From Pseudodesulfovibrio sp. 5S69 (lineage in GTDB: Bacteria > Desulfobacterota > Desulfovibrionia > Desulfovibrionales > Desulfovibrionaceae): a DNA stretch of 64,000 nucleotides. The stretch lies in assembly GCF_037094465.1 (NCBI RefSeq), contig NZ_CP146609.1, positions 3,839,501 through 3,903,500 of the forward strand. The letters run 5' to 3'. Every line of letters starts with the position of its first letter. Within the stretch, counting starts at the first letter, position 1. Shown piece by piece: positions 1 through 64,000 of this stretch. The position numbers were made by a program, and so were the translations under genes. The notes under the pieces were generated by a model. That model was not told the origin of the DNA. It ran no database searches and saw only the letters and a program-made list of their open reading frames with translations.

Positions 1-26
1 GAAGTGCCACTGACTGGATCGATCAT
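1..26 (-). CDS. Start of a gene running off the left edge
   Basis: An ATG on the minus strand at 26 is preceded by an AAGGAG Shine-Dalgarno (plus-strand ctcctt at 32-37) with 5-base spacing. The visible codons read MIDPVSGT and continue past the edge. The 200 bases between this start and proB are AT-richer and probably hold divergent promoters. Too little is visible to name the product. Confidence 0.35.
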
Positions 27-222
27 GTCTGCTCCTTATCTCGTTCCGGGCGGATACGGCTTGGTTCACTGCATCATATCGGCATCCGCTCATACATCTT
101 TATATCGACCAGACTGTTAAATGACATTTTAATTATGAATAACGCCGGAAGGCTTGAACGATACGGAATCCCGCTCAAGTCCTTTCTTGCAGGCCGGAAC
201 CAGTTGGAGTACCGTGCGCCCC

Positions 223-1383
223 ATGACGAAATCGCGCATCTCCAGAGACTCCCTGCTCGACAACGTCCGGCGGGTAGTGGTCAAGGTCGGCTCGGCCGTA
301 CTGGCCACCCGGGACGGCCTGAACGGCACGGCCATCAACCGGCTGGCGGACCAACTGGCGACATTGTCCGACCGGGGACTGGACGTGGTTCTGGTCTCCT
401 CAGGCGCCGTGGCCGCGGGCAGGCAACGCATCTTCGAGCGGACCCGCAAGAAGCACCGCAACGGCAAGGACATGGTTTCCCGGCAGGCGGCCTCGGCCGT
501 GGGCCAGGGGCGGCTCATGCACGACTACGACGAGGCCTTTGCCCGGCACGGCAAGGTCACGGCCCAGGTCCTGCTGACCCGCAACGGGCTCAAGCTCCGC
601 GACCGCTTCCTGAACGCGCGCAACACCCTGGAGAGGCTCCTGGAATGGGGCGTCATCCCGATCATCAACGAGAACGACACCGTGTCCACGCGGGAACTCG
701 AATTCGGGGACAACGACACCCTGGCCGCCATGTGCCTGGGGCTCATCGGCGCGGACCTGTTCGTCAACCTGACCTCCGCCGACGGGGTCTTCGACAGGAA
801 CCCGGACGGCAACCCCGACGCCAGGCCCATCCCGCTCATCGAGGACATCGCGGCCCTGGACCTGGAAACCATGTGCGACGGCAAGACCAACGTGGGCACG
901 GGCGGCATGTATTCCAAGCTGCGCGCAGCCCGGCGGGCGGCCCAGTTGGGCGTACCCACCCTGATCGCCTCGGGCAAGGGCGCGTTCGACATCCCCGCGT
1001 CCCTGGACGGCGGCGACACGGGAACGCTCATCCTGCCCGACGACCGCGTGGTCTCCAGCAAGAAATTCTGGCTGGCCTACCGCGACGACCCCTGCGGAGC
1101 CATCCTGGTGGACGGCGGCGCGGCCAAGGCCTTGCTGACCAAAGGCACGTCGCTGCTGCCCATCGGCATTACCGGGGTGGAGGGCTGCTTCGGACGCGGT
1201 GCGCTCATCTTCATCAAGACCGAGGACGGCGACGAACTCGGCGTGGGCCAGACCAACTACTCGGCCGACGAATTGACGCAGATCAAGGGCAAGCGCACGG
1301 ACGAACTGGCGGCCATCATCGGCCCCACGGTCTCCGACGAGGCCGTGCACCGCGACAACATGCTCCTGGACGCGGCCATCTGA
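223..1383 (+). CDS. proB: Glutamate 5-kinase
   Basis: Phosphorylates L-glutamate to gamma-glutamyl phosphate, the first step of proline synthesis, in the cytoplasm. The amino-acid-kinase fold spans roughly residues 12-260 (start VVVKVGSAVL, then SSGAVAAGR, INENDTVS, and the glycine-rich TNVGTGGMYSK). A PUA domain follows at about 285-375. At 386 aa it has the usual ProB+PUA length. I chose the ATG at 223 because GGAG lies upstream at 206-209 and the family starts close to the VVVKVGS strand; an in-frame start at 154 would add an unsupported leader. The stop overlaps the start of the following MFS gene (TGATG). Feedback inhibition by proline is typical of the family but not visible here. Confidence 0.93.
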   Translation: MTKSRISRDSLLDNVRRVVVKVGSAVLATRDGLNGTAINRLADQLATLSDRGLDVVLVSSGAVAAGRQRIFERTRKKHRNGKDMVSRQAASAVGQGRLMHDYDEAFARHGKVTAQVLLTRNGLKLRDRFLNARNTLERLLEWGVIPIINENDTVSTRELEFGDNDTLAAMCLGLIGADLFVNLTSADGVFDRNPDGNPDARPIPLIEDIAALDLETMCDGKTNVGTGGMYSKLRAARRAAQLGVPTLIASGKGAFDIPASLDGGDTGTLILPDDRVVSSKKFWLAYRDDPCGAILVDGGAAKALLTKGTSLLPIGITGVEGCFGRGALIFIKTEDGDELGVGQTNYSADELTQIKGKRTDELAAIIGPTVSDEAVHRDNMLLDAAI

Positions 1384-2579
1384 TGCGCAGGCTCTACCTC
1401 GACCGCAATCTCCAGTACGTCTTCGGCGTCACGCTCATGGCCGTGCTCGGCGTGTCGTCCATCATCCCGGCCCTGCCGGACATCATGAAGGGCCTGCACT
1501 TAAGCCCGGTGCAGATCGGCCTGGTCATCTCCGCCTTTACCCTGCCCGGCGTGCTCTTCTCGCCGCTGGTCGGGATCATGGCCGACCGCGTGGGCCGCAA
1601 GGTGCTCCTGGTGCCTTCGCTGTTCGTGTTCAGCGGCTTCGGCTTCGCCTGCTTCTTTGCTCGGACCATGGACCAGCTCCTGATCCTGCGTTTCTTCCAG
1701 GGCGTGGGCGCGGCCCCGCTGGGCGTACTCTACTCGACCATGATCGGCGACCTGTACCATGGGGTGGAACGCGGCCAGGCCATGGGCTACAACGCCTCGA
1801 TCCTGGCCATGGGCACGGCCGGATACCCGGCCATCGGCGGCGTCCTGGCCCTGCTCGGCTGGAACTATCCCTTCCTGTTGCCCTTGCTGGCCGTGCCCCT
1901 GGGGCTGGCCATTCTTTTTTTCATGAATACCCCGGAGCCCGACAAGTCCGGCAGCCTCAAGGAATATTTCGCGGAAGCGCTCAGGCGGATGAAAACGCGC
2001 GAGGCCATGGCCCTGTTCGCCACCACCCTGCTCACCTTCGTCATCCTGTACGGCCCGCTGATCACCTACCTGCCCATCCTGCTCAGCCACCGCTTCTCGG
2101 CCTCGTCCGCGACCATCGGGCTGGTCTTCCTGGCCGCGTCGGGCTTCACCGGGCTGGCCTCGTTCCAGCTCGGCAAACTGACCCAGCGCTTCGGGCAGAA
2201 AACCCTGCTCTCGGCCGCAGCCGTGTTCTACGGTCTGTGCATGCTCTTCACCCCGCACGCGCCGTCCCTGCTCCTGACCATCCCGCCGGTCATCTGCTTC
2301 GGCCTGGCCCAGGGGCTGAATATCCCCACGGTCATGACCATGCTGACGACCATCGCGCCCATGGAACAACGCGGCGCGTTCATGGCCGCCAACGGACTGC
2401 TGCTGCGGCTGGCCCAGACCGTGGCCCCGATGATCATGGGCGGGCTCTACGCCCTGGGCGGCATGAACGCCGTGTTCTGGGGCGGATTCGTCTGCGCCGT
2501 GGCCATCCTGATCCTGGCGCGCTTCTACATCGTCAACATCAACCCGACCCCTAATCGGGTGGACCCCGCACACCGATAA
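1383..2579 (+). CDS. MFS transporter (drug/metabolite exporter type)
   Basis: A 398-residue membrane protein with about 12 hydrophobic segments. The loop between segments 2 and 3 carries the MFS signature (GIMADRVGRK, near residue 72), typical of 12-TM proton antiporters of the DHA1/Bcr group. The first segment contains GVSSIIPALPDI, the helix-1 pattern of multidrug and arabinose exporters. The ATG at 1383 overlaps the proB stop by one base, so the pair is translationally coupled. A proline-pathway link is not implied by sequence; the substrate is unknown. Confidence 0.85.
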   Translation: MRRLYLDRNLQYVFGVTLMAVLGVSSIIPALPDIMKGLHLSPVQIGLVISAFTLPGVLFSPLVGIMADRVGRKVLLVPSLFVFSGFGFACFFARTMDQLLILRFFQGVGAAPLGVLYSTMIGDLYHGVERGQAMGYNASILAMGTAGYPAIGGVLALLGWNYPFLLPLLAVPLGLAILFFMNTPEPDKSGSLKEYFAEALRRMKTREAMALFATTLLTFVILYGPLITYLPILLSHRFSASSATIGLVFLAASGFTGLASFQLGKLTQRFGQKTLLSAAAVFYGLCMLFTPHAPSLLLTIPPVICFGLAQGLNIPTVMTMLTTIAPMEQRGAFMAANGLLLRLAQTVAPMIMGGLYALGGMNAVFWGGFVCAVAILILARFYIVNINPTPNRVDPAHR

Positions 2580-2765
2580 GACAGTATGACTACCCTCCGC
2601 TCCCGCCTGCAACACAGGCTCAATCCCCTGCATGTCTATTGCAGGCTCCGCTCCCTGGGCATGGCCCATCGGGCAGCCGTCATGGTCTCCAGTTGCTGGG
2701 AACGCGCCCTGTACCGGCACATCCTGTCCTGATCCGCCCCGCGACCCGCCGGGGCCGCCCGGCCG

Positions 2766-3110
2766 CTACGATTCCCTGTACCGCCGGATAAAGGCGTCCA
2801 GCCGGTCGCGCTGCTTCTCCATGTGCAGAATCCACGCCTCAAGGACCTCAAGTCCTTCGTCCGTGACCGAATAGACCCGCTTGGCAGGGCCGTCCCCCTC
2901 ACTGTCCCAACTCGAAACGACCAGCCCGTCCTCGTCCATCTGACGCAGGTGGCGGTAGATCATGCCCGGAGGGGCGTCCCCGCGCAGGAACCCGTAGTCC
3001 CCGATGGTCTGGATGAGCTGGTATCCATAGGAAGGCCCGGCCTTGAGGGCCATGAGCAGGGAGGGCTGTACGTAACGCTGCGGCTTGGAGCCGCCCACTT
3101 TTTTCGACAT
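2766..3110 (-). CDS. PadR-family transcriptional regulator
   Basis: A 114-residue winged-helix repressor. PadR features are the PSLLMALKAGPSYGYQLIQ recognition region, the PPGMIYRHLRQMDEDGLV helix-wing and the RVYSVTDEGLEVLEAW C-terminal dimerisation helix. It is divergent from the small gene at 3202, and their shared 91-base spacer holds a sigma70-like promoter, so it probably controls that gene and itself. The ligand is unknown. Confidence 0.85.
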   Translation of the reverse strand: MSKKVGGSKPQRYVQPSLLMALKAGPSYGYQLIQTIGDYGFLRGDAPPGMIYRHLRQMDEDGLVVSSWDSEGDGPAKRVYSVTDEGLEVLEAWILHMEKQRDRLDAFIRRYRES

Positions 3111-3126
3111 GAGTGCAATGTCCTTC

Positions 3127-3156
3127 TTGACTATAGGTGCTTTAAGGATATATATT
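3127..3156 (+). promoter_or_regulatory. Sigma70-like promoter in PadR intergenic region
   Basis: TTGACT at 3127-3132 and TATATT at 3151-3156, spacing 18, lie 45 bases before the small gene at 3202. The octamer caatgtcc occurs twice, flanking this promoter (near 3116 and 3168), and may be an operator for PadR. Assignment is by eye. Confidence 0.5.
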
Positions 3157-3201
3157 CAGTATAGACCAATGTCCATCAGGGCACAACCCAAGGAGGCAAT
3201 C

Positions 3202-3414
3202 ATGAAGATTTTCGTACGTGAACGCATGCGGTCCGAGGAAGGAACCAAGAAGCCGAGATTTCGCGTGGTCGGCGTGCAGGGCGGCGATCTGAAGATCTAC
3301 GCCAAGCGCATCCGCAAGTGCGAACTCAACGCTCTGGCCGAGCACACCGGGGCGGAGATCATCTACATCACCCGCGACGGCGAAGGGAGTGAAGGCAAGC
3401 GCGCCGCGGCGTGA
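3202..3414 (+). CDS. Small conserved-looking protein, function unknown
   Basis: 70 residues starting MKIFVRERMRSEEG, with a perfect AGGAGG Shine-Dalgarno before the ATG. It is basic and strand-rich (RFRVVGVQGGDLKIYAKRIRKCEL), with one cysteine and no signal peptide or membrane segment. The following strong terminator marks a monocistronic unit. It is divergent from and likely regulated by the PadR gene. I do not recognise the family. Confidence 0.7.
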   Translation: MKIFVRERMRSEEGTKKPRFRVVGVQGGDLKIYAKRIRKCELNALAEHTGAEIIYITRDGEGSEGKRAAA

Positions 3415-3466
3415 AGCGGCTTCCGATAACGGGCCACCCGAATCGCTCCAATGCAAGAGAAAAAGC

Positions 3467-3497
3467 CCCTGGCTCAACACTGAGCCAGGGTTTTTTT
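3467..3497 (+). terminator. Rho-independent terminator
   Basis: A perfect 9-bp stem (ccctggctc / gagccaggg) with a 6-base loop is followed by seven T. It ends the small gene at 3202-3414. Confidence 0.9.
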
Positions 3498-3526
3498 GTG
3501 CCCCCCGCCCCGCGAAGCGGCAATAA

Positions 3527-3629
3527 AAAGCTTAGGAAGGATGGGGGGATGGGGGTCCGGGGGTCCGAAGAGGAAAGGGAACCTTTTCTCAAAGGGTTCC
3601 CTTTCCCCTTCCCGGCCGCCGGAGGCATC
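3527..3629. repeat. Intergenic GC-rich repeat, copy 1
   Basis: Begins aaagcttaggaagg, contains gatgggggtccgggg, has an internal hairpin (gggaaccttttctc / aaagggttccc type) and ends cggccgccggaggcatc. A shorter copy with the same ends lies at 12933-13010. Its hairpin may double as a terminator for the minus-strand gene ending at 3635. Confidence 0.7.
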
Positions 3630-3634
3630 TCTAT

Positions 3635-4486
3635 CTAGTCCTTGTAGATAATCGTGCCTACATGTTCGCCGTCCAGGGCGGCATGAAGGTGCTCGGGGTG
3701 GCGCAGGACGTCGATGATCTGGAACGACTTGAGGGTCTTGGCGTTCTTGAGGAAGGTCAGGACCGGGCGTTCGACGATGAGGTCGTCGAGGTCGAGCTTG
3801 AGCAACTCGTCCACATGGATCCTGTCGAAGAACTTGAGGCCGTCGCGGCTCTTGGACTTCTTGGGGTCGCTCTCGAACATGCCCTTCTCGTCCTTGAGAT
3901 AGATGAGCGAGCGGGCGCCGATGTTCTCGGCCAGGAGGAAGGCCCCGGAGTCGGTGCGGTGCGGCGGGATGGAGCCGTGCTCGGCCGGATGCTCGAAAAA
4001 GCCGTAAGGCGGGATGCCGGTGGTGATGGGCAGGTAGCCGAGTTGGCAGTACATGTGCAGTTGTTCCAGGTGATCGCCGTGCCCGATCAGTGCGCCGCCG
4101 TGCTTGGCCAGCAGGACCGAGAGCATCTCGGCGTTCTGGGCCGAGACCTTGTCGCCGAGCTTGGACAGCACGCCGGTGGGCATGCCCAGGTCCACGCCGA
4201 TGGAATAGACGTGGCGGGCCCGGGTACCGCCGCCGCACATGAGCAGGATCTTGTGCTTTTCCTTGGCCTTAACCAATTCCTTGAGAATGGGAAACAGCGC
4301 CTTGGCCCCGCGATCCATGATGGACTGCCCGCCAATCTTGAGCACGTTCACGTCCGGCTGCATGCGGAAATACTCGCCCGCCTCGGTGCTCCTGAGCACA
4401 GCGCGGTCCACCAGGGATTCGCCCATGAGCGGGGTGTCGATATGCAGCCTTCCCTTGGCGTCCTTTTCCTTTATCAGCTTGCCCAT
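3635..4486 (-). CDS. Molybdenum-storage-protein-like amino-acid-kinase-fold protein
   Basis: 283 residues of the uridylate-kinase-like amino-acid-kinase fold: VLKIGGQSIMDRG near residue 48, LLMCGGGTRARH near 82, IPPHRTDSGAFLLAENIGA near 175 and a late VERPVLTFLKNAK segment. This matches the MosA/MosB molybdenum-storage subunits, which bind ATP and store polyoxomolybdate, better than true UMP kinase (PyrH), which is about 240 residues. The ATG at 4486 has a GGGAGG Shine-Dalgarno; a longer in-frame start exists but has no better site. It lies 100 bases from a MOT1-type molybdate/sulfate transporter on the same strand, which supports a molybdenum role. Only one subunit gene is seen, while the classical protein is a heterohexamer. 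Confidence 0.75.
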   Translation of the reverse strand: MGKLIKEKDAKGRLHIDTPLMGESLVDRAVLRSTEAGEYFRMQPDVNVLKIGGQSIMDRGAKALFPILKELVKAKEKHKILLMCGGGTRARHVYSIGVDLGMPTGVLSKLGDKVSAQNAEMLSVLLAKHGGALIGHGDHLEQLHMYCQLGYLPITTGIPPYGFFEHPAEHGSIPPHRTDSGAFLLAENIGARSLIYLKDEKGMFESDPKKSKSRDGLKFFDRIHVDELLKLDLDDLIVERPVLTFLKNAKTLKSFQIIDVLRHPEHLHAALDGEHVGTIIYKD

Positions 4487-4585
4487 GCGGATTTCCTCCC
4501 GGTCGGTTCTCGGATTCTCAAGCATTGTACCCGACAAGAAAAAAATGGCAAGCCGATTAGAATTGAGCCGAGTCGAGCATCATGC

Positions 4586-5779
4586 CTAGATGGAAATCCT
4601 GCCCCGGACGATGATCCAGTTCATGCAGATGCCCACGCCGAAGGCCCAGGCCAGGTTGGAAGCCATGGTGATGCCGAGCATGACCATCATGACGAACAGA
4701 CCGGAGCGGGTCTGGATGTCCTGGATGGTCAGGGCCAGTTGGGCCCCGGCAAAGAAGAGGAGCATGCCGAGCACACCCATGGGCAGCAGGTGCAGGATGT
4801 TGATGGCCTGGGAGCCCAGGAGCACGGCCAGGGCCACGAAGAGCACACCGATGATCACGTTGGAGCCCGCCGTGCGCGCCCCGAAGGCGTAGTGCGCGGC
4901 CAGGCCGCCCGCGCCGTGACAGACCGGCATGCCGCCCACCAGGGCCGCGAAGACGTTGGCCAACCCCATGGAGACGCACAGGGCGCGGTCCGTGACCCGG
5001 CGGCTCTCGTTGCCGAAGTATTCGAAGCTCAGGTCCCGGCTGGCGATGACCGCGTTGCCCATGGTCATGGGAATCTGCGGCGCCACCAGGGCGAGCAGGG
5101 CGAAGCTGAAGTCCGGCAAGGTCGGGATGCCGAAGGGCAGGATCTCGGGCAGATGCAGGCCGATCTGGATCTCGGTGAGTTCGCGCCAGGCCCCGAACAG
5201 GGTGCCGAAGACCGCCCCGGCCGCGACCACGACCAATCCGGCCGGGAAGCGGTTGCTGCGCAACAGCAGCAGGGCGATGAGCCCGAAGAGCACGCCGGAG
5301 ACGATGGACATGGACACCGGCCCCAAGGACTGGACCAGCAGGAACGGCTCCGGAACCCCGTCCATGAGCTGGAGCGGGTTCTTGCCCACGATGAGGAAGA
5401 CGCCCTTGGACAGAAGCAGGATACCGGTGGACAGCTGCACGCCCCGGATGACCGCCTTGGGCACCAGGCGCGCCACCCGGTCCACCAGGCCGGTGGTCCC
5501 GAGAAACAGGAGGATTACGGCCAGGAGGATGCCCGAGGCGGTGATCATCTGCGGCGACAGGGCCAGGCCGATGGCGTAGGCCGAGATGACCTTCATGGGC
5601 TGTACCGCGATGGGCACCCGGTAGTAAAACCCGGCCAGGAGGTACATGAGTCCCACGGTCAGGAACAGCCCGGTGGCGGACAGCCCGTTGATCATGATCA
5701 TGCCGAAGGCCAGCGGCAGCAGGGTCCCCAGGTCGCCCATGGAGCCGGCCCATTCCATCCTGTTGAAGCTCAGTCGCAT
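4586..5779 (-). CDS. MOT1-type molybdate/sulfate permease
   Basis: A 397-residue membrane protein with about 10-12 segments. It starts with the family hallmark EWAGSMGDLGTLLPLA and has the second motif VAPQIPMTMGNAVIASRDL at mid-protein and MPVCHGAGGLAAHYAFGAR near residue 275. These motifs mark the SulP-related MOT1 family of high-affinity molybdate (or sulfate) transporters. It is transcribed toward the molybdenum-storage-like gene, suggesting uptake coupled to storage. The ATG at 5779 follows agaggataacc. Confidence 0.85.
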   Translation of the reverse strand: MRLSFNRMEWAGSMGDLGTLLPLAFGMIMINGLSATGLFLTVGLMYLLAGFYYRVPIAVQPMKVISAYAIGLALSPQMITASGILLAVILLFLGTTGLVDRVARLVPKAVIRGVQLSTGILLLSKGVFLIVGKNPLQLMDGVPEPFLLVQSLGPVSMSIVSGVLFGLIALLLLRSNRFPAGLVVVAAGAVFGTLFGAWRELTEIQIGLHLPEILPFGIPTLPDFSFALLALVAPQIPMTMGNAVIASRDLSFEYFGNESRRVTDRALCVSMGLANVFAALVGGMPVCHGAGGLAAHYAFGARTAGSNVIIGVLFVALAVLLGSQAINILHLLPMGVLGMLLFFAGAQLALTIQDIQTRSGLFVMMVMLGITMASNLAWAFGVGICMNWIIVRGRISI

Positions 5780-5861
5780 ATGGTTATCCTCTGGTTAATT
5801 TCCTCGGACTTTAGGAGGATTTAACAGAATCCGGACAATGCCTGCAACAGCAATCTGTTGA

Positions 5862-6890
<1,029 letters not shown>

Positions 6891-6899
6891 GTCGAAAGC

Positions 6900-8153
6900 A
6901 TGGAACACGGATTTTTCACCATCATCGCCCGCTCCGAGTTCGAGACCCTGCTGCGCGGCTTCGCGCCGCTCGGCCCCGAGACCGTGGACCTGGCCGAAGC
7001 GGCCGGACGCGTCCTGGCCCAAGGCCTGATCGCGCCGCACGACTGGCCCCTGCTCAACCGCTCCTGCATGGACGGGTTCGCACTCAATGCCCGCGACGCG
7101 TTCGGGGCCGGAGAGTCCAACCCCGGCTACCTGGAGTGCGTGGCCGCCCTGCCCATCGACAAATTGCCGGACACCGCCCTGACCCCCGGCGAGTGCGCGC
7201 GCATCGCCACCGGCGGCGTGCTGCCCGAGGGCGCGGACGCCGTGGTCATGGTCGAGCACACCCAGGCCATGCAGGACGAGACCGTGGGCGGGACCATCGA
7301 GATACGCAAGTCCGTGGCTCCGGGCGAGAACGTCATGCAGCGCGGCGAAGACGCCCGCAAGGATGCCGAAGCCCTGCCCGCCGGGACGGTCCTGCGCCCC
7401 CAGGAGATCGGTATGGCCGCGGCCCTGGGCTTCGAGGAACTTTCCCTGCGCAAACGGCCCCGAGTGGGCATCCTGTCCACGGGCGACGAACTGATCGAAG
7501 TCGGCCGGACCCCCAGGCCGGGCCAGGTGCGCGACGTAAACACCCACACCGTGGCCGCCCTGGTGGAACAGGCGGGCGGCGTGCCCGCACCCTACGGCAT
7601 CATCAAGGACGACCTCCAAAGCCTGAGCCGGGCGCTCGAAAAGGCCATCGCCGAAAACGACATGGTCCTGTTGTCCGGGGGCAGCTCCATCGGCGTGCGC
7701 GACCTCACGGTCCGGGCCATCGAGGCCATGGAGGACGCGGATATCCTGGCCCACGGGGTGGCCATCAGCCCCGGCAAGCCGACCATCCTCGGCCGCGTGG
7801 GCAACAAGCCCGTGCTCGGCCTGCCGGGCCAGGTGACCTCGGCCCTGGTCGTGGTGCACGTCCTGGTCCTGCCGCTGATCCGGCACCTCATGGGCGACGC
7901 GCGGGCCTTTTCGCCGACCCGGCGCTGCCTGCGCAAGGCCGAGCTGGCCCGCAACGTGGCCTCCAAGCCGGGCCGCGAGGACTATGTGCGCATCCGCCTG
8001 GAGGAGCGCGACGGACACCCCCCCCTGGCCCACCCGGTGCTCGGCAAGTCCGGCCTGCTGCGGACCATGGTCCAGGCCCACGGCCTGGCCGTTATCCCGG
8101 CCGAGTCAGAGGGGCTCTACGCCTCGGAGTTGATTGATATTTGGATTGTCTAA
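6900..8153 (+). CDS. moeA: Molybdopterin molybdenumtransferase (MoeA)
   Basis: Inserts molybdate (or tungstate) into adenylylated molybdopterin. 417 residues with MoeA domain order: linker with NRSCMDGFALNARD near residue 55, IATGGVLPEGADAVV near 100, the MoCF-like fold VGILSTGDELIEVG near 190, LLSGGSSIGVRDL near 258 and the C-terminal barrel. The usual SGGVSxGxxD motif reads SGGSSIGVRD, and KPGKP reads SPGKP, small departures common where several MoeA copies exist. It is probably co-transcribed with argB and lies near the Mo storage and transport genes; the formate dehydrogenase at 33-37 kb is a likely cofactor user. Confidence 0.92.
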   Translation: MEHGFFTIIARSEFETLLRGFAPLGPETVDLAEAAGRVLAQGLIAPHDWPLLNRSCMDGFALNARDAFGAGESNPGYLECVAALPIDKLPDTALTPGECARIATGGVLPEGADAVVMVEHTQAMQDETVGGTIEIRKSVAPGENVMQRGEDARKDAEALPAGTVLRPQEIGMAAALGFEELSLRKRPRVGILSTGDELIEVGRTPRPGQVRDVNTHTVAALVEQAGGVPAPYGIIKDDLQSLSRALEKAIAENDMVLLSGGSSIGVRDLTVRAIEAMEDADILAHGVAISPGKPTILGRVGNKPVLGLPGQVTSALVVVHVLVLPLIRHLMGDARAFSPTRRCLRKAELARNVASKPGREDYVRIRLEERDGHPPLAHPVLGKSGLLRTMVQAHGLAVIPAESEGLYASELIDIWIV

Positions 8154-8177
8154 CAGCTTGATCTAGCTGTTATTCGA

Positions 8178-9140
8178 TTAGAAATCTTCTTCCTGTCCGT
8201 CGAGTTCGAGGATCTTCCAGCCTTCGCGCCCCTTCATGAGCACGAAAACCGAATCGTCCTCCAGGCTTTTGTCCAGCTTGCCCACCTGCACGCGGTAGCT
8301 CCCGAACACACGGACCTCGGCCACGTCCTTGTCCATGTAGACCAGCTCGAAACCGAGCCCGGACGGGTCCACCTTGGCCGAACGAAACAGCTTGAAGGTC
8401 CCGCGCTGGCGCTGAACCTCCTTGAAGACCTCGAACTGGAAGTCGAACCGGTCGCGCACGTGGGGCGCGAACAGCAGATAGAAGTCGTCGTCCAGGGAGG
8501 CCTGCCTGACGTAGAAGTCCCGGAGCAGCGCCTTGATCTCCTCGGGCACGGGGTTGATCGTATCCGCGGGCGGCACCTGCGGCACGAACTGCCCGTCCGC
8601 CGCGTCCTTGCCGGCGTCCCCGTCTTGCGGTGCGGACATCAGCGTCAGGTACAGCTTGACCTCGGACACGGCCAGCTTCATCCGCGCCAGGGGCACGCCC
8701 TCGGGGAACACCGAATCGACCACGATGCGCAGCGACTTGGCAGGCTTGCCGGGGCACTTGATGACCTGCTCGCCCTTCTCGTCGCGCAGCCAGAAGGGAA
8801 ACTCCGAACCGTCGGGATAGACCACCCGGCCCGACCGGATGCGCCGGAACTTCTCGAACTGTCCTTCGCCCTGGTGCCCGTTGTAGATGCCCAGGCCCGT
8901 GATCCGCACCGGCATATCGAAGGAAAACTCCATCCACTGCCCCTCGCCCGAGGAAATGCTCCCCCCGGCCCAGGCCGTGGACGGGTCCCCGTCCATCAGG
9001 TTCCCCGGCGCATATTCGAAGGCCAGGTCCACCTTGAAGCTGGACACCCGGACGTTCACGTTCAGGGCCCACGCCGGGCCGGTCCACAGAAGGACAGCCA
9101 GCATAAGCGGCAGGATTTCGTACCAGCGGGTGTTCACCAT
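8178..9140 (-). CDS. Exported protein with discoidin-like domain
   Basis: 320 residues with an N-terminal signal peptide or membrane anchor (ILPLMLAVLLWTGPAWA). Residues about 27-165 resemble an F5/8-type-C/discoidin or NADase-type glycan-binding module (NLMDGDPSTAWAGG, then MEFSFDMPVRITGLGIYNG). The rest (about 195-315) has an alpha+beta pattern with FYVRQASLDDDFYLLFAP and ending KGREGWKILELDGQE, reminiscent of a SnoaL-like fold. It is convergent with moeA and has no operon partner. Periplasmic location is inferred; function unknown. Confidence 0.7.
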   Translation of the reverse strand: MVNTRWYEILPLMLAVLLWTGPAWALNVNVRVSSFKVDLAFEYAPGNLMDGDPSTAWAGGSISSGEGQWMEFSFDMPVRITGLGIYNGHQGEGQFEKFRRIRSGRVVYPDGSEFPFWLRDEKGEQVIKCPGKPAKSLRIVVDSVFPEGVPLARMKLAVSEVKLYLTLMSAPQDGDAGKDAADGQFVPQVPPADTINPVPEEIKALLRDFYVRQASLDDDFYLLFAPHVRDRFDFQFEVFKEVQRQRGTFKLFRSAKVDPSGLGFELVYMDKDVAEVRVFGSYRVQVGKLDKSLEDDSVFVLMKGREGWKILELDGQEEDF

Positions 9141-9237
9141 GACGGACTACCTATCACATCAGCCCCCGGCCCGTCCGCATAAACATGGGGGTAAAACGGC
9201 ACGGCCTGCGAAAGGATTATGGAGGCCCGCCGCGTCA

Positions 9238-9267
9238 CAAAAAAAGGGGAGCCCGAATGGCTCCCCC
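9238..9267 (-). terminator. Rho-independent terminator of ahcY
   Basis: On the minus strand, stem ggggagcc/ggctcccc with a 5-base loop is followed by a T tract (plus-strand A run at 9238-9245), about 30 bases past the ahcY stop. Confidence 0.85.
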
Positions 9268-9294
9268 CTCTTCATTACGGATGCAATCGTTCAA

Positions 9295-10725
9295 CTAGTA
9301 GCGGTAGTGGTCGGGCTTGAACGGACCTTCCACGTCCACGCCGATGTAGTCGGCCTGCGCCTTGGTCAGCTTTTCGAGCTTGACGCCGAGGCGGGCCAGG
9401 TGGAGGCGGGCCACTTCCTCGTCCAGCTTCTTGGGCAGGATCATGACCTTGGGCTCATAGTCGTTCTTGGCCAGGTCGATCTGGGCCAGGGCCTGGTTGG
9501 TGAAGGAGTTGGACATGACGAAGCTCGGGTGGCCGGTGGCGCAGCCGAGGTTGACCAGGCGGCCTTCGGCCAGGACGATGATGGACTTGCCGGACGGCAG
9601 GGTCCACTTGTCCACCTGGGGCTTGACCTCCTTGCGCACGCAGCCGGGGGTCTTCTCCAGGTAGACCATCTCGATCTCGGAGTCGAAATGGCCGATGTTG
9701 CACAGGATGGCCTCGTCCTTCATGGCCTCCATGTGCTTGCCGGTGACCACGTGGTAGTTGCCGGTGCAGGTGACGAAGATGTCGCCTCGGGAGGCGGCGT
9801 CGTCCATGGTGGTCACCTCGTACCCTTCCATGGCGGCCTGCAGGGCGCAGATGGGGTCGACCTCGGTGATCAGCACGCGCGCGCCGAAGCCGCGCATGGA
9901 CTGGGCGCAGCCCTTGCCCACGTCGCCGTAGCCGACCACGACCACGACCTTGCCCGCGACCATCACGTCGGTGGCGCGCTTGATGCCGTCGGCCAGGGAC
10001 TCGCGGCAGCCGTACAGGTTGTCGAACTTGGACTTGGTCACCGAGTCGTTGACGTTGATGGCCGGGAAGAGCAGTTCGCCCGCGCGCTGCATCTCGTAGA
10101 GGCGATGCACGCCGGTAGTGGTCTCCTCGGACACGCCGCGGACCTTCTTGGAGATCGCGGTCCACTTGGTCGGGTTGGCCTTCACCGAGGCGGCCAGGCG
10201 GTCCATGATGATCTGGAACTCGTGGACGTCGTATTCCTTGTCCGCGATGGACGGATCGGCCTCGACCTTGACGCCCTGGTGGATGAGCAGGGTGGCGTCG
10301 CCGCCGTCGTCCACGATCAGATCCGGGCCGGAGCCGTCGGGCCAGGTCAGGGCCTGCTCGGTGCACCACCAGTAGTCCTCAAGGGTCTCGCCCTTCCAGG
10401 CGAAGACCTTGGCCATGCCGGAGTCGGCAATGGCCGCGGCGGCGTGGTCCTGGGTGGAAAAAATGTTGCAGGACGCCCAGCGGATGTCCGCGCCCAGCGC
10501 GTGCAGGCACTTGATGAGCATGGCGGTCTGGATGGTCATGTGCAGGGAGCCCGTGACCTTCAGCCCCTTGAGCGGCTTTTCCTCGCCGTATTTCTCGATG
10601 ATGGCCATGAGGCCGGGCATCTCTCGCTCGGACAACTGCATCTCCGTGTGGCCCCACTCGGCCAGGGACATGTCGGCCACCTTGCTTTCGCACTTCGGAT
10701 CGACGGGCATGACGTTCTTGGACAT
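9295..10725 (-). CDS. ahcY: Adenosylhomocysteinase
   Basis: Hydrolyses S-adenosylhomocysteine to adenosine and homocysteine, using bound NAD. 476 residues, the expected long bacterial form. Visible signatures are [25 protein letters not shown] near residue 85, DDGGDAT, the NAD-binding [13 protein letters not shown] near 265, [12 protein letters not shown] and a C-terminal KPDHYRY like the family's end. The ATG at 10725 has a GGAGG upstream (cctcc on plus). It lies 23 bases after sahR in one operon, so SahR very probably controls it. Confidence 0.97.
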
Positions 10726-10748
10726 AAATACCTCCAAATAAGGGATTG

Positions 10749-11660
10749 TTATCGTTTTTCGGCCTCGTAAAGGACCACCACGAGGCCCATGTTGACCGTA
10801 AATTCCGTAACCGACCGGATATCGAAGCGGGCCTCCTCCAGCCAGAGGCACATGCTCTCGCGGGGGATGCCGAGGCGGCGGTCGCCGTACTCCGAACGCA
10901 TGAGCTCGTTCTCGTGCTGGTCGAACTCGGCGATGATCAGCCGTCCGCCGATCTTGAGCACGCGCCCCGCCTCGCGGATGGCGTCCAGCGGCATGGCCAG
11001 GTGGTGCAGGACCAGGGACATGACCGTGCAGTCCGCCTCCCAGTCGCGCAGGGGCAGGTGGGTCATCTCGCCGATGCGCAGGCTCATGTGCCCGTCGCCG
11101 GAGAACCGTTCCTCGGCCAGTTCCAGCATCTTGGGCGAGTTGTCCACGCCGATGACCGACCGCGACGAACGGGCCAGGATCTCGAGCATGTCGCCCGTGC
11201 CGCAGCCGATGTCCGCGGCGCAGTCGCACTCGGGCAGCCTCGCCTGGATCTCGCGGCCCAGGTCCAGGTCGCCCAGAACCTCGGCGGTCATGCGATCCCA
11301 TTCGGGTGCGATGTCGTCGAAGAACTGGCGGGTGGCCACCGTGCGCTCCAGAATGACCTTCTCGGCCCGGTTGCGGTCCCGCTTGAGCTCGGGCTCGCCG
11401 GACATGAGCTCGCGCACGCCGTTCAGGAACGCCCGGCCGGGCCCGTCGTCGCTGGCCCGGTAAAAGGCCCACAGCCCCTCCCGGCGTACGCCCACCAGCC
11501 CGGACTCGGACAAAATCTTGAGGTGTCGCGAAATCCGCGACTGCCCCATCTCCATGACCTGGACGATTTCACCCACGTTGAGCTCGTATTCCAGCAGGAC
11601 ATTGACCAGACGCGCCCGAGTTTCATCTGACAACGCTTTGCAATATTTGATTATTTCCAT
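10749..11660 (-). CDS. sahR: SahR-type ArsR regulator with methyltransferase-fold domain
   Basis: 303 residues. Residues 1-90 are an ArsR winged helix ([38 protein letters not shown]). Residues about 110-300 are a class I SAM-binding fold ([16 protein letters not shown] near 145; [16 protein letters not shown] near 210). Fusion of these two domains upstream of ahcY is the arrangement of SahR, the S-adenosylhomocysteine-responsive repressor of the methionine cycle described in proteobacteria including Desulfovibrio. The methyltransferase fold would bind S-adenosylhomocysteine as effector. The palindrome at 11672-11693, 12 bases upstream of the start, is its likely operator. Confidence 0.88.
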
Positions 11661-11671
11661 TCGCTTCGCTC

Positions 11672-11693
11672 TATATCAGGATATCTTGATATA
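11672..11693 (-). promoter_or_regulatory. Palindromic SahR operator
   Basis: tatatca-ggatatct-tgatata: perfect 7-bp half sites around an 8-base centre that itself contains gatatc. It sits just before sahR, where an autorepressor site would block transcription of sahR-ahcY. Confidence 0.75.
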
Positions 11694-11824
11694 CGGAACA
11701 ACACCTACCTACATAAGAAGCGCCGACCGGTCAAGCCCAGGCAAGGGCGGTATTTTTTCCGATATCTCATTGAACAATGGAATCTTCTTCCGTATAGCCA
11801 AGAAAAATTCTGTGAGGAGTACCT

Positions 11825-12634
11825 ATGAAGTCCCTGCATCCGCTTATTTTTTTGGTCTGTATCGTCCTGTCCGCCTGCTCCGCCGCCACCCAGAACATCC
11901 CGGTCAGTTCCAATCCCGACGGGGCGCAGGTTCTGGCCGACGGACAGGCCGTGGGCACCACGCCGTGCAACGTCACCCTGGAAAAGACCCAGCCGCACAT
12001 CCTGACCGTCAAGAAGGACGGCTTCAAGCAGGTGGACGTGCAGATCACCCGCAAATACGACACCGCGGGTGTGACGCGCGACGCCACCCAGTCCGGACTG
12101 TGGCAGAGCTCCAACGGGGCCGACGCCGAAGGGGCCGTGGCCAACGCCCTGATGAGCGTCGGGGCCGAAGAGGAGTCCGGCGACGCCTATGTGCTCTCCC
12201 CCGCCTCGGTGGTGGTCCGGCTTCAACCCGCCAACGGTCAGGCCGCCCAACCCGTGGCCCAGGCCGACGCGCCCGTGACCATCTCCGCGGACCAGCTCGA
12301 CCCGGCCGACCAAAAGCGTCTGAAACAGAACCAGGCCGGAAACGTCTCAACCACCGAGCCCGCCTCACTGGGCAGCGCCGTGGCCGATGACCCGGCCAAG
12401 GAGGTCGAGGCCGTGCTCGAAGGCGCCGCAGTGGCCGCCCCCACCGTGGGCACGGACAAGAAATGGGACACCAGCCACACCTCCACCAAGCACGAAGGGG
12501 ACGGCTCGTACACCAAGACCACCACCAGCACCTCGGCCAGCGTCGGCGTTCACGTCAATCCCGTGGAGGCCGGGCTCGAAGCGATCAAGTTCCTCGAAGG
12601 CGACGAAGGCTCCGACAGCCAGTCCTCCGAATAG
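11825..12634 (+). CDS. PEGA-like lipoprotein
   Basis: 269 residues. Signal peptide with lipobox VLSAC (Cys18), so a lipid-anchored envelope protein. Residues about 24-75 form a PEGA-like repeat (IPVSSNPDGAQVLADGQAVG, then TPCNVTLEKTQPHILTVKKDG). A Glu/Ser/Thr-rich C-terminal tail follows. It is a paralogue of the shorter lipoprotein at 14054. A GAGGAG Shine-Dalgarno precedes the ATG. Confidence 0.8.
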   Translation: MKSLHPLIFLVCIVLSACSAATQNIPVSSNPDGAQVLADGQAVGTTPCNVTLEKTQPHILTVKKDGFKQVDVQITRKYDTAGVTRDATQSGLWQSSNGADAEGAVANALMSVGAEEESGDAYVLSPASVVVRLQPANGQAAQPVAQADAPVTISADQLDPADQKRLKQNQAGNVSTTEPASLGSAVADDPAKEVEAVLEGAAVAAPTVGTDKKWDTSHTSTKHEGDGSYTKTTTSTSASVGVHVNPVEAGLEAIKFLEGDEGSDSQSSE

Positions 12635-12661
12635 CCGATTCCGTTCAACTCCAGGAAAAAA

Positions 12662-12688
12662 GGGGCCCGCGCAAGCGAGGCCCTTTTT
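12662..12688 (+). terminator. Terminator after the lipoprotein gene
   Basis: A GC-rich hairpin (gggcc cgc / gcg a ggccc) with a GCAA tetraloop is followed by five T. Confidence 0.75.
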
Positions 12689-12738
12689 CGTCTCGGCCTC
12701 CGGCGTGCCCTCGCCGGGCGGGCGTCTCCGACGGCTGG

Positions 12739-12822
12739 GGCGCTGCCCAGACCCCGCCAGGGGAACCCTTTGAAAAGGGTTCCCCCTGGACCCCCTCCCA
12801 AACTTTTTGGCGCCGCTTCGCG
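12739..12822. repeat. GC-rich intergenic hairpin repeat
   Basis: cgctgcccagaccccgccag leads into a hairpin at 12757-12789 whose arms are ccaggggaaccctttg and its near complement. It is followed by gaccccctcccaaactt. This wording is typical of an abundant intergenic repeat in Desulfovibrio-type genomes. The 520-base spacer 12635-13157 is otherwise non-coding and also holds the repeat copy at 12933. Confidence 0.65.
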
Positions 12823-12932
12823 GGGTGCGTCCGCGATACGCCGCGCCTCTTCCTACACATTGTCTTGCCCGCACATCCCTCGCGTAGAAGCCCCCCCGCC
12901 TCGACCCGCCGCACGCGCGCATGCGCATACAC

Positions 12933-13010
12933 AAAGTTTAGGAAGGGAGAGGGGATGGGGGTCCGGGGGAAGGGTTTCCCGCTCCCCTTCCCCCGGCCGC
13001 CGGAGGCATC
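12933..13010. repeat. Intergenic GC-rich repeat, copy 2
   Basis: Shares aaag-ttaggaagg, gatgggggtccggggg and the end cggccgccggaggcatc with the copy at 3527-3629, but is about 25 bases shorter in the hairpin. Confidence 0.7.
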
Positions 13011-13157
13011 CCCCCCGCCCCTTTTTTTTGCAAACGTTGCGCGGCTTGGATTATGCTTGCCCTGGCCGGAGGATTTTTGCGATAGTATGCTAGGACATTC
13101 GCCAAGCCGGTTGGCGAAGCGCTGCTGGAATTCCACCGGCCGGACAAGGAGCAGGAC

Positions 13158-14045
13158 ATGTTCAAGAAGATATTGTTGGCGGCGACACCGCAGATTGATA
13201 CGCAGACCGCGCCCCGGGCGGCCTTTGATCTGGCCCGTTCCCGGAACGCGGAGGTGATTTTGTTCCACAGCCTGCCCCTGGAGCGGGACGCGTGGTGTTC
13301 CTTCGACGACCCGGAGGACCGCGACAGGATGCTCGCCTCGACCGAGGCCAGGATCGCGGAATTCTACAAGGACGAGCTCAAGGACATTCCCCATTCCATC
13401 CGGGTGGCCACGGGCAGCGCGCACGAACAGATGCTCAAGATCATCCACGCCGAGGGCGTCGACCTCATCGTCATGGGCCACCACACCCAGCCGCCGCACC
13501 GGGCGGACCGCATGTGGGGCGTGGTGGACACGACCATCCGCAAGGTCTGCGCCAACGTGTTCTGCCCGGTCATGGTGGTCACCAATCCCGTGCCCGCCGG
13601 GGCGGAGATCAAGCGCATCGTCATGGCCACGGACTTTTCCACGCCCTCGGATTCGGCCCTGTGCTACGCGGTGCAGATGGCCGCGTCCTTCGGCGCGCAC
13701 CTGGACATCTTCCATGTCCTCGACGTGGGCCAGGTCTCGCCCAATCCGGCGTATTACATGCAATCCATGGACGTCTTCATCGACAAGGCCATCGGCCGCA
13801 TGCGCAGCCGGTACGCCAGGGCGCTGGACGGCATCAGCCATGAATTCCACTGCTGGGAGGGTGTGCCGTACGTGGAGATCCTCAAGCAGGCCCGCTGGCA
13901 GGAGGCGGACGTGGTCATCATGGCCCAGTACTCGTCCAGCGAGGACCATGCCAAGCCCTCGGTGGGCTCGACCACCATCCAGGTGGCGCTCTCGCCGGGC
14001 TGCCCGGCCGTGCTGGTCAACTACCGCGCCCGCACGTGCATCTAG
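13158..14045 (+). CDS. Tandem-domain universal stress protein
   Basis: 295 residues with two UspA folds: residues 1-140 (start MFKKILLAATP; end GVVDTTIRKVCANVFCPVMVV) and 150-290 (KRIVMATDFSTPSDSAL; end GSTTIQVALSPGCPAVLV). In each half a DLIVMG or DVVIMA strand precedes the nucleotide-binding turn. The second domain lacks a clean G-2x-G-9x-G loop. It lies 8 bases before the PEGA-like lipoprotein gene, probably co-transcribed. Confidence 0.88.
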   Translation: MFKKILLAATPQIDTQTAPRAAFDLARSRNAEVILFHSLPLERDAWCSFDDPEDRDRMLASTEARIAEFYKDELKDIPHSIRVATGSAHEQMLKIIHAEGVDLIVMGHHTQPPHRADRMWGVVDTTIRKVCANVFCPVMVVTNPVPAGAEIKRIVMATDFSTPSDSALCYAVQMAASFGAHLDIFHVLDVGQVSPNPAYYMQSMDVFIDKAIGRMRSRYARALDGISHEFHCWEGVPYVEILKQARWQEADVVIMAQYSSSEDHAKPSVGSTTIQVALSPGCPAVLVNYRARTCI

Positions 14046-14053
14046 GAGGAGCC

Positions 14054-14476
14054 ATGGCCCGTTCCATCGCCGTCCTCGCCTGCCTCACCGGCCTGCTGCT
14101 GATCGGCGCCTGCGGCGTGCCCAAGCAGAATATCCCGGTGTCCACCGATCCGCTGGGCGCGGCCGTGTACGCGGACGGCGAGAAGGCCTGCGCGTCCACG
14201 CCCTGCTCGGTCAGCCTGGACCGCAAGTCCGACCACCTGCTGACCATCGTCAAGGACGGCTACGAGCAGGAGGAGGTCGTGCTGCGCCGCCGGTTCCAGC
14301 CCGACAAGGCCATCCGCGACGGGGTCATCTCCGGGATGATCCTGGGCGGCGGTCCGGAGGGCGTGGCCTCGCGGACGGCCAAGGAGGTGGACGAGCAGGA
14401 GCGCAGCGGCGAGGCCTACGTGCTCGAACCGTCCATCGTGACCATCAAACTGACGCCCAAGGGCTCGGGAATCTGA
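14054..14476 (+). CDS. PEGA-like lipoprotein, short paralogue
   Basis: 140 residues, lipobox LIGAC (Cys18). IPVSTDPLGAAVYADGEK and TPCSVSLDRKSDHLLTIVKDG repeat the pattern of the lipoprotein at 11825, as does the late GEAYVLEPSIVTIKL. The AGGAGG before 14054 supports this start. It follows the Usp gene and precedes a DUF721 gene by 3 bases. Confidence 0.8.
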   Translation: MARSIAVLACLTGLLLIGACGVPKQNIPVSTDPLGAAVYADGEKACASTPCSVSLDRKSDHLLTIVKDGYEQEEVVLRRRFQPDKAIRDGVISGMILGGGPEGVASRTAKEVDEQERSGEAYVLEPSIVTIKLTPKGSGI

Positions 14477-14479
14477 TTC

Positions 14480-14965
14480 ATGGCCTACAGACGCACTACG
14501 GACCGCACCGGACGGCGGCGCAAAGCCCAGCGCGTGGGCGAGGCCCTGCCCGACCTGCTCAAGGGGCTGGACCGGGCGGGCGGCCGCGACCTGGTCCGCT
14601 TGTGGCGGTCCTGGGACGAGTTGCTCGGCGACGTGGCCCGCATGGCCCGGCCCCTGGGGCACCGCGGCGGGCGATTGGTCCTGGCTGCGGACGATCCCAT
14701 CGTCATGCAGGAGGCCCAGTTTCTCGGCCCGATGATCCTGGAACGGGTCAATGGATTTTTGGGTAAGGAAGTCTTTGACAAAGTAGTATTCGAACTGCTA
14801 AACGGCAGAGTTCCTTTGGACGGAGAGATCCGGCCGGAGGCTCCTAAGCCTCCGAGGAAACTTAAAAAACCTGAGAAGTTAGGCAGCTTAAATGAAAAGC
14901 TGGACCCGGATTCGCCGGTTGGCAGATGTTACCGGGCATACCAGCGCATGTTTGACGACTCATAA
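14480..14965 (+). CDS. DUF721/DciA-like protein
   Basis: 161 residues with the DUF721 core at about 18-105 (LVRLWRSWDELLGDVARMARPLG; LVLAADDPIVMQEAQFL). DciA proteins load or regulate the replicative helicase DnaB in many bacteria; whether this one does is inferred from the fold only. The C-terminal half (residues 115-160) is basic and proline-rich. The ATG at 14480 lies 3 bases after the lipoprotein stop. Confidence 0.7.
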   Translation: MAYRRTTDRTGRRRKAQRVGEALPDLLKGLDRAGGRDLVRLWRSWDELLGDVARMARPLGHRGGRLVLAADDPIVMQEAQFLGPMILERVNGFLGKEVFDKVVFELLNGRVPLDGEIRPEAPKPPRKLKKPEKLGSLNEKLDPDSPVGRCYRAYQRMFDDS

Positions 14966-15003
14966 ACGAATTCCGCCTCAGGGCATTTTTTAAGGAGTAC
15001 ACC

Positions 15004-15354
15004 ATGAGTGAAGAAGTAAAAGAGATTTCCTTTGACGAGCTTGGCCTGACCAAGCCGCTGGAGAAGATGACCGCCAAGGAGTTGCGGGCCCTGTGCATCG
15101 ACAAGCTCCCCATGATCACCGGCGCTTCCGGCAAGGAAAAGGACGAACTGGTCGCTGAGATCAAGGAAGTCTTCGGTATCGTCGACGAGGAGCAGGTCTC
15201 CCCGTACAAGAAGCAGATCCACGAGATCAAGCGGCAGATCCGCGCCCTGCGCGTGCAGAAGAGCGAGACCGAGGGCCGCGCCCAGCGCGACCGCCTGCGC
15301 CGCCAGATCACCAAACTGAAGAAGCGCACCCGCCGGCTCGCCCGCGCCGTGTAA
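15004..15354 (+). CDS. Rho N-terminal-domain-like small protein
   Basis: 116 residues. Residues about 20-60 resemble the Rho_N/SAP-like motif (MTAKELRALCIDKL, GKEKDELVAEIKE). The C-terminal 50 residues are a very basic helix (KKQIHEIKRQIRALRVQK ... KKRTRRLARA) suited to nucleic-acid binding. The stop lies 59 bases before tRNA-Gln. The AAGGAG before 15004 is a strong Shine-Dalgarno. Confidence 0.75.
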   Translation: MSEEVKEISFDELGLTKPLEKMTAKELRALCIDKLPMITGASGKEKDELVAEIKEVFGIVDEEQVSPYKKQIHEIKRQIRALRVQKSETEGRAQRDRLRRQITKLKKRTRRLARAV

Positions 15355-15413
15355 TTTCTGCAAAAAAGAAGTTGACATAAAGAGGCTCAACCCTTAAATC
15401 AACTTCTCGCTGC

Positions 15414-15488
15414 TGGGCTGTCGTTCAATTGGCAGGACGACGGGTTCTGGCTCCGTTAATCAAGGTTCGAGTCCTTGCAGCCCAGCCA
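15414..15488 (+). tRNA. tRNA-Gln(CTG)
   Basis: 75 bases with encoded CCA. Acceptor tgggctg pairs with cagccca, the anticodon loop ttCTGgc gives CTG, and the T-loop is ttcgagt. Confidence 0.95.
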
Positions 15489-15497
15489 ACTTATTGC

Positions 15498-15575
15498 GTC
15501 CCCATCGTCTAGCCTGGTCCAGGACGGCGGCCTTTCACGCCGTTAACAGGGGTTCAAATCCCCTTGGGGACGCCA
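15498..15575 (+). tRNA. tRNA-Glu(TTC), island 1 target
   Basis: 78 bases with encoded CCA. Acceptor gtcccca pairs with tggggac, anticodon TTC lies in loop ctTTCac, T-loop ttcaaat. Its 3' 48 bases belong to a 54-bp direct repeat found again at 32420, so the 3' end now in use was supplied by the integrated element. Confidence 0.96.
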
Positions 15576-15581
15576 AGGAAA
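15528..15581. other. attL-like direct repeat in tRNA-Glu
   Basis: 54 bases from the anticodon stem to just past CCA (cggcctttcac ... ccaaggaaa), identical to 32420-32473. It marks the left boundary of island 1. Confidence 0.93.
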
Positions 15582-15584
15582 TAC

Positions 15585-15613
15585 AAGGCCTTACGCACAC
15601 CGCGTAAGGCCTT
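15585..15613 (+). terminator. Terminator after tRNA-Glu carried by the element
   Basis: 12-bp stem aaggccttacgc/gcgtaaggcctt with a 5-base loop, then tt-cc-ttt. The original terminator of the tRNA lies beyond the right repeat (32476-32507) and has almost the same stem. Confidence 0.85.
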
Positions 15614-15627
15614 TTCCTTTCCACGTG

Positions 15628-16710
15628 TCACCCGCAAGTGTCATTTTTCCGGACTCGGCCTCCGACCGCATCGACCAATGCTGCATCCAGGGCATCCACG
15701 GCACCGGTGGTCTTCTTCGTCCGGAGGATGTAGCGCTGGGTCGTGGCGATGGACTTGTGCCGAAGCAGATGCTTCACTTCCATGATGGTCGCACCGTTGT
15801 CGATAGCCACTCGGGCCGCCAGGTGACGGATGCCATGAAAGCCGAACGGCTTCACCCCGGCTTCGGCGCACAACCGCTTCAGCCACCGATTGTTCGGGTC
15901 CAGAAGACCGTTGAACCGATTGCCGAAGACCAGATCCTCGGCGCCGGACACCAGCTTCCATTCGGCCAGCTTGGCTCGAAGCCCTGCGGACATGGGGAGC
16001 TCATCGAATTCCGCGTTTCCGCTTCGCCGCTTCCTTGTCCAGTAGCCGACAAGCCCTGATCCGAAGTCGACCTCGCTCCACTTGAGTTTCCAAAGCTCGC
16101 TCCTGCGCGGCGCGGTATGGAAGGCCAGCAACAGCAGTTGCCTACGACGAGGTCCCGCCAGGTGCACCACCTTGCGGAAATCGTCCAGCGGCGGGACGTA
16201 GCGCGGGTGGCGATCCTCGGGGAACCTGTCCACATGCTGGAAGGGATTGTCCCTGTCCAGATTGAGGTACTTGATTCCCCACACCCAGGCAGCGGCGAGA
16301 TTCTTGCGATCCTTGTTCGCCGAATTCCCGGTTACCGTCCTGGAGACCATGGCCAGATGCTCCAGAGCCACGTGAAGACTGATTCGCCCAACCAGCGACC
16401 GGTCGTCCCTGAGGAAAGCCCCCAGCCGCTGGAAAGCCAACCGTTTTTCGTTGTAGGTCTTCCGGCACATCGTGGCCTCGACGTGATCGAGGTAACGATT
16501 CGCCCATTCCGTCACGGTCAGAGCCCGGCCAATCACATCGGCCTTGGCAGGGTTTCTCTGGTCGGCCACCTTCAATGCCTTGACGGTTTCGCCTTCCCAA
16601 TCCCCTGCCTGTCTCTTGGTTTCAAAGAACTTCGTGCGCCTGATGATCGGACCATGTGTCGGGGTGAAACGCACCACACCCCTCCACCGTTTTCCTTCCT
16701 TGTAGGGCAT
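15628..16710 (-). CDS. Tyrosine integrase of island 1
   Basis: 360 residues. N-terminal AP2-like arm-binding domain (YKEGKRWRGVVRFTP), core-binding helices at about 70-175, catalytic domain 185-345. Catalytic residues visible: Arg in HTAPRRSELWKLKWSEVDF, Lys-bearing turn TRKRRSGNAEF, HxxR in GFHGIRHLAARVA, His in LLRHKS, and nucleophile Tyr in IATTQRYIL. It sits 52 bases from tRNA-Glu and its 3' end overlaps a gtgtca repeat mirrored at 32312, so it most likely recombines the att repeats. Confidence 0.92.
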   Translation of the reverse strand: MPYKEGKRWRGVVRFTPTHGPIIRRTKFFETKRQAGDWEGETVKALKVADQRNPAKADVIGRALTVTEWANRYLDHVEATMCRKTYNEKRLAFQRLGAFLRDDRSLVGRISLHVALEHLAMVSRTVTGNSANKDRKNLAAAWVWGIKYLNLDRDNPFQHVDRFPEDRHPRYVPPLDDFRKVVHLAGPRRRQLLLLAFHTAPRRSELWKLKWSEVDFGSGLVGYWTRKRRSGNAEFDELPMSAGLRAKLAEWKLVSGAEDLVFGNRFNGLLDPNNRWLKRLCAEAGVKPFGFHGIRHLAARVAIDNGATIMEVKHLLRHKSIATTQRYILRTKKTTGAVDALDAALVDAVGGRVRKNDTCG

Positions 16711-16749
16711 ATTTTCTCCTGCAGGAAAGGTCGCTTACCATCATTGAAG

Positions 16750-16995
16750 TTACCAAATGCCATGACGATCCGTCAAATCGGACCGGCTTCCGCCTTCGTC
16801 CGAGATTGGCGCCTTTTCTGCATGGCCGAGCTGTCCCCTGGCGATGTACGCCTTGAGCAGCTCATGGTGAAATCGGATGCCCCGTTTACCGATCCGAAAA
16901 GCCCCCAGCGCGGCAAGCATGGCCGGAGTCCTGACCAGGCTTTCCGAACAATTCAGAATTCGGGCGACATCCTTGACCTTCAATGCGTTCGACAT
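16750..16995 (-). CDS. Excisionase-like helix-turn-helix protein
   Basis: 81 residues: VKDVARILNCSESLVRT is a MerR/Xis-type helix-turn-helix, followed by FRIGKRGIRFHHELLKAYIAR, the wing found in AlpA/Xis and helix_turn_helix_17 proteins. It is upstream of the integrase on the same strand (39-base gap), the usual place for a recombination directionality factor. Confidence 0.7.
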   Translation of the reverse strand: MSNALKVKDVARILNCSESLVRTPAMLAALGAFRIGKRGIRFHHELLKAYIARGQLGHAEKAPISDEGGSRSDLTDRHGIW

Positions 16996-17141
16996 GCGAC
17001 CTAAACCAAAGGGTTAAACACCTGTCCCGCTGCGGGACTCCCAGCCAACCCTTAAGTCTGATCACACCGGCACCTTTGACCTCAAGGAATCGAGATAGGG
17101 TATTTTCACTTTTTTCGATGAGTCGCTCATGAGGGGCGAAA

Positions 17142-17184
17142 GTCCTCCCCGCCCATCGGCCACAAGCCGACGGGCGGGGAGGAC
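17142..17184. repeat. Perfect 13-bp GC-rich inverted repeat
   Basis: gtcctccccgccc (17142-17154) pairs with gggcggggaggac (17172-17184). The interior tcggc/gccga extends the stem after one mismatch. It is the first of three hairpins in the 282-base spacer between two integrase genes. Confidence 0.85.
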
Positions 17185-17187
17185 GGT

Positions 17188-17231
17188 GTTACCTGAAGAT
17201 GAATCGCTCAGGCGATTCATCTTCAGGTAAC
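17188..17231. repeat. Perfect 20-bp inverted repeat
   Basis: Arms of 20 bases (gttacctgaagatgaatcgc and its exact complement) around a 4-base loop tcag. There is no T tract, so it is not an ordinary terminator. It lies 3 bases from the GC-rich hairpin at 17142. Confidence 0.9.
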
Positions 17232-17240
17232 CTCACGCCC

Positions 17241-17275
17241 AAAAAGGGAAGCCCCACCGAAAAGGGCGGGGCTTC
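17241..17275 (-). terminator. Terminator of the second integrase gene
   Basis: Read on minus, the stem gaagcccc/ggggcttc is followed by ccttttt. It lies immediately after the stop at 17278. Confidence 0.8.
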
Positions 17276-17277
17276 TT

Positions 17278-18234
17278 CTAACGGGAACTGCCAAGGTAGG
17301 CATCGGATACGTCACGGCGGCCAGGGGAATGGCCTGCAGTGACTTCGATGTCGTCACGGGCTTCGGCGTCGAGCCGGGGCCATTCGTCCCCAGCCGTGTC
17401 CCGCGCGGTCTTTTGGAAGGCTTCCACGGATTCGTGCTGGTTGGGCGGCTGGAAACCCGTGTGCTCGACGTACATGCGATGAAACCGCTCATGACGGTTG
17501 CTGTGCAGCGTCCACCCGCTTTCCTTCTTGGTGAAGCCGCAAAGCCTAGCCGCGTAGGACAGCTTTTCCTGCCATTTGTCGCCCATCCCGCTCGGCATGA
17601 GATTATGAATCCCCGGCCTGTCGGATTGACTGACGTATGGCAGAGCTCTCTCAAGAGCATCCTGCTGCCGATCGGAGAGATTGTGCAGCGTCCTAGGGCG
17701 CCCACCCTTCGAGCCATACTGGATGTGAAGAGTGCGGGCTTCCTTGTCCCAATCGTTGATCAGATCGACTTTCGCCGATTCTTCTCGTCGGAGCCCCAGT
17801 TCGTACTGAAGTCGGATCTGAGCGGCACACCGGGGACCGTGCTCATATGAGGATTCAGCTTCCAGTTTGGCGATTGCCCCCAAGACAAATTCAGGGGCAA
17901 CCGCCTTGCTGTTGGCGTTGGCAATGGTCCCGCGTTTCACGCCGAACACGTCGTTGGTCGGGCTGATGCGGGTGTTGCCGTAAGTTTCGCACAGGTGACG
18001 GGCTGCCGAAAAAATTTCAGCTATGCGCCCGTCACCCACGCCCTGTTCTTTCATCTTGGCGGCCACGGCCGCAAAATGCTTGTTGGAAATGTTGGTCCAT
18101 TTGCGGACTCCAAACCCGGCTTCACGCAACCGGCCTGCGAAGGCTTTGGCATTCTGCCGGATTCTGTGCTGTTTCGAGCGCGGGCCGGACAGGGTTGCCC
18201 TGTTCGCGCCCAGTACCAGACTGATGGATTTCAT
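17278..18234 (-). CDS. Second integrase-like protein (tyrosine recombinase fold)
   Basis: 318 residues. Resembles the integrase_1-type proteins of conjugative elements: N-terminal basic region (SKQHRIRQNAKAFAGRL), central RLQYELGLRREESAKVDL carrying the first catalytic Arg, then LHSNRHERFHRMYVEHTGF (H/R box) and AGHSPGRRDVSDAYLG with a late Tyr. The ATG at 18234 has a GGAAGGAG Shine-Dalgarno. It is spaced from the first integrase by three hairpins. Which recombination it performs is unknown. Confidence 0.75.
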   Translation of the reverse strand: MKSISLVLGANRATLSGPRSKQHRIRQNAKAFAGRLREAGFGVRKWTNISNKHFAAVAAKMKEQGVGDGRIAEIFSAARHLCETYGNTRISPTNDVFGVKRGTIANANSKAVAPEFVLGAIAKLEAESSYEHGPRCAAQIRLQYELGLRREESAKVDLINDWDKEARTLHIQYGSKGGRPRTLHNLSDRQQDALERALPYVSQSDRPGIHNLMPSGMGDKWQEKLSYAARLCGFTKKESGWTLHSNRHERFHRMYVEHTGFQPPNQHESVEAFQKTARDTAGDEWPRLDAEARDDIEVTAGHSPGRRDVSDAYLGSSR

Positions 18235-18783
18235 ATGGATCTCCTTCCTGAAGTTCGGGGCAGCGCCCCGGGACAAAGCAGATCGGACCTTCCCCGCTTG
18301 CCGGGAAATGACCTGCCTATGGCGCGAATGCGCCACACAACAACCGACACGGAACAAATCAATGTCCATTTCCCACAGAAGGAAAAATCCTGAGAATCCA
18401 TTCAATAAGGGGTGCCACCACGCAAGCTCATTTGTCCTGCGCATAAGCGATGGCCGTGGGGGGAATTACGACAACGGCAGATTTCTAGATACCTGTCGTT
18501 TGTCCGGCGGGGTGCTGTGTTTCAGCCTGGCGTTAGGATGTGAAAGTGTGCCGTTTGGAAATGAACGGCAGCGAAGTGTTAGATGTTACGGCGTGTTAGT
18601 GCCTACTTAAGCGTTCATCAGTTTAGACTTCGTCAAAACTTATGAACGCGCCTTAGGTGCGTCATACCTCCTTTTGGTGACCAATTTATCCGGTGGATAT
18701 GCCCTACCATATGACGCCACGAAACCTTCGCGCAAGCTCCGGCGGCACGATTTCTTTCCCTCCCGCCGATTTTCCACGAGCGT

Positions 18784-18868
18784 GACGCAAGCAGCCGCCG
18801 GAGCAAGGCCAGGCCCTTCGGGCACCCGGCGAGCCGGGCGGCCTTGCCCCGACGGCTTTGCTTGCGTC
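18784..18868. repeat. Multi-branched inverted-repeat structure (possible ncRNA)
   Basis: Outer stem gacgcaagc/gcttgcgtc (18784-18792 with 18860-18868), extended by agccg/cggct after a two-base bulge. The next stem is gcaaggcc/ggcctgc-type (18803-18810 with 18840-18847). Inside are two small hairpins (gccc-ttc-gggc and cccggc-gag-ccggg). This forms a junction of stacked helices of about 85 bases. No family recognised. Confidence 0.6.
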
Positions 18869-18999
18869 GTGATTACCGCAGGCGACGGCGAGAGGGATGG
18901 CGGGTTCGACTCCGGCTCAAGGGATATCCTCAGGTCCCTGCTCACGCATCCACCCCAAAAAAGCAACAAATCCCTTGCTGCTGATTATCAACTTATTTA

Positions 19000-19037
19000 T
19001 TAACAGTGTTAAACAACTAGTTGCTTAACACTGTTAA
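19000..19037. promoter_or_regulatory. 38-base palindromic operator before XRE gene
   Basis: Perfect 13-bp arms ttaacagtgttaa and ttaacactgttaa around acaactagttgc, whose own centre aactagtt is palindromic. It ends 18 bases before the XRE start, a natural autoregulatory site. Confidence 0.75.
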
Positions 19038-19055
19038 CAAGGTGGTTGATTAACC

Positions 19056-19544
19056 ATGGCCGAAGATGACGACGTTGACCTCACCCCTGTGAAGACCCCG
19101 GAACAATTGTTGAAAGAAGAAGTCGGGCTTTATCTGAAGATTGTCCGGGAGAATCGGCACAAGCCCCTCAGATGGGTCGCCCAGAAATTGGGGTGCTCCA
19201 GCTCGTTCATATCCCAGATCGAAAAGGGGGACGCTTCGATTCCACTGGATCGGGTACTCGACTTCTCCCTTGCCTATGACCTTCCTGTTCCGGAGTTCGT
19301 TCGAATCGTTCTCGTCACCATGCACAACGACACGTATAGAGCGCTGATGAGCATACTGGAGAATGACCCGGAAATGGCTAATGCCGCCAACAGTTGCCAC
19401 ACGATTGCAAATCCCAAAGAACGAGCCAAGCGGCGCAAAGCTCTCAACCCTGGGCTGAGTTCAAAATCGCTTCAACGAATGCGGGAATTCATCTTGGAAA
19501 ACCAAAAGCCGACGTATGGAAAGCCGGTGGCAGGTGATTCGTGA
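19056..19544 (+). CDS. XRE-family regulator
   Basis: 162 residues. Helix-turn-helix at about 28-85 (LYLKIVRENRHKPLRWVAQ, LGCSSSFISQIEKGDASIP, LDRVLDFSLAYDLPVPEF). The C-terminal half is charged with no known domain. Its stop overlaps the methyltransferase start (GTGA), so the two are coupled like a control protein and modification enzyme. The palindrome upstream is the likely operator. Confidence 0.82.
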   Translation: MAEDDDVDLTPVKTPEQLLKEEVGLYLKIVRENRHKPLRWVAQKLGCSSSFISQIEKGDASIPLDRVLDFSLAYDLPVPEFVRIVLVTMHNDTYRALMSILENDPEMANAANSCHTIANPKERAKRRKALNPGLSSKSLQRMREFILENQKPTYGKPVAGDS

Positions 19545-20269
19545 TTGATTTACGGAAACAAGACCATCTGGGGGTAACCTCGTCGTCCGAAGACGGCGAC
19601 ATCCACAACGATGATGCGTTCCTTTTTTTGGAGAATTGTCCTTCCCACCGGTACGAGGCCATAATCACCGACCCGCCTTTCGAGATCGGTATCGCCGGCA
19701 AGGATTGGGATTGCAAAAAGCTTCGGATCGACGTTCTAGCCTACCAATTCCATCGCGTTCTGAAACCTGGCGGCAATGTCTTTGTGTTCTGCTCGGATTT
19801 CCAATTCGGCGATTGGTATCGAGAGCTTTCCCGCTATTTTACCAAGTTGCGCAAATATGCCTGGTGCAAACCGGATTCACGAGGCACCAACAAGGGGATG
19901 TTTCAGGAGAGCTTCGAACTCGGGCTGCATGTGTGCTCAGAAAATTCATATTTCGACAAGGAAGGCCGCTATAAAAATTATGTGGTCGCTGGAAAAACAT
20001 CAGGGAATGAACGGATGATGCCTGACCCCGATGAGGAATGGTCAACCAAGAAGGGCGAAAAGACCCTTCACCCAACGCAAAAAAAATTGTCGGTAATTGA
20101 GACTCTGGTTACCGCATTGAGCAAAGAAGACGACACCATTCTTGATCCCTTTGCCGGCACCGGGACGCTTGGGGTCGCAGCCAAAAATTTGGGCAGAAAA
20201 TTCGAGATGGTCGAGTACGGCTTCCGAAACCACATTGCGGCATGGGACAGGATTCTAGGGGAAGAGTGA
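19541..20269 (+). CDS. DNA methyltransferase (N4/N6, beta class)
   Basis: 242 residues. The catalytic motif DPPFEIG (near residue 45) precedes the SAM-binding motif DPFAGTGTLGVAA (near 206), and LHPTQKKLSVIE lies between, the motif order of beta-class amino-methyltransferases. GTG start at 19541 within the XRE stop. No restriction endonuclease gene follows, so it is an orphan methylase, possibly protecting the element from host restriction or regulating it. Confidence 0.88.
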   Translation: MIDLRKQDHLGVTSSSEDGDIHNDDAFLFLENCPSHRYEAIITDPPFEIGIAGKDWDCKKLRIDVLAYQFHRVLKPGGNVFVFCSDFQFGDWYRELSRYFTKLRKYAWCKPDSRGTNKGMFQESFELGLHVCSENSYFDKEGRYKNYVVAGKTSGNERMMPDPDEEWSTKKGEKTLHPTQKKLSVIETLVTALSKEDDTILDPFAGTGTLGVAAKNLGRKFEMVEYGFRNHIAAWDRILGEE

Positions 20270-20425
20270 GTCCCTTTTGTCTTTACCCGCAAATGCCAAT
20301 TCAACGTGCGGCGCAACGTCTCTTAAGAGTCCAGTTTATTTTAAGCAGACTTCAAGGGGTGGCTCCCAGAAAAGCCCTTGTAGTCTTGTATAATACAAAT
20401 CGAGGAAACCATCGGCAGGAGGTCA

Positions 20426-21487
20426 TCAGTCAACGTGAAGCACCACGGCGGAACAATTAAACAATGCCCATGCACAGTCTCCAACATTTAATTCAAAGGG
20501 TGAGCTTGGGGAGGAAGTGACAAGGGCGCATATTTCAGTTGTTTCAGAAATCTTGACGATATATTCCGTGTTGACCTCTCCATTGGTTATTCTGGTCACC
20601 ACTCCCCTGAGTCTGTTTTCCGTGCTGCATTTCGGAGATGCTTCACCGCCATGCAAGATTACCAGCGGAGCCTTTACCTCGGCTGTGATCAATCTGCCTA
20701 AGCTCAAGCCAAGCCGCTCCAAACTGTCATTCGTGATTACGGTGATGATGGAGTTCCCTTCTAGGGTTTCCATAACGACGCGTGTTTGTATGTCGCCCCT
20801 CAAGATTTCTGACACTTTTCCAAAAAAACTATTTCGTGCGCTTGTTTTGCGGCCGGATTCCTTTTCCAGAAAACGCTGAGCAACAGCTTGAATTTCATCC
20901 TTGGAGAACGCGACATAGGACGAGGTGAGATTGGGGGTGGAGTGCCCCAGCATCATCTGCACAGCGGGCAAGGGGATGTTGCTTTGCATCAACTCCACGC
21001 CTCTCGCCTTGCGGATGGCTTCCGGACCGCCCAGCCGCTTTGGAAACCCACATTCCAAAGCCCGTTCATAAAATTTGCGCCGAACAAAACCAGGGTCCAA
21101 ATCAAGCAGTCTTTCTGACTCCTTGTGAGATTTCAAGGTTTCGATCTTCCCCCTGATCTCGTCGGCAAGAGATCGTGAAATATGAACTTCCCTCGGTTCC
21201 GCTCTCTCATTCCCATTCGAACGAAAAATCACCAGATGGCGAGCCCAATCGAGATCGGTATGTATGTTGATCGATAATACTTCGCTCAACTTTGCGCCCG
21301 TATACCTGACCAGAAGGAAAATGAGCAAAACGCTTAGTCTGGACAAACGAACATCGTCGCGTTTTGATTTTCCAGCCCACTCCCGGAAAGAATCCTCCAA
21401 TCGATTCAGTTGGGAGTGGCTCAGGCACTCCTCTCCTTCCGCAATGGAAAGAATCCGTCCATCATCACTTCGGTTGAAACCTGTCAT
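20426..21487 (-). CDS. TunR-like tungstate/molybdate-responsive regulator
   Basis: 353 residues in an unusual fusion. Residues about 20-215 are a tyrosine-recombinase-like DNA-binding domain (VLLIFLLVRYTGAKLSEVLSI; MMLGHSTPNLTSSYVAF). Residues about 222-285 and 288-353 are two TOBE/Mop-type oxyanion-binding repeats (NSFFGKVSEILRGD; NRLRGVVTRITNGEVN). The HxxR box of active recombinases is missing (GPEAIRKARGVELM), so it should bind rather than cut DNA. This is the architecture of TunR, the tungstate-responsive regulator described in sulfate reducers. It is divergent from a TauE/SafE permease, a gene type I recall being in the TunR regulon. Confidence 0.82.
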   Translation of the reverse strand: MTGFNRSDDGRILSIAEGEECLSHSQLNRLEDSFREWAGKSKRDDVRLSRLSVLLIFLLVRYTGAKLSEVLSINIHTDLDWARHLVIFRSNGNERAEPREVHISRSLADEIRGKIETLKSHKESERLLDLDPGFVRRKFYERALECGFPKRLGGPEAIRKARGVELMQSNIPLPAVQMMLGHSTPNLTSSYVAFSKDEIQAVAQRFLEKESGRKTSARNSFFGKVSEILRGDIQTRVVMETLEGNSIITVITNDSLERLGLSLGRLITAEVKAPLVILHGGEASPKCSTENRLRGVVTRITNGEVNTEYIVKISETTEICALVTSSPSSPFELNVGDCAWALFNCSAVVLHVD

Positions 21488-21612
21488 TACTAAGAGCCTT
21501 TGATTGCTGAGAGTTGCTGCTTGCCCCTGAAAATACCATGGCAGCTTGAAGAAAGCCCGACGATAATCATTCGACCTCGCTCACATTGGTATTGACTTGC
21601 CGAAACTTTACT

Positions 21613-21638
21613 GTCACGAATATAGACACTTCCGTGAC
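21613..21638. promoter_or_regulatory. Candidate operator between TunR-like gene and tauE
   Basis: gtcacg and cgtgac form a 6-bp inverted repeat with 14-base spacing, extended by ctg on one side and ctg on the other. It lies 38 bases before the permease start. Confidence 0.4.
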
Positions 21639-21675
21639 TGTTGACAAATGTTATCACAAAAAGGCGGTCGATTCC

Positions 21676-22617
21676 ATGTACTTCCAAACTGCTGATATCG
21701 AAGTCGCGCTCTGGATTCCACCTTTTGTGGCGTTCGTCATTTCTTTTTTCACCTCAATGGGCGGCGTTTCCGGTGCCTTTCTGCTCTTGCCGTTTCAGAT
21801 GTCCTTCATCGGGTATACGAATCCATCCGTCAGCGCCACCAACCAGGTGTTCAATGTCGTTGCCATCCCAAGCGGAGTATATCGTTACTGGCGCGAGGGG
21901 CGAATGGTGTGGCCGCTGACATGGATCGTCGTCCTCGGCACGCTGCCAGGTGTCTTTATCGGCGCCATGGTCAGGGTGCATTATTTGCCGGACCCGAAGC
22001 ATTTCAAGCTGTTTACCGCCTGTGTGCTCCTATATATCGGGTTTAAAATGGTGAGGGACGTGCTGGGGAACTCAAATGGCGGGGCCAAGAGGGAAAGCGA
22101 AGCACGCTTTCGGGAAATGGTCAAACGAAACACTAGTCCGAAGGGGGCGGCGCCCGCGCCCGCCACGACAGTCACTTGTTTCAATCTAAAGCGACTCGGG
22201 TTCACGTTCTACGGGGAAGCCTATGACGTTTCATTCTGGGGAATTTTTCTTCTCAGTTTCATTGTCGGCATAGTGGGGGGGATTTACGGGATAGGAGGGG
22301 GATCAATAATCGCCCCGTTCTTTATTACTTTTTTCGAGCTTCCAGTCTATATCGTCGCAGGTGCCGCACTGATGGGAACCTTTGTCACATCGGTTGCAGG
22401 CGTCGCTTTTTACCAAGCCATCGCACCTTTCTACCCAAACCTTTCCGTGGCTCCCGACTGGCTGTTGGGAATACTGTTCGGAGCGGGAGGAATGGCGGGG
22501 ATGTATCTTGGGGCTCGATGCCAAAAGTTTGTGCCAGCCAAGGCCATCAAGTGGATGCTGTCTGGCGTCATGGTGTTTACTGCGATCAAATACATTCTAA
22601 ACTTTTTTGGATATTGA
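21676..22617 (+). CDS. TauE/SafE-family permease 1
   Basis: 313 residues, about 8 membrane segments in two TauE halves: FFTSMGGVSGAFLLLPFQM near residue 22 and VGGIYGIGGGSIIAPFFIT near 200. A soluble loop of about 55 residues (about 135-190) separates them. The family exports or imports small anions (sulfite, sulfoacetate, possibly oxyanions). Being divergent from a TunR-like gene suggests a tungstate/molybdate or sulfur oxyanion role. The ATG at 21676 begins just before the first membrane segment; a start at 21586 would add a leader lacking a ribosome site. Confidence 0.85.
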   Translation: MYFQTADIEVALWIPPFVAFVISFFTSMGGVSGAFLLLPFQMSFIGYTNPSVSATNQVFNVVAIPSGVYRYWREGRMVWPLTWIVVLGTLPGVFIGAMVRVHYLPDPKHFKLFTACVLLYIGFKMVRDVLGNSNGGAKRESEARFREMVKRNTSPKGAAPAPATTVTCFNLKRLGFTFYGEAYDVSFWGIFLLSFIVGIVGGIYGIGGGSIIAPFFITFFELPVYIVAGAALMGTFVTSVAGVAFYQAIAPFYPNLSVAPDWLLGILFGAGGMAGMYLGARCQKFVPAKAIKWMLSGVMVFTAIKYILNFFGY

Positions 22618-22660
22618 CCAATATAAACCGGCAATCCGTTTCTCCCCGGGAGGCGATGCT

Positions 22661-22876
22661 ATGTGTACAAAGAGAAACGCTGACGACATTCTCAAGCAAA
22701 TTGGCGAAAGCCACGATCCCGATCACATTCGGCGGCTTCTTGAAGAAATTAATGCATGCAACAAATGCCCGGAGAACCATCTGTGCCAGGATGGTCAAAA
22801 GTCGGATTGCCGTTGTCATCTAAGTTTTCAGATTGAGCTTAAGAATTACATCTATGCGATGACAAACAAAAAGTAG
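22661..22876 (+). CDS. Cysteine-rich small protein
   Basis: 71 residues with a GGGAGG Shine-Dalgarno before the ATG. The C-terminal half holds CNKCPENHLCQDG and CRC, six cysteines in all, a likely metal or Fe-S site. The N-terminal half is an acidic amphipathic helix (ILKQIGESHDPDHIRRLLEE). It is 43 bases after the tauE stop, probably same operon. No family recognised. Confidence 0.65.
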   Translation: MCTKRNADDILKQIGESHDPDHIRRLLEEINACNKCPENHLCQDGQKSDCRCHLSFQIELKNYIYAMTNKK

Positions 22877-22993
22877 TATAACCTGTTGCGGTAGAACACG
22901 ATGCAATTAAGTGCCCACCACATTTAAAATGTGAGGGAACTGAATTTTCTGAAACATGGCGACGCCTTTTTCAAGGCTCCTTCTATATTTCAT

Positions 22994-23305
22994 CTAGTAG
23001 TTGAGAATCCTGTCTGCCTTTATCATTTCCGCATACAGGAATTTCAGGCTGGACAACTTGACGTATTCGCTTTCATCCACACCGTGGATGCTCAGGCACT
23101 TCCCTCAGGCTACCAGCACGCCCTCACTCAGGGCGAACATCTTCGCCTGTTCGGCGATCGGGAATGTATCCGAATCGCCCGCATACAAATCAACGGCGCT
23201 GGCGTTCAGGAACAACGTGACGTCCTCGCCCTCATTCAACAGGAAGTTGCCGAAACGGACAGTGTTCCATTTCACTTCCGGGTCGTTGCTGGAAAGAATG
23301 ATCAA
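22994..23305 (-). CDS. DsrE-family selenoprotein with in-frame TGA (Sec)
   Basis: Minus-strand gene normally cut short by TGA at 23107-23105. Read through, it gives 103 residues that fit a DsrE-like sulfurtransferase. N-terminal strand LIILSSNDPEVKWNTVRFGN, then EGEDVTLFLNASAVDL and EQAKMFALSEGVLVA. Then comes Sec67 (TGA)-Gly-Lys-Cys70, followed by LSIHGVDESEYVKLSSLKF and a C-terminus KADRILNY before TAG. In DsrE relatives the TGA position is a Cys of a C-x-x-C site. A SECIS-like hairpin follows the TGA, and selC is at 48140. TTG at 23305 is the canonical start, but AGAAGGAG sits ideally before an ATA codon at 23314-23312, giving (M)QVLIILSS. Likely handles persulfide sulfur; it shares a promoter region with the divergent ArsR gene. 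Confidence 0.8.
23070..23107 (-). promoter_or_regulatory. bSECIS-like hairpin after the TGA
   Basis: On the minus strand, TGA is followed by 21 bases to the loop of a perfect 7-bp hairpin catccac-GGT-gtggatg (plus 23074-23090). Bacterial SECIS elements have a small apical loop with a guanine near its start about 16-37 bases after UGA; this fits. Confidence 0.72.
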
Positions 23306-23465
23306 GACTTGTATAGAGACTCCTTCTATTTGACATTGCCTAAGTATAGATTATTTCCATTCCAAGTTGAACAAAAACCTCGGCGAGACCATTGTTGGGA
23401 ATGGTGGACTTTACACCATTTTTAAATAAGTATATGCATAGATTCTTTATCACATCGAGGAACCA

Positions 23466-23753
23466 ATGGTCAATTTTGAAAAACAAGCCAGTATGTTCAA
23501 AGTCCTCTCGGTCGGCACTCGCATACGGATACTGGAGCTGCTGAAAGGCGGCCCTTTGTGCGTAAACGCCTTGGCGAAGAGGCTGGGCGTCACTCCTTCA
23601 GCCGTATCCCAGAACCTGCGCATCCTGAGGGATGCGGACCTCGTTGTTGCGGACAAGCAGGGCTATTTCGTGCATTACGGGATTAACCGGCAGACCATGA
23701 CGGAATTGCGGTCCCTCGCGAACGGGGTGTTCAGCATGCCAAATTTGTTGTGA
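23466..23753 (+). CDS. ArsR-family regulator
   Basis: 95 residues, a complete winged helix (LSVGTRIRILELLKGGPLCV, LAKRLGVTPSAVSQNLRIL, wing GYFVHYGI). One cysteine (in PLCVNALA) and no classical metal-binding pair, so an effector cannot be named. It is divergent from the DsrE-like gene; the AT-rich spacer with near-palindromes aagtatatgcatagattc and aagtatagattattt could be its operators. The TauE gene follows after 213 bases. Confidence 0.85.
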   Translation: MVNFEKQASMFKVLSVGTRIRILELLKGGPLCVNALAKRLGVTPSAVSQNLRILRDADLVVADKQGYFVHYGINRQTMTELRSLANGVFSMPNLL

Positions 23754-23966
23754 AATGGTATGAATAGACAGCCTGTGGAGAAACCCGCAACTCGTGCCGA
23801 AAGATTGCCTGGGAAGCAATTCGTTCGGGACCCGCAGATATTCCGAAGCCGGCGCGACTCGACTTTTCCCGATCAACAGATTGAAGCGATACACCAGCCA
23901 GGGTGGGCGCTCGGAGTCCCCGGCCAGCTGCGAACAATCGCCTGAACACATCGTCAAGGACCGCAT

Positions 23967-24728
23967 ATGAGCCTACCCGTTGTCTTGCTTGCAGGCGTAT
24001 TTTTCATCTCACTCCTGCTGACCATGGTCGGTCTCGGCGGCGGGCTTGTCTTCTCGCCGCTGTTCGTGCTTCTGGGCATGGCGAAGGGCGAGGCGGCCGC
24101 CGCATCCCTGTTCCTGAACCTCACGGCTGCGGGATCGGCGGCGTACGCCTATTCGCGAAAGGGGATGGTCGATTTCTCCCTTTCGATCCCGCTGATCCTG
24201 TTTTCCGCAGCGGCCGCGCCGATCGGCGCTTACCTGAACACCCGGATCGAAACGAAACCGTTCCTGATGATCATGGCCGTCATTCTCTTTCTGGCGGCGG
24301 TGCGCATGCTGTTTTCGCCCAAGGGCGACGACCGGACGGTGGAGCGGGCAAGAACAACCAAAATTATCGGCGGGGCGATTATCGGCGCGGTCATCGGCCT
24401 GATGGCCGGGTTGCTGGGAATCGGAGGCGGGGTCTTCATCGTCCCCTTGCTTATCTTCTTCTTGAAAATTCCGACCAAGACGGCTGCCGCTTCATCCACC
24501 TTCATCGTCTGCTTTTCCTCACTCACCGGCTTCCTGGGATACGCATCCATGGGGGAGGTCGATTGGTATTTCCTGTTACCTGCGGCGGTGGTCGCCTTTC
24601 TCGGCGGTCAGGCCGGAGCGAGGCTGATGAGTACCAGGCTGACGGGCCGGACGGTCAGGCTCCTGTTCAGCCTGCTCCTGTTCGGATTGTGCGCCAAGCT
24701 GTTACATCAGGGTTTTTATGGGGTTTGA
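23967..24728 (+). CDS. TauE/SafE-family permease 2
   Basis: 253 residues, the common size of the family, about 8 membrane segments. The two symmetry motifs are LLTMVGLGGGLVFSPLFVLLG near residue 15 and LMAGLLGIGGGVFIVPLLIFF near 145. Together with ArsR and a DsrE-like protein it resembles sulfur/sulfite efflux clusters. The 213 bases upstream (23754-23966) hold no supported gene. The stop overlaps an upstream alternative start of the ABC ATPase. Confidence 0.87.
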   Translation: MSLPVVLLAGVFFISLLLTMVGLGGGLVFSPLFVLLGMAKGEAAAASLFLNLTAAGSAAYAYSRKGMVDFSLSIPLILFSAAAAPIGAYLNTRIETKPFLMIMAVILFLAAVRMLFSPKGDDRTVERARTTKIIGGAIIGAVIGLMAGLLGIGGGVFIVPLLIFFLKIPTKTAAASSTFIVCFSSLTGFLGYASMGEVDWYFLLPAAVVAFLGGQAGARLMSTRLTGRTVRLLFSLLLFGLCAKLLHQGFYGV

Positions 24729-24780
24729 TGAATACGCCGAAACAGATCAAAACAAGAATCGGTTCGGGAGGTCCATCCTG

Positions 24781-25761
24781 ATGATGAACGAAGCAATAGC
24801 GGTCGAAGGCCTGAGCAAGCGGTTTGAAGGAGTGCAGGCCGTGGACGGCGTGTCATTCGCCGTGGAGCGGGGAGAGCTGTTCGGATTTCTCGGGCCGAAC
24901 GGGGCTGGAAAGACCACGACCATCAACATGCTCACCGGGTTGGCCCGCCCGGATTCCGGGAACATTCGACTCTGCGGCGTCGATTGCACCCAAAACCCGA
25001 GGGTCGCCCAGCACCTGATCGGCGTTGTCCCCGACGAGAGCAACCTCTACCCCGAGCTGACCGGGTTCGAGAACCTGTGTTTCTGCGCATCGCTGTATGG
25101 CATCCGGAAGGACGAGCGCCGGGAGCAGGCAAAGGCGCTGTTGCGCGATTTCGATCTCGTCAAGGCTGCCGACCGAAAGTTCGGCGGGTACTCCAAGGGG
25201 ATGAAGCGGAAGCTCACCATCGCGGCGGGCATCATCCACCGGCCGGACATCCTGTTTCTCGACGAACCCACCACGGGCATCGACGTGGCCAGCGGACGCC
25301 AGATACGCCAGCTCGTGGCCGACCTGCATCAGGCCGGGACGACCATCTTCCTGACCACCCACTACATCGAGGAGGCCGAACGGCTCTGCGACCGCATCGC
25401 CTTCATCGTTGCCGGGCGCATCGTCGGCGTTGACTCGGTGGAACACCTGATCCAGCCCCTGCAAGGACGGCATGTCCTCGAAATCACCTGCCAGGAGGCC
25501 TTGACGGAAAAGGTTCGTGAAGGGTTGAGCCAGGCCTTCCCCTCGCTGGTTATCTCGCCCCCCGAGCAACAGTCGATCCGTGTGGAATCGGACTCCCCCG
25601 TGCATGTGGGGCCGTTGGTGCGCCGAATCGAGGAACAGGGATTCACGGTCACGGAAGCGCGTCGGATACGCCTCTCGCTTGAGGATGTTTTCGTGCAGAT
25701 AACGGGCATAGAATCCGGTGCCATGCATCACGAGAAGGAGATGAAGGGGGGAAAGAAATGA
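24781..25761 (+). CDS. ABC-2 exporter ATPase
   Basis: 326 residues. Walker A GPNGAGKTT near residue 40, Q-loop replaced by VVPDESNLYPELT, signature YSKGMKRKL, Walker B ILFLDEPTTGID, H-loop TTHYIEEAERL. A 90-residue C-terminal extension follows, as in daunorubicin-resistance-type ATPases. The ATG at 24781 follows GGGAGG; a start at 24718 is possible. It overlaps the permease gene by ATGA. Confidence 0.9.
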   Translation: MMNEAIAVEGLSKRFEGVQAVDGVSFAVERGELFGFLGPNGAGKTTTINMLTGLARPDSGNIRLCGVDCTQNPRVAQHLIGVVPDESNLYPELTGFENLCFCASLYGIRKDERREQAKALLRDFDLVKAADRKFGGYSKGMKRKLTIAAGIIHRPDILFLDEPTTGIDVASGRQIRQLVADLHQAGTTIFLTTHYIEEAERLCDRIAFIVAGRIVGVDSVEHLIQPLQGRHVLEITCQEALTEKVREGLSQAFPSLVISPPEQQSIRVESDSPVHVGPLVRRIEEQGFTVTEARRIRLSLEDVFVQITGIESGAMHHEKEMKGGKK

Positions 25762-26495
25762 ACAAGCTGATCGCCTTCTGGAATATCTTGGCAAAAGACA
25801 TGCGCACCTACTATCTGAAACCGCCGAACGTGAGCTGGGGCATCATCTTCCCCCTGGCGTGGACAGCCATGTTCTTCATCCGCTCCGGGAGCGGGCTGGA
25901 AAGCATTCCGCAGCTACTCCCCGGCGTGGTGGCCATCTCCATCCTGTTCGGCACCACCTCCATGCTCGCGGTCACGGTGACCTTCGAGAAGAAAAACCGC
26001 TCCTTCGAACGGCTGTTGCTGGCACCCATGTCATTTGAGCTCCTGATGCTTGCCAAGACGAGCGGGGCGATCTTTTTCGGCGTGTGCAACGCCTTTGTAC
26101 CCGTGATCATGGCCCTGTTCCTGACCGACCTCGCCCAGATCGCCTGGGCGCAGTTCATCCCCGCAGTGATCCTCATCGCGGTGGCCTCCACGTTCCAGGG
26201 ACTGTTCATCGCGGTGGCCGTCAGCGAGGTGTTCGAGGCGCAGACCTTTTCCAACTTCTTCCGTTTTCCCATGATCTTCCTGTGCGGGCTCTTCTTCCCC
26301 ATCGAGAGGCTGCCCGCCCTGCTCCAGCCCGTGTCCTACGTACTGCCCCTGACTTACGGGGCCGACGTCCTGCATGGTGCTGTCCATGGCGGCCACATTC
26401 TGCCATGGTATCTGGACTTGCCTGTACTCGGCCTGTTCTGTGCGGCGCTGTTCTGGGCGAGCCTTCGAAACATCCGGAGGCGGTGGATTGCCTGA
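25758..26495 (+). CDS. ABC-2 type exporter permease
   Basis: 245 residues with six predicted membrane segments and the ABC-2 signature region (RFPMIFLCGLFFPIERLPALLQPVSYVLPLTYG). Works with the ATPase just upstream (4-base overlap). Substrate unknown. The sigma-factor gene starts inside its last codons. Confidence 0.88.
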   Translation: MNKLIAFWNILAKDMRTYYLKPPNVSWGIIFPLAWTAMFFIRSGSGLESIPQLLPGVVAISILFGTTSMLAVTVTFEKKNRSFERLLLAPMSFELLMLAKTSGAIFFGVCNAFVPVIMALFLTDLAQIAWAQFIPAVILIAVASTFQGLFIAVAVSEVFEAQTFSNFFRFPMIFLCGLFFPIERLPALLQPVSYVLPLTYGADVLHGAVHGGHILPWYLDLPVLGLFCAALFWASLRNIRRRWIA

Positions 26496-27036
26496 TAGGT
26501 CCCGATCGCAACTCCCGGACGAAGTCCTGTTGGAGGCCTCGGGCAACGGGGACCGGCAGGCCTTCGGGGAACTCGTCCGACGCCACCAGTCCTGGGCCTG
26601 GGGCGTTGCCTGCCGTTTTCTCGGCTCCGGGAACGATGCCGAAGACATCGTCCAGGCCGCCTTCATCAGGCTGCTCGGCGCGTCTGGCCGCTATCGCCGT
26701 ACCGCGCGTTTCAAGACCTTCTTCCACGTCATCATCTCCCGGCTCTGCCTGGATCATGCCAAAAGAAAAAAAACGGAACAGGCGGACGACTATCCGGAAT
26801 TGGCCGATTCGTCTCCCGGGCAGGAGGAGGCGTTGATAATGAACCAGAACGCGGCCCGCGTGCGCCGGGCATTGGACGCTCTCCCTCCCAGGCCTCGCAT
26901 GGCCGTCGTGCTTCGGTACTATGAAGGGCTCGGTTATGATGAAATGGCCGTTGTTCTTGAAACGTCACGGAAGGGCGTCGAGCGGCTGCTGTCCAGGGGA
27001 CGCGAGGCCTTGCGGGATAAACTGGGATCACGATGA
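26488..27036 (+). CDS. ECF-type sigma factor
   Basis: 182 residues. Region 2 at about 20-90 (NGDRQAFGELVRRHQSWAW, GNDAEDIVQAAFIRLLG, FKTFFHVIISRLCLDHAKRK) and region 4 at 125-180 (LPPRPRMAVVLRYYEGLGY, ETSRKGVERLLSRGREAL). I chose the TTG at 26488 because GGAGG precedes it by 7 bases and the permease stop overlaps it. The next gene encodes a zinc-finger anti-sigma protein. Confidence 0.88.
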   Translation: MPDRSRSQLPDEVLLEASGNGDRQAFGELVRRHQSWAWGVACRFLGSGNDAEDIVQAAFIRLLGASGRYRRTARFKTFFHVIISRLCLDHAKRKKTEQADDYPELADSSPGQEEALIMNQNAARVRRALDALPPRPRMAVVLRYYEGLGYDEMAVVLETSRKGVERLLSRGREALRDKLGSR

Positions 27037-27103
27037 ACTTTTTTCGGTCTAAGCCGGGGGTTTTCCGGACTTGGATCGTTTAATGGAAATGAGGTCGACA
27101 CAC

Positions 27104-27577
27104 ATGCATTGCCGAAATTGCCATACACGTCTTTCCGCCTACCTGGACGGGGAACTGCCCGAACGGGAGATGCGGGATATGGAACGTCATCTGGACGGGT
27201 GTGCGTCATGCCGGGAGCGTCTTGCCGGGTTGGAGGCATTGGATGCGCCTCTTGCTTCCCTGAGCATTCCGGAGATGCCGGGCGATCTGGGATACCGGAT
27301 CATGGCCCGGGCTTCGCGGGAGTATTTCGACACCCCGAAAAAGGGAGGCTTCCGGGTGATCGCCCGCAGGTGGCTGGGGTCGACGGCCACGGCGTCAGCC
27401 TTGGCGGCAGGCCTGCTTCTGGGCGGCCTGCTCGGGTGGAACAGCCACGGCAATCCGGTTTCGGAACGGACTATGATGCAGACGGAGAAAACGGTCTTCG
27501 CGTCCCTGAGCGCCGCTCCCGGCGGGTCGATCGAAGCCGCAGTGCTGGCCGGATTCAGCGACGGGGGGAGGTTGTAA
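27104..27577 (+). CDS. Zinc-finger anti-sigma factor
   Basis: 157 residues. N-terminal zf-HC2 (HCRNCHTRLSAYLDGELPE and MERHLDGCASCRERL with the H-x3-C-x2-C pattern), one membrane segment at about 95-115 (ATASALAAGLLLGGLLGW), then a short periplasmic tail. The GAGGT before 27104 decides this start. It should hold the upstream sigma factor until a periplasmic signal arrives. Confidence 0.85.
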   Translation: MHCRNCHTRLSAYLDGELPEREMRDMERHLDGCASCRERLAGLEALDAPLASLSIPEMPGDLGYRIMARASREYFDTPKKGGFRVIARRWLGSTATASALAAGLLLGGLLGWNSHGNPVSERTMMQTEKTVFASLSAAPGGSIEAAVLAGFSDGGRL

Positions 27578-27580
27578 ACC

Positions 27581-28078
27581 ATGCATTATTTGAAGCGGTC
27601 TTTGCTGGCCCTGTCGGTAGGATTGAACGTCGCTTTCATCCTGTTCTGGGGGATGCAGCATTTTTCCGGGCAGAATCAGACACCGCTGGAAAAGTCCCGC
27701 CCTTCTGGTGACCAGTTTTTTGCAGCGAGGTATGAAGGCGTGCAGGTGACTCCCGAACAATGGAAGGCACTGGAGCCCTATGCCTTGGCCTTCAAGACCA
27801 ACACCGACCGCATCCGCCGGGAAACGATGCAGTTGCGAAAGCAGTTGCTTGAGTTGCTGGACAAACCCGTTGCCGATGAAGAGGTGATCCGAGTCATTCA
27901 GCAAAAGATTCTTGCGAACCAGGGCGACATGAAAGACGAGGTTCTTCGTCTCCTGCTCCATGAGAAAAGCGTGTTGCGGCCGGATCAGTTTTCCGGGTTG
28001 ATCCAGGCGATTCGGGATTACGGAGGCCGCAGGCCCGGATTTGGGATAATGACCGGAGGAAAACCGGAACGGGATTAA
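27581..28078 (+). CDS. CnrX/ZraP/Spy-like periplasmic sensor
   Basis: 165 residues: N-terminal membrane anchor (SLLALSVGLNVAFILFWG), then all-helical periplasmic domain with TPEQWKALEPYALAF and paired helices (RIRRETMQLRKQLLELLDKP; EEVIRVIQQKILANQGDMK), like heavy-metal-resistance proteins. It lies 3 bases after the anti-sigma gene, completing a sigma/anti-sigma/sensor set comparable to CnrHYX. Confidence 0.78.
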   Translation: MHYLKRSLLALSVGLNVAFILFWGMQHFSGQNQTPLEKSRPSGDQFFAARYEGVQVTPEQWKALEPYALAFKTNTDRIRRETMQLRKQLLELLDKPVADEEVIRVIQQKILANQGDMKDEVLRLLLHEKSVLRPDQFSGLIQAIRDYGGRRPGFGIMTGGKPERD

Positions 28079-28125
28079 CGGCATGGCCGGGGAATGCCCT
28101 TGGGCCATGCATACAGGAGAAAACC

Positions 28126-28835
28126 ATGTCGCTGATCGAACTGAACGGCATTTCGAAAAAATACCTGACGGGGGAGGTCGAAACCGAAGCCCTGAAACAG
28201 GTCACCGTCTCTATCGAGAAAGGGAAACTCGTCACGTTCGTCGGGCCTTCGGGCAGCGGCAAGACCACGCTGCTGAACATCATCGGCTGCATGGACAAGC
28301 CGTCGTCCGGGGAGGTCCGGGTGACCGGCGCCAGGGTGGACACACTGGGCAAGAAGGAGGCGGCGAATTTTCGCGGCAAGCATCTCGGCTTCATCTTCCA
28401 GTCGTTCAATCTCATCCCGGTCCTGAGCGTGTATGAGAACATAGAGTACCCTCTGCTCATGATCACCAGGACTTCGGCGAGCGAACGGCGGGAACGCGTG
28501 ATGGCCGTTCTGGAGGCCGTCGGCATGACGGACCAGAAGGACAAGCGGCCGGACCAGATTTCGGGCGGACAGAAACAGCGCGTGGCCGTGGCCCGGGCGC
28601 TGGTGACCAACCCGGAGGTGGTGCTGGCGGATGAGCCCACCGCCAACCTCGACCATGATACGGCCCACAAGATCATCGATCTGATGAAAAAGATGCGGGA
28701 CACCTACGGGACCACCTTCGTCTTCTCCACCACGACCCGCGCATCGTCGAACACGCCGATGTGGTGCACGGCATTGAGGACGGCAGGCTGCTTGCCGGAA
28801 ATCCGCTTATCCAGGGAGGCAACGACCATGCTTAA
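28126..28835 (+). CDS. LolD/MacB-like ABC ATPase with -1 frameshift near its end
   Basis: Walker A GPSGSGKTT near residue 41, Q-loop FIFQSFNLIP, signature ISGGQKQRVAVARAL, Walker B VVLADEPTANLDHD. As sequenced, the frame breaks at about 28729-28731 (tccaccacg). Restoring one C gives FSTHDPRIVEHADVVHGIED, the H-loop and normal C-terminus, ending at TAA 28833-28835, which overlaps the permease ATG at 28828. Without that base the frame runs straight into the permease, giving a false 651-residue fusion. About 235 residues when corrected. Confidence 0.85.
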
Positions 28836-30081
28836 CATATTCAAGATCGCCCTGCGCAATCTGGCGCGCTACAAACGGCGTACCGCCCTCACTTCCCTGC
28901 TCATCGTCATCGGCGTGTGCATGGTGGTCATGTTCTCGGGCCTCGCCGGATCGTTCAAGTCCATGATGATCGGCATCATCACGGATTCGGTTATCGGGCA
29001 CATGCAAATCCATCGCAAAGGCTATTTTTCATCCATCGACACCATGCCCCTCAACCTGAACATGAAGGGGCAGGCGTACAAGAAAATCGCGGAAACCCTC
29101 GACGCCACCCCCGGCGTGGAGGCGTATGCGCCCAGGCTGAAGCTCGGCGCGGTCCTCAGCAACTATATGGAAAGCACCAACGTCAGGCTTTCGGCCATCG
29201 ACCCGAAACGGGAAATGGCCGTCTGCACGGCATTGGCCGGCAGGATGAAGCAGGGAGCCCCCGGCTCCGGCGAAGACCTGCTCGAAAAGGGTCAGGTCGT
29301 CATTCCCGAAAAGGTGGCCAAGAGCCTGGGGATGAAGCCCGGCGACTCCGTGGTGCTGGTCGCCACCAACAAGGACGGCTCGGTAAACGGCATGGAATTT
29401 CAGCTTGCCGGAATCATCGAAGACCTCATGGGACCGGGCGGAAAAGACGCCTACATGCACATCGAGGACGCCCGCAGCCTCCTGCGCACCGAACCGGGCG
29501 AGGTCACCGAGATCGTGGTCAGGGTTTCCAGCTTCAACAAGCTGAAGTCCATCGCCGGGTCGCTCACGGCAACGCTTGGCGGATTCACGAACAAGAAGGG
29601 GCAGCCCGCCTTCGAGCTGCACACCTGGGACAAGCTGTCGCCGTTCTCCAATATCGCGAACATGATCGACCTGATGCTGGTCACGGTGAAGATCGTCATG
29701 GTCGCCATCGTCCTCATCAGCGTGCTCAACGTGATGCTGATGTCGGTCTTCGAGCGTGTGCGGGAAATCGGGACCATCGCCGCCATGGGAACCTCCCCCG
29801 GAACGATCATGTCGCTTTTCGTGGCCGAGGGCGTGCTCCTGGGCGTGCTGGGGACGGCGCTCGGCCTGATCCTGGGCGTGGGCGGTCTGCTGGCCTTCAA
29901 GGCGGCTGGAGTGGCCTTCTCCTTCGGGCGGATGGATAACCTAATCGTGCGTCCGGACATCAACCCCGGCGAAATGCTCTTCCTGTCGGCCATCGTCCTG
30001 GTGGCCTCCGCCCTGGCGGCGCTGCAACCCGCGTGGAAGGCAAGCCGGATGGAACCCGTCGATGCGCTCGGCCACGTATAA
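28828..30081 (+). CDS. FtsX/LolE-like ABC permease
   Basis: 417 residues. N-terminal membrane segment (TALTSLLIVIGVCMVVMFSG), long periplasmic MacB-type domain (about 45-275), then three membrane segments of the FtsX domain, with VFERVREIGTIAAMGTSPG between segments 2 and 3 as is typical. It should work with the upstream ATPase to extract lipids or lipoproteins, or export a substrate. Confidence 0.87.
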   Translation: MLNIFKIALRNLARYKRRTALTSLLIVIGVCMVVMFSGLAGSFKSMMIGIITDSVIGHMQIHRKGYFSSIDTMPLNLNMKGQAYKKIAETLDATPGVEAYAPRLKLGAVLSNYMESTNVRLSAIDPKREMAVCTALAGRMKQGAPGSGEDLLEKGQVVIPEKVAKSLGMKPGDSVVLVATNKDGSVNGMEFQLAGIIEDLMGPGGKDAYMHIEDARSLLRTEPGEVTEIVVRVSSFNKLKSIAGSLTATLGGFTNKKGQPAFELHTWDKLSPFSNIANMIDLMLVTVKIVMVAIVLISVLNVMLMSVFERVREIGTIAAMGTSPGTIMSLFVAEGVLLGVLGTALGLILGVGGLLAFKAAGVAFSFGRMDNLIVRPDINPGEMLFLSAIVLVASALAALQPAWKASRMEPVDALGHV

Positions 30082-30100
30082 CCGCATGAGGATACCGCAC

Positions 30101-30851
30101 ATGTACTCTTTGAAATATGTCCTGTTCGTTGCTGCCGTCTGCCTTGTTTTTTGGCGGCGGCAATCAGGCTTCCGCCATGGATGCAGGGGAAGTGCTCCTG
30201 GCCGTGGACCGCAACCTGGCCCCGGTCAGCTACGAATCCTACCGCAAGCTCATCAACATCGAGCCGGACGGGAGCAAAAGGGAATATGTCCTCTACACCA
30301 TCAAGAAAGGCCAGGACATGGTGGCCTCCGTCTTCCTGGAGCCTTCCAGCGACAAGGGGCGCGGGACCTTGCGCCTAGGCGACAACATGTGGCTCCACAT
30401 TCCGAGCGTGGCCAAACCGGTCAGGATAACCAGCCTCCAATCGGTGACGGGTGGCATCTTCAACAATGCCGATATCATGCGCCTAGACTATAGTGCCGAA
30501 TATACGCCCGAATCCTTGGAGGAAAGCGGTGACGCCTATTTGCTTCGCCTGAAGGCGAAGACCAACGAGGTTGCCTATGACAGGCTGGAGATGCTGGTGG
30601 CCAAGGACCGGTTGGTTCCGACGGAGATCAAGTGTCTCGCGGCGTCCGGGATGCTGATCAAAACCCTGCATTTCAAGAAGATGACCGACTTCGGCGACGG
30701 ATTCGTCCGCCCGGCCATTGTCGAGACGGACAGCCCGCTCCACAAGGGGTACCTCTCGGTGATGATCTTCGCCCGGATGAAGGCCAGGGACTTCTCGGAT
30801 GAAGTCTTCACCCTCAACTACCTGCCGCGGATAGAAACCCTTCGTCAGTGA
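30101..30851 (+). CDS. Outer-membrane lipoprotein-sorting-like protein, +1 frameshift in signal peptide
   Basis: Mature part (from ADAG-like MDAGEVLLAVDRNLAP) is a LolA/LolB-fold-like protein of the lipoprotein-sorting DUF4292/DUF1329-related type (LRLGDNMWLHIPSVAKPVRI). The ATG at 30101 encodes a normal signal peptide MYSLKYVLFVAAVCLVF, but a run of six T (30147-30152) shifts the frame. With five T it continues GGGNQASA into the mature protein. In the sequence as given, translation could only begin at 30117, with an atypical leader. About 250 residues when corrected. Confidence 0.78.
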
Positions 30852-30865
30852 TGGCGGGAAGCAGA

Positions 30866-32248
30866 ATGATGAAAGCCGGTACATGGCTCGGGCCGTTCTT
30901 CTGCTTGGCGCTCATCCTGGCTGCCTCGGCTTCGGCCCTTGCCCAGGATGAGCCCCTGTACGATGCGGATTTTGATATTCCCGCGATGGAAGAAAAGCTC
31001 TTCGAGTTCTGGGGGCAGGCCGAGCTTCGGATGTACGAACGTCTTATGAATAGGAATTCTGCGGTGTACGAGCAACGCTTCTTCGATTCCCCGAAGGACG
31101 AACTCCAGGCGGACATGCTGTTCCAGATCAAGCCCGAAATGTCCCTGAAATACGAGACGTTCGGATTCTATGCCCGTCCACGTGCCGACGTCGGGTGGAG
31201 CCAGTTGCCCCTGTCGGCGGCCAGCGAGCCTGACGAGCCGTCGGAACGCTTTTTCAAGGAAGACAAGCATTGGGCCGGTCAAGTCATGCTCGAGGAAGGC
31301 GTGGCCTCCTGGAGGCCGGACCCCCGGTTCACGCTGGAGGCCGGGAAAAAGGTCCTCAAATGGGGCAAGGGATATGCTTGGAACCCCGTGAGCTTCGCCA
31401 GCCGTCCGAAGGATGTGGACGACCCGGACCAGAGCCGCGAGGGCTACGTCATGGGCGTCGCCGATGCGATCTTCAGCTTCGACGGCCCGTTGCAGACATT
31501 GGCGTTCACCCCGGTGGTCGTCCCCGTATGGGAGCGGGTGAACACGGGGCTGGCAACGGACGAAAGCGTTCTCTACGGGAGCAAACTCTACTTCCTGCTG
31601 GCCGATGTGGACCTAGACGTCATGGCCATGGGCGGCGACCATTACGATACGTCCCTCGGCATCGACTTCGCCACGAATATCACCGACAATTTCGCCATCC
31701 ACGGCGAAACGGCGGTCCGGTTGGGCCATGAGCAGACTGTTTTCAATAGTGACGGGACCAGCAGCATCCACGAACACGACGCCTGGAGCTTCCTCCTGGG
31801 CGCACGCTACCTGACCGAGGACGAGACGACCTATCTCCTTGAATACTATCACAACGGAGAGGGGTATACCGCCTCGCAACTGAAAACCTACTACGATTAC
31901 GTGCACACGGCCTACGACACCTATCAGGCCACGGGGAACGCCGCCGACCTGAACAAAAGCAAAAAGGTATCGTCCGATTACAACCGGAGCAGCGTCGGGC
32001 AGGACTACCTGTATTTCCGAGTCTCCCAAAAGGAGCCTTTCAACATCCTCTATCTGACGACAACGGCGACCGTCATCATGAACCTCGGGGACCGAAGCCT
32101 CTCCCTCAACCCCGAAGCGTCCTACATGCTCACGTCCAACTTCGAATTGAGGCCCCGGCTCATCCTGCCGCTCGGTTCCTCCGACACCGAGTTCGGCAAC
32201 AAGCTCAACGCAGCCAGGGGCGAACTCCGGTGCGTGTACTATTTCTGA
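30866..32248 (+). CDS. Predicted outer-membrane beta-barrel protein
   Basis: 460 residues with signal peptide (FFCLALILAASASALA). The body alternates polar and apolar residues with many aromatic strand ends and terminates RGELRCVYYF, a C-terminal Phe as in outer-membrane barrels. It follows the LolA/B-like gene with overlap (an alternative GTG start lies at 30848) and closes the ABC operon, which could move a lipid or lipoprotein to it. Similar to DUF1302/capsule-assembly-like barrels by eye only. Confidence 0.65.
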   Translation: MMKAGTWLGPFFCLALILAASASALAQDEPLYDADFDIPAMEEKLFEFWGQAELRMYERLMNRNSAVYEQRFFDSPKDELQADMLFQIKPEMSLKYETFGFYARPRADVGWSQLPLSAASEPDEPSERFFKEDKHWAGQVMLEEGVASWRPDPRFTLEAGKKVLKWGKGYAWNPVSFASRPKDVDDPDQSREGYVMGVADAIFSFDGPLQTLAFTPVVVPVWERVNTGLATDESVLYGSKLYFLLADVDLDVMAMGGDHYDTSLGIDFATNITDNFAIHGETAVRLGHEQTVFNSDGTSSIHEHDAWSFLLGARYLTEDETTYLLEYYHNGEGYTASQLKTYYDYVHTAYDTYQATGNAADLNKSKKVSSDYNRSSVGQDYLYFRVSQKEPFNILYLTTTATVIMNLGDRSLSLNPEASYMLTSNFELRPRLILPLGSSDTEFGNKLNAARGELRCVYYF

Positions 32249-32311
32249 GTCGAACACCGAACGATTGGGCGAGCACCAATTCCTCCCGCTTCTCCTTCCG
32301 GCAAATTTTGC

Positions 32312-32332
32312 GTGTCACCCAAGTGTCATTTT
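32312..32332. repeat. Repeat of integrase-proximal motif at right end
   Basis: gtgtcacccaagtgtcattt resembles gtgtcacccgcaagtgtcat at 15625-15646 next to the left att. Paired gtgtca motifs near both ends suggest integrase arm-type sites. Confidence 0.55.
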
Positions 32333-32419
32333 CAGCGGCAACTATGGTTTTTGTGGTAAATATGGCGTTTTCAACCCATTGAAATAACGGAAGTAAGCGA
32401 CCTTCCGGTTGATTGTTTA

Positions 32420-32473
32420 CGGCCTTTCACGCCGTTAACAGGGGTTCAAATCCCCTTGGGGACGCCAAGGAAA
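32420..32473. other. attR-like direct repeat (displaced tRNA-Glu 3' end)
   Basis: 54 bases identical to 15528-15581. It has no acceptor 5' half in front, so it is not a tRNA gene but the displaced original 3' end. Confidence 0.93.
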
Positions 32474-32475
32474 CC

Positions 32476-32507
32476 AAAGGCCTTACGCCGCAAGCGTAAG
32501 GCCTTTT
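32476..32507 (+). terminator. Original tRNA-Glu terminator, displaced
   Basis: Stem aaaggccttacgc/gcgtaaggccttt with loop cgcaa and a T-rich tail. Nearly the same stem as at 15585, but with a different loop. Confidence 0.85.
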
Positions 32508-33067
32508 TCTTTTCACGTATGCGGGCCTCCCGGCCCCTGCTCCCCCACACCGCCTTCCCGCATGTTCGCCGCACGACCCGTCATTATGCCCGTACAGGCA
32601 TAATTGTGCGAAATCATTGTACTGTTTTGTTCCTTTGCGTCCGCCGCCCCCTCCGCTTAGGTTCATAATGGCGCGGAAGCCCGACCGGACGCTTGCGGAG
32701 AATCGGCAGCACCCGTTGCGGGGGTGCGGTCCCTTGCAGGCCGGGTTTCCACCGGGACCGGGAAGGCCTCCCGGAACGGACGCAAGCCGGGGGAAGGCAT
32801 GCACGAAATCGGAACCATATATCCCGCCGGGCCGGGGCTGTCGGCCCGGCGAGGCTGAGGGAAGCGGCTTGGACACCGGGTCCGGTTCCCCTTGGCCGAT
32901 GCCTGCGGGGGCATTCTCTAGCCGCCGTACGCCATCGGCTCTCACGAACGGCACCCTGTGCCGCCCCGTCTCCCTTCTCCCCGCCCGCCTCCCAGCCCTG
33001 CGCCCTTCACATGCTTCGAGAGCAACCCGCATTTGCGGGATTCGCCATACCGACGATGGAGGAATCG
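32508..33067. other. 560-base leader region before fdh
   Basis: GC-rich, no supported gene. A perfect 9-bp hairpin gccgggccg/cggcccggc lies at 32826-32850. There is an AT-richer stretch near 32585-32660, where a promoter for the formate dehydrogenase operon may lie. I looked for the Moco riboswitch pattern and did not find it. Confidence 0.5.
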
Positions 33068-33289
33068 ATGTCCGAGTCAACCCGTAACACGCCGCCATCC
33101 GGCCCTGTGGCCGCCTGTGTCCCGTTCTCGGGGCTCGGGCAGGCCATGCGGGCGGTCGAGGCCGTAGCCCTGTTCTACGTCCCGCGCTGGGAAGGTGCCC
33201 CCGCCGCCATGCGGCTGCGGTCCCTATACGCCGGGGAGTACGGCTACGCCCTGCAATGCCGCCTGTGCCGGGAAACAAGGGCCGGATGA
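33068..33289 (+). CDS. Small protein upstream of fdhA
   Basis: 73 residues, GGAGG before the ATG, 22 bases before fdhA. Three cysteines, two in a late CRLC (LQCRLCRETRAG), and no signal peptide or membrane helix. Position suggests it is the first gene of the fdh operon or a leader peptide. I do not recognise it, and it could be spurious in this GC-rich leader. Confidence 0.45.
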   Translation: MSESTRNTPPSGPVAACVPFSGLGQAMRAVEAVALFYVPRWEGAPAAMRLRSLYAGEYGYALQCRLCRETRAG

Positions 33290-33311
33290 CCACCAAACCA
33301 AAGGAGTGGAT

Positions 33312-36300
33312 ATGAGCGTCAACAGAAGAAGCTTTCTCAAACTGGCCGCAGTGACCGCCGTGTCGTCGGCGTTCGGCGGGCTGGGGTTCGAAACCGTGGC
33401 CGAAGCAAAGGCCGTGGACCGGATTGCCATGCTGCAGCCCAAATGGAGCAAGCAGACCACCTCGGTATGCTGTTACTGCGCCGTGGGTTGCGGCCTGATC
33501 GTCAACACCGACCTCAAGACCAAGCGGGCCGTCAACGTCGAGGGTGACCCGGACCATCCTATCAACGAAGGCGCGAACTGCGCCAAGGGCGCGGCCATCT
33601 GGCAGTTGGCCGAAAACAAGGAACGTCCGCCGCGGCCCATGTACCGCGCCCCCTACTCCTCCGAATGGAAGGAGGTCTCCTGGGACTGGGCGCTGGGCGA
33701 GATCGCGAAAAGGGTCAAGAAGACGCGCGACGAAAGCTTCACCGAAAAGAACGCCAAGGGGCAGGTGGTCAACCGCTGCAACGGGCTGGCCTCGGTCGGT
33801 TCGGCGGCCATCGACAACGAGGAGTGCTGGACCTTCCAGGCCATGCTCCGCGCGTTGGGCCTGGTCTGGATCGAACATCAGGCGCGCATATGCCACAGCT
33901 CCACCGTGGCGGCCCTGGCCGAGAGCTTCGGCCGCGGGGCCATGACCAACCACTGGAACGACATCGCCAACAGCGACGTCATCCTGGTCATGGGCAGCAA
34001 CGCCGCCGAGAACCATCCCATCTCCTTCAAGTGGGTGACCAAGGCCATGACCAGAGGGGCCAAGCTCATCCACGTGGACCCGCGCTTCACCCGCACCTCG
34101 GCCAAGGCCGACCTCTACTGCCAGTTGCGCGCCGGAACCGACATCGCCGTGCTCGGCGGGCTGATCAAGTACATCCTGGACAACGACCTGATCCAGCGCG
34201 ACTACGTGGTCAGCCACACCAACGCGACCTTCGTCGTGGGCAACGACTTCACCTTCAACGACGGCCTGTTCAGCGGCTACACCAAGAACGGCGACGACGC
34301 GGACTATGCCGGTTCGTACGACAAGTCCCAGTGGGCCTTTGAAAAGGACGACAAGGGGCTGCCCAAGAAGGACCCGACCCTCAAGCACCCCCGCTGCGTC
34401 TACAACCTGCTCAAGAACCACTACGCGCGGTACGACGTGGACAAGGTGGTCGCCACCTCGGGCATCGACAAGGCGGGCCTGCTCGAATTCTACAAACTCT
34501 TCGCGGCCACGGGCAAACCGGAAAAGGCCGGGACGATCATGTACGCCATGGGCTGGACCCAGCACACCGTGGGCACGCAGTACATCCGGACCATGGCCAT
34601 GGTCCAACTGTTGCTCGGCAACATCGGCGTGGCCGGCGGCGGGGTCAACGCCCTGCGCGGCGAGTCCAACGTCCAGGGCTCCACGGACCACTGCCTGCTG
34701 TGGCACATCCTGCCCGGCTACCTGGCCACCCCCAACGCGTCCCTGAACACCTACGAGCAGTACGTCACCACCAAGGCCAAGCCGTATCTGGAGGGGGCCA
34801 AGGACCCCAAGAGCGCGGCCTGGTGGCAGTACTATCCCAAGTACATGGCCAGCTTCCTCAAGGCCATGTACCCCGAGGCCTCCCTCGACGACGCCTACAC
34901 CTGGCTGCCCAAGGCCGAGGACGGGACCACCTACACCTGGCTCCAGCTCTTCGAGCACATGGACAAGAAGGCCTTCACCGGCTTCTTCGCCTGGGGCATG
35001 AACCCGGCCTGCGGCGGCGCCAACGCGAGCAAGAACCGCAGGGCCATGGCCAACCTGGACTGGATGGTCAACGTCAACATCTTCGACAACGAGACCGGCT
35101 CCTTCTGGCGCGGCCCGGGCATGGACCCCAAGAAGGTCAAGACCGAGGTCTTCTTCCTGCCGTGCTGCGTATCCATCGAGAAGGAAGGGTCGGTGACCAA
35201 CTCCGGCCGGTGGATGCAGTGGCGCTACCAGGGGCCGACCCCCAGGGGCGAGTCCAAGTCCGACGGCCACATCATGACCGAGCTCTTCGAGGCCATCCGG
35301 AAGCTGTACGCGGCGGAAGGCGGGGCCTACCCCGAGCCGATCAAGGGGTTGGGCATTGAGCAGTGGAAGAAGGACGGGCAGTACGACTCCAACAACGTGG
35401 CCAAGCTCATCAACGGCTACTTCCTCAAGGATGTGACCATCAAGGGCAAGACCTACAAAAAGGGGACCCTGGTGCCGAGTTTCGCGTTCCTCCAGGACGA
35501 CGGCTCCACCTCCTCGGGCAACTGGCTGTACTGCAACTCGTACACCGAGAACGGCAACATGGCCGCGCGCCGGAGCACGGAGCAGACCCCGGAGCAGGCC
35601 AAGATCGGGCTGTTCCCCAACTGGTCGTGGTGCTGGCCGGTCAACCGGCGGATCATCTACAACCGGGCCTCCTGCGACAACACGGGCAAGCCCTATGCCC
35701 CGCAGCGGCCGGTCATCGCCTGGAACGGCAAGAAGTGGATCGGCGACGTGCCCGACGGCGGCTGGGCGCCCGGCACCAAGTACGCCTTCATCATGGAGCC
35801 GCACGGCCACGGCCACGTCTTCGGACCGGGCCGGGCGGACGGCCCCTTCCCCGAGCACTACGAGCCCATGGAGACCCTGTTCACGTCGCACGGGTTTTCG
35901 AGCCAGTTGAACAACCCGACGGCCCTGCGCTTCACGCACGAGGCCATGGCCGTGGCCGACCCGAAGTACCCGTACGTGGCCACGACCTACCGCGTGACCG
36001 ACCACTGGCAGACCGGCCTGATGACGCGCCACGTCCCGTGGCTGCTTGAGACCCAGCCGCAGATGTTCGTCGAGATGAGCGAGGAACTGGCCAAGGAGAA
36101 GGACATCAAGAACGGCGAAAAGGTCACGGTCGAATCCATCCGGGGCTCGGTCTGGGCCATCGCCATCGTGACCAAGCGGATGCACCCGCTCACGATCATG
36201 GGCAAGACCGTGTACCAGATCGGCATGCCGTGGTGCTTCGGTTGGCAGATGCCCCACGACGGCAGCGGGGGCGACTCGTCCAACCTGCTGACCCCGTCGG

Positions 36301-36365
36301 TCGGCGACCCCAACACCGGCATCCCCGAAACCAAGGTCTTCGTGGCCAACGTCCACAAGATGTAA
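33312..36365 (+). CDS. fdhA: Periplasmic formate dehydrogenase, catalytic subunit (Cys type)
   Basis: 1017 residues. Twin-arginine signal NRRSFLKLAAV with cleavage near residue 32. [4Fe-4S] ligands at Cys53, Cys56, Cys60 (CCYCAVGCG) and in GANCAKG. It binds the Mo/W-bisMGD cofactor and oxidises formate to CO2. The segment HQARICHSSTVAALAESFGR aligns with the Sec site of FdnG-type enzymes, but the residue is Cys194 (TGC at 33891-33893), not Sec. A downstream fdhB supplies electron transfer, and no membrane subunit follows, so electrons probably go to periplasmic cytochromes. AGGAG precedes the ATG. Confidence 0.95.
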   Translation: MSVNRRSFLKLAAVTAVSSAFGGLGFETVAEAKAVDRIAMLQPKWSKQTTSVCCYCAVGCGLIVNTDLKTKRAVNVEGDPDHPINEGANCAKGAAIWQLAENKERPPRPMYRAPYSSEWKEVSWDWALGEIAKRVKKTRDESFTEKNAKGQVVNRCNGLASVGSAAIDNEECWTFQAMLRALGLVWIEHQARICHSSTVAALAESFGRGAMTNHWNDIANSDVILVMGSNAAENHPISFKWVTKAMTRGAKLIHVDPRFTRTSAKADLYCQLRAGTDIAVLGGLIKYILDNDLIQRDYVVSHTNATFVVGNDFTFNDGLFSGYTKNGDDADYAGSYDKSQWAFEKDDKGLPKKDPTLKHPRCVYNLLKNHYARYDVDKVVATSGIDKAGLLEFYKLFAATGKPEKAGTIMYAMGWTQHTVGTQYIRTMAMVQLLLGNIGVAGGGVNALRGESNVQGSTDHCLLWHILPGYLATPNASLNTYEQYVTTKAKPYLEGAKDPKSAAWWQYYPKYMASFLKAMYPEASLDDAYTWLPKAEDGTTYTWLQLFEHMDKKAFTGFFAWGMNPACGGANASKNRRAMANLDWMVNVNIFDNETGSFWRGPGMDPKKVKTEVFFLPCCVSIEKEGSVTNSGRWMQWRYQGPTPRGESKSDGHIMTELFEAIRKLYAAEGGAYPEPIKGLGIEQWKKDGQYDSNNVAKLINGYFLKDVTIKGKTYKKGTLVPSFAFLQDDGSTSSGNWLYCNSYTENGNMAARRSTEQTPEQAKIGLFPNWSWCWPVNRRIIYNRASCDNTGKPYAPQRPVIAWNGKKWIGDVPDGGWAPGTKYAFIMEPHGHGHVFGPGRADGPFPEHYEPMETLFTSHGFSSQLNNPTALRFTHEAMAVADPKYPYVATTYRVTDHWQTGLMTRHVPWLLETQPQMFVEMSEELAKEKDIKNGEKVTVESIRGSVWAIAIVTKRMHPLTIMGKTVYQIGMPWCFGWQMPHDGSGGDSSNLLTPSVGDPNTGIPETKVFVANVHKM

Positions 36366-36375
36366 GGAGAACGCA

Positions 36376-37101
36376 ATGAACGGTAAATCATTCCTGGTCG
36401 ACCTGACCCGCTGCACCGCATGCCGGGGCTGTCAGGTCGCCTGCAAGCAATGGAAAAAGCTCCCCGCCGAGAAGACCACCAACTGGGGCTCGTACCAGAA
36501 CCCCAAGGACCTGTCCTCCAAGACCATCCGGCTCGTCCGCTTCTCCGAGATCATGGACAACGGCACCCTGCGCTGGCTGTTCTTCCCGGAACAATGCCGC
36601 CACTGCGTGGACGCCCCCTGCTCCACCGTGCCCGACAACCCCAAGGCCATCATCCACGACCCGGAGACCGGAGCCGTGGTCTACACCGAACTGACGGCCA
36701 AGGAGGACGGCGAGGCCATCCGCATGGCCTGCCCGTACGACATCCCCAGGATCGACCCCGAGACCAAGGTCGTGAACAAGTGCGACATGTGCATCGACCG
36801 CGTCCGGGCGGGCAAGCTCCCGGCCTGCGTCCAGGCCTGTCCCACCGGGACCATGAACTTCGGCGACCGCGAGGACATGCTCAAGCTGGCCCAGGAGCGG
36901 CTGTCCGCGGCCAAGAAGAAGTTCCCCAAGGCCGAGCTGGTCGACCCGGACGAGACCCGCGTCATCTTCCTGGCCGCCGTCGACCCGGCGAGCTACTACG
37001 AATACCTGTCGTCCGACGCCTCCGACGTCATGCCGGACTCGCTGACCAGGAAGCAGTTCCTGGCCAAGCTCGGCAAGCCGATCCGGAGCATGAACTCCTA
37101 G
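36376..37101 (+). CDS. fdhB: Formate dehydrogenase iron-sulfur subunit
   Basis: 241 residues with four [4Fe-4S] cysteine clusters: CTACRGCQVACK near residue 13, CRHCVDAPC near 75, MACPYDIPR and CDMCIDRVRAG near 135, CVQACPTG near 150. It has no signal peptide, so it should ride out with FdhA through the Tat system. It lacks a C-terminal membrane helix, unlike FdnH. Starts 10 bases after fdhA and is followed by a strong terminator. Confidence 0.95.
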   Translation: MNGKSFLVDLTRCTACRGCQVACKQWKKLPAEKTTNWGSYQNPKDLSSKTIRLVRFSEIMDNGTLRWLFFPEQCRHCVDAPCSTVPDNPKAIIHDPETGAVVYTELTAKEDGEAIRMACPYDIPRIDPETKVVNKCDMCIDRVRAGKLPACVQACPTGTMNFGDREDMLKLAQERLSAAKKKFPKAELVDPDETRVIFLAAVDPASYYEYLSSDASDVMPDSLTRKQFLAKLGKPIRSMNS

Positions 37102-37144
37102 ACAACCCCCGTGCCCCGCTCAAGGGGCGTGGACCCTCAGTACC

Positions 37145-37182
37145 GTCGGCCCGGCCTCACCTGCCGGGCCGACACCTTTTTT
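37145..37182 (+). terminator. Terminator of fdh operon
   Basis: Perfect 11-bp stem gtcggcccggc/gccgggccgac, 7-base loop, then six T. Confidence 0.92.
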
Positions 37183-37293
37183 GATCCGGAGGGCCAGCCC
37201 CAAGCGGCCCCGTTCGCGGGGGTACGGGGGGAGGAGCCTCCCGCCGTGCGCACCGTCCCGGCCGGCCGTGGGGTCCGGCCGCTTCGATCCCGA

Positions 37294-37327
37294 CAAAAAA
37301 AGGGCGGCCCCGCGAACGGGACCGCCC
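37294..37327 (-). terminator. Terminator of the aldehyde dehydrogenase gene
   Basis: On minus, stem gggcggtcccg/cggggccgccc with a 4-base loop, then a T run (plus A run 37294-37301), about 20 bases past the stop. Confidence 0.88.
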
Positions 37328-37349
37328 TGTGTCGTTACATCGGAATCGG

Positions 37350-38741
37350 CTAGAACGCGCCGTCGATACCGGTCACGCCGACCACCTTGTGGTTGACGAA
37401 CTCCTTCAGGCCGAGGTCGAGCAATTCGCGGCCGTAGCCGGAATTGCGGACGCCGCCGAAGGGGATGTCGGCCTTGACCATGGTCGGACGGTTGACGAAG
37501 ACCATGCCGGTGGAGACCCTGCGGGCCACTTCCTCGCCGTGCTTCAGGTCCGAGGAGAAGACCGAGCCGCCCAGGCCGAACGGGGTGTCGTTGGCGATGG
37601 CCACGGCGTCGTCCTCGTCCTTGGCGCGGAAGAGCATGGACACCGGGCCGAAGAACTCCCAGTAGCGGGCCGGGTTGTCCAGCGCCACGTTCTCCAGGAT
37701 GGTGGGCTGCACGAACGCGCCCGTCTCCGGGACCTTGGGGCCCACTTCGGTGGCCGTGGCCCCGTGCTTCACGGCCTCGGCTATCTTTTCCTTGAGCTGG
37801 TCGGCCGCTTCCTGGGAGGACAGCGGAGCCAGAGTGGTCTCGGGATCGAAGGGGTCGCCGGCCTTGAGGCCCTCAACGCCCTTGATGTACTTCTCGCGGT
37901 AACGGTCGTACAGCTCGTCCACGATGATCATGCGCTTGGACGAGCAGCAGACCTGCCCGCCGTTCCAGTGGCGGCCGAACACGCCCCACTTCACGGTCTT
38001 GTCCAGGTCGGCGTCGGCCAGGACCACGAAGGCGTCGTTGCCGCCCAGCTCCAGGGTGGACTTCTTCAGGGCCTTGGCCGCCTGGGTGGCGACCACCTGG
38101 CCCGCCCGCTCGGAGCCGGTCAGGGCCACGCCGCGCACGCGCGGGTCGTTGATGATCAGTTCGAGCTGGTCGCGGGTGGCGTAGAGGTTGGTGAACGCAC
38201 CGTCCGGCAGTCCGGCCTCGCGCATCAGCTTCTCCGTGGCCGCCGCGGACTGGGGCACGATGGAGGCGTGCTTGAGCAGCAGGGTGTTGCCCGCGGATAG
38301 CTGGGGAGCGATGATGCGGGCCACCTGGTAGTACGGGAAGTTCCACGGCTCGATGGCCAGCAGCACACCGAGCGGCTCGGCCAGGAGCATGTACTCGCCT
38401 TCGGTGGTCGGGTCCACGTCCAGCTTGCGCGGGGCCATCTGGGTCTCGGCGTGCTTGGCGTAATAGTCGAAGATGTCGGCGGACAGGTCCACCTCGGCCT
38501 CGGCCTCGGCCGTGACCTTGCCCATCTCCAGCGTCAGCAGCCGAGCGTACTCGGCCTTGTCCCTGCGCAGGATCTCGGCGGCCTTGTGCATGACGGCGGC
38601 GCGCTCGGCAAACGAGCTTTCCCTCCAGGATTCGAAGGCGTTCTGGGCATTGTCCAGGGCCTGGCGGACTTCGTCGTCGGTGGCGAAGTTGAAGGTGGCA
38701 ACGGTTTCTCCGGAATACGGATTGATGGTGGCGTAACTCAT
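37350..38741 (-). CDS. NAD(P)-dependent aldehyde (succinate-semialdehyde) dehydrogenase
   Basis: 463 residues, the short GabD-like form. EPWNFPYYQVARII near residue 130, GSERAGQVVA near 205, LELGGNDAFVV with the general-base Glu near 230, catalytic Cys in NGGQVCCSSKRM near 265, and EFFGPVSMLF near 360. Oxidises an aldehyde to the acid; succinate semialdehyde is the family-level guess. The ATG at 38741 follows AAGGAG. A Fur-box-like site lies 264 bases upstream. Confidence 0.9.
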   Translation of the reverse strand: MSYATINPYSGETVATFNFATDDEVRQALDNAQNAFESWRESSFAERAAVMHKAAEILRRDKAEYARLLTLEMGKVTAEAEAEVDLSADIFDYYAKHAETQMAPRKLDVDPTTEGEYMLLAEPLGVLLAIEPWNFPYYQVARIIAPQLSAGNTLLLKHASIVPQSAAATEKLMREAGLPDGAFTNLYATRDQLELIINDPRVRGVALTGSERAGQVVATQAAKALKKSTLELGGNDAFVVLADADLDKTVKWGVFGRHWNGGQVCCSSKRMIIVDELYDRYREKYIKGVEGLKAGDPFDPETTLAPLSSQEAADQLKEKIAEAVKHGATATEVGPKVPETGAFVQPTILENVALDNPARYWEFFGPVSMLFRAKDEDDAVAIANDTPFGLGGSVFSSDLKHGEEVARRVSTGMVFVNRPTMVKADIPFGGVRNSGYGRELLDLGLKEFVNHKVVGVTGIDGAF

Positions 38742-39004
38742 GGTGTGACTCCTTGGGGGCTTGGCGCCCGGTATCGGCAACGTGCCCCGGATTTGCGTGG
38801 TTGAGGGAGGCGGGCCGCCCGGCCCGCGTCACCTGTTCAAATCCCGTCGTCGGCACGGTGCCCTGATGCTGTCCGGGCGGTCTGCCCGGGGCGGGTAAAC
38901 TACATTGCTTGAGGCGGATTCCGCCCGATGCCCGTGGATCGGTGCATTCGGCTTCAGGTATGTAGTTGGCATTAAAAGATACAAGCAACTTGGGACATTA
39001 ATAC

Positions 39005-39023
39005 CATAATAATAATCATTGTC
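39005..39023. promoter_or_regulatory. Fur-box-like site
   Basis: cataataataatcattgtc matches the 19-bp consensus gataatgataatcattatc at 16 positions. It lies in the 400-base spacer (38742-39141) upstream of the aldehyde dehydrogenase and downstream of the ATPase gene. The nearest promoter it could control is that of the dehydrogenase. Confidence 0.6.
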
Positions 39024-39141
39024 AATAAGAATTCACCAAATTTTGGACAACTTTTCCACGACCCGGCCGAGGAGGGGACGCCCCGCTCTCCCCCCCCCCC
39101 TCGATCAGGTCGCAATGGGCCCGCTCCCGGCCGGTTCCCGG

Positions 39142-41670
<2,529 letters not shown>

Positions 41671-41987
41671 GGCGAGTCCTCCGCAACGAAAACATCGGCG
41701 TTGAGAGCGTGTTTTGCTGCCGCCCCGTCCGGGAGTACCCGCCCGCGACGCGGGCCGCGGGCTCCTGCCTCCCGGTTCCGGCGAGAGTGCAGCGACAGCG
41801 ATACCTGCCAAGATAACACAAACGGCGCGTTTTGGGAAAGGGGCAACCGCTTCCAGTCGGTATGTCGAGAGGAAACCGGCGCTGATGCGGCAAGGCCTCC
41901 ATTTAACGGGCGATCGGCGTCGAGCGCGACACGCGGACAGCGGCCGTCACCCAATCGCCACAATTCCGGGCGCAGGACGGGACGGGG

Positions 41988-43028
41988 TCAGACCGATTCC
42001 GGGAGCAGTTGGGCGCGCACCCGTGCGCCGAGGGCAAGGCGCTGCTCGAAGGCCGGGCAGTGCGCTTCCACCAACGGGAAGGAGGGGGCCGGTTCGAGGC
42101 GCAGGAGATAGCGCACGTAGGGGCCCATGAACAGGCTTTCGGCCACGGTGAAGGGACCGTCCTCGTCCGGGAAGGGACGGATGCGCTCCGGGCGCAGGAC
42201 CAGCAGGCCGCCGCGCCCGGTCCCGGGCATGGGGCCGAAGAGTTCCTCCAGGCGCGCGCCCTGCTCCCCGACAAAGCAGTTGGCGCTGCCTAGGAACCCG
42301 GCGGCAAAGGGCGAGGCCGGGTTGCGGTACAGGTCCTCGGGCGCGCCTGCCTGTTCCAGCCGCGCGTCGCGCAGGAGCACGATGCGGTCGGCCAGGGCGA
42401 ACGCCTCCTCCTTGTCGTGGGTGACGAAGACCGTGGTGATGCCGAGCCGGGCGCGCAGCTCGGCCAACTCGAAGCGCATGGCCTCGCGCAGCCGGGCGTC
42501 CAGGTTGGAGAACGGCTCGTCCAGCAGGAGCGCGTCCGGGCCGGTGACCAGGGCGCGGGCCAGGGCCACCCGCTGCTGCTCCCCGCCCGAGAGCTCGTGC
42601 ACTCGGCGATCGCCGTAGCCTTCCAGCCGGACCATGGACAGGGCGTCGCGGACCGCCTCCCGGATCGCGGCCTCGCGCATCCCTCCCCGGCTGCGTAGGC
42701 CGTAGGCCACATTGTCCCGCACGCCCATGTGCGGGAACAAGGCGTAGTTCTGGAAGACGAAGCCGAGGTTGCGCCGTTGCGGCGTGAGCCCGCGCATGTC
42801 GCGGCCCCGGATGCGGACGGTCCCCGCGTCCGGTTGCTCCAGCCCGGCGATGAGCCGCAGGGTGGTGGACTTGCCGCACCCGGACGGGCCGAGCAGACAG
42901 CACAACTCGCCGGGCGCAAAGCGCACGGTCAGATTTTCCACGGCCGGGACCCCGGCGTAGGTCTTGCTCACGCCGGTCAGCTCGATGTCGGCCCCGGCCG
43001 GAGATACAATTGGGTTAGCGGATGTCAT
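41988..43028 (-). CDS. ABC importer ATPase (Fe(III)/FbpC type)
   Basis: 346 residues. Walker A LGPSGCGKSTT near residue 45, Q-loop FVFQNYALFPHMG, signature LSGGEQQRVALARAL, Walker B ALLLDEPFSNLD, H-loop VTHDKEEAF, then a C-terminal TOBE-like domain (LVLRPERIRPFPDE). It overlaps the permease gene by 14 bases and belongs to a three-gene importer. Confidence 0.9.
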   Translation of the reverse strand: MTSANPIVSPAGADIELTGVSKTYAGVPAVENLTVRFAPGELCCLLGPSGCGKSTTLRLIAGLEQPDAGTVRIRGRDMRGLTPQRRNLGFVFQNYALFPHMGVRDNVAYGLRSRGGMREAAIREAVRDALSMVRLEGYGDRRVHELSGGEQQRVALARALVTGPDALLLDEPFSNLDARLREAMRFELAELRARLGITTVFVTHDKEEAFALADRIVLLRDARLEQAGAPEDLYRNPASPFAAGFLGSANCFVGEQGARLEELFGPMPGTGRGGLLVLRPERIRPFPDEDGPFTVAESLFMGPYVRYLLRLEPAPSFPLVEAHCPAFEQRLALGARVRAQLLPESV

Positions 43029-44658
43029 GGCGTTTCCCGTTTCGCGTTGCAGCCAGCATGATGAGCGCGGCCCCCGCACCCGCCATAGCCAGCATGAGGG
43101 TGGAGAAGGCCGCGGCCTGACCCACTTCGCCCCGGACCACGGCCTCGAACACGTCCACGGACAGAAGGCGTGTGCCCGGCGTGATGATGAAGATGATCGA
43201 CCCCAAGGCCTGGACCGAGGTGACAAAGGCGTACAGCCCTCCCGCGAGCATGGCCGTGCGCACCGAGGGCAGGATCACTTTGAGAAAGGTGCGCAGCCGT
43301 GAGGCCCCCAGGCAGAACGAGGCTTCCTCCTGGGCGCGGTCCTGCCGGGCCAGGACAGAAGCCCCGGCGCGCAGCCCCATGGGCAGCTTGCGGACGACCA
43401 GGTTGAGAACCACGATGGCCCAGGTGCCGGTCAGGATGAGCGGCGGACGGTTGAAGGCCAGGGCGTAGCCCACGCCGATGAAGGTGCCGGGCACGGCGAA
43501 AGGCAGGGTGGCCAGGACGTCCAGAGCCCGCGCGCCGGGGATGCGTACCCTCTTTATAAGGTAGGCGAGGATCTGCCCGCCCAGGGCGGACACCGCGCCC
43601 ACGGCCAAGGAAAAGACCAGGGTGTTGCGGGCGCTGGCGAAGCCGCGCGTGAACACGGCCTCGAAATACATGAGCGTGGGCGCGACCCCGGCCCCGGCGT
43701 TGCGGGTGAAGGCGGCCAGGAGCACGGCCCCGAGCAGGGCGAGCATGAACAGGGAAAAGAGCAGGCAGCCGAGCCAGACCGCCCGGCCCGGCCAGCCCAG
43801 GTCGAGCCGGGCCACCGGGCGCGACTGGTCCATGACCCGATCCCGGCCGAAGCGCGATTCGAGTACGCCGTAGCCCGAATAGGCCAGCAGGCAGAAGGCC
43901 AGCAGGACCACGTTCAGGGCCGAGGCCGTGGCCGGGTCGTAGCGCCCGATGAGCTGGGTGTACGAGGCCGAGGCCAGGGTGTCGAAGGGCCCGCCGACCA
44001 CCAGCGGGGTGCCGAAGTCGGACATGGAGTGCATGAAGTTGAGCAGGAACCCGGCCACGCCCAGCGGCGAGGCCAGGGCCAGGGTGATGGTCCGCAGCAC
44101 CCGCCACGGCCCGGCCCCCAGGCTCCCGGCGGCCTCCTCCAGGGCCGGGTCGATGGTCCGCAGGGCGGCCAGGGAGAGGAGAAAGGCCGTGGTGGTCTGG
44201 TCCACGCTCTGGAGCACGAGCACGCTCTTCCAGCTATACACGTCCCAGGAGATGTGCAGCCACCGATAGGTTATCAGTCCGTTGCGCCCGAAGAGAAAGA
44301 TGTAGGCGATGGAGGTCACGAAGCCGGGCAGTATGATGGGCAGCAGCGCGGTCGCGGCCATGAGTTTCCGCAACGGCGCGGCGGTCTTGGCCACGACCAC
44401 GGCCAGGGCCCCGCCCATGAGCGAGGCGAACAGCGACCCGGCCAGGGCCACGCCCAGGCTCGACCCGACCACGGTCCCCAGGCGCGGCCCGGCCCACAGC
44501 CGGGCGTAGGCCGAGAGCCCCCATTCCCCGCCGGGGCGCACGCTTTCGAGCAAGACGGTCAGGGCCGGGTAGCCCACCAGCAGGATGAGCACGGCAAAGG
44601 CCGCGCAGGAGATCAGGTACCCCCTGTTTCGGAGGGGCGGTGCGCTCGGCTCGGGCAT
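43015..44658 (-). CDS. Fused ABC importer permease (FbpB/ThiP type)
   Basis: 547 residues with two permease halves and about 12 membrane segments. Each half has the inner-membrane loop motif: EEAAGSLGAGPWRVLRTI near residue 175 and EEASFCLGASRLRTFLKVI near 455. This duplicated layout is usual for iron(III), thiamine and 2-aminoethylphosphonate importers. Confidence 0.9.
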   Translation of the reverse strand: MPEPSAPPLRNRGYLISCAAFAVLILLVGYPALTVLLESVRPGGEWGLSAYARLWAGPRLGTVVGSSLGVALAGSLFASLMGGALAVVVAKTAAPLRKLMAATALLPIILPGFVTSIAYIFLFGRNGLITYRWLHISWDVYSWKSVLVLQSVDQTTTAFLLSLAALRTIDPALEEAAGSLGAGPWRVLRTITLALASPLGVAGFLLNFMHSMSDFGTPLVVGGPFDTLASASYTQLIGRYDPATASALNVVLLAFCLLAYSGYGVLESRFGRDRVMDQSRPVARLDLGWPGRAVWLGCLLFSLFMLALLGAVLLAAFTRNAGAGVAPTLMYFEAVFTRGFASARNTLVFSLAVGAVSALGGQILAYLIKRVRIPGARALDVLATLPFAVPGTFIGVGYALAFNRPPLILTGTWAIVVLNLVVRKLPMGLRAGASVLARQDRAQEEASFCLGASRLRTFLKVILPSVRTAMLAGGLYAFVTSVQALGSIIFIITPGTRLLSVDVFEAVVRGEVGQAAAFSTLMLAMAGAGAALIMLAATRNGKRHDIR

Positions 44659-44727
44659 GGCCGGTTCAGTCCTCGGCGGAAGCGGGAACGGGCCTCGGGC
44701 TGCCAGCCCGAGGCCCGCGCATCCCTT

Positions 44728-45732
44728 CTATTGATACTTGGGGAACAGCTTGTTGAACTCGGCGACCACCCGCTCGCGCTCGTTGCCCCAGCGCAGGATG
44801 TCGTAGGCCACCAGGTTGAGATCGGACAGCTTGGGCACGCCGGGCAAGGGCTCCACGTCCGTGGTAGGTACCCGAGGCGAGGCCTGCATGAGGACCTTCT
44901 GCCCCGCGGGGCTCAGGCACCAGTCCACGAACTTCTTGGCGTTCTCCGGGTGCTTGGCGCCCGCGATGATCGACACCGGCGAGGGCCAGGCCAGGACGCC
45001 GTCGGACGGGTAGATCACGGCCAGCGGCGCGTTCGGGTTCTTGCCCGCCAGGATGTGCGGGTCCGGGGCGATGCCCACGGAGAACTCGCCGGACAGGGCC
45101 ATCTTGCCCGGAGCCGAGCCGCTCTTGGTCAGGAAGGGGATGTTGGCGTAGAGCTTCTCCAGGAACGGCCAGCCCGCCTTCTCCCCCTTCATCTGGAGCA
45201 CGCCCGAGACCGTGGTGTAGGCCGTGCCCGAGGTGTTCAGGTTGGAGGCAGAGACCTCGTCGCGGTAGTCCGGGGAGGTCAGGGCCGCCCAGGTCATGGG
45301 CAGGGCCAACCCCTTGCCGGTCAGCCGGTCGGTGTTGGCCAGGAACCCGACCACCACCAGGGAGACGCCGGTCCAGTAGCCGTCCGGGTCCTTGAAGGCC
45401 TTGTCCACGCGGCTCGCGTTGGGGGCCTTGAACGGTGCGGTCAGCCCTTCCTTCTTGGCCTGGATAAAGGCGTCGGACCCGCCGCCGAACCAGACGTCCG
45501 CGCCGGGGTTGGCCTTTTCGGCGCGCAGCCGGGTGAGCACCTCGCCCGACGACATGGTCAGGAACTCCACCTTGATGCCGGTGGCCGCCTCGAACTGTTG
45601 GGCGATGACCTCGGGGCCGCCGTAGGCCACGTACATGGTCAGCTTCTTTTCCTCGGCCCGGGCCGTGCCCGCCACCAGGCAGACCGCCACGGCCAGGGCC
45701 GTGAACCAGCCCGCGTATTTCAGTGTGCGCAT
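44728..45732 (-). CDS. ABC importer substrate-binding protein (Fe(III)-type)
   Basis: 334 residues with signal peptide (AGWFTALAVAVCLVAGTARA). Class of AfuA/FbpA-like proteins: LTMYVAYGGPEVIAQQFEAA, GADVWFGGGSDAF near residue 85, ending in WGNERERVVAEFNKLFPKYQ. The ATG at 45732 follows GGAG; a longer start at 45774 is less likely. The usual Tyr-Tyr iron ligand pair is not evident by eye, so phosphonate or another anion is possible. Confidence 0.82.
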   Translation of the reverse strand: MRTLKYAGWFTALAVAVCLVAGTARAEEKKLTMYVAYGGPEVIAQQFEAATGIKVEFLTMSSGEVLTRLRAEKANPGADVWFGGGSDAFIQAKKEGLTAPFKAPNASRVDKAFKDPDGYWTGVSLVVVGFLANTDRLTGKGLALPMTWAALTSPDYRDEVSASNLNTSGTAYTTVSGVLQMKGEKAGWPFLEKLYANIPFLTKSGSAPGKMALSGEFSVGIAPDPHILAGKNPNAPLAVIYPSDGVLAWPSPVSIIAGAKHPENAKKFVDWCLSPAGQKVLMQASPRVPTTDVEPLPGVPKLSDLNLVAYDILRWGNERERVVAEFNKLFPKYQ

Positions 45733-45876
45733 TTCGTACTCCAACTCCTTGAGGTTCATACAGGACTTTTCCACCTGTCAGCAGATCCTATAGGAAGTGG
45801 GGAGCTCCGAAAAATCGTTAGCAGCTATACACGGCGCTCGACGCATAGACACAAACTATTCGTCGAACAACGCACT

Positions 45877-46176
45877 CTATCCGGCCGCGTCGACCGCCTC
45901 CCAGAGAGTGACCTCGGTGGGGCAGGCCGTCAGGCTTGCCGTGGCCTCGTGCATGGCCGCCATGTGCGGGGCGCGGCTGTGGGCATCCAGATGGGCCGGG
46001 CTCTCCCATATCTCATAGAAGAGGAACGCGTCACCGCGGCCCGAGCGGTGCAGGTCGTAGCGCAGGCAGCCGGATTCGGCGCGGACCTCGTCCACCACCT
46101 TGCGCAGTTCCTTTTCCAGAAGGGCCTCGCAGCCCTCCTTGGCCACGATCACCGCCGTCACATAGGTCTTTGCCAT
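45877..46176 (-). CDS. Antibiotic-biosynthesis-monooxygenase-fold protein
   Basis: 99 residues. Ferredoxin-like ABM fold: TAVIVAKEGCEALLEKELRK, ESGCLRYDLHRS, FLFYEIWESPAHLDAHSRAPH. Relatives include quinol monooxygenase YgiN. It is preceded by AAGGAGTCGAGA before the ATG. The 400-base spacer to the next gene (46177-46576) holds only a 10-bp hairpin at 46486-46508. Confidence 0.85.
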   Translation of the reverse strand: MAKTYVTAVIVAKEGCEALLEKELRKVVDEVRAESGCLRYDLHRSGRGDAFLFYEIWESPAHLDAHSRAPHMAAMHEATASLTACPTEVTLWEAVDAAG

Positions 46177-46576
46177 CTTCTCGACTCCTTATGATTGCGC
46201 CGGGTCTCGCCCCGGCGGACCGGGCCAGGGTAGCCCACGCCGGGCGGCCGGGCAACCGGCGGATGAACCTTTTCCGCGCCGGGCTGAAAATCATGTAACC
46301 GCAGCAGGACGCGCGGCGATGTTACCACTGTGGGCGGTGCGTTTCCCGCCCCGCGGGTTTCCGGGCGGACCGGTGCCGGACGCGGCGCTCCCTCCCCCGG
46401 CCGGAGGCCCCGCTGTTTCGATCCGTCAATCCCAACGGCAAGGGGCACCGTCTCCCGCCCCACCCTGGCAAAGGATCGATCTCCCGGGGCCGCGCTTTGC
46501 GCGGCCCCACTTGTGGCCCCGGGCCGCATGAGGCATGCTGCGGACAGTGACGGCACTTCAACGATAACAGGGTCAG

Positions 46577-47176
46577 ATGCCCGTACACCTGGACGACGCA
46601 GAGGTCATCGACCGCATCCTCGATGGCGACCGGGACGCATTCGCGCTCCTGCTCAAGCGGCACGAGAGCCATGTCTCCCGGCTGGTATCCGCGCATGTGC
46701 CCGCCGACCAGGTGGCCGAGGTGGCGCACGAGGCGTTCATCCGGGCGTACAAAGGGCTGCCGGGCTACCGGCCGGTCAAGCCGTTCCGCAACTGGCTGAC
46801 CACCGTGACCTTGCGCTGCTGCAAGGACTATTGGCGCAAGGCATACCGGAACAAGGAAGCTCCGGTATGCGACCTGAGCGAGGACGGGCAGCGCTGGCTG
46901 GAAACGGCCATGGCCGGGGCCTCGACGGAAGCGTTCGAAACCCTGGTCCGGCGACACGAACTGGGCGAGATACTGAAGGCTGTCCTGGCCAGGCTCTCGC
47001 CCCTCGACCGAATGGTCATGACGTTATGCTATCTGGAGGAGCGGCCGACCAGGGAAACGGCGGGAATGCTCGGCATCAGCGTGCCCAACGTCAAAGTGCG
47101 CGCCTTCCGGGCCAAACGTAAACTCATCGGTTTTCTCAAACGCTACGGCATCCAAGGAGAGGAGCATGAAGCGTAG
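46577..47176 (+). CDS. ECF-type sigma factor 2
   Basis: 199 residues. Region 2 at about 8-90 (LDGDRDAFALLLKRHESHV, VAEVAHEAFIRAYKGLPGY, FRNWLTTVTLRCCKDYWRK), region 4 at 130-190 (LSPLDRMVMTLCYLEERPT, GISVPNVKVRAFRAKRKL). Its stop overlaps the next gene by 11 bases. It resembles the 26488 sigma factor in gene order but is not close in sequence. Confidence 0.87.
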   Translation: MPVHLDDAEVIDRILDGDRDAFALLLKRHESHVSRLVSAHVPADQVAEVAHEAFIRAYKGLPGYRPVKPFRNWLTTVTLRCCKDYWRKAYRNKEAPVCDLSEDGQRWLETAMAGASTEAFETLVRRHELGEILKAVLARLSPLDRMVMTLCYLEERPTRETAGMLGISVPNVKVRAFRAKRKLIGFLKRYGIQGEEHEA

Positions 47177-47477
47177 ACCCACCATCCGGACTTTTCGCAC
47201 CCTGCTCTCCGGGATTCATGCATCCCGGCCGGGCTGGCAACCCGATCAAACCTGGCGCGACGCCGTCCTGGGCGAGGCGGCCCGGCTGCACGCCTCGGCC
47301 ATGAGCCCGGGCCTGAACCTGGACCGTCTGGCCCCCCGCTTCACCCTGGCGGCCGCGGCCGTATCCGGGATCAGCCTGCTCACCGCCTTCTGGATCCTCG
47401 ACGACCTGACCACCCAGATCCTCACGGTCCTGACCAGTCAGGCCCTCCATTTCGGCGCGCCGGGCCTCGGCATATAA
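47166..47477 (+). CDS. Small membrane protein between sigma and sensor
   Basis: 103 residues with one membrane segment at about 60-85 (FTLAAAAVSGISLLTAFWIL) and no zinc-finger cysteines. Position matches the anti-sigma slot of island 1, so it may hold the sigma factor, but there is no recognisable anti-sigma domain. Confidence 0.65.
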   Translation: MKRRPTIRTFRTLLSGIHASRPGWQPDQTWRDAVLGEAARLHASAMSPGLNLDRLAPRFTLAAAAVSGISLLTAFWILDDLTTQILTVLTSQALHFGAPGLGI

Positions 47478-47487
47478 GGAGCACCCC

Positions 47488-47910
47488 ATGCGGAATTGGA
47501 AGATCTGGACCGCCTTCATGGCGGTGTTCCTGGCAGGTGCCCTGTCCGGCGTGGCCGGAACCGGCCTGTTCCTCCGGCTCCACTTCGCCCCGCCCCGGGA
47601 CCGCGAGGCATTTCGTGCGCAGATGGCCGAGCGGCTGTCCTCCACCCTGTCCCACGAGTTGGACCTGACCGGCGAGGCGGCCAAGGCCGTGCGGGCCGAT
47701 GTCGTCGCCACCCTGGACCGCCTCGAGGCGGTGCACGCGGAGCTCCGCCCCAAGGCCCAGGCCATCATTACCGACGGCATCAGGCGGGTGAAGAGCCACC
47801 TGACCGAGACCCAGCAGGCCGAGCTCGACGAGTTGATCAAGCGCAACCGGGAGAAGCCCTTCAGCCTCTTCCGCCTGCCGCCCCCGCCTCCGCCGTCCCC
47901 GTTTCCATAG
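47488..47910 (+). CDS. CnrX/Spy-like periplasmic sensor 2
   Basis: 140 residues: membrane anchor (WTAFMAVFLAGALSGVAGTG), then helical domain (MAERLSSTLSHELDLTGEA; VVATLDRLEAVHAELRPKA; LTETQQAELDELIKRNREK) ending in a proline-rich tail PPPPPPSPFP. LTETQQ echoes the LTxxQ motif of Spy/CpxP. It is the third gene of the locus, like the sensor at 27581. Confidence 0.75.
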   Translation: MRNWKIWTAFMAVFLAGALSGVAGTGLFLRLHFAPPRDREAFRAQMAERLSSTLSHELDLTGEAAKAVRADVVATLDRLEAVHAELRPKAQAIITDGIRRVKSHLTETQQAELDELIKRNREKPFSLFRLPPPPPPSPFP

Positions 47911-48139
47911 GCCGGTGCAAAACCACGCCCAAACACAACTCCCTTGTCGCCCCCGGACAAACTTGATAGGGGTCTGTTTCCAGTAGGCATCTGCCTGGCG
48001 GCCCCGGAGAGAACGCGCCCTGCGCCCGCTCCTTCCGGCCCTCCGCAGGCGAGTGGAGGGAGCAGGGACCGCGTATATCCGAACGCCGCCCCTCTCCCCC
48101 GCCCAACGCCCCAACCGGCGTGCCTGCGCGACAATTCGA

Positions 48140-48233
48140 GGAAGCGTTTCGGCACCGGTGTGTCGCTTGGTCTTCAAAACCAATGTGTGGCAGTGATGTC
48201 ACGGGCAGGTTCGACTCCTGTACGCTTCCGCCA
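48140..48233 (+). tRNA. selC: tRNA-Sec, island 2 target
   Basis: 94 bases with encoded CCA. 8-bp acceptor ggaagcgt/acgcttcc, long variable arm (gtggcagtgatgtcac), anticodon TCA in loop ctTCAaa and T-loop ttcgact. This shows the genome can insert selenocysteine. Its 3' 55 bases are repeated at 59879. Confidence 0.95.
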
Positions 48234-48234
48234 A
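48179..48234. other. attL-like repeat in selC
   Basis: 56 bases (accaatgtgtggcag ... cttccgccaa) identical to 59879-59934. Confidence 0.93.
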
Positions 48235-48290
48235 ATTTATCAATAATTTTAAGCACTTACGTGACTTAAACAGGGTCAGCACCCTCGAAA

Positions 48291-48332
48291 TGGTCCATTT
48301 TTGCACCGCAAATTTGGACCATTTTTGGTCCA
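48291..48332. repeat. Repeats tggtcca/tggacca near left att
   Basis: tggtcca at 48291-48297, inverted tggacca at 48315-48321, and tggtcca at 48326-48332. Two more lie by the right att (59778, 59789). Likely integrase arm sites or operators of the integrase promoter. Confidence 0.55.
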
Positions 48333-48367
48333 CAAGACCATGAGTTTCGACTCAGAGGAGGGTGTAA

Positions 48368-49738
48368 ATGTCCCATCTCATCCAGCACGGCGGGAACTAC
48401 TTTTTCCGCTACCGCTTCTCCCCCAATCTGGAATCAGTCCTCGGCTTGTCCGTCTTCAAATTGAGTTTGAAAACAGGCAGCAAACGGGATGCCCAACGAA
48501 GGGCAAAAAGGCTCAACAAAATGCTTCAAGCTCTGCTTGATCCTGCCCACCCTCCCATGATCTCTGGAGACGATCTGAGGCGAATTCTCACGAACATCAT
48601 CGATCAAGCTGAGGCAAACACTGCTTCTGGCAAATCGAAAGAGTCACCAGACACATCACCAAAGTTGTCCGACTTGATTACCGAGTACATGGAAACAATG
48701 ATTTCCAAGAAGACCAGAGGCACCCAAGATAAATACGGATACGCGCTTCAAGAATTCATTGAAACAGTCGGCAACAAGCCAATCAGCTTGATTGGGCACA
48801 AGGACGCACGACTCTACGCCGAGACGCTGGGCAAGGTACCGCCAAACTACAGAAAGCACTTCGTTGGCAAGACAATCCGGGAAGTTGCTGCACTCTACCA
48901 CAAGAGATTTACCTCAGCCCGAACCATCAACGACAAAGTAGGGGTGCTGGGTCGCTTCTTCACTTGGTGCATCAACCAAGGCCACATCGAAACGAATTAC
49001 GCACAGGGCAAGAAAGTTCAGGGCGGCAAACCGGGATTCTCGACGCATGAGCCGTACACGCTGAACGACCTCCGAGAGATGTTCTCACACTCTCTTTATG
49101 TCGATGACAGACAATGGAAAGCTTTCAAGTTCTGGTTGCCACTACTCGGCCTTTTCACAGGCGCAAGGCTCGCTGAACTCTGCCAAGCATACTGCAAGGA
49201 CATCGTCCAAATCGACGGCATCTGGTGCCTTCATATCCGACCAAGCCAAAAAGACGAAAACACCCGCCTGAAAACACGCAACGCAAACAGGATCGTGCCT
49301 CTTCACCCTGTTTTAGTCTCCGATCTCGGCTTTATTGAGTTCGTGAACCAAGTACGGAGGACAAGGGCTAAACGGATATTCCCAGACTGCAAACCGTATC
49401 GGGGAAAATACGGCAAAGACGCCTCCGCATGGTTCAATGACCGATTCAAGCCAAAGATCAAAATCACTCCCCCGCGCCCCGGCTTCAAGAAGGATTTCCA
49501 CTCATTCCGAGTGACCTTCATTAACACCGCAAAACAGGCTGGTGCAGATATTCGCATGATCGAGGAAACGGCCGGGCATTCTGACTCCACAGGCCAGCGA
49601 CAACAAAGCATGAGCGGCGACTACTACGCTTGTCCCTACAATATACGAACGAGATATGAAGGCGTGATCCTGAAAATCTCGTATGACATCGACTTTGCTC
49701 CTCTGGCTAGTAGCCACTGGAGCCTCCGTAAGCGGTGA
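48368..49738 (+). CDS. Tyrosine integrase of island 2
   Basis: 456 residues. N-terminal DUF6538-like segment (HLIQHGGNYFFRYRFSPNL), core-binding region about 95-215, catalytic domain about 235-430. Catalytic residues: Arg in LGLFTGARLAELCQ, Lys/His in HIRPSQKDENTRLK, HSFR box FHSFRVTFINTAKQAG, His in EETAGHSDS, and a C-terminal Tyr in GDYYACPYNI. It reads away from selC, the usual arrangement for selC-integrating elements. Confidence 0.92.
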   Translation: MSHLIQHGGNYFFRYRFSPNLESVLGLSVFKLSLKTGSKRDAQRRAKRLNKMLQALLDPAHPPMISGDDLRRILTNIIDQAEANTASGKSKESPDTSPKLSDLITEYMETMISKKTRGTQDKYGYALQEFIETVGNKPISLIGHKDARLYAETLGKVPPNYRKHFVGKTIREVAALYHKRFTSARTINDKVGVLGRFFTWCINQGHIETNYAQGKKVQGGKPGFSTHEPYTLNDLREMFSHSLYVDDRQWKAFKFWLPLLGLFTGARLAELCQAYCKDIVQIDGIWCLHIRPSQKDENTRLKTRNANRIVPLHPVLVSDLGFIEFVNQVRRTRAKRIFPDCKPYRGKYGKDASAWFNDRFKPKIKITPPRPGFKKDFHSFRVTFINTAKQAGADIRMIEETAGHSDSTGQRQQSMSGDYYACPYNIRTRYEGVILKISYDIDFAPLASSHWSLRKR

Positions 49739-49796
49739 CCGCCTCAGTTGGCGATTGCATATCCACATCAACCTCTACCCAAAGGACTTACTCCGA

Positions 49797-49951
49797 TGAA
49801 TATCTCTATTCGCATTGAACCGGCTGACTATGTATCTCGTGTTGACTCCGTTCTGCTCGACCAAGAACGCGACCTCTTTTACTGTTCCGAGACCGGCGAA
49901 ACGATCACCATGAACGATGACGGGCTGACTTGCTCTGTTGTGAAGCACTAG
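49797..49951 (+). CDS. Small acidic protein
   Basis: 51 residues (starting MNISIRIEPADYV; ending DGLTCSVVKH). It follows the integrase by 58 bases and is followed by a terminator. Two cysteines, no membrane segment. Possibly a regulatory small protein; unrecognised. Confidence 0.5.
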
Positions 49952-49972
49952 TCCTAATACGTGCCAAAAAGA

Positions 49973-49997
49973 AACGCCCCGTTAAGGGGCGTTTTTT
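49973..49997 (+). terminator. Terminator after integrase operon
   Basis: aacgcccc-gttaa-ggggcgtt stem followed by six T. Confidence 0.88.
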
Positions 49998-50151
49998 GTT
50001 GTGGCGGTTACCTGTCACTATTCCGCATGGTGGTTGCACTCATTGGGGCATTTCCAGTATCCACTGGGAAGGCGGCACCCATTCGATAGTACATTTAATC
50101 CAGTGCATGATACGGGAACGGAGTACCAAGCAAGAGACATGTCGTGACCGC

Positions 50152-50571
50152 TTATGAATCCGCCCCGGCTTGAGGAACCACCCCCTGTATTGAGGCCGTC
50201 ACCGGAGCAAAAAGCATCACCATCTCGTCGGTCATCTTGGTGAACCCATTCATGCCCTCCCAGATGTGTACTTTTGAGTGGGCGTCATCGACCGGCTCGA
50301 ACTCGACACGGATGAAATTGTTTGCGCTCCACCATGCAGTCTTAGTCTGAGGGTCGATGTTCGTAGGCATGGGCCGGAGCGTGTTGAGCGGAGGAACGGC
50401 TCCGTCCGCGATCCCGGCCAGAAGCCTATTGTAGGCTTCGTTGTACGGCTCGTCCACAGTCAGGATTCGATACTTGAACGGCTCGGCCTTGAGTTGGTGC
50501 GTCGTGATAGTCCCTGCTCCACATGCCGTCATAGAGAGGGCCAAGAGAATGAGTGCGATGATCCGTTTCAT
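50152..50571 (-). CDS. Lipoprotein of unknown function
   Basis: 139 residues. Signal peptide MKRIIALILLALSMTACG with lipobox MTAC (Cys17). The rest has an alpha+beta pattern (FKYRILTVDEPYNEAYNRLL; FIRVEFEPVDDAHSKVHIW). Phage and plasmid elements often carry such envelope proteins for exclusion; no direct evidence here. Confidence 0.7.
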   Translation of the reverse strand: MKRIIALILLALSMTACGAGTITTHQLKAEPFKYRILTVDEPYNEAYNRLLAGIADGAVPPLNTLRPMPTNIDPQTKTAWWSANNFIRVEFEPVDDAHSKVHIWEGMNGFTKMTDEMVMLFAPVTASIQGVVPQAGADS

Positions 50572-50631
50572 GTTAGTCTCCGGTAGTTTTGAATATTTGC
50601 TCGATCAGAGTCTCAGCTTGAGCATGATCCT

Positions 50632-51129
50632 TTAGCTCATTGAGAGTGTCTTGGTCCAGCTACCAAGAATATAGGGAAATTTTGTCAGAGCGGTCTTCCG
50701 TGCCTCCAGTGCCGCGATCCGCTCGTCACGCTGCTTGATGGTGTCCTGAGCCAGCAGCACGGCACGGGCCATGATCTCAGCCGGGGTTTCGTCGGCCTTG
50801 GCGACCATGTAGCCACCCTTCTTGCGGATGCTGGGCAGGACTTCCGAGGTGATCCACTTCTTGAACGCCTTGGCTTCGGGCTTGCGGGAGCGGAGGATTA
50901 GCGAATACAGGCCGGATTCGTTGATGACCTGCATATCCTGCATCCCAGAGGGGGTGTTCACAGTATGAACACCCTTCTCGTCGTCATCGAGACCGGCTAC
51001 ACCACGGCGGCTATTTTTGATCTCCAGAACGTCGCACACATCCTTGGCAACAAACCAAGGCTCGTCGTTCTTGTCCATCAGGGTGCGGAGGTCGTTACCA
51101 CCCGCATATTTGAAAATAGTCGTTTCCAT
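50632..51129 (-). CDS. Bro-N antirepressor, C-terminally truncated
   Basis: 165 residues. Bro-N domain (WFVAKDVCDVLEI near residue 24, INESGLYSLILRSRKPEAK near 70, WITSEVLPSIRKKGGY near 95), then a short coiled-coil (TIKQRDERIAALEARK). The C-terminal KilAC/ANT domain usual in this family is missing; the frame ends in an unrelated tail. The ATG METTIF is at 51129; upstream in-frame codons belong to another gene. Confidence 0.82.
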   Translation of the reverse strand: METTIFKYAGGNDLRTLMDKNDEPWFVAKDVCDVLEIKNSRRGVAGLDDDEKGVHTVNTPSGMQDMQVINESGLYSLILRSRKPEAKAFKKWITSEVLPSIRKKGGYMVAKADETPAEIMARAVLLAQDTIKQRDERIAALEARKTALTKFPYILGSWTKTLSMS

Positions 51130-51130
51130 T

Positions 51131-51349
51131 TTATTTTCCTTGCTTGTCTTTGCTTGTGAGAGGAGAGCCTTTCTTGAAGGCTCTCCACATTTGGCCGTAG
51201 TGCTTGAACGGGTTGTCGTCGTTCCACTTGTCCTGGATGCAGTCCCAGCACTCGCAGAGCAGGTAACCGGCATAAAGGAACGGCAGGACAACCACACCGC
51301 CAACACAGGCCAGCCTGAACAGGGTCTTGTTTTTGGGAGGCTGGATCAC
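51131..51349 (-). CDS. Small membrane protein, tandem paralogue B
   Basis: 72 residues, GTG start overlapping the previous stop (GTGA). One membrane segment (LFRLACVGGVVVLPFLYAGY) and a C-terminal GQMWRAFKKGSPL that echoes DIWKAFKKGGML of the upstream paralogue. Both sit in the cytoplasmic membrane. Confidence 0.65.
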   Translation of the reverse strand: MIQPPKNKTLFRLACVGGVVVLPFLYAGYLLCECWDCIQDKWNDDNPFKHYGQMWRAFKKGSPLTSKDKQGK

Positions 51350-51516
51350 AGCATCCCGCCCTTTTTGAAGGCCTTCCAGATGTCTTTGTAGACTTCCGTG
51401 ATCGGCTCACGCTTCCAGAATTCGGAAGCAGCCACACAGAGCCAGTAGATCGGCATGATGATGGCGAGGCCGACGAGTGACAGCCTGAAAGCGCCTTTGT
51501 TTTCGGGAAAATCCAT
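51346..51516 (-). CDS. Small membrane protein, tandem paralogue A
   Basis: 56 residues: MDFPENKGAFRLSLVGLAI, membrane segment, then KREPITEVYKDIWKAFKKG. It is shorter than the usual gene cut-off but has the same N-terminal (NK-FRL) and C-terminal (AFKKG) pattern as the next gene, and overlaps genes on both sides, so it is real. Confidence 0.65.
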   Translation of the reverse strand: MDFPENKGAFRLSLVGLAIIMPIYWLCVAASEFWKREPITEVYKDIWKAFKKGGML

Positions 51517-51695
51517 TATTCGTCATCCTCCTCTTTGCATCGGGCAACGACCTCGTTGAAAAGGTCTTCAATGAACGGGTCGTTGCTGTCGTAGAGGGCT
51601 GACCAAAGTTGGTTCAGTTCCCCATAGCTCTCGACGGTGACGGAGAAGGTGATCGGGGTGAATCCGGCCTTCTCCCTTTCCGATTTGACGATCAT
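51516..51695 (-). CDS. Small acidic protein, tandem paralogue B
   Basis: 59 residues (start MIVKSEREKAG), core FTPITFSVTVESYGELNQLW, C-terminus EEDDE. It shares the beta-strand then helix pattern FTITVES-L-LW with the adjacent 60-residue gene, so the two are duplicates that have diverged. Stop and the next start share one base. Confidence 0.68.
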   Translation of the reverse strand: MIVKSEREKAGFTPITFSVTVESYGELNQLWSALYDSNDPFIEDLFNEVVARCKEEDDE

Positions 51696-51699
51696 TTCG

Positions 51700-51882
51700 C
51701 TACCCCCGCTCCGTTTCTTCTTCGAGCCGCTTGCTGACGTGCTCGAACAGGCCGTCGAGCGTTTCGCACTCGAATTCGTTGAGTTCGGCCCAGAGGTCTT
51801 CCAAGTCGCGCAGACTCTCGACGGTGATCGTGAAGGATGTCGGCACGAAACCGACATCCTGTTTCTTGGTGGTGACGTGCAT
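51700..51882 (-). CDS. Small acidic protein, tandem paralogue A
   Basis: 60 residues: VGFVPTSFTITVESLRDLED, then LFEHVSKRLEEETERG. Overlaps the antirepressor stop by one base. No known family. Confidence 0.68.
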   Translation of the reverse strand: MHVTTKKQDVGFVPTSFTITVESLRDLEDLWAELNEFECETLDGLFEHVSKRLEEETERG

Positions 51883-52670
51883 TATGCGGCTTTCTGCTGC
51901 TGGGCTTTCCAGTCGTAGGCCAGACGCTCACACAGGGACCGGCCCTTGGCGGTCAGGTAGAAGCTGTGCGGATTCACAGTTCCCACGGGGTTGTGATAGT
52001 CCGTGGTCAGGCCTGTGTTCTTGGCATAGTCGGTGGGAAGACTGCGGTTTTCGCCGTAGACATTGCTGGTCTCCAAAACGCCTCCGTCAACCAGCAGAGC
52101 AATGAGTGCCTTGCGCCCGACACCGACTTCGCGAGCCACGTTGGTGAGCAGGAACTTCTGGCCCTCTTCGGTGATGCTGTCGTAGGCCTCGACCTTCGGC
52201 TTCATGGCCTTGTTGTCGATGACCACGGCCTCCAACTGGACCTGCAACGGGGCCAGGGCCTTCTGGATGGTCTCCTGCATCATCGCCATCATGTCGGTCG
52301 GATCGGTGGCCGCACGGGCGTTCTTGCGGAACCACGCATCCAGCACGGCGAAGGCTTCGGTTTGGTACTTAACGAGGGCCGGTTTGATTTCGGGCTTGAC
52401 CCGGTTGGCGTTGATGCCGAAGAGCCAGCCAGACATCTTGTCGATGTGAAGCATCGTCATCTGGCGATTCGCGCCATTACGCACTACCGTGACGATATCT
52501 TCACAACAGGCCGACAACACCTCATCCTCCTTGATCTTTCGGCTCTGGCCTGTCCAACTCACGCCGATAGCCTCGCAAATATGGCGCGGAGACACATACT
52601 TCTCGCCATTTTCCAGCACGGCCACCAGAATCGGGGCACCGAAAACCATCACCTCTTCGTGGCGGATCAC
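51882..52670 (-). CDS. Phage antirepressor (P22_AR_N + KilAC-like)
   Basis: 262 residues. N-terminal antirepressor domain (VLENGEKYVSPRHICEAIGV near residue 18; MLHIDKMSGWLFGINANRV near 75; ALVKYQTEAFAVLDAWF near 100). The C-terminal domain has SITEEGQKFLLTNVAREVGV and late NPHSFYLTAKGRSLCERLA, like KilAC/ANT. First gene of the overlapping block 52670-51131. Antirepressors switch prophages by binding repressor. Confidence 0.85.
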   Translation of the reverse strand: MIRHEEVMVFGAPILVAVLENGEKYVSPRHICEAIGVSWTGQSRKIKEDEVLSACCEDIVTVVRNGANRQMTMLHIDKMSGWLFGINANRVKPEIKPALVKYQTEAFAVLDAWFRKNARAATDPTDMMAMMQETIQKALAPLQVQLEAVVIDNKAMKPKVEAYDSITEEGQKFLLTNVAREVGVGRKALIALLVDGGVLETSNVYGENRSLPTDYAKNTGLTTDYHNPVGTVNPHSFYLTAKGRSLCERLAYDWKAQQQKAA

Positions 52671-52714
52671 CGCCGGGACATTATTCTTGGGCTAATTTAA
52701 ACAGTGGGGTGGGA

Positions 52715-52909
52715 TCAGGGATACAGGTCTGATTCGTTGATGATGGTGGTCGTGGGGTTACCACGATTACCCTGTTTAATAGACAGGGTATTCTTTTCGT
52801 CATCATCCAAGTACCTTACGGACTGGGCCTGATCTTTGATGCCCAGAACGTCGCACACATCCTTGGCGACGAACCACGGCTCACCGGCATCGTCCGTCAG
52901 GGTGCGGAC
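52715..52909 (-). pseudogene. Bro-N antirepressor remnant
   Basis: Reading 52909 to 52715 on minus gives VRTLTDDAGEPWFVAKDVC, then DVLGIKDQAQSVRYLDDDEK, ending INESDLYP and a stop. This matches residues about 14-75 of the Bro-N protein at 50632, but start and C-terminal part are missing. It lies upstream of the intact antirepressor. Confidence 0.8.
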
Positions 52910-53402
52910 GCCTGTCGCTCAAATTTCGATTCTAAGGAGTTTTTGGATCTTCGTAGCAGAGATTTATCATGGTCGTGCCACAAGGCCGTTTACGGGGCAA
53001 TTCTGAGCGAAATCCGGGCATGCTGGCGGCAGCCCTGAATCCATTTTTGTGCGGGATGCTGATATGTGTCTGTTGCTCCTCTCTGGGAGCAACCTATTTG
53101 GTAGCTGGGATAATCTGTCTTTTTGCGTGGAAGACTGTTTTGTGTGCTGGGTCTTGTCTGTTTCCTGTTCCCAGAGAAACTGTCGGAGACGAACGGTGCG
53201 AAGCACCTTCGGCACGAATGTGCCGAAAAACAGCTTTTAAATACTTCAAACTACCTTTTCCCAGAAAAGGTATCAGAAGCGTCTATTTTCTCTTTATTAT
53301 TTTTCATTTTAAATGACATTTACTTTGTAATTTACTCTTCAATGTAAAATATAATATAAATATATAATAAATAGACGCTTGTGATACCCTCTCTAGAATG
53401 CA
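52910..53402. other. AT-rich intergenic region with long inverted repeat
   Basis: About 490 bases without a supported gene; a plus-strand open frame of 115 codons here has no good start site. The right half is strongly AT-rich (53289-53368) between 20-base inverted arms at 53269 and 53369. It lies upstream of the antirepressor operon and downstream of the gene ending at 53403. Confidence 0.55.
53269..53388. repeat. 20-base inverted repeat, 80-base AT-rich interior
   Basis: ggtatcagaagcgtctattt (53269-53288) and aaatagacgcttgtgatacc (53369-53388) pair with one mismatch. The interior is nearly all A/T. Confidence 0.75.
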
Positions 53403-54134
53403 TCAAAAGCGGTTTCTCACTTTCACAATCCGATCATGGTTCCAGTGTCTCTTGACCGTCGCAATGCCATACCCAGAACGCTCGGCAACCGCCTTCTGCG
53501 TTGGCTTGCTTCCCTCCTCAAGGAGAGATTCGACGGCCAATTCCATGTCTGGGATCGTGCCGTGTTCGACTTCGCGTTTCCGTTGCGCCCCTCTGGCCTT
53601 CCCTGCCTTGATGACTGACTGCTCTTTGTTGGTCTTGGCGATCTCACAGTACGCCGAAACCAAGTCGCCGGGGTAGAACCCCCTCTGGCTGACACCAAGG
53701 ACCACGCCATAACCAAGAAGCGGATTCGGGAACCAATCCGACAACCTCTTTGCCCCTGTGAGCCTTCGGAAATGGTCTTGGCACCGCATGTACTGGCTCC
53801 AGTGCGCCGAAGCCTCTACAGCCCGATTCTGGGCGATTTCAAGAGGATGCTGATTGGTGATCTCTCCGACGACTTCGCCGCCCCTCGCTTCGACCTCGGC
53901 CAGCAGATAAACGAAGTAAACGTCATCACCATTTTGGACTTTGAGAGTTGGTTCCGGGACACAAGGCTGGGTTGGCTGGGCAGATTCGTCGTACACGAGA
54001 ATGAAAGCCCGATGGACAGGCCCGACGTTGGCTTCCAGTTCCCTCTCCTCGGCAAGCTCCTCGGAGTCAAAGGCATGTTCAAGGGTGGATTGGGTCGCCA
54101 GCATGCAAAGTCGCTTCAAGTCATCGTCAGACAT
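53403..54134 (-). CDS. Unknown protein with C-terminal helix-turn-helix
   Basis: 243 residues. The middle has FVYLLAEVEARGGEVVGEIT and FRRLTGAKRLSDWF. The C-terminus has KPTQKAVAERSGYGIATVKRHWNHDR, a Tc/sigma-like DNA-binding helix-turn-helix. The ATG at 54134 follows AAGGAAT. Could be a replication or transcriptional control protein of the element. Confidence 0.65.
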   Translation of the reverse strand: MSDDDLKRLCMLATQSTLEHAFDSEELAEERELEANVGPVHRAFILVYDESAQPTQPCVPEPTLKVQNGDDVYFVYLLAEVEARGGEVVGEITNQHPLEIAQNRAVEASAHWSQYMRCQDHFRRLTGAKRLSDWFPNPLLGYGVVLGVSQRGFYPGDLVSAYCEIAKTNKEQSVIKAGKARGAQRKREVEHGTIPDMELAVESLLEEGSKPTQKAVAERSGYGIATVKRHWNHDRIVKVRNRF

Positions 54135-54197
54135 CGGGGATTCCTTCAAAAACACCCCAGCATGCACCGAAGCACATGCTGGGGCGGGTGGATTTGG

Positions 54198-54641
54198 TTA
54201 ACGAATCGAGGCAGCGTAATGCGCTGCGGCCTGAGCTTCAAGTCTGTCGGCCAACTCAGGGTCGATGCTGCGGATTCGTTTTTGCTCGGTCACGTCCCGA
54301 TTGATCCACGGATTGCCGCCCCATCCAGTGTCGATCTTCATTCCCTGTGCCTCCATCGCCCTCCGAGCGGCAACGGGGTCTTTCTTGTAGAGTGCGCCGA
54401 TCTCGGTCATGGACATCTTTTTGGCCTCGGTCGTGGCCTTTTGCTCTTTAACCTGGGCCTCGACCTTCTGGACAGCGTCCACGAGCTTGTCGATGGTCTG
54501 GACCTGACGGGAAAGAGAATTCACATCTCCCATGGTCGCCTTGAGATGAATCCGGGTATCGGCTGCATCCAGCTTGATTGTGGAGACTTCGGCGGCGAGC
54601 TTGGTGACCATCGCCTTCAATTCAGAAAGTTGCTTTTCCAT
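54198..54641 (-). CDS. Coiled-coil protein of unknown function
   Basis: 147 residues. Residues 1-80 are heptad-rich (LSELKAMVTKLAAEVSTIK; VQTIDKLVDAVQKVEAQVK). C-terminal part polar with GWGGNPWINRD. Followed on minus by the 53403 gene. Unrecognised. Confidence 0.6.
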   Translation of the reverse strand: MEKQLSELKAMVTKLAAEVSTIKLDAADTRIHLKATMGDVNSLSRQVQTIDKLVDAVQKVEAQVKEQKATTEAKKMSMTEIGALYKKDPVAARRAMEAQGMKIDTGWGGNPWINRDVTEQKRIRSIDPELADRLEAQAAAHYAASIR

Positions 54642-54642
54642 A

Positions 54643-55020
54643 TTATTTCCCCTCCGGGAAGAGAAGTTTGTATGCCGCCCGATAGACGGCAGAGTGATTA
54701 CCGCCGAAGCGGCGTTTCAGTGCTTCAATGAGCTTCCCGACTTGGTCGAGGTTCATTGAGGCGGGGACACAAAAAAGGCGAAGTATCCCTGAAAGCAGGA
54801 GCACTTCGCCTTGGTTGATCATTTGGATCAACTCGGCTGGATCATCTGGTAGGTCTACTGGTCTCAGGTGGACATCGACAGGGTCGTAGTCTTGCGCGTT
54901 CTGGACAAGATCATGGTCAACCGAGACACACTGCCAGACGAACATCGGGGGCTGATTCTTGATTACGAGTTCATTGCAGTCCTTCTGCAATTTCCGCAAT
55001 TTCATCGTCATTTCCGACAT
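54643..55020 (-). CDS. Small protein of unknown function
   Basis: 125 residues, start MSEMTMKLRKLQKDCNELVI, ending HSAVYRAAYKLLFPEGK. Overlaps the upstream gene by 50 bases and precedes the coiled-coil gene by one base, an operon layout. No domain recognised. Confidence 0.6.
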   Translation of the reverse strand: MSEMTMKLRKLQKDCNELVIKNQPPMFVWQCVSVDHDLVQNAQDYDPVDVHLRPVDLPDDPAELIQMINQGEVLLLSGILRLFCVPASMNLDQVGKLIEALKRRFGGNHSAVYRAAYKLLFPEGK

Positions 55021-55252
55021 GAGTCTGGCCCTCCTTGAGCATTGCGATTTGGGCTTCCAATTCCTCGATGGAGCGAACAGTCTTGATCTTCTCCATCATC
55101 GAGAACATCTCGCGCAGGACGTAGGTGTACTTGCTTCCGTCGTTCACGGGGATTTCGGCATTTCGCATCAGCCTGTAGATTTTCCCGACCTCGGCTGCTA
55201 CATTATCCAGTGTGGATAGGTCGGGTCTGTAGCGGGTTTTCTTCGTGGGCAT
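54971..55252 (-). CDS. Small helical protein of unknown function
   Basis: 93 residues, helical, with a conserved-looking C-terminal KTVRSIEELEAQIAMLKEGQ. Leader of the overlapping set 55252-54198. The spacer to the next gene (55253-55458) holds nothing I can name. Confidence 0.58.
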   Translation of the reverse strand: MPTKKTRYRPDLSTLDNVAAEVGKIYRLMRNAEIPVNDGSKYTYVLREMFSMMEKIKTVRSIEELEAQIAMLKEGQTHVGNDDEIAEIAEGLQ

Positions 55253-55458
55253 TGTGTTTGCTCCTGTGTGCTGGGATGGGGCAAAACCGGGGGTAAGGGG
55301 TCAAAAATTTTGGGCGACACGCGGTGCCCTGCTTCCTGCGGCTCCTTACCACGAGGGGGAGTAACGGCGATTGTCTTGCGGTTCTAGGCTTCTCGATCAA
55401 GCGAACCATGCACGACCACAGCTACTCTTGCCCCCAGCACTATCTATACTGCTGGTGC

Positions 55459-55722
55459 CTACTCGGCTTTCCCAAGCAATTCGTTCAGCGACCTCTGAGA
55501 CCGCTTTCTTTCGGCTTCATGCAGATACGCCCTGACCTGATGTTCGAAGGTTTGGGGGTTATCAATGTAGAAACCAGCCAACCCCTTTTCCCATAGGGGT
55601 AACATCTCATTCAGAGCAGCCAGAACAAGGCGGCTAAACGGTGCGCCGGTCTGTTCGGCAACCCTGCTTACCCTGTTGTACATCTGGGTGGGCAAGGTAA
55701 TGTGTTTGCTCGTACTTTCCAT
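55459..55722 (-). CDS. Ribbon-helix-helix-like protein 1
   Basis: 87 residues. The N-terminal 45 fit a ribbon-helix-helix (ITLPTQMYNRVSRVAEQTG, then FSRLVLAALNEML). C-terminal half charged helix. Small DNA-binding regulators of this kind are common on plasmids. GGAGGATCACC precedes the ATG. Confidence 0.68.
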   Translation of the reverse strand: MESTSKHITLPTQMYNRVSRVAEQTGAPFSRLVLAALNEMLPLWEKGLAGFYIDNPQTFEHQVRAYLHEAERKRSQRSLNELLGKAE

Positions 55723-55733
55723 AGGTGATCCTC

Positions 55734-55961
55734 CTAGTGATCGAGTTTCTCAGCTTGCATGCCGAAGGCCATCGCAGCGACAGCACCTTTGTGCGGGTCG
55801 TCTGCTGTGACGGCATCAAGTGTCTTTTTCATGTCGAGAATTGCCAGATTCACAACCGCGTTCTTCGAGACTCCATAAGTCATCGCAAAACCGTCGATAA
55901 ACTGGATCGTTTCCGGCTTAAGCCGGTACGTCTTGTTCCTTGGCCTGTGTAGACTGTTCAT
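55734..55961 (-). CDS. Ribbon-helix-helix-like protein 2
   Basis: 75 residues from ATG at 55961 (strong GGAGG before it). KTYRLKPETIQFIDGFAMTYG, then VSKNAVVNLAILDMKKTL fits ribbon-helix-helix. A longer frame upstream (to 56255) has no support. It is 11 bases before the next such gene, forming a tandem pair. Confidence 0.68.
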   Translation of the reverse strand: MNSLHRPRNKTYRLKPETIQFIDGFAMTYGVSKNAVVNLAILDMKKTLDAVTADDPHKGAVAAMAFGMQAEKLDH

Positions 55962-56308
55962 AATACCTCCAGTCAGTTTGCAGAGTGCAATACTCCGAGC
56001 CAAATGAAGAAGGGCAGCCCTCTTGTAGGACTGCCCTTTCTCGTACCCGGAGCACCGCATGGAATTTTCGTTTGTTACATAAGCTTTATACTCTTGAGGC
56101 CTCCGCTTTTCCACGGGGCGGGAATCACACTGCCCAGATTGTGTTGGCAACCGTGGCTTTGCGAGGCAAAAAAATATTTTCATTTCCCCGGCGATTTGCC
56201 CCGTAAAATACTGACTCGACTGGGGCGATCGGAAGGCCGTTTTCGTCTCGGCCACACAATACTACTCGCACCAGCAACAGTTTTTTCCACGGGACAAACA
56301 CAAAAAAG

Positions 56309-56333
56309 CCCTAGAACCGTTGCGGCTCTAGGG
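56309..56333 (-). terminator. Terminator of the ribbon-helix-helix gene at 56393
   Basis: Stem ccctagaaccg/cggctctaggg with one mismatch, loop ttg, and a T run on the minus strand (plus caaaaaa at 56301-56307). The spacer 55962-56392 (431 bases) also has a second hairpin at 56010-56036 (agggcag/ctgccct) and otherwise nothing. Confidence 0.7.
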
Positions 56334-56392
56334 GAAAAAAATTTGAATTAGGGGGGGGCTTTGCGGCCTCTGGGCGTAGTCACCCAACTCCA

Positions 56393-56785
56393 TCAAGGCT
56401 TGTAGGGAATCCCAAAATCAACGGCCAGAGCCTTCTCAATGCTCTTCATATTCGACTGCCGCTTGTCTTCTGCGGTTGCCTCTGGCTGTTGATCGACTAC
56501 GGAAGCGCCTTCTGTATGAGCCTTGGCTAAGTCCACCGCCTCCCGATATGTCTTTGCGATCATCAGCCGCACGACTTCCGATTGCGATGTATTCGGAGAC
56601 GCGGCCTTCACCGCCTCCATGATCTGCCGGAACTGCCCTGCCGCCTCACCTCCCAGCGTCACTTTGAGAGTACGCCCACCGGCTTCCTTGATACTCTCGC
56701 GATGCTTCTTTTGACGAGCAGCGGCTTTCTGTCTCTGTTCCCGTTTGGTCTGCCTTGCCACTTTGTTCACTCCGTTACGGCTCAC
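56393..56785 (-). CDS. Iteron-linked ribbon-helix-helix-like protein
   Basis: 130 residues. Very basic N-terminus (RQTKREQRQKAAARQKKHRE), then RTLKVTLGGEAAGQFRQIM and SQSEVVRLMIAKTYREAVDL as in ribbon-helix-helix partition or replication regulators. GTG start at 56785 overlaps the first of three 14-bp iterons, so it probably binds them and represses itself. Confidence 0.65.
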   Translation of the reverse strand: MSRNGVNKVARQTKREQRQKAAARQKKHRESIKEAGGRTLKVTLGGEAAGQFRQIMEAVKAASPNTSQSEVVRLMIAKTYREAVDLAKAHTEGASVVDQQPEATAEDKRQSNMKSIEKALAVDFGIPYKP

Positions 56786-56858
56786 GTATTAATTGACATC
56801 ACGCATCACACAATTACCAGCGTTACGAATCACGGTCAACAATGCGTTACGGATCACG
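56773..56858. repeat. Three 14-bp iterons
   Basis: cgttacggctcacg (56773), cgttacgaatcacg (56821) and cgttacggatcacg (56845) lie between the divergent genes at 56785 and 56942. Consensus cgttacgrntcacg. A degenerate fourth atcacgcatcaca lies between the first two. Confidence 0.78.
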
Positions 56859-56941
56859 CTTGACAAATACTTCAAACAGAGCTTATCAAATCTCCTAACG
56901 AACGTAAGCGAATTTGGTAACAGCCAACAAGGACGATTCCC

Positions 56942-57613
56942 ATGAACGGCAACTTCATATCCTACCTCAGAGTCTCGACGCAAAAGCAAGGTCGCTCAGG
57001 TCTGGGCATTGAGGCTCAACGCGAAGCCGTGACCAACTATCTCAACGGAGGCAACTGGGAGCTTCTTGGAGAGTTTGTGGAAGTCGAATCCGGCAAGAAG
57101 GCTGACCGCAAGGAGCTTGCCAAGGCTCTTGAGCGTTGCCAGCTCACAGGGGCCACTCTCGTTATCGCCAAGCTCGACCGGCTTTCTCGTGATGCTCACT
57201 TTCTGCTCGGCCTTGAAAAGAGCCGTGTGAGCTTTGTCTGCGCCGATATGCCGGATGCGAACAATTTCACCGTAGGCATCATGGCACTCGTCGCCCAGCA
57301 GGAACGCGAGATGATCTCCAAACGGACTAGGGAAGCTCTGGCTGCAGCGAAGGCTCGTGGCGTCAAGCTGGGCTGTCCTAACGGGGCTGCTCACCTTCGC
57401 CAGTACGGCAATGAGCTTGGGGTGAAGGCAATAAAGGCCAATGCCGATGCACTCGCCGAGTCTCTGCGGGCTACGGTGGAGAAGATCAAAGAAGGTGGGA
57501 CAACATCTTTTTCTGGGATCGCGAAGGAGTTGAACGCCCAGAAGATCAAAACCGCACGTGGCGGAAAGTGGCACCCTTCCAGCGTAAAGAGGTTGCTGGA
57601 GCGACTGGGGTAA
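56942..57613 (+). CDS. Small serine recombinase (resolvase/invertase)
   Basis: 223 residues. Catalytic Ser12 in ISYLRVSTQKQGRSGLGIE, Arg in KADRKELAKAL and LVIAKLDRLSRDAHF, C-terminal helix-turn-helix (TSFSGIAKELNAQKIKTARG). Possibly resolves multimers or inverts or integrates within the element. Divergent from the iteron-linked gene. Confidence 0.88.
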   Translation: MNGNFISYLRVSTQKQGRSGLGIEAQREAVTNYLNGGNWELLGEFVEVESGKKADRKELAKALERCQLTGATLVIAKLDRLSRDAHFLLGLEKSRVSFVCADMPDANNFTVGIMALVAQQEREMISKRTREALAAAKARGVKLGCPNGAAHLRQYGNELGVKAIKANADALAESLRATVEKIKEGGTTSFSGIAKELNAQKIKTARGGKWHPSSVKRLLERLG

Positions 57614-57650
57614 GCGTCATTCACAATCTCTCTTTGGAGATGGACAGCAG

Positions 57651-58277
57651 CTAAACAACAACTTGGAAAGCAGCATCATCAATTTTCATAATCCGTGCTC
57701 TTGGGTTCCAATACAGTTTGCCTAGCGTTTTGAGTTCATGCGTCATGATGCTTTCTGGAGATACACTTCTTCCTGTTATACTTGCTATTGCATAATCTCT
57801 TTCATCAGCCACAATTGTCCCATATTGAAAAATATCACATGCGTAGTAATGGTGTTCATATCTGCCAAATCCAAATAGACACGATTCGCCAACACTTTGC
57901 AGCACAATATCCAAGTCAGAATTGTTCGCTTTCAGCTTACCCGTCCAGTTTCTGGATAAGTAAAGATGGCAACATCTGATAGATATATCTACAAGCTCAC
58001 CGACTCTACATAGAGAATGCCACTCTTTATGGCACTCGACGTATCTTGAATACTGTTCTCTTTCGTACTTTAAAAAGCCTTCATATCCACCTTTGTCACC
58101 AAAATAGTATTGAAACCTTTCGCTTGATGGGTTGTCAGCATCCCAGTATTCAATCTGATTTTCTAGGTAACTTTTCCATGTTTGTGGAGATTGTTCATTG
58201 AAACTCTTCAACTTCCATTTACTACCAAGCTCCGTAGACAATTCCTCCCAGACAACTTTTTTTGATTCCAGTGCCAT
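57651..58277 (-). CDS. Unknown cargo protein A
   Basis: 208 residues. No signal peptide or membrane helix; rich in aromatic residues and Cys/Trp (EGFLKYEREQYSRYVECHKE; VDISIRCCHLYLSRNW). Unrecognised. GGAGGAGAC precedes the ATG. Paired with cargo B upstream on the same strand (45-base gap), likely one operon. Confidence 0.68.
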   Translation of the reverse strand: MALESKKVVWEELSTELGSKWKLKSFNEQSPQTWKSYLENQIEYWDADNPSSERFQYYFGDKGGYEGFLKYEREQYSRYVECHKEWHSLCRVGELVDISIRCCHLYLSRNWTGKLKANNSDLDIVLQSVGESCLFGFGRYEHHYYACDIFQYGTIVADERDYAIASITGRSVSPESIMTHELKTLGKLYWNPRARIMKIDDAAFQVVV

Positions 58278-58321
58278 GTCTCCTCCACTGTTGTGCTTTT
58301 ACTTCACACCCATACGACCAA

Positions 58322-59377
58322 TCACGTGGAATGCGTCTTCTCATGTTCCACTATCGATTCCATTATCCTCCGAAACTTATCTGCAATCTCTGGAATGCAA
58401 TCATGGTTCTTGGGCATTGTGAAATAGACCATTTGCTCTTCTTCCTTCAGGTGTGCCAACGAGTCGTTTTCGGGGGCATCAGTTACGCATACAACTATCC
58501 CGCACCCACCAGCTAGTCGGCGGCACAATGTCTCAGCCAATTTCCCTTGCGTTTTTCCATCATGAATAACCAGTAATCTGCCCGGATAGAGCAGTTTGTA
58601 TTTTTCGAGGCGGGAATTCATGAGGTCCCATCCTTCTGTCTTGAAGTCATAGTCATTAAGGATAGCGGAGAACGCATCCAGTACACGCCCATGCAACTCA
58701 TACTCATTCGTATTCAAGTCTGAAAATGACACCAGGTGGTAGGTGATGTTTCGCCACACTTTCCAGCCAATTGCCTCTGGGGTTAACTCATCTTCGGAAT
58801 AGATCAGGTGAAGAAATCTTGCGCCGATCTGGGACAGGGACTGCTTGCCTTCCGCAGCCTCAAGGATGTGCATATCTATTAATTTTGGCAGGCAGTATGT
58901 GTGAGCCGAGACGTTAATAGCGGATGTCCCTTTAACGTCGAAATTGTGATACACATACATTTTTCTCACAGCTTCAATGTCATACGAGGTCAACTCTCGA
59001 ACCGTCTTTAGTAAATGGAGTTTTTCATTTTTACCAATGTTCTCCGTTGCGAAAGACACGAACATTCTGGAGTAGTAGTCTGCCTTTTCGTCTTCGTCAT
59101 CTCGGATCATGGACTCTATCAGCCGAGTGTAGTCCTCAATAACCTCTTCATCAAAAGAAATAGGTTCAATGTCATCGCTGAGGAGTCGCTTGGAGAAATC
59201 AGTGATCCGCTTTTTTGCTTGTTGGTTCTTCAATTCCGCTGCGCGATCCATGCATATTTGAAGAATCGTATATCCGACAGCCAAGCCCGGCCCCACGCCC
59301 GGTATTATCGCCAAAGCACCTGTAGCAACGGTTTCAGCCATTTTGCGAGACATTTGGAGGTTGACAAATTTTTCCAT
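58322..59377 (-). CDS. Unknown cargo protein B (candidate defence)
   Basis: 351 residues. Near the N-terminus a Gly/Ala-rich hydrophobic helix (ATGALAIIPGVGPGLAVGYTI), then a helical domain (DEDEKADYYSRMFVSFATEN, TVRELTSYDIEAVRKMYVYH) that by eye recalls Abi-alpha/DUF4393-type immunity proteins. The C-terminal alpha/beta part (LLYPGRLLVIHDGKTQGKL, GCGIVVCVTDAPEND) could be a Rossmann-like sensor. No catalytic motif recognised. GAGG before the ATG. Confidence 0.66.
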   Translation of the reverse strand: MEKFVNLQMSRKMAETVATGALAIIPGVGPGLAVGYTILQICMDRAAELKNQQAKKRITDFSKRLLSDDIEPISFDEEVIEDYTRLIESMIRDDEDEKADYYSRMFVSFATENIGKNEKLHLLKTVRELTSYDIEAVRKMYVYHNFDVKGTSAINVSAHTYCLPKLIDMHILEAAEGKQSLSQIGARFLHLIYSEDELTPEAIGWKVWRNITYHLVSFSDLNTNEYELHGRVLDAFSAILNDYDFKTEGWDLMNSRLEKYKLLYPGRLLVIHDGKTQGKLAETLCRRLAGGCGIVVCVTDAPENDSLAHLKEEEQMVYFTMPKNHDCIPEIADKFRRIMESIVEHEKTHST

Positions 59378-59595
59378 TTACTACCTCACGGCCTTGAGTT
59401 GTTCGAAATATCTATTTCAGATAGACGTATAATATGTCCGTCATGATGTTCGATCAAGACCCTTTTCTCTTGGTTTTTGCTATAGCAGAGCGAGCAGTTG
59501 CTTCGGTGAGTTGCTGAAAAATAGACCCTCGGACAGCTTCTTTTGGCTCCAGTTGTACTTTGATAAGTATTTTAAACCAAAGAAAAAACCTATTA

Positions 59596-59669
59596 CGGCT
59601 CAAGGAGCACGCTTGGAAAACGTGTGCGGGGGAAACTCAGCTGGAGGTTCTAATCCCCTCCTCTCCGCC
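59596..59669 (+). pseudogene. tRNA-Ser(GGA) 3' fragment
   Basis: cggctcaaggagcacgcttGGAaaacgtgtgc through a long variable arm to cccctcctctccgcc matches tRNA-Ser from the D-arm to the acceptor 3' side; the 5' acceptor half is absent. It is therefore an att remnant, not a working gene. Sits inside island 2, 210 bases before its right end. Confidence 0.78.
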
Positions 59670-59777
59670 TAGTTATTCAACCCCCCTCAACCGAGGGGCT
59701 CTTCATTTCTGCACCCTCTTTATTTTCGGCATCACCTGCCAGCCCTTACCAGCCCTCGAAAAACTGCACCTTGATTT

Positions 59778-59795
59778 TGGTCCATTTTTGGTCCA
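59778..59795. repeat. tggtcca repeats near right att
   Basis: Two tggtcca copies spaced 11 bases apart, mirroring those at 48291-48332. Confidence 0.55.
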
Positions 59796-59878
59796 TTTTG
59801 ACCAAAATTCGACGTTTTCCGGCTTTGCAAAAACCGGATCATTTCGTTGGTAACACGGTGGAACAACTGGTGAATCTC

Positions 59879-59934
59879 ACCAATGTGTGGCAGTGATGTC
59901 ACGGGCAGGTTCGACTCCTGTACGCTTCCGCCAA
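59879..59934. other. attR-like repeat of selC 3' end
   Basis: 56 bases identical to 48179-48234, followed by atcgatcacaag and a terminator. It lacks the selC 5' half, so not a tRNA gene. Confidence 0.93.
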
Positions 59935-59943
59935 TCGATCACA

Positions 59944-59970
59944 AGGGCCTGTCATACAGGCCTTTTCCTT
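59944..59970 (+). terminator. Terminator after displaced selC end
   Basis: ggcctgt-cat-acaggcc with T-rich tail; likely the original selC terminator before island 2 inserted. Confidence 0.82.
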
Positions 59971-59990
59971 TTCAAACCCGCCCAAGGAAA

Positions 59991-60698
59991 TCATCGCACA
60001 GCCTTTAGCGCTGAAATTGATTTCATCCGCTCGATAATCAACGGCACTCTTGCCTGGCTAGCAGCGTCACCGGGGAGATGCCCCGGCAACGCATCAAGAA
60101 AATCATCGTCACTCAACAAGGTGTCGAATTGGTCTGCAAGATAATATTGCACCTCAATATCAGCTCCGGCCACATCATCCACGATTTCCAAGCGGCCATC
60201 GAGAACAGCAATAAAATCTTCCATATCATGACTCGCCATGTAGTCACCGCCACCGCGACCATGAAATGCTTCCAGCTTCGTTGCCAAAAAATAGGCAGGG
60301 CTTACGAAACGCAAACGCACCCCATCAATGGAACGTTCATGCGCATACCGAACGGCATTGGGATACCAGCGGTTAGCGAATCCCAGTATTTCTGGTTTTG
60401 TTGGCATAACATCAAGAATAATGGGATGATGCCTCCAACGGCAAATAACCTTGGACTCCATATCCTCCATGAAGCCTCTGGCCCTCAACGCATCTTGGAG
60501 CCGGTAGAGTTCACCTGTTGTCGTAAGCTCGACTATTACGTCGACGTCTAGCGTCGGTCGCACATTTGGTGTCGCAGGGTCGGTCAACAGGAGGCCTGTG
60601 GCGGCTCCACCAACGAAAACACATTGCCCTGCCAAGTCTCCCAGCAAGAGTGCGACCTCGACCACTCGATCGACAGCTTGATATTTATCGCGATTCAT
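59991..60698 (-). CDS. AbiEii-like nucleotidyltransferase
   Basis: 235 residues. Nucleotidyltransferase fold: FVGGAATGLLL then TLDVDVIVELTTTGELYRL (D-x-D near residue 50), LATKLEAFHGRGGGDYMASH and HDMEDFIAVLD. These mark AbiEii/MenT-like toxins and related minimal nucleotidyltransferases. Overlaps its upstream partner by 14 bases. Confidence 0.8.
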   Translation of the reverse strand: MNRDKYQAVDRVVEVALLLGDLAGQCVFVGGAATGLLLTDPATPNVRPTLDVDVIVELTTTGELYRLQDALRARGFMEDMESKVICRWRHHPIILDVMPTKPEILGFANRWYPNAVRYAHERSIDGVRLRFVSPAYFLATKLEAFHGRGGGDYMASHDMEDFIAVLDGRLEIVDDVAGADIEVQYYLADQFDTLLSDDDFLDALPGHLPGDAASQARVPLIIERMKSISALKAVR

Positions 60699-61212
60699 CT
60701 TTCCGTATTAATTTCAAGAGGATCACTTCCGCAAGCTTCAGGTCGCGCGCCCGCCCAATACGGATGGCATCCAACACTCCCAGAGCATGGTAAAGTCGTT
60801 CATCCATGGCAACCATATCGGGAACAGTCTTATATAACGGAGACAATTCCATACCCCGGCACTGCCCCTCGGGATGAGGCCATACAAAGATATCGTCCCC
60901 CGACACAGCCAAGTCTTTTCCCAACACAGGAACCGCGTGTGCCGTGGGTATACCACGAGTCACGGGCCCAATTACCGGGGGATATGCATACTTGACCCCA
61001 TGGATCAAGAACTCCTCCAAGGCCCTGCGGATCGGACGTTTTCTATTGGAATCGAACAACCGGGACTGCACAGCTCTTTTAACCCCAGCGTGGACTTCAG
61101 AAGGACTCATATACAATTCGTACGCGAGTCGATTGTAGGACCAGTCATATGGGGTTGGCTGCACTGCCATCTTCACCAAGATTACGACGTCTTGTGGTTT
61201 CAACATACCCAT
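60685..61212 (-). CDS. Winged-helix partner of the nucleotidyltransferase
   Basis: 175 residues. N-terminal winged helix (YNRLAYELYMSPSEVHAGVK, RPIRRALEEFLIHGVKYAYP); the rest includes AVPVLGKDLAVSGDDIFVWP. Overlap with the nucleotidyltransferase gene suggests a coupled antitoxin-like or DNA-binding partner, comparable to AbiEi but without clear homology. Confidence 0.7.
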   Translation of the reverse strand: MGMLKPQDVVILVKMAVQPTPYDWSYNRLAYELYMSPSEVHAGVKRAVQSRLFDSNRKRPIRRALEEFLIHGVKYAYPPVIGPVTRGIPTAHAVPVLGKDLAVSGDDIFVWPHPEGQCRGMELSPLYKTVPDMVAMDERLYHALGVLDAIRIGRARDLKLAEVILLKLIRKDESR

Positions 61213-61381
61213 TCTTTATTCGCGAATCGCGAATAGCGCAAGGAAAAAGTCGCTCGATTTCAACGGCGGCTTTAGAAAAGGATGGGTAGGTACCGGTCGT
61301 GCCGGCCACGGCAGCGCAATAGCGGAAAAATCAACTATGCCGAATTGATGGGGGGAGGCAGCAAAGCGTCCTGCACGACAT

Positions 61382-61405
61382 ACTCCTGTACGCTTCCGCC
61401 AATCG
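61382..61405. repeat. selC 3' end fragment, copy 3
   Basis: actcctgtacgcttccgccaatcg, 24 bases identical to 59914-59937 (which extends the selC match by tcg). Confidence 0.85.
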
Positions 61406-61411
61406 TCAACC

Positions 61412-61441
61412 AAAAGAGACAGTCTGGAGACTGTCTCTTTT
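61412..61441. terminator. Bidirectional terminator (tex side)
   Basis: Perfect 13-bp stem aaaagagacagtc/gactgtctctttt with a 4-base loop. T runs flank both ends; serves tex on the minus strand. Confidence 0.85.
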
Positions 61442-61510
61442 CTTTTCAAGCAATGGTCCCCGCACCAGGCACGCCTGCGCACGGACCACACGACGTGTCC
61501 AACAAAGGGA

Positions 61511-63634
61511 TTATCCATTTTTCATGCTCAACCCGATTCGCCGTCGCTGAACATCCACACTGAGCACGGTAACTTCCACCTCTTTGCCGGCAGCCACGAC
61601 GTCGGAAGGGTCACGGACAAAACCGTCCGAGAGCTGGCTGATATGCACCAGGCCGTCCTGATGAACACCGATATCGACGAAGGCACCGAACTTGGTGACG
61701 TTGGTGACGATGCCGGGCAGCCGCATGCCCTCGTGAAGATCCTTGATGTCGTTCACCCCTTCGGCAAAGGAAAACACGCTGAACTCGGCTCGCGGATCAC
61801 GGCCGGGCTTGGCCAGCTCACTCATGATGTCTCGAAGGGTCGGCAGGCCGACCTCATCGGAAACATAGGACTTGATGTCCACACGGGTTCGGGAGTCCTC
61901 ATCCGTAACCAGTTCGGAAACAGAGCACCCCGCGTCCCTGGCCATCTTTTTCACCAGATCATATCGCTCGGGGTGGACGGCACTGCCGTCGAGAATCTCC
62001 TTGCCCTTGACACGGAGGAAGCCGGCGGCCTGCTCAAAGGCTTTGGGGCCAAGCCGAGGCACTTTGAGCAACTCGCGCCGTGACGAAAACGATCCATTTC
62101 CCTCTCGGTAAGCCACGATATTCTCAGCCAATACCGGTCCAAGACCAGAGACATGGGTGAGCAGCTCGACGCTGGCGGTGTTAAGGTCTATGCCGACCGA
62201 GTTGACGCACCGCTCCACAACGTCGTCAAGTCCCTTTTTCAAAGCGGTCTGATCGACGTCGTGCTGGTACTGTCCCACCCCGATCGATTTGGGATCAATC
62301 TTGACCAGTTCGGCCAGCGGGTCCATGAGCCTGCGGCCGATGGAAACGGAGCCGCGCACCGTGAGATCAAGATCCGGGAACTCACGCCTGGCCACTTCGG
62401 AGGCCGAGTAGATGGAGGCGCCGGACTCGTTGACCAAGACGATGGGAATACCAAGACCAAGCCCACGCACGAAGGCCTCGGTCTCGCGTCCTGCCGTGCC
62501 GTTGCCTATCGCTATGGCTTCGACGTCATATCGTGAACAAAGATTGCCGAGTATGTGCGCCGCGTCGGTCTGCTGTTTCCTTGAGCCGGTCGGATAGATC
62601 GTGGTATGATCCTGAAGTGCGCCCTGGGCGTCGAGAACGGTAAGCTTGGCACCCGTTCGGAAGCCGGGATCAAGAGCCAGTACACGCTTCTGGCCAAGAG
62701 GCGCCGCAAGCAACAACTCGCGCAAGTTCGAGGCAAATACGCCAATGGCCTCGGCATCCGCCCGCTTCTTGATTTCTGCACGGACCTCGTTTTCAATGGA
62801 GGGGCGCAGAAGGCGTTTGTAGCAGTCTTCAAGGGCCCGTTCGACCTCCTGGGCATCGGGGCCGGAACCGTGGACCAGATCACGAACCAGCAGACCCACG
62901 CCTTCCTCATCCGCCGGTCGCAAGGAGAGCCGGAGAACCTTTTCCTTCTCTCCCCGGAACATGGCCAAGGCCCGATGTCCCGGGACACGCACAAGCGGCT
63001 CATCCCACTCGAACCAATCCCGGAACTTCTGCCCTTCTTCCATCATCTTCTTGATGACCTTAGATTGGAAGCGGCCACGCTTCACGAACAGGACGCGGAG
63101 GGCTCCACGTATCTTGGATTGCTCGCTGACATCTTCCGCGATGATGTCCCGTGCGCCGGCAAGGGCGGTCTCGACGTCGGGGACACCCTTGTCAGCGTCA
63201 ACAAAGCATTTCGCCTCCAATTGGGGGGTAACGCCCACCTGCTTGAAGATCAACTTCGCCAAAGGAGCCAGGCCGCGTTCCTTGGCAATGCTCGCGCGTG
63301 TCTGCCGTTTGGGGCGGTGCGGAAGATAGAGATCCTCAAGGATCGTCTTGTCCCTGGCGTTCTCGATGGCGATTTTGAGTTCATCAGTGAGAAGATCGCG
63401 TTCGGCCAAGGAGGAAAGGATGGCGTCGCGGCGCTTATCCAGTTCGGCCAACTCGGTGAGCCGGTCACGGACTTTGCCTACGGCCACTTCGTCCATGCTG
63501 CCCGTGGCTTCCTTGCGATAGCGAGAGATGAAAGGAACCGTGGCCCCTTCGTCGAGGAGCGAGGCCACGGCCTTTACATGCTTGTCGGAGAGCGCCAGTT
63601 CTTGCGAGATGCGCTGGATATGTTTGGCATTCAA
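61511..63634 (-). CDS. tex: Tex family RNA-binding transcription accessory protein
   Basis: 707 residues, full length. N-terminal Tex domain (VPFISRYRKEATGSMDEVAV), YqgF-like nuclease fold at about 320-445 (VLALDPGFRTGAKLTVLDA; AIAIGNGTAGRETEAFVRGL), helix-hairpin-helix at about 490-555 (VSGLGPVLAENIVAYR), and C-terminal S1 (LPGIVTNVTKFGAFVDIGVH). Binds RNA and affects transcription. Normally chromosomal; here it stands between selC fragments. Confidence 0.95.
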   Translation of the reverse strand: MNAKHIQRISQELALSDKHVKAVASLLDEGATVPFISRYRKEATGSMDEVAVGKVRDRLTELAELDKRRDAILSSLAERDLLTDELKIAIENARDKTILEDLYLPHRPKRQTRASIAKERGLAPLAKLIFKQVGVTPQLEAKCFVDADKGVPDVETALAGARDIIAEDVSEQSKIRGALRVLFVKRGRFQSKVIKKMMEEGQKFRDWFEWDEPLVRVPGHRALAMFRGEKEKVLRLSLRPADEEGVGLLVRDLVHGSGPDAQEVERALEDCYKRLLRPSIENEVRAEIKKRADAEAIGVFASNLRELLLAAPLGQKRVLALDPGFRTGAKLTVLDAQGALQDHTTIYPTGSRKQQTDAAHILGNLCSRYDVEAIAIGNGTAGRETEAFVRGLGLGIPIVLVNESGASIYSASEVARREFPDLDLTVRGSVSIGRRLMDPLAELVKIDPKSIGVGQYQHDVDQTALKKGLDDVVERCVNSVGIDLNTASVELLTHVSGLGPVLAENIVAYREGNGSFSSRRELLKVPRLGPKAFEQAAGFLRVKGKEILDGSAVHPERYDLVKKMARDAGCSVSELVTDEDSRTRVDIKSYVSDEVGLPTLRDIMSELAKPGRDPRAEFSVFSFAEGVNDIKDLHEGMRLPGIVTNVTKFGAFVDIGVHQDGLVHISQLSDGFVRDPSDVVAAGKEVEVTVLSVDVQRRRIGLSMKNG

Positions 63635-64000
63635 GCTTTTATTCCTGTTTTTTTAAATAGATGACTGATTGTCTCTTCACCTGGGCAGGGTCCATGCCCA
63701 ACGAATCGGCACACTCTCTATCACGGCCTCCTTGTCTGCGCCACCGTCCAGGGGGCTTCCCGTATATTGCCCTCCATACCACCCTGACCGTTTCCGTCCC
63801 GGATTCTGAATCGCCCTTGCCAAGCGGACGATTTTGGTCATCCCGGCCGTGGCGGCACGAACGGGGAACAAGAAAAATCATCCACGACAAATGAATGAGA
63901 GACAACCTCGGAAGCACACCCTCCACCGGCTCCCGTACGCTTCCGCCGATCGATCACAAGGCAAAGTGCGAACAAGCGCCTGCCCGTCAAGAGAAGGACA
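63635..64000. other. Intergenic region upstream of tex
   Basis: No supported gene in the last 366 bases; open frames here lack ribosome sites. Contains the selC fragment at 63930 and the probable tex promoter region. Confidence 0.5.
63930..63960. repeat. selC 3' end fragment, copy 4
   Basis: ctcccgtacgcttccgccga followed by tcgatcacaag matches 59915-59945 at 29 of 31 positions, including the bases after CCA. Confidence 0.85.

Follow-up and report, generated by a model that had tools for sequence, protein, structure and literature searches.

Introduction

DsrE-like selenoproteins with a UxxC motif have been in print since 2005, and in Desulfovibrio vulgaris since 2006. They were described in the Sargasso Sea survey (PMC1088965) and in the GOS survey (PMC2398784), Desulfovibrio vulgaris was listed with one DsrE-like selenoprotein (PMC1794560), and reviews cover them as well (PMC9312934 and, from 2026, PMC13188914). 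The mention of such reports in the initial annotation of the locus studied here is borne out by the published surveys, and the family itself is already known; its vehicle, a genomic island, is less expected. Passages on the published DsrE-like selenoproteins make no mention of islands, the 2026 review (PMC13188914) contains none of the words mobile, plasmid, virus, phage, transposon or island, and among the titles and abstract openings listed, a coverage outside which most of the subscription literature lies, none concerns island carriage of a selenoprotein gene.

The published DsrE-like selenoproteins have the same PF02635 domain and UxxC site as the gene presented here, while the relatives collected in this study add UxxS, UxxL and UxxR forms, a comparison that does not imply orthology. 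Among solved chains, E. coli YchN (PDB 1jx7) was the only one with an E-value under 0.01 (4.4e-5), its CKTC being aligned under UGKC; it is a distant relative that has Cys instead of selenocysteine (Sec). DsrE of DsrEFH and TusD of TusBCD, both heterohexamer subunits that are likened here without direct alignment, also carry the Pfam DsrE domain. DsrE of DsrEFH holds sulfur on a single residue, DsrE-Cys78, and in A. vinosum hands it to DsrC (PMC3397948), and M. cuprina DsrE3A carries thiosulfate (PMC4175335). YedF (TIGR03527) combines a DsrE-like domain (with CGxC) and a link to selenium (PMC5322559) with an extra SirA-like N-terminal half that the protein here is without. With regard to the vehicle, other islands targeted to tRNA genes by tyrosine-type integrases are alike in having an integrase, repeats in direct orientation that hold the 3′ part of the tRNA, a second copy and patchy presence. 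In contrast, the cargo here includes a UGA-recoded gene requiring host Sec machinery, the full product of which can be made only where the recipient supplies that machinery.

Results

The DsrE-family gene and its in-frame TGA

The window, i.e., the whole stretch of DNA that was analysed (64,000 nucleotides of Pseudodesulfovibrio sp. 5S69), had been annotated as holding a minus-strand frame of 66 codons, a TGA, 36 further codons and a TAG (22996-22994), and all of these were recovered at their positions.

22994-23305, minus strand: predicted DsrE-family selenoprotein gene, 103 residues from TTG, with Sec67 and a TAG stop
23105-23107, minus strand: in-frame TGA read as selenocysteine, the U of U-G-K-C

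As proposed for the full-length protein, the read-through product matches PF02635 DsrE (8.9e-6; 26.3 bits with C for U, vs. a gathering cut-off of 22.7), while the 66-aa fragment alone yields zero Pfam matches at E up to 1. Since the DsrE match is thus gained by reading through the TGA, it was counted for the selenoprotein reading. Pfam DsrE was the sole domain, NCBIfam giving no match for the 103-aa read-through protein. Against this stands a PF02635 profile scan of the same genome, which listed five other DsrE frames, all of them stop-free and four over the cut-off, and the selenoprotein gene was not among the frames listed. The computed masses (Cys for Sec) are about 11.4 kDa for the read-through protein and about 7.2 kDa for the 66-residue product. 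The sequence around the Sec reads ...VLVA-U-GKCLSIHG..., confirming the proposed UxxC motif (U-G-K-C) with TGA at a Cys position, where natural Cys relatives align. Those relatives of the gene that carry a name come from records of Desulfovibrionaceae and Solidesulfovibrio. There is strong sequence evidence that the gene encodes a complete DsrE-family selenoprotein and not a truncated fragment. While the gene, its SECIS, its conservation and its island are supported by the sequence, we infer that Sec would be inserted in the cell.

The genome also provides the corresponding decoding machinery.

48140-48233, plus strand: tRNA-Sec, outside the island

This tRNA lies where the initial annotation had placed it (near 48140), and the proposed search for selA, selB and selD returned all three, each over its curated cut-off (608.9, 390.1 and 329.7 bits, respectively). 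These sel genes are not adjacent to the selenoprotein gene and are located elsewhere in the genome. The selD gene (L012) has one in-frame TGA itself, as in known Sec-type SelD.

Start codon and upstream signals

23312-23314, minus strand: ATA where DsrE selenoprotein relatives have an ATG start (ATG 62, ATA 3, GTG 2 of 67 loci)
23320-23327, minus strand: ribosome-binding-site-like AGAAGGAG, read from the sequence; near relatives keep the same

The 5′ end had been set at 23314; the codon there is ATA, and it is ATG in 62 of the 67 loci whose match begins at residue 1 (the other two ATA cases being the congeners G299 and G301). A TTG at 23305 sits 14 nt past AGAAGGAG, and initiation must occur at either the ATA or this TTG. 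Given the change from the family's ATG, weak expression would be expected, and translation of the gene may be weak owing to the ATA. Scans for sigma-70 promoters and terminators over 22850-23560 found none.

A covarying hairpin downstream of the TGA

23074-23090, minus strand: predicted bacterial SECIS hairpin, 7 bp, GGT loop, covarying

The perfect GGT-loop hairpin that had been noticed downstream of the TGA was retrieved as CATCCAC-GGT-GTGGATG at 23090-23074, with a spacing of exactly 14 nt. Folding of the 45-nt stretch gave -12.3 kcal/mol (z -2.09), and 8 of 200 shuffles folded equally well. Across 61 distinct sequences (from 64 listed; L134 and L135 were excluded as UGVC type, and L058 because it duplicates the window), the helix of this GGN-loop hairpin was 98.1% paired, vs. 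25.5-53.4% in slid registers. Compensatory cells, in which both sides had changed, numbered 26 vs. 5.8 in shuffles, and the covariation score of the helix was reached by none of 500 shuffles. A tree-aware covariation test yielded 3 and 4 well-supported independent pairs with none opposed, which is too few for significance.

The most variable helix pair was A-U in 32, C-G in 16, G-C in 5, G-U in 1 and unpaired in 7 of the 61 sequences. Because this pair covaries, so do the residues it encodes, and the SECIS visibly couples amino-acid identity at two protein positions: in 69 distinct proteins (L136, without the HG, being excluded), the couples were Ile-Asp (36), Leu-Glu (15) and Val-Asp (5), with Ile-Glu (4), Val-Glu (2) and seven single couples off that trend. 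All seven pairs are kept in L105, L108, L112 and L128 via Ala-Gly, Thr-Gly, Ile-Asn and Leu-Lys couples, and L164 and L165 form 6 of 7. Both helix and GG loop are gone from the nearest Cys relative (L111, 54%), and in the distant UGVC-type TGA genes L134, L135, L153 and L170 the helix is not formed in this register. Another Cys-type relative (L151, CGKC) retains part of the hairpin, its loop being GGC, which may be the remnant of a SECIS since lost. The hairpin was unmatched in Rfam at E up to 1.

Conservation and selection past the TGA

Relatives were found at E up to 0.001 in 79 of the 348 genomes of the order. Neighbourhoods of 80 matches plus the window made up a set of 81 loci, some of them identical copies; rows of fragments and the greater part of the weakest matches (e.g., G217, G199, G197 and G218) were excluded. 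The Sec site carries an in-frame TGA in 75 of these loci and Cys in four, i.e., L111 (CGKC) and L131, L132 and L133 (CGTC), and is unreadable in two (L121 and L127), where the genes have one TGA and one TAA in frame and are possibly decaying copies. The four Cys loci, together with 13 Cys-type frames from the phylum (one of them broken), are the Cys homologues aligned at residue 67 that the initial annotation had suggested searching for. Homologues ending at this site, or a genome lacking selA and selB, had been named as speaking against a selenoprotein; instead, the TGA is kept as counted above, and both genes are present.

Among 70 distinct Sec proteins, the motif is UGKC in 58, UQKS in 5, UGKL in 3, UGVC in 2 and UGKR and UGKS in 1 each, so that the partner Cys is replaced by Ser, Leu or Arg in 10 proteins that retain the Sec. 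Invariant positions in 49 chosen proteins (with Sec written as C) are the Sec column, E10, N14, R17, F32 and G62. In the wider phylum, a match at E up to 1e-5 was obtained in 88 of 395 genomes, and 20 fetched regions contained the above-mentioned 13 Cys-type frames and 11 Sec-type frames, the latter including UKKA, ULTC and UGAC. Tandem pairs occur in these regions: a Cys-type copy adjoins a Sec-type one (UGVC, UKKA) among L153, L155 and L166 (the Cys copy of L166 being broken), and L167 has two Sec-type copies (ULTC, UGAC). Such tandem genes perhaps encode paired subunits.

Past the TGA, substitutions relative to the window fell 449, 414 and 761 times on codon positions 1, 2 and 3, respectively (60 full-length Sec rows, identical rows included, SECIS codons excluded). 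The median Ka/Ks was 0.25 before the TGA and 0.43 after it, over 814 usable pairs (i.e., with dS of 0.05-1.5 in both parts). These values support purifying selection on the region past the TGA.

A genomic island at tRNA-Glu

15528-32419, no strand assigned: genomic island, 16.9 kb, with a second copy at C1:871438-888354
15498-15575, plus strand: tRNA-Glu (ttc), the integration site
15528-15581, plus strand: left att repeat, 54 bp, which begins within tRNA-Glu and holds its 3′ part (exact comparison)
32420-32473, plus strand: right att repeat, 54 bp, identical to 15528-15581
17278-18444, minus strand: island integrase (Pfam Integrase_1)

The placement of the gene inside a genomic island agrees with the 54-bp direct att repeats, the integrase and the second genomic copy. 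The latter is inverted and 99.92% identical to window 15527-32440, the differences between the copies amounting to 2 mismatches and 11 gap letters, all of them outside the selenoprotein gene. The majority of the differences are single-base gaps, some of them within ORFs, which could equally reflect sequencing error or recent decay. The surroundings of the second copy yielded no tRNA, and its outer right flank has only the anticodon-region core in common; this combination, seen with the second copy and with L147, suggests that island integration is relaxed.

Four congeners carry the island, either entire or partially. G301 has 17.0 kb of it at 99.8% identity, at a tRNA-Glu, and G299 has 12.0 kb at 99.9%, ending ca. 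0.3 kb from the contig end. In G313 and G284 the match starts at window 17231 and extends to the right over 15.3 kb (89%), and in G284 it ends in sequence other than the tRNA part. G278, of another genus, shares the surroundings of the gene over 390 nt (94.6%), close to the end of a contig, as well as pieces of the integrase region. In a protein tree (56 proteins, kept out of 71 after 15 rows that were near-duplicates or distant had been dropped, with L058 standing for the window; starred branches require at least two changes), the island genes cluster with G278 (100/98), apart from six other genes of their genus. This grouping supports transfer, at the little resolution that 106 columns give.

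As judged by Pfam, the island cargo includes the integrase, an HTH protein, an N6/N4 methylase, an integrase-TOBE fusion, two TauE permeases, an ArsR regulator, an ABC-2 transporter, an ECF sigma factor, a zinc-finger protein and a MacB/FtsX-type ABC protein, next to a Metal_resist-like protein slightly below the cut-off. DsrF and DsrH partners were absent from the Pfam-matched island neighbours. At window 20426-21487, a tyrosine-recombinase domain is fused to TOBE/Mop domains, and the product of this gene may be not an integrase but a regulator that responds to molybdate. Immediately beyond the island, window 33195-36365 holds a 1056-aa frame without in-frame TGA, which we take by its look to be a formate dehydrogenase-type molybdoenzyme.

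Searches of viral_contigs (close relatives only) and of a phage collection returned no relative of the selenoprotein gene. In the plasmid search, the protein retrieved just four haloarchaeal DsrE proteins (33-36% identity), and the island DNA just 44-51 base pieces of an ABC gene in 7 records. In G273, which represents a different genus of this family, the selenoprotein gene occurs twice (C2:2179070-2187009 and 3528346-3536329; L077 and L137) within an 8.0-kb repeat of 99.3% identity, the copies of which lie in opposite orientation, each with a tRNA-Pro and with a Phage_integrase gene alongside.

The ArsR/TauE neighbourhood

21586-22617, plus strand: TauE/SafE permease (Pfam)
22607-22876, plus strand: small ORF containing several Cys residues, oriented towards the selenoprotein gene (convergent) and unmatched in Pfam and NCBIfam
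23466-23753, plus strand: ArsR/SmtB-family regulator (Pfam), divergent from the selenoprotein gene
23967-24728, plus strand: second TauE/SafE permease (Pfam)

These neighbours are as described before, i.e., ArsR, two TauE permeases and a Cys-rich small ORF. The sulfur-handling setting that had been read from them stands as far as their presence is concerned, but is particular to the island lineage: a close ArsR, both TauE genes and the Cys-rich ORF occur together in 5 of the 81 loci, all of that lineage. In 21 of the 81, less than 4 kb was available on one side, and there the absence of the setting carries no weight. Elsewhere, a relative of TauE occurs at L089, and ArsR-like ORFs (36%) occur at three loci. 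With such confinement, the setting does not indicate the function of the family, and an ArsR-TauE-DsrE cluster was rejected as a trait of the DsrE selenoproteins. The ArsR protein contains a single Cys; it was also considered as a sulfane-sulfur sensor (BigR, TsoR), a candidate rejected on scores under the curated cut-offs, and among the matches listed it passed the cut-off solely for the general metalloregulator family.

Discussion

The reading towards which we lean, with some confidence, is that of a DsrE-like selenoprotein that travels as cargo of a tRNA-Glu island, has its TGA read by SelB, and serves as a single-Sec chalcogen carrier linked to ArsR and TauE. Because of the hairpin 14 nt downstream, SelB with Sec-tRNA would decode the TGA, yielding a DsrE-family protein of 103 to 106 residues that probably adopts the DsrE fold in a small cytoplasmic oligomer. 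Sec67, which in the alignment falls on the first Cys of CKTC in YchN, stands at an active-site Cys position, and could take up sulfane sulfur or selenium as a selenopersulfide and pass it on to an acceptor. In the island lineage, Cys70 might resolve this Sec67 selenopersulfide; as this residue is Ser, Leu or Arg in some relatives, the Sec alone would be the essential group. On the island, the protein probably works together with ArsR-controlled TauE exporters against excess reactive sulfur, which is the weakest step of the model. A broader formulation, in which the mobile tRNA-Glu island cargo among Desulfovibrionaceae is combined with a family-wide single-Sec chalcogen carriage for which the CxxC partner is optional, is put forward tentatively, and we regard it as possible but rather doubtful.

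A thiol/disulfide-type reductase, in which a Sec67-Cys70 selenenylsulfide cycles with a thiol donor, is suggested by the UGKC motif of 58 of the 70 distinct Sec proteins and by the surveys, which class DsrE-like selenoproteins under a UxxC redox motif. We nevertheless hold it to be unlikely, given the Ser, Leu or Arg at the second position in 10 of the 70, the occurrence of UKKA forms and the precedent of A. vinosum DsrE, which carries sulfur on one Cys (PMC3397948). Retention of the Sec alongside a replaceable second Cys favours the single-Sec chalcogen carrier over the UxxC reductase, and a carrier of sulfur or selenium is the most likely function. We see still less reason to place the protein outside sulfur metabolism, as a YedF-like carrier or sensor in selenium supply. 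Selenoprotein expression does depend on selenium, which counts for such a role. So does YedF, of which the DsrE-like domain with CGxC has been tied to SelD and Sec lyase (PMC5322559); yet the SirA-like half typical of YedF is absent from these 103 residues, in which DsrE alone was matched, and the sel genes are elsewhere in this genome.

That the TGA is a true stop, leaving a truncated 66-residue DsrE remnant, is hardly credible: it is a stop in the standard code and the start has changed to ATA, but conservation, covariation and selection extend past it, the Sec machinery is present, and the island copies are identical within the gene. Chance read-through or a pseudogene is likewise rejected on conservation, downstream selection and helix covariation. 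When the code is read in the standard way, genes of this type are cut short at their TGA.

If the broader formulation is true, the island gene would benefit only those hosts that possess Sec machinery, and the Sec chemistry of its family would be distinct from that of redox UxxC proteins. For DsrE selenoproteins, the loss of the partner Cys in relatives that keep the Sec would offer a direct test of sulfur carriage vs. disulfide reduction.
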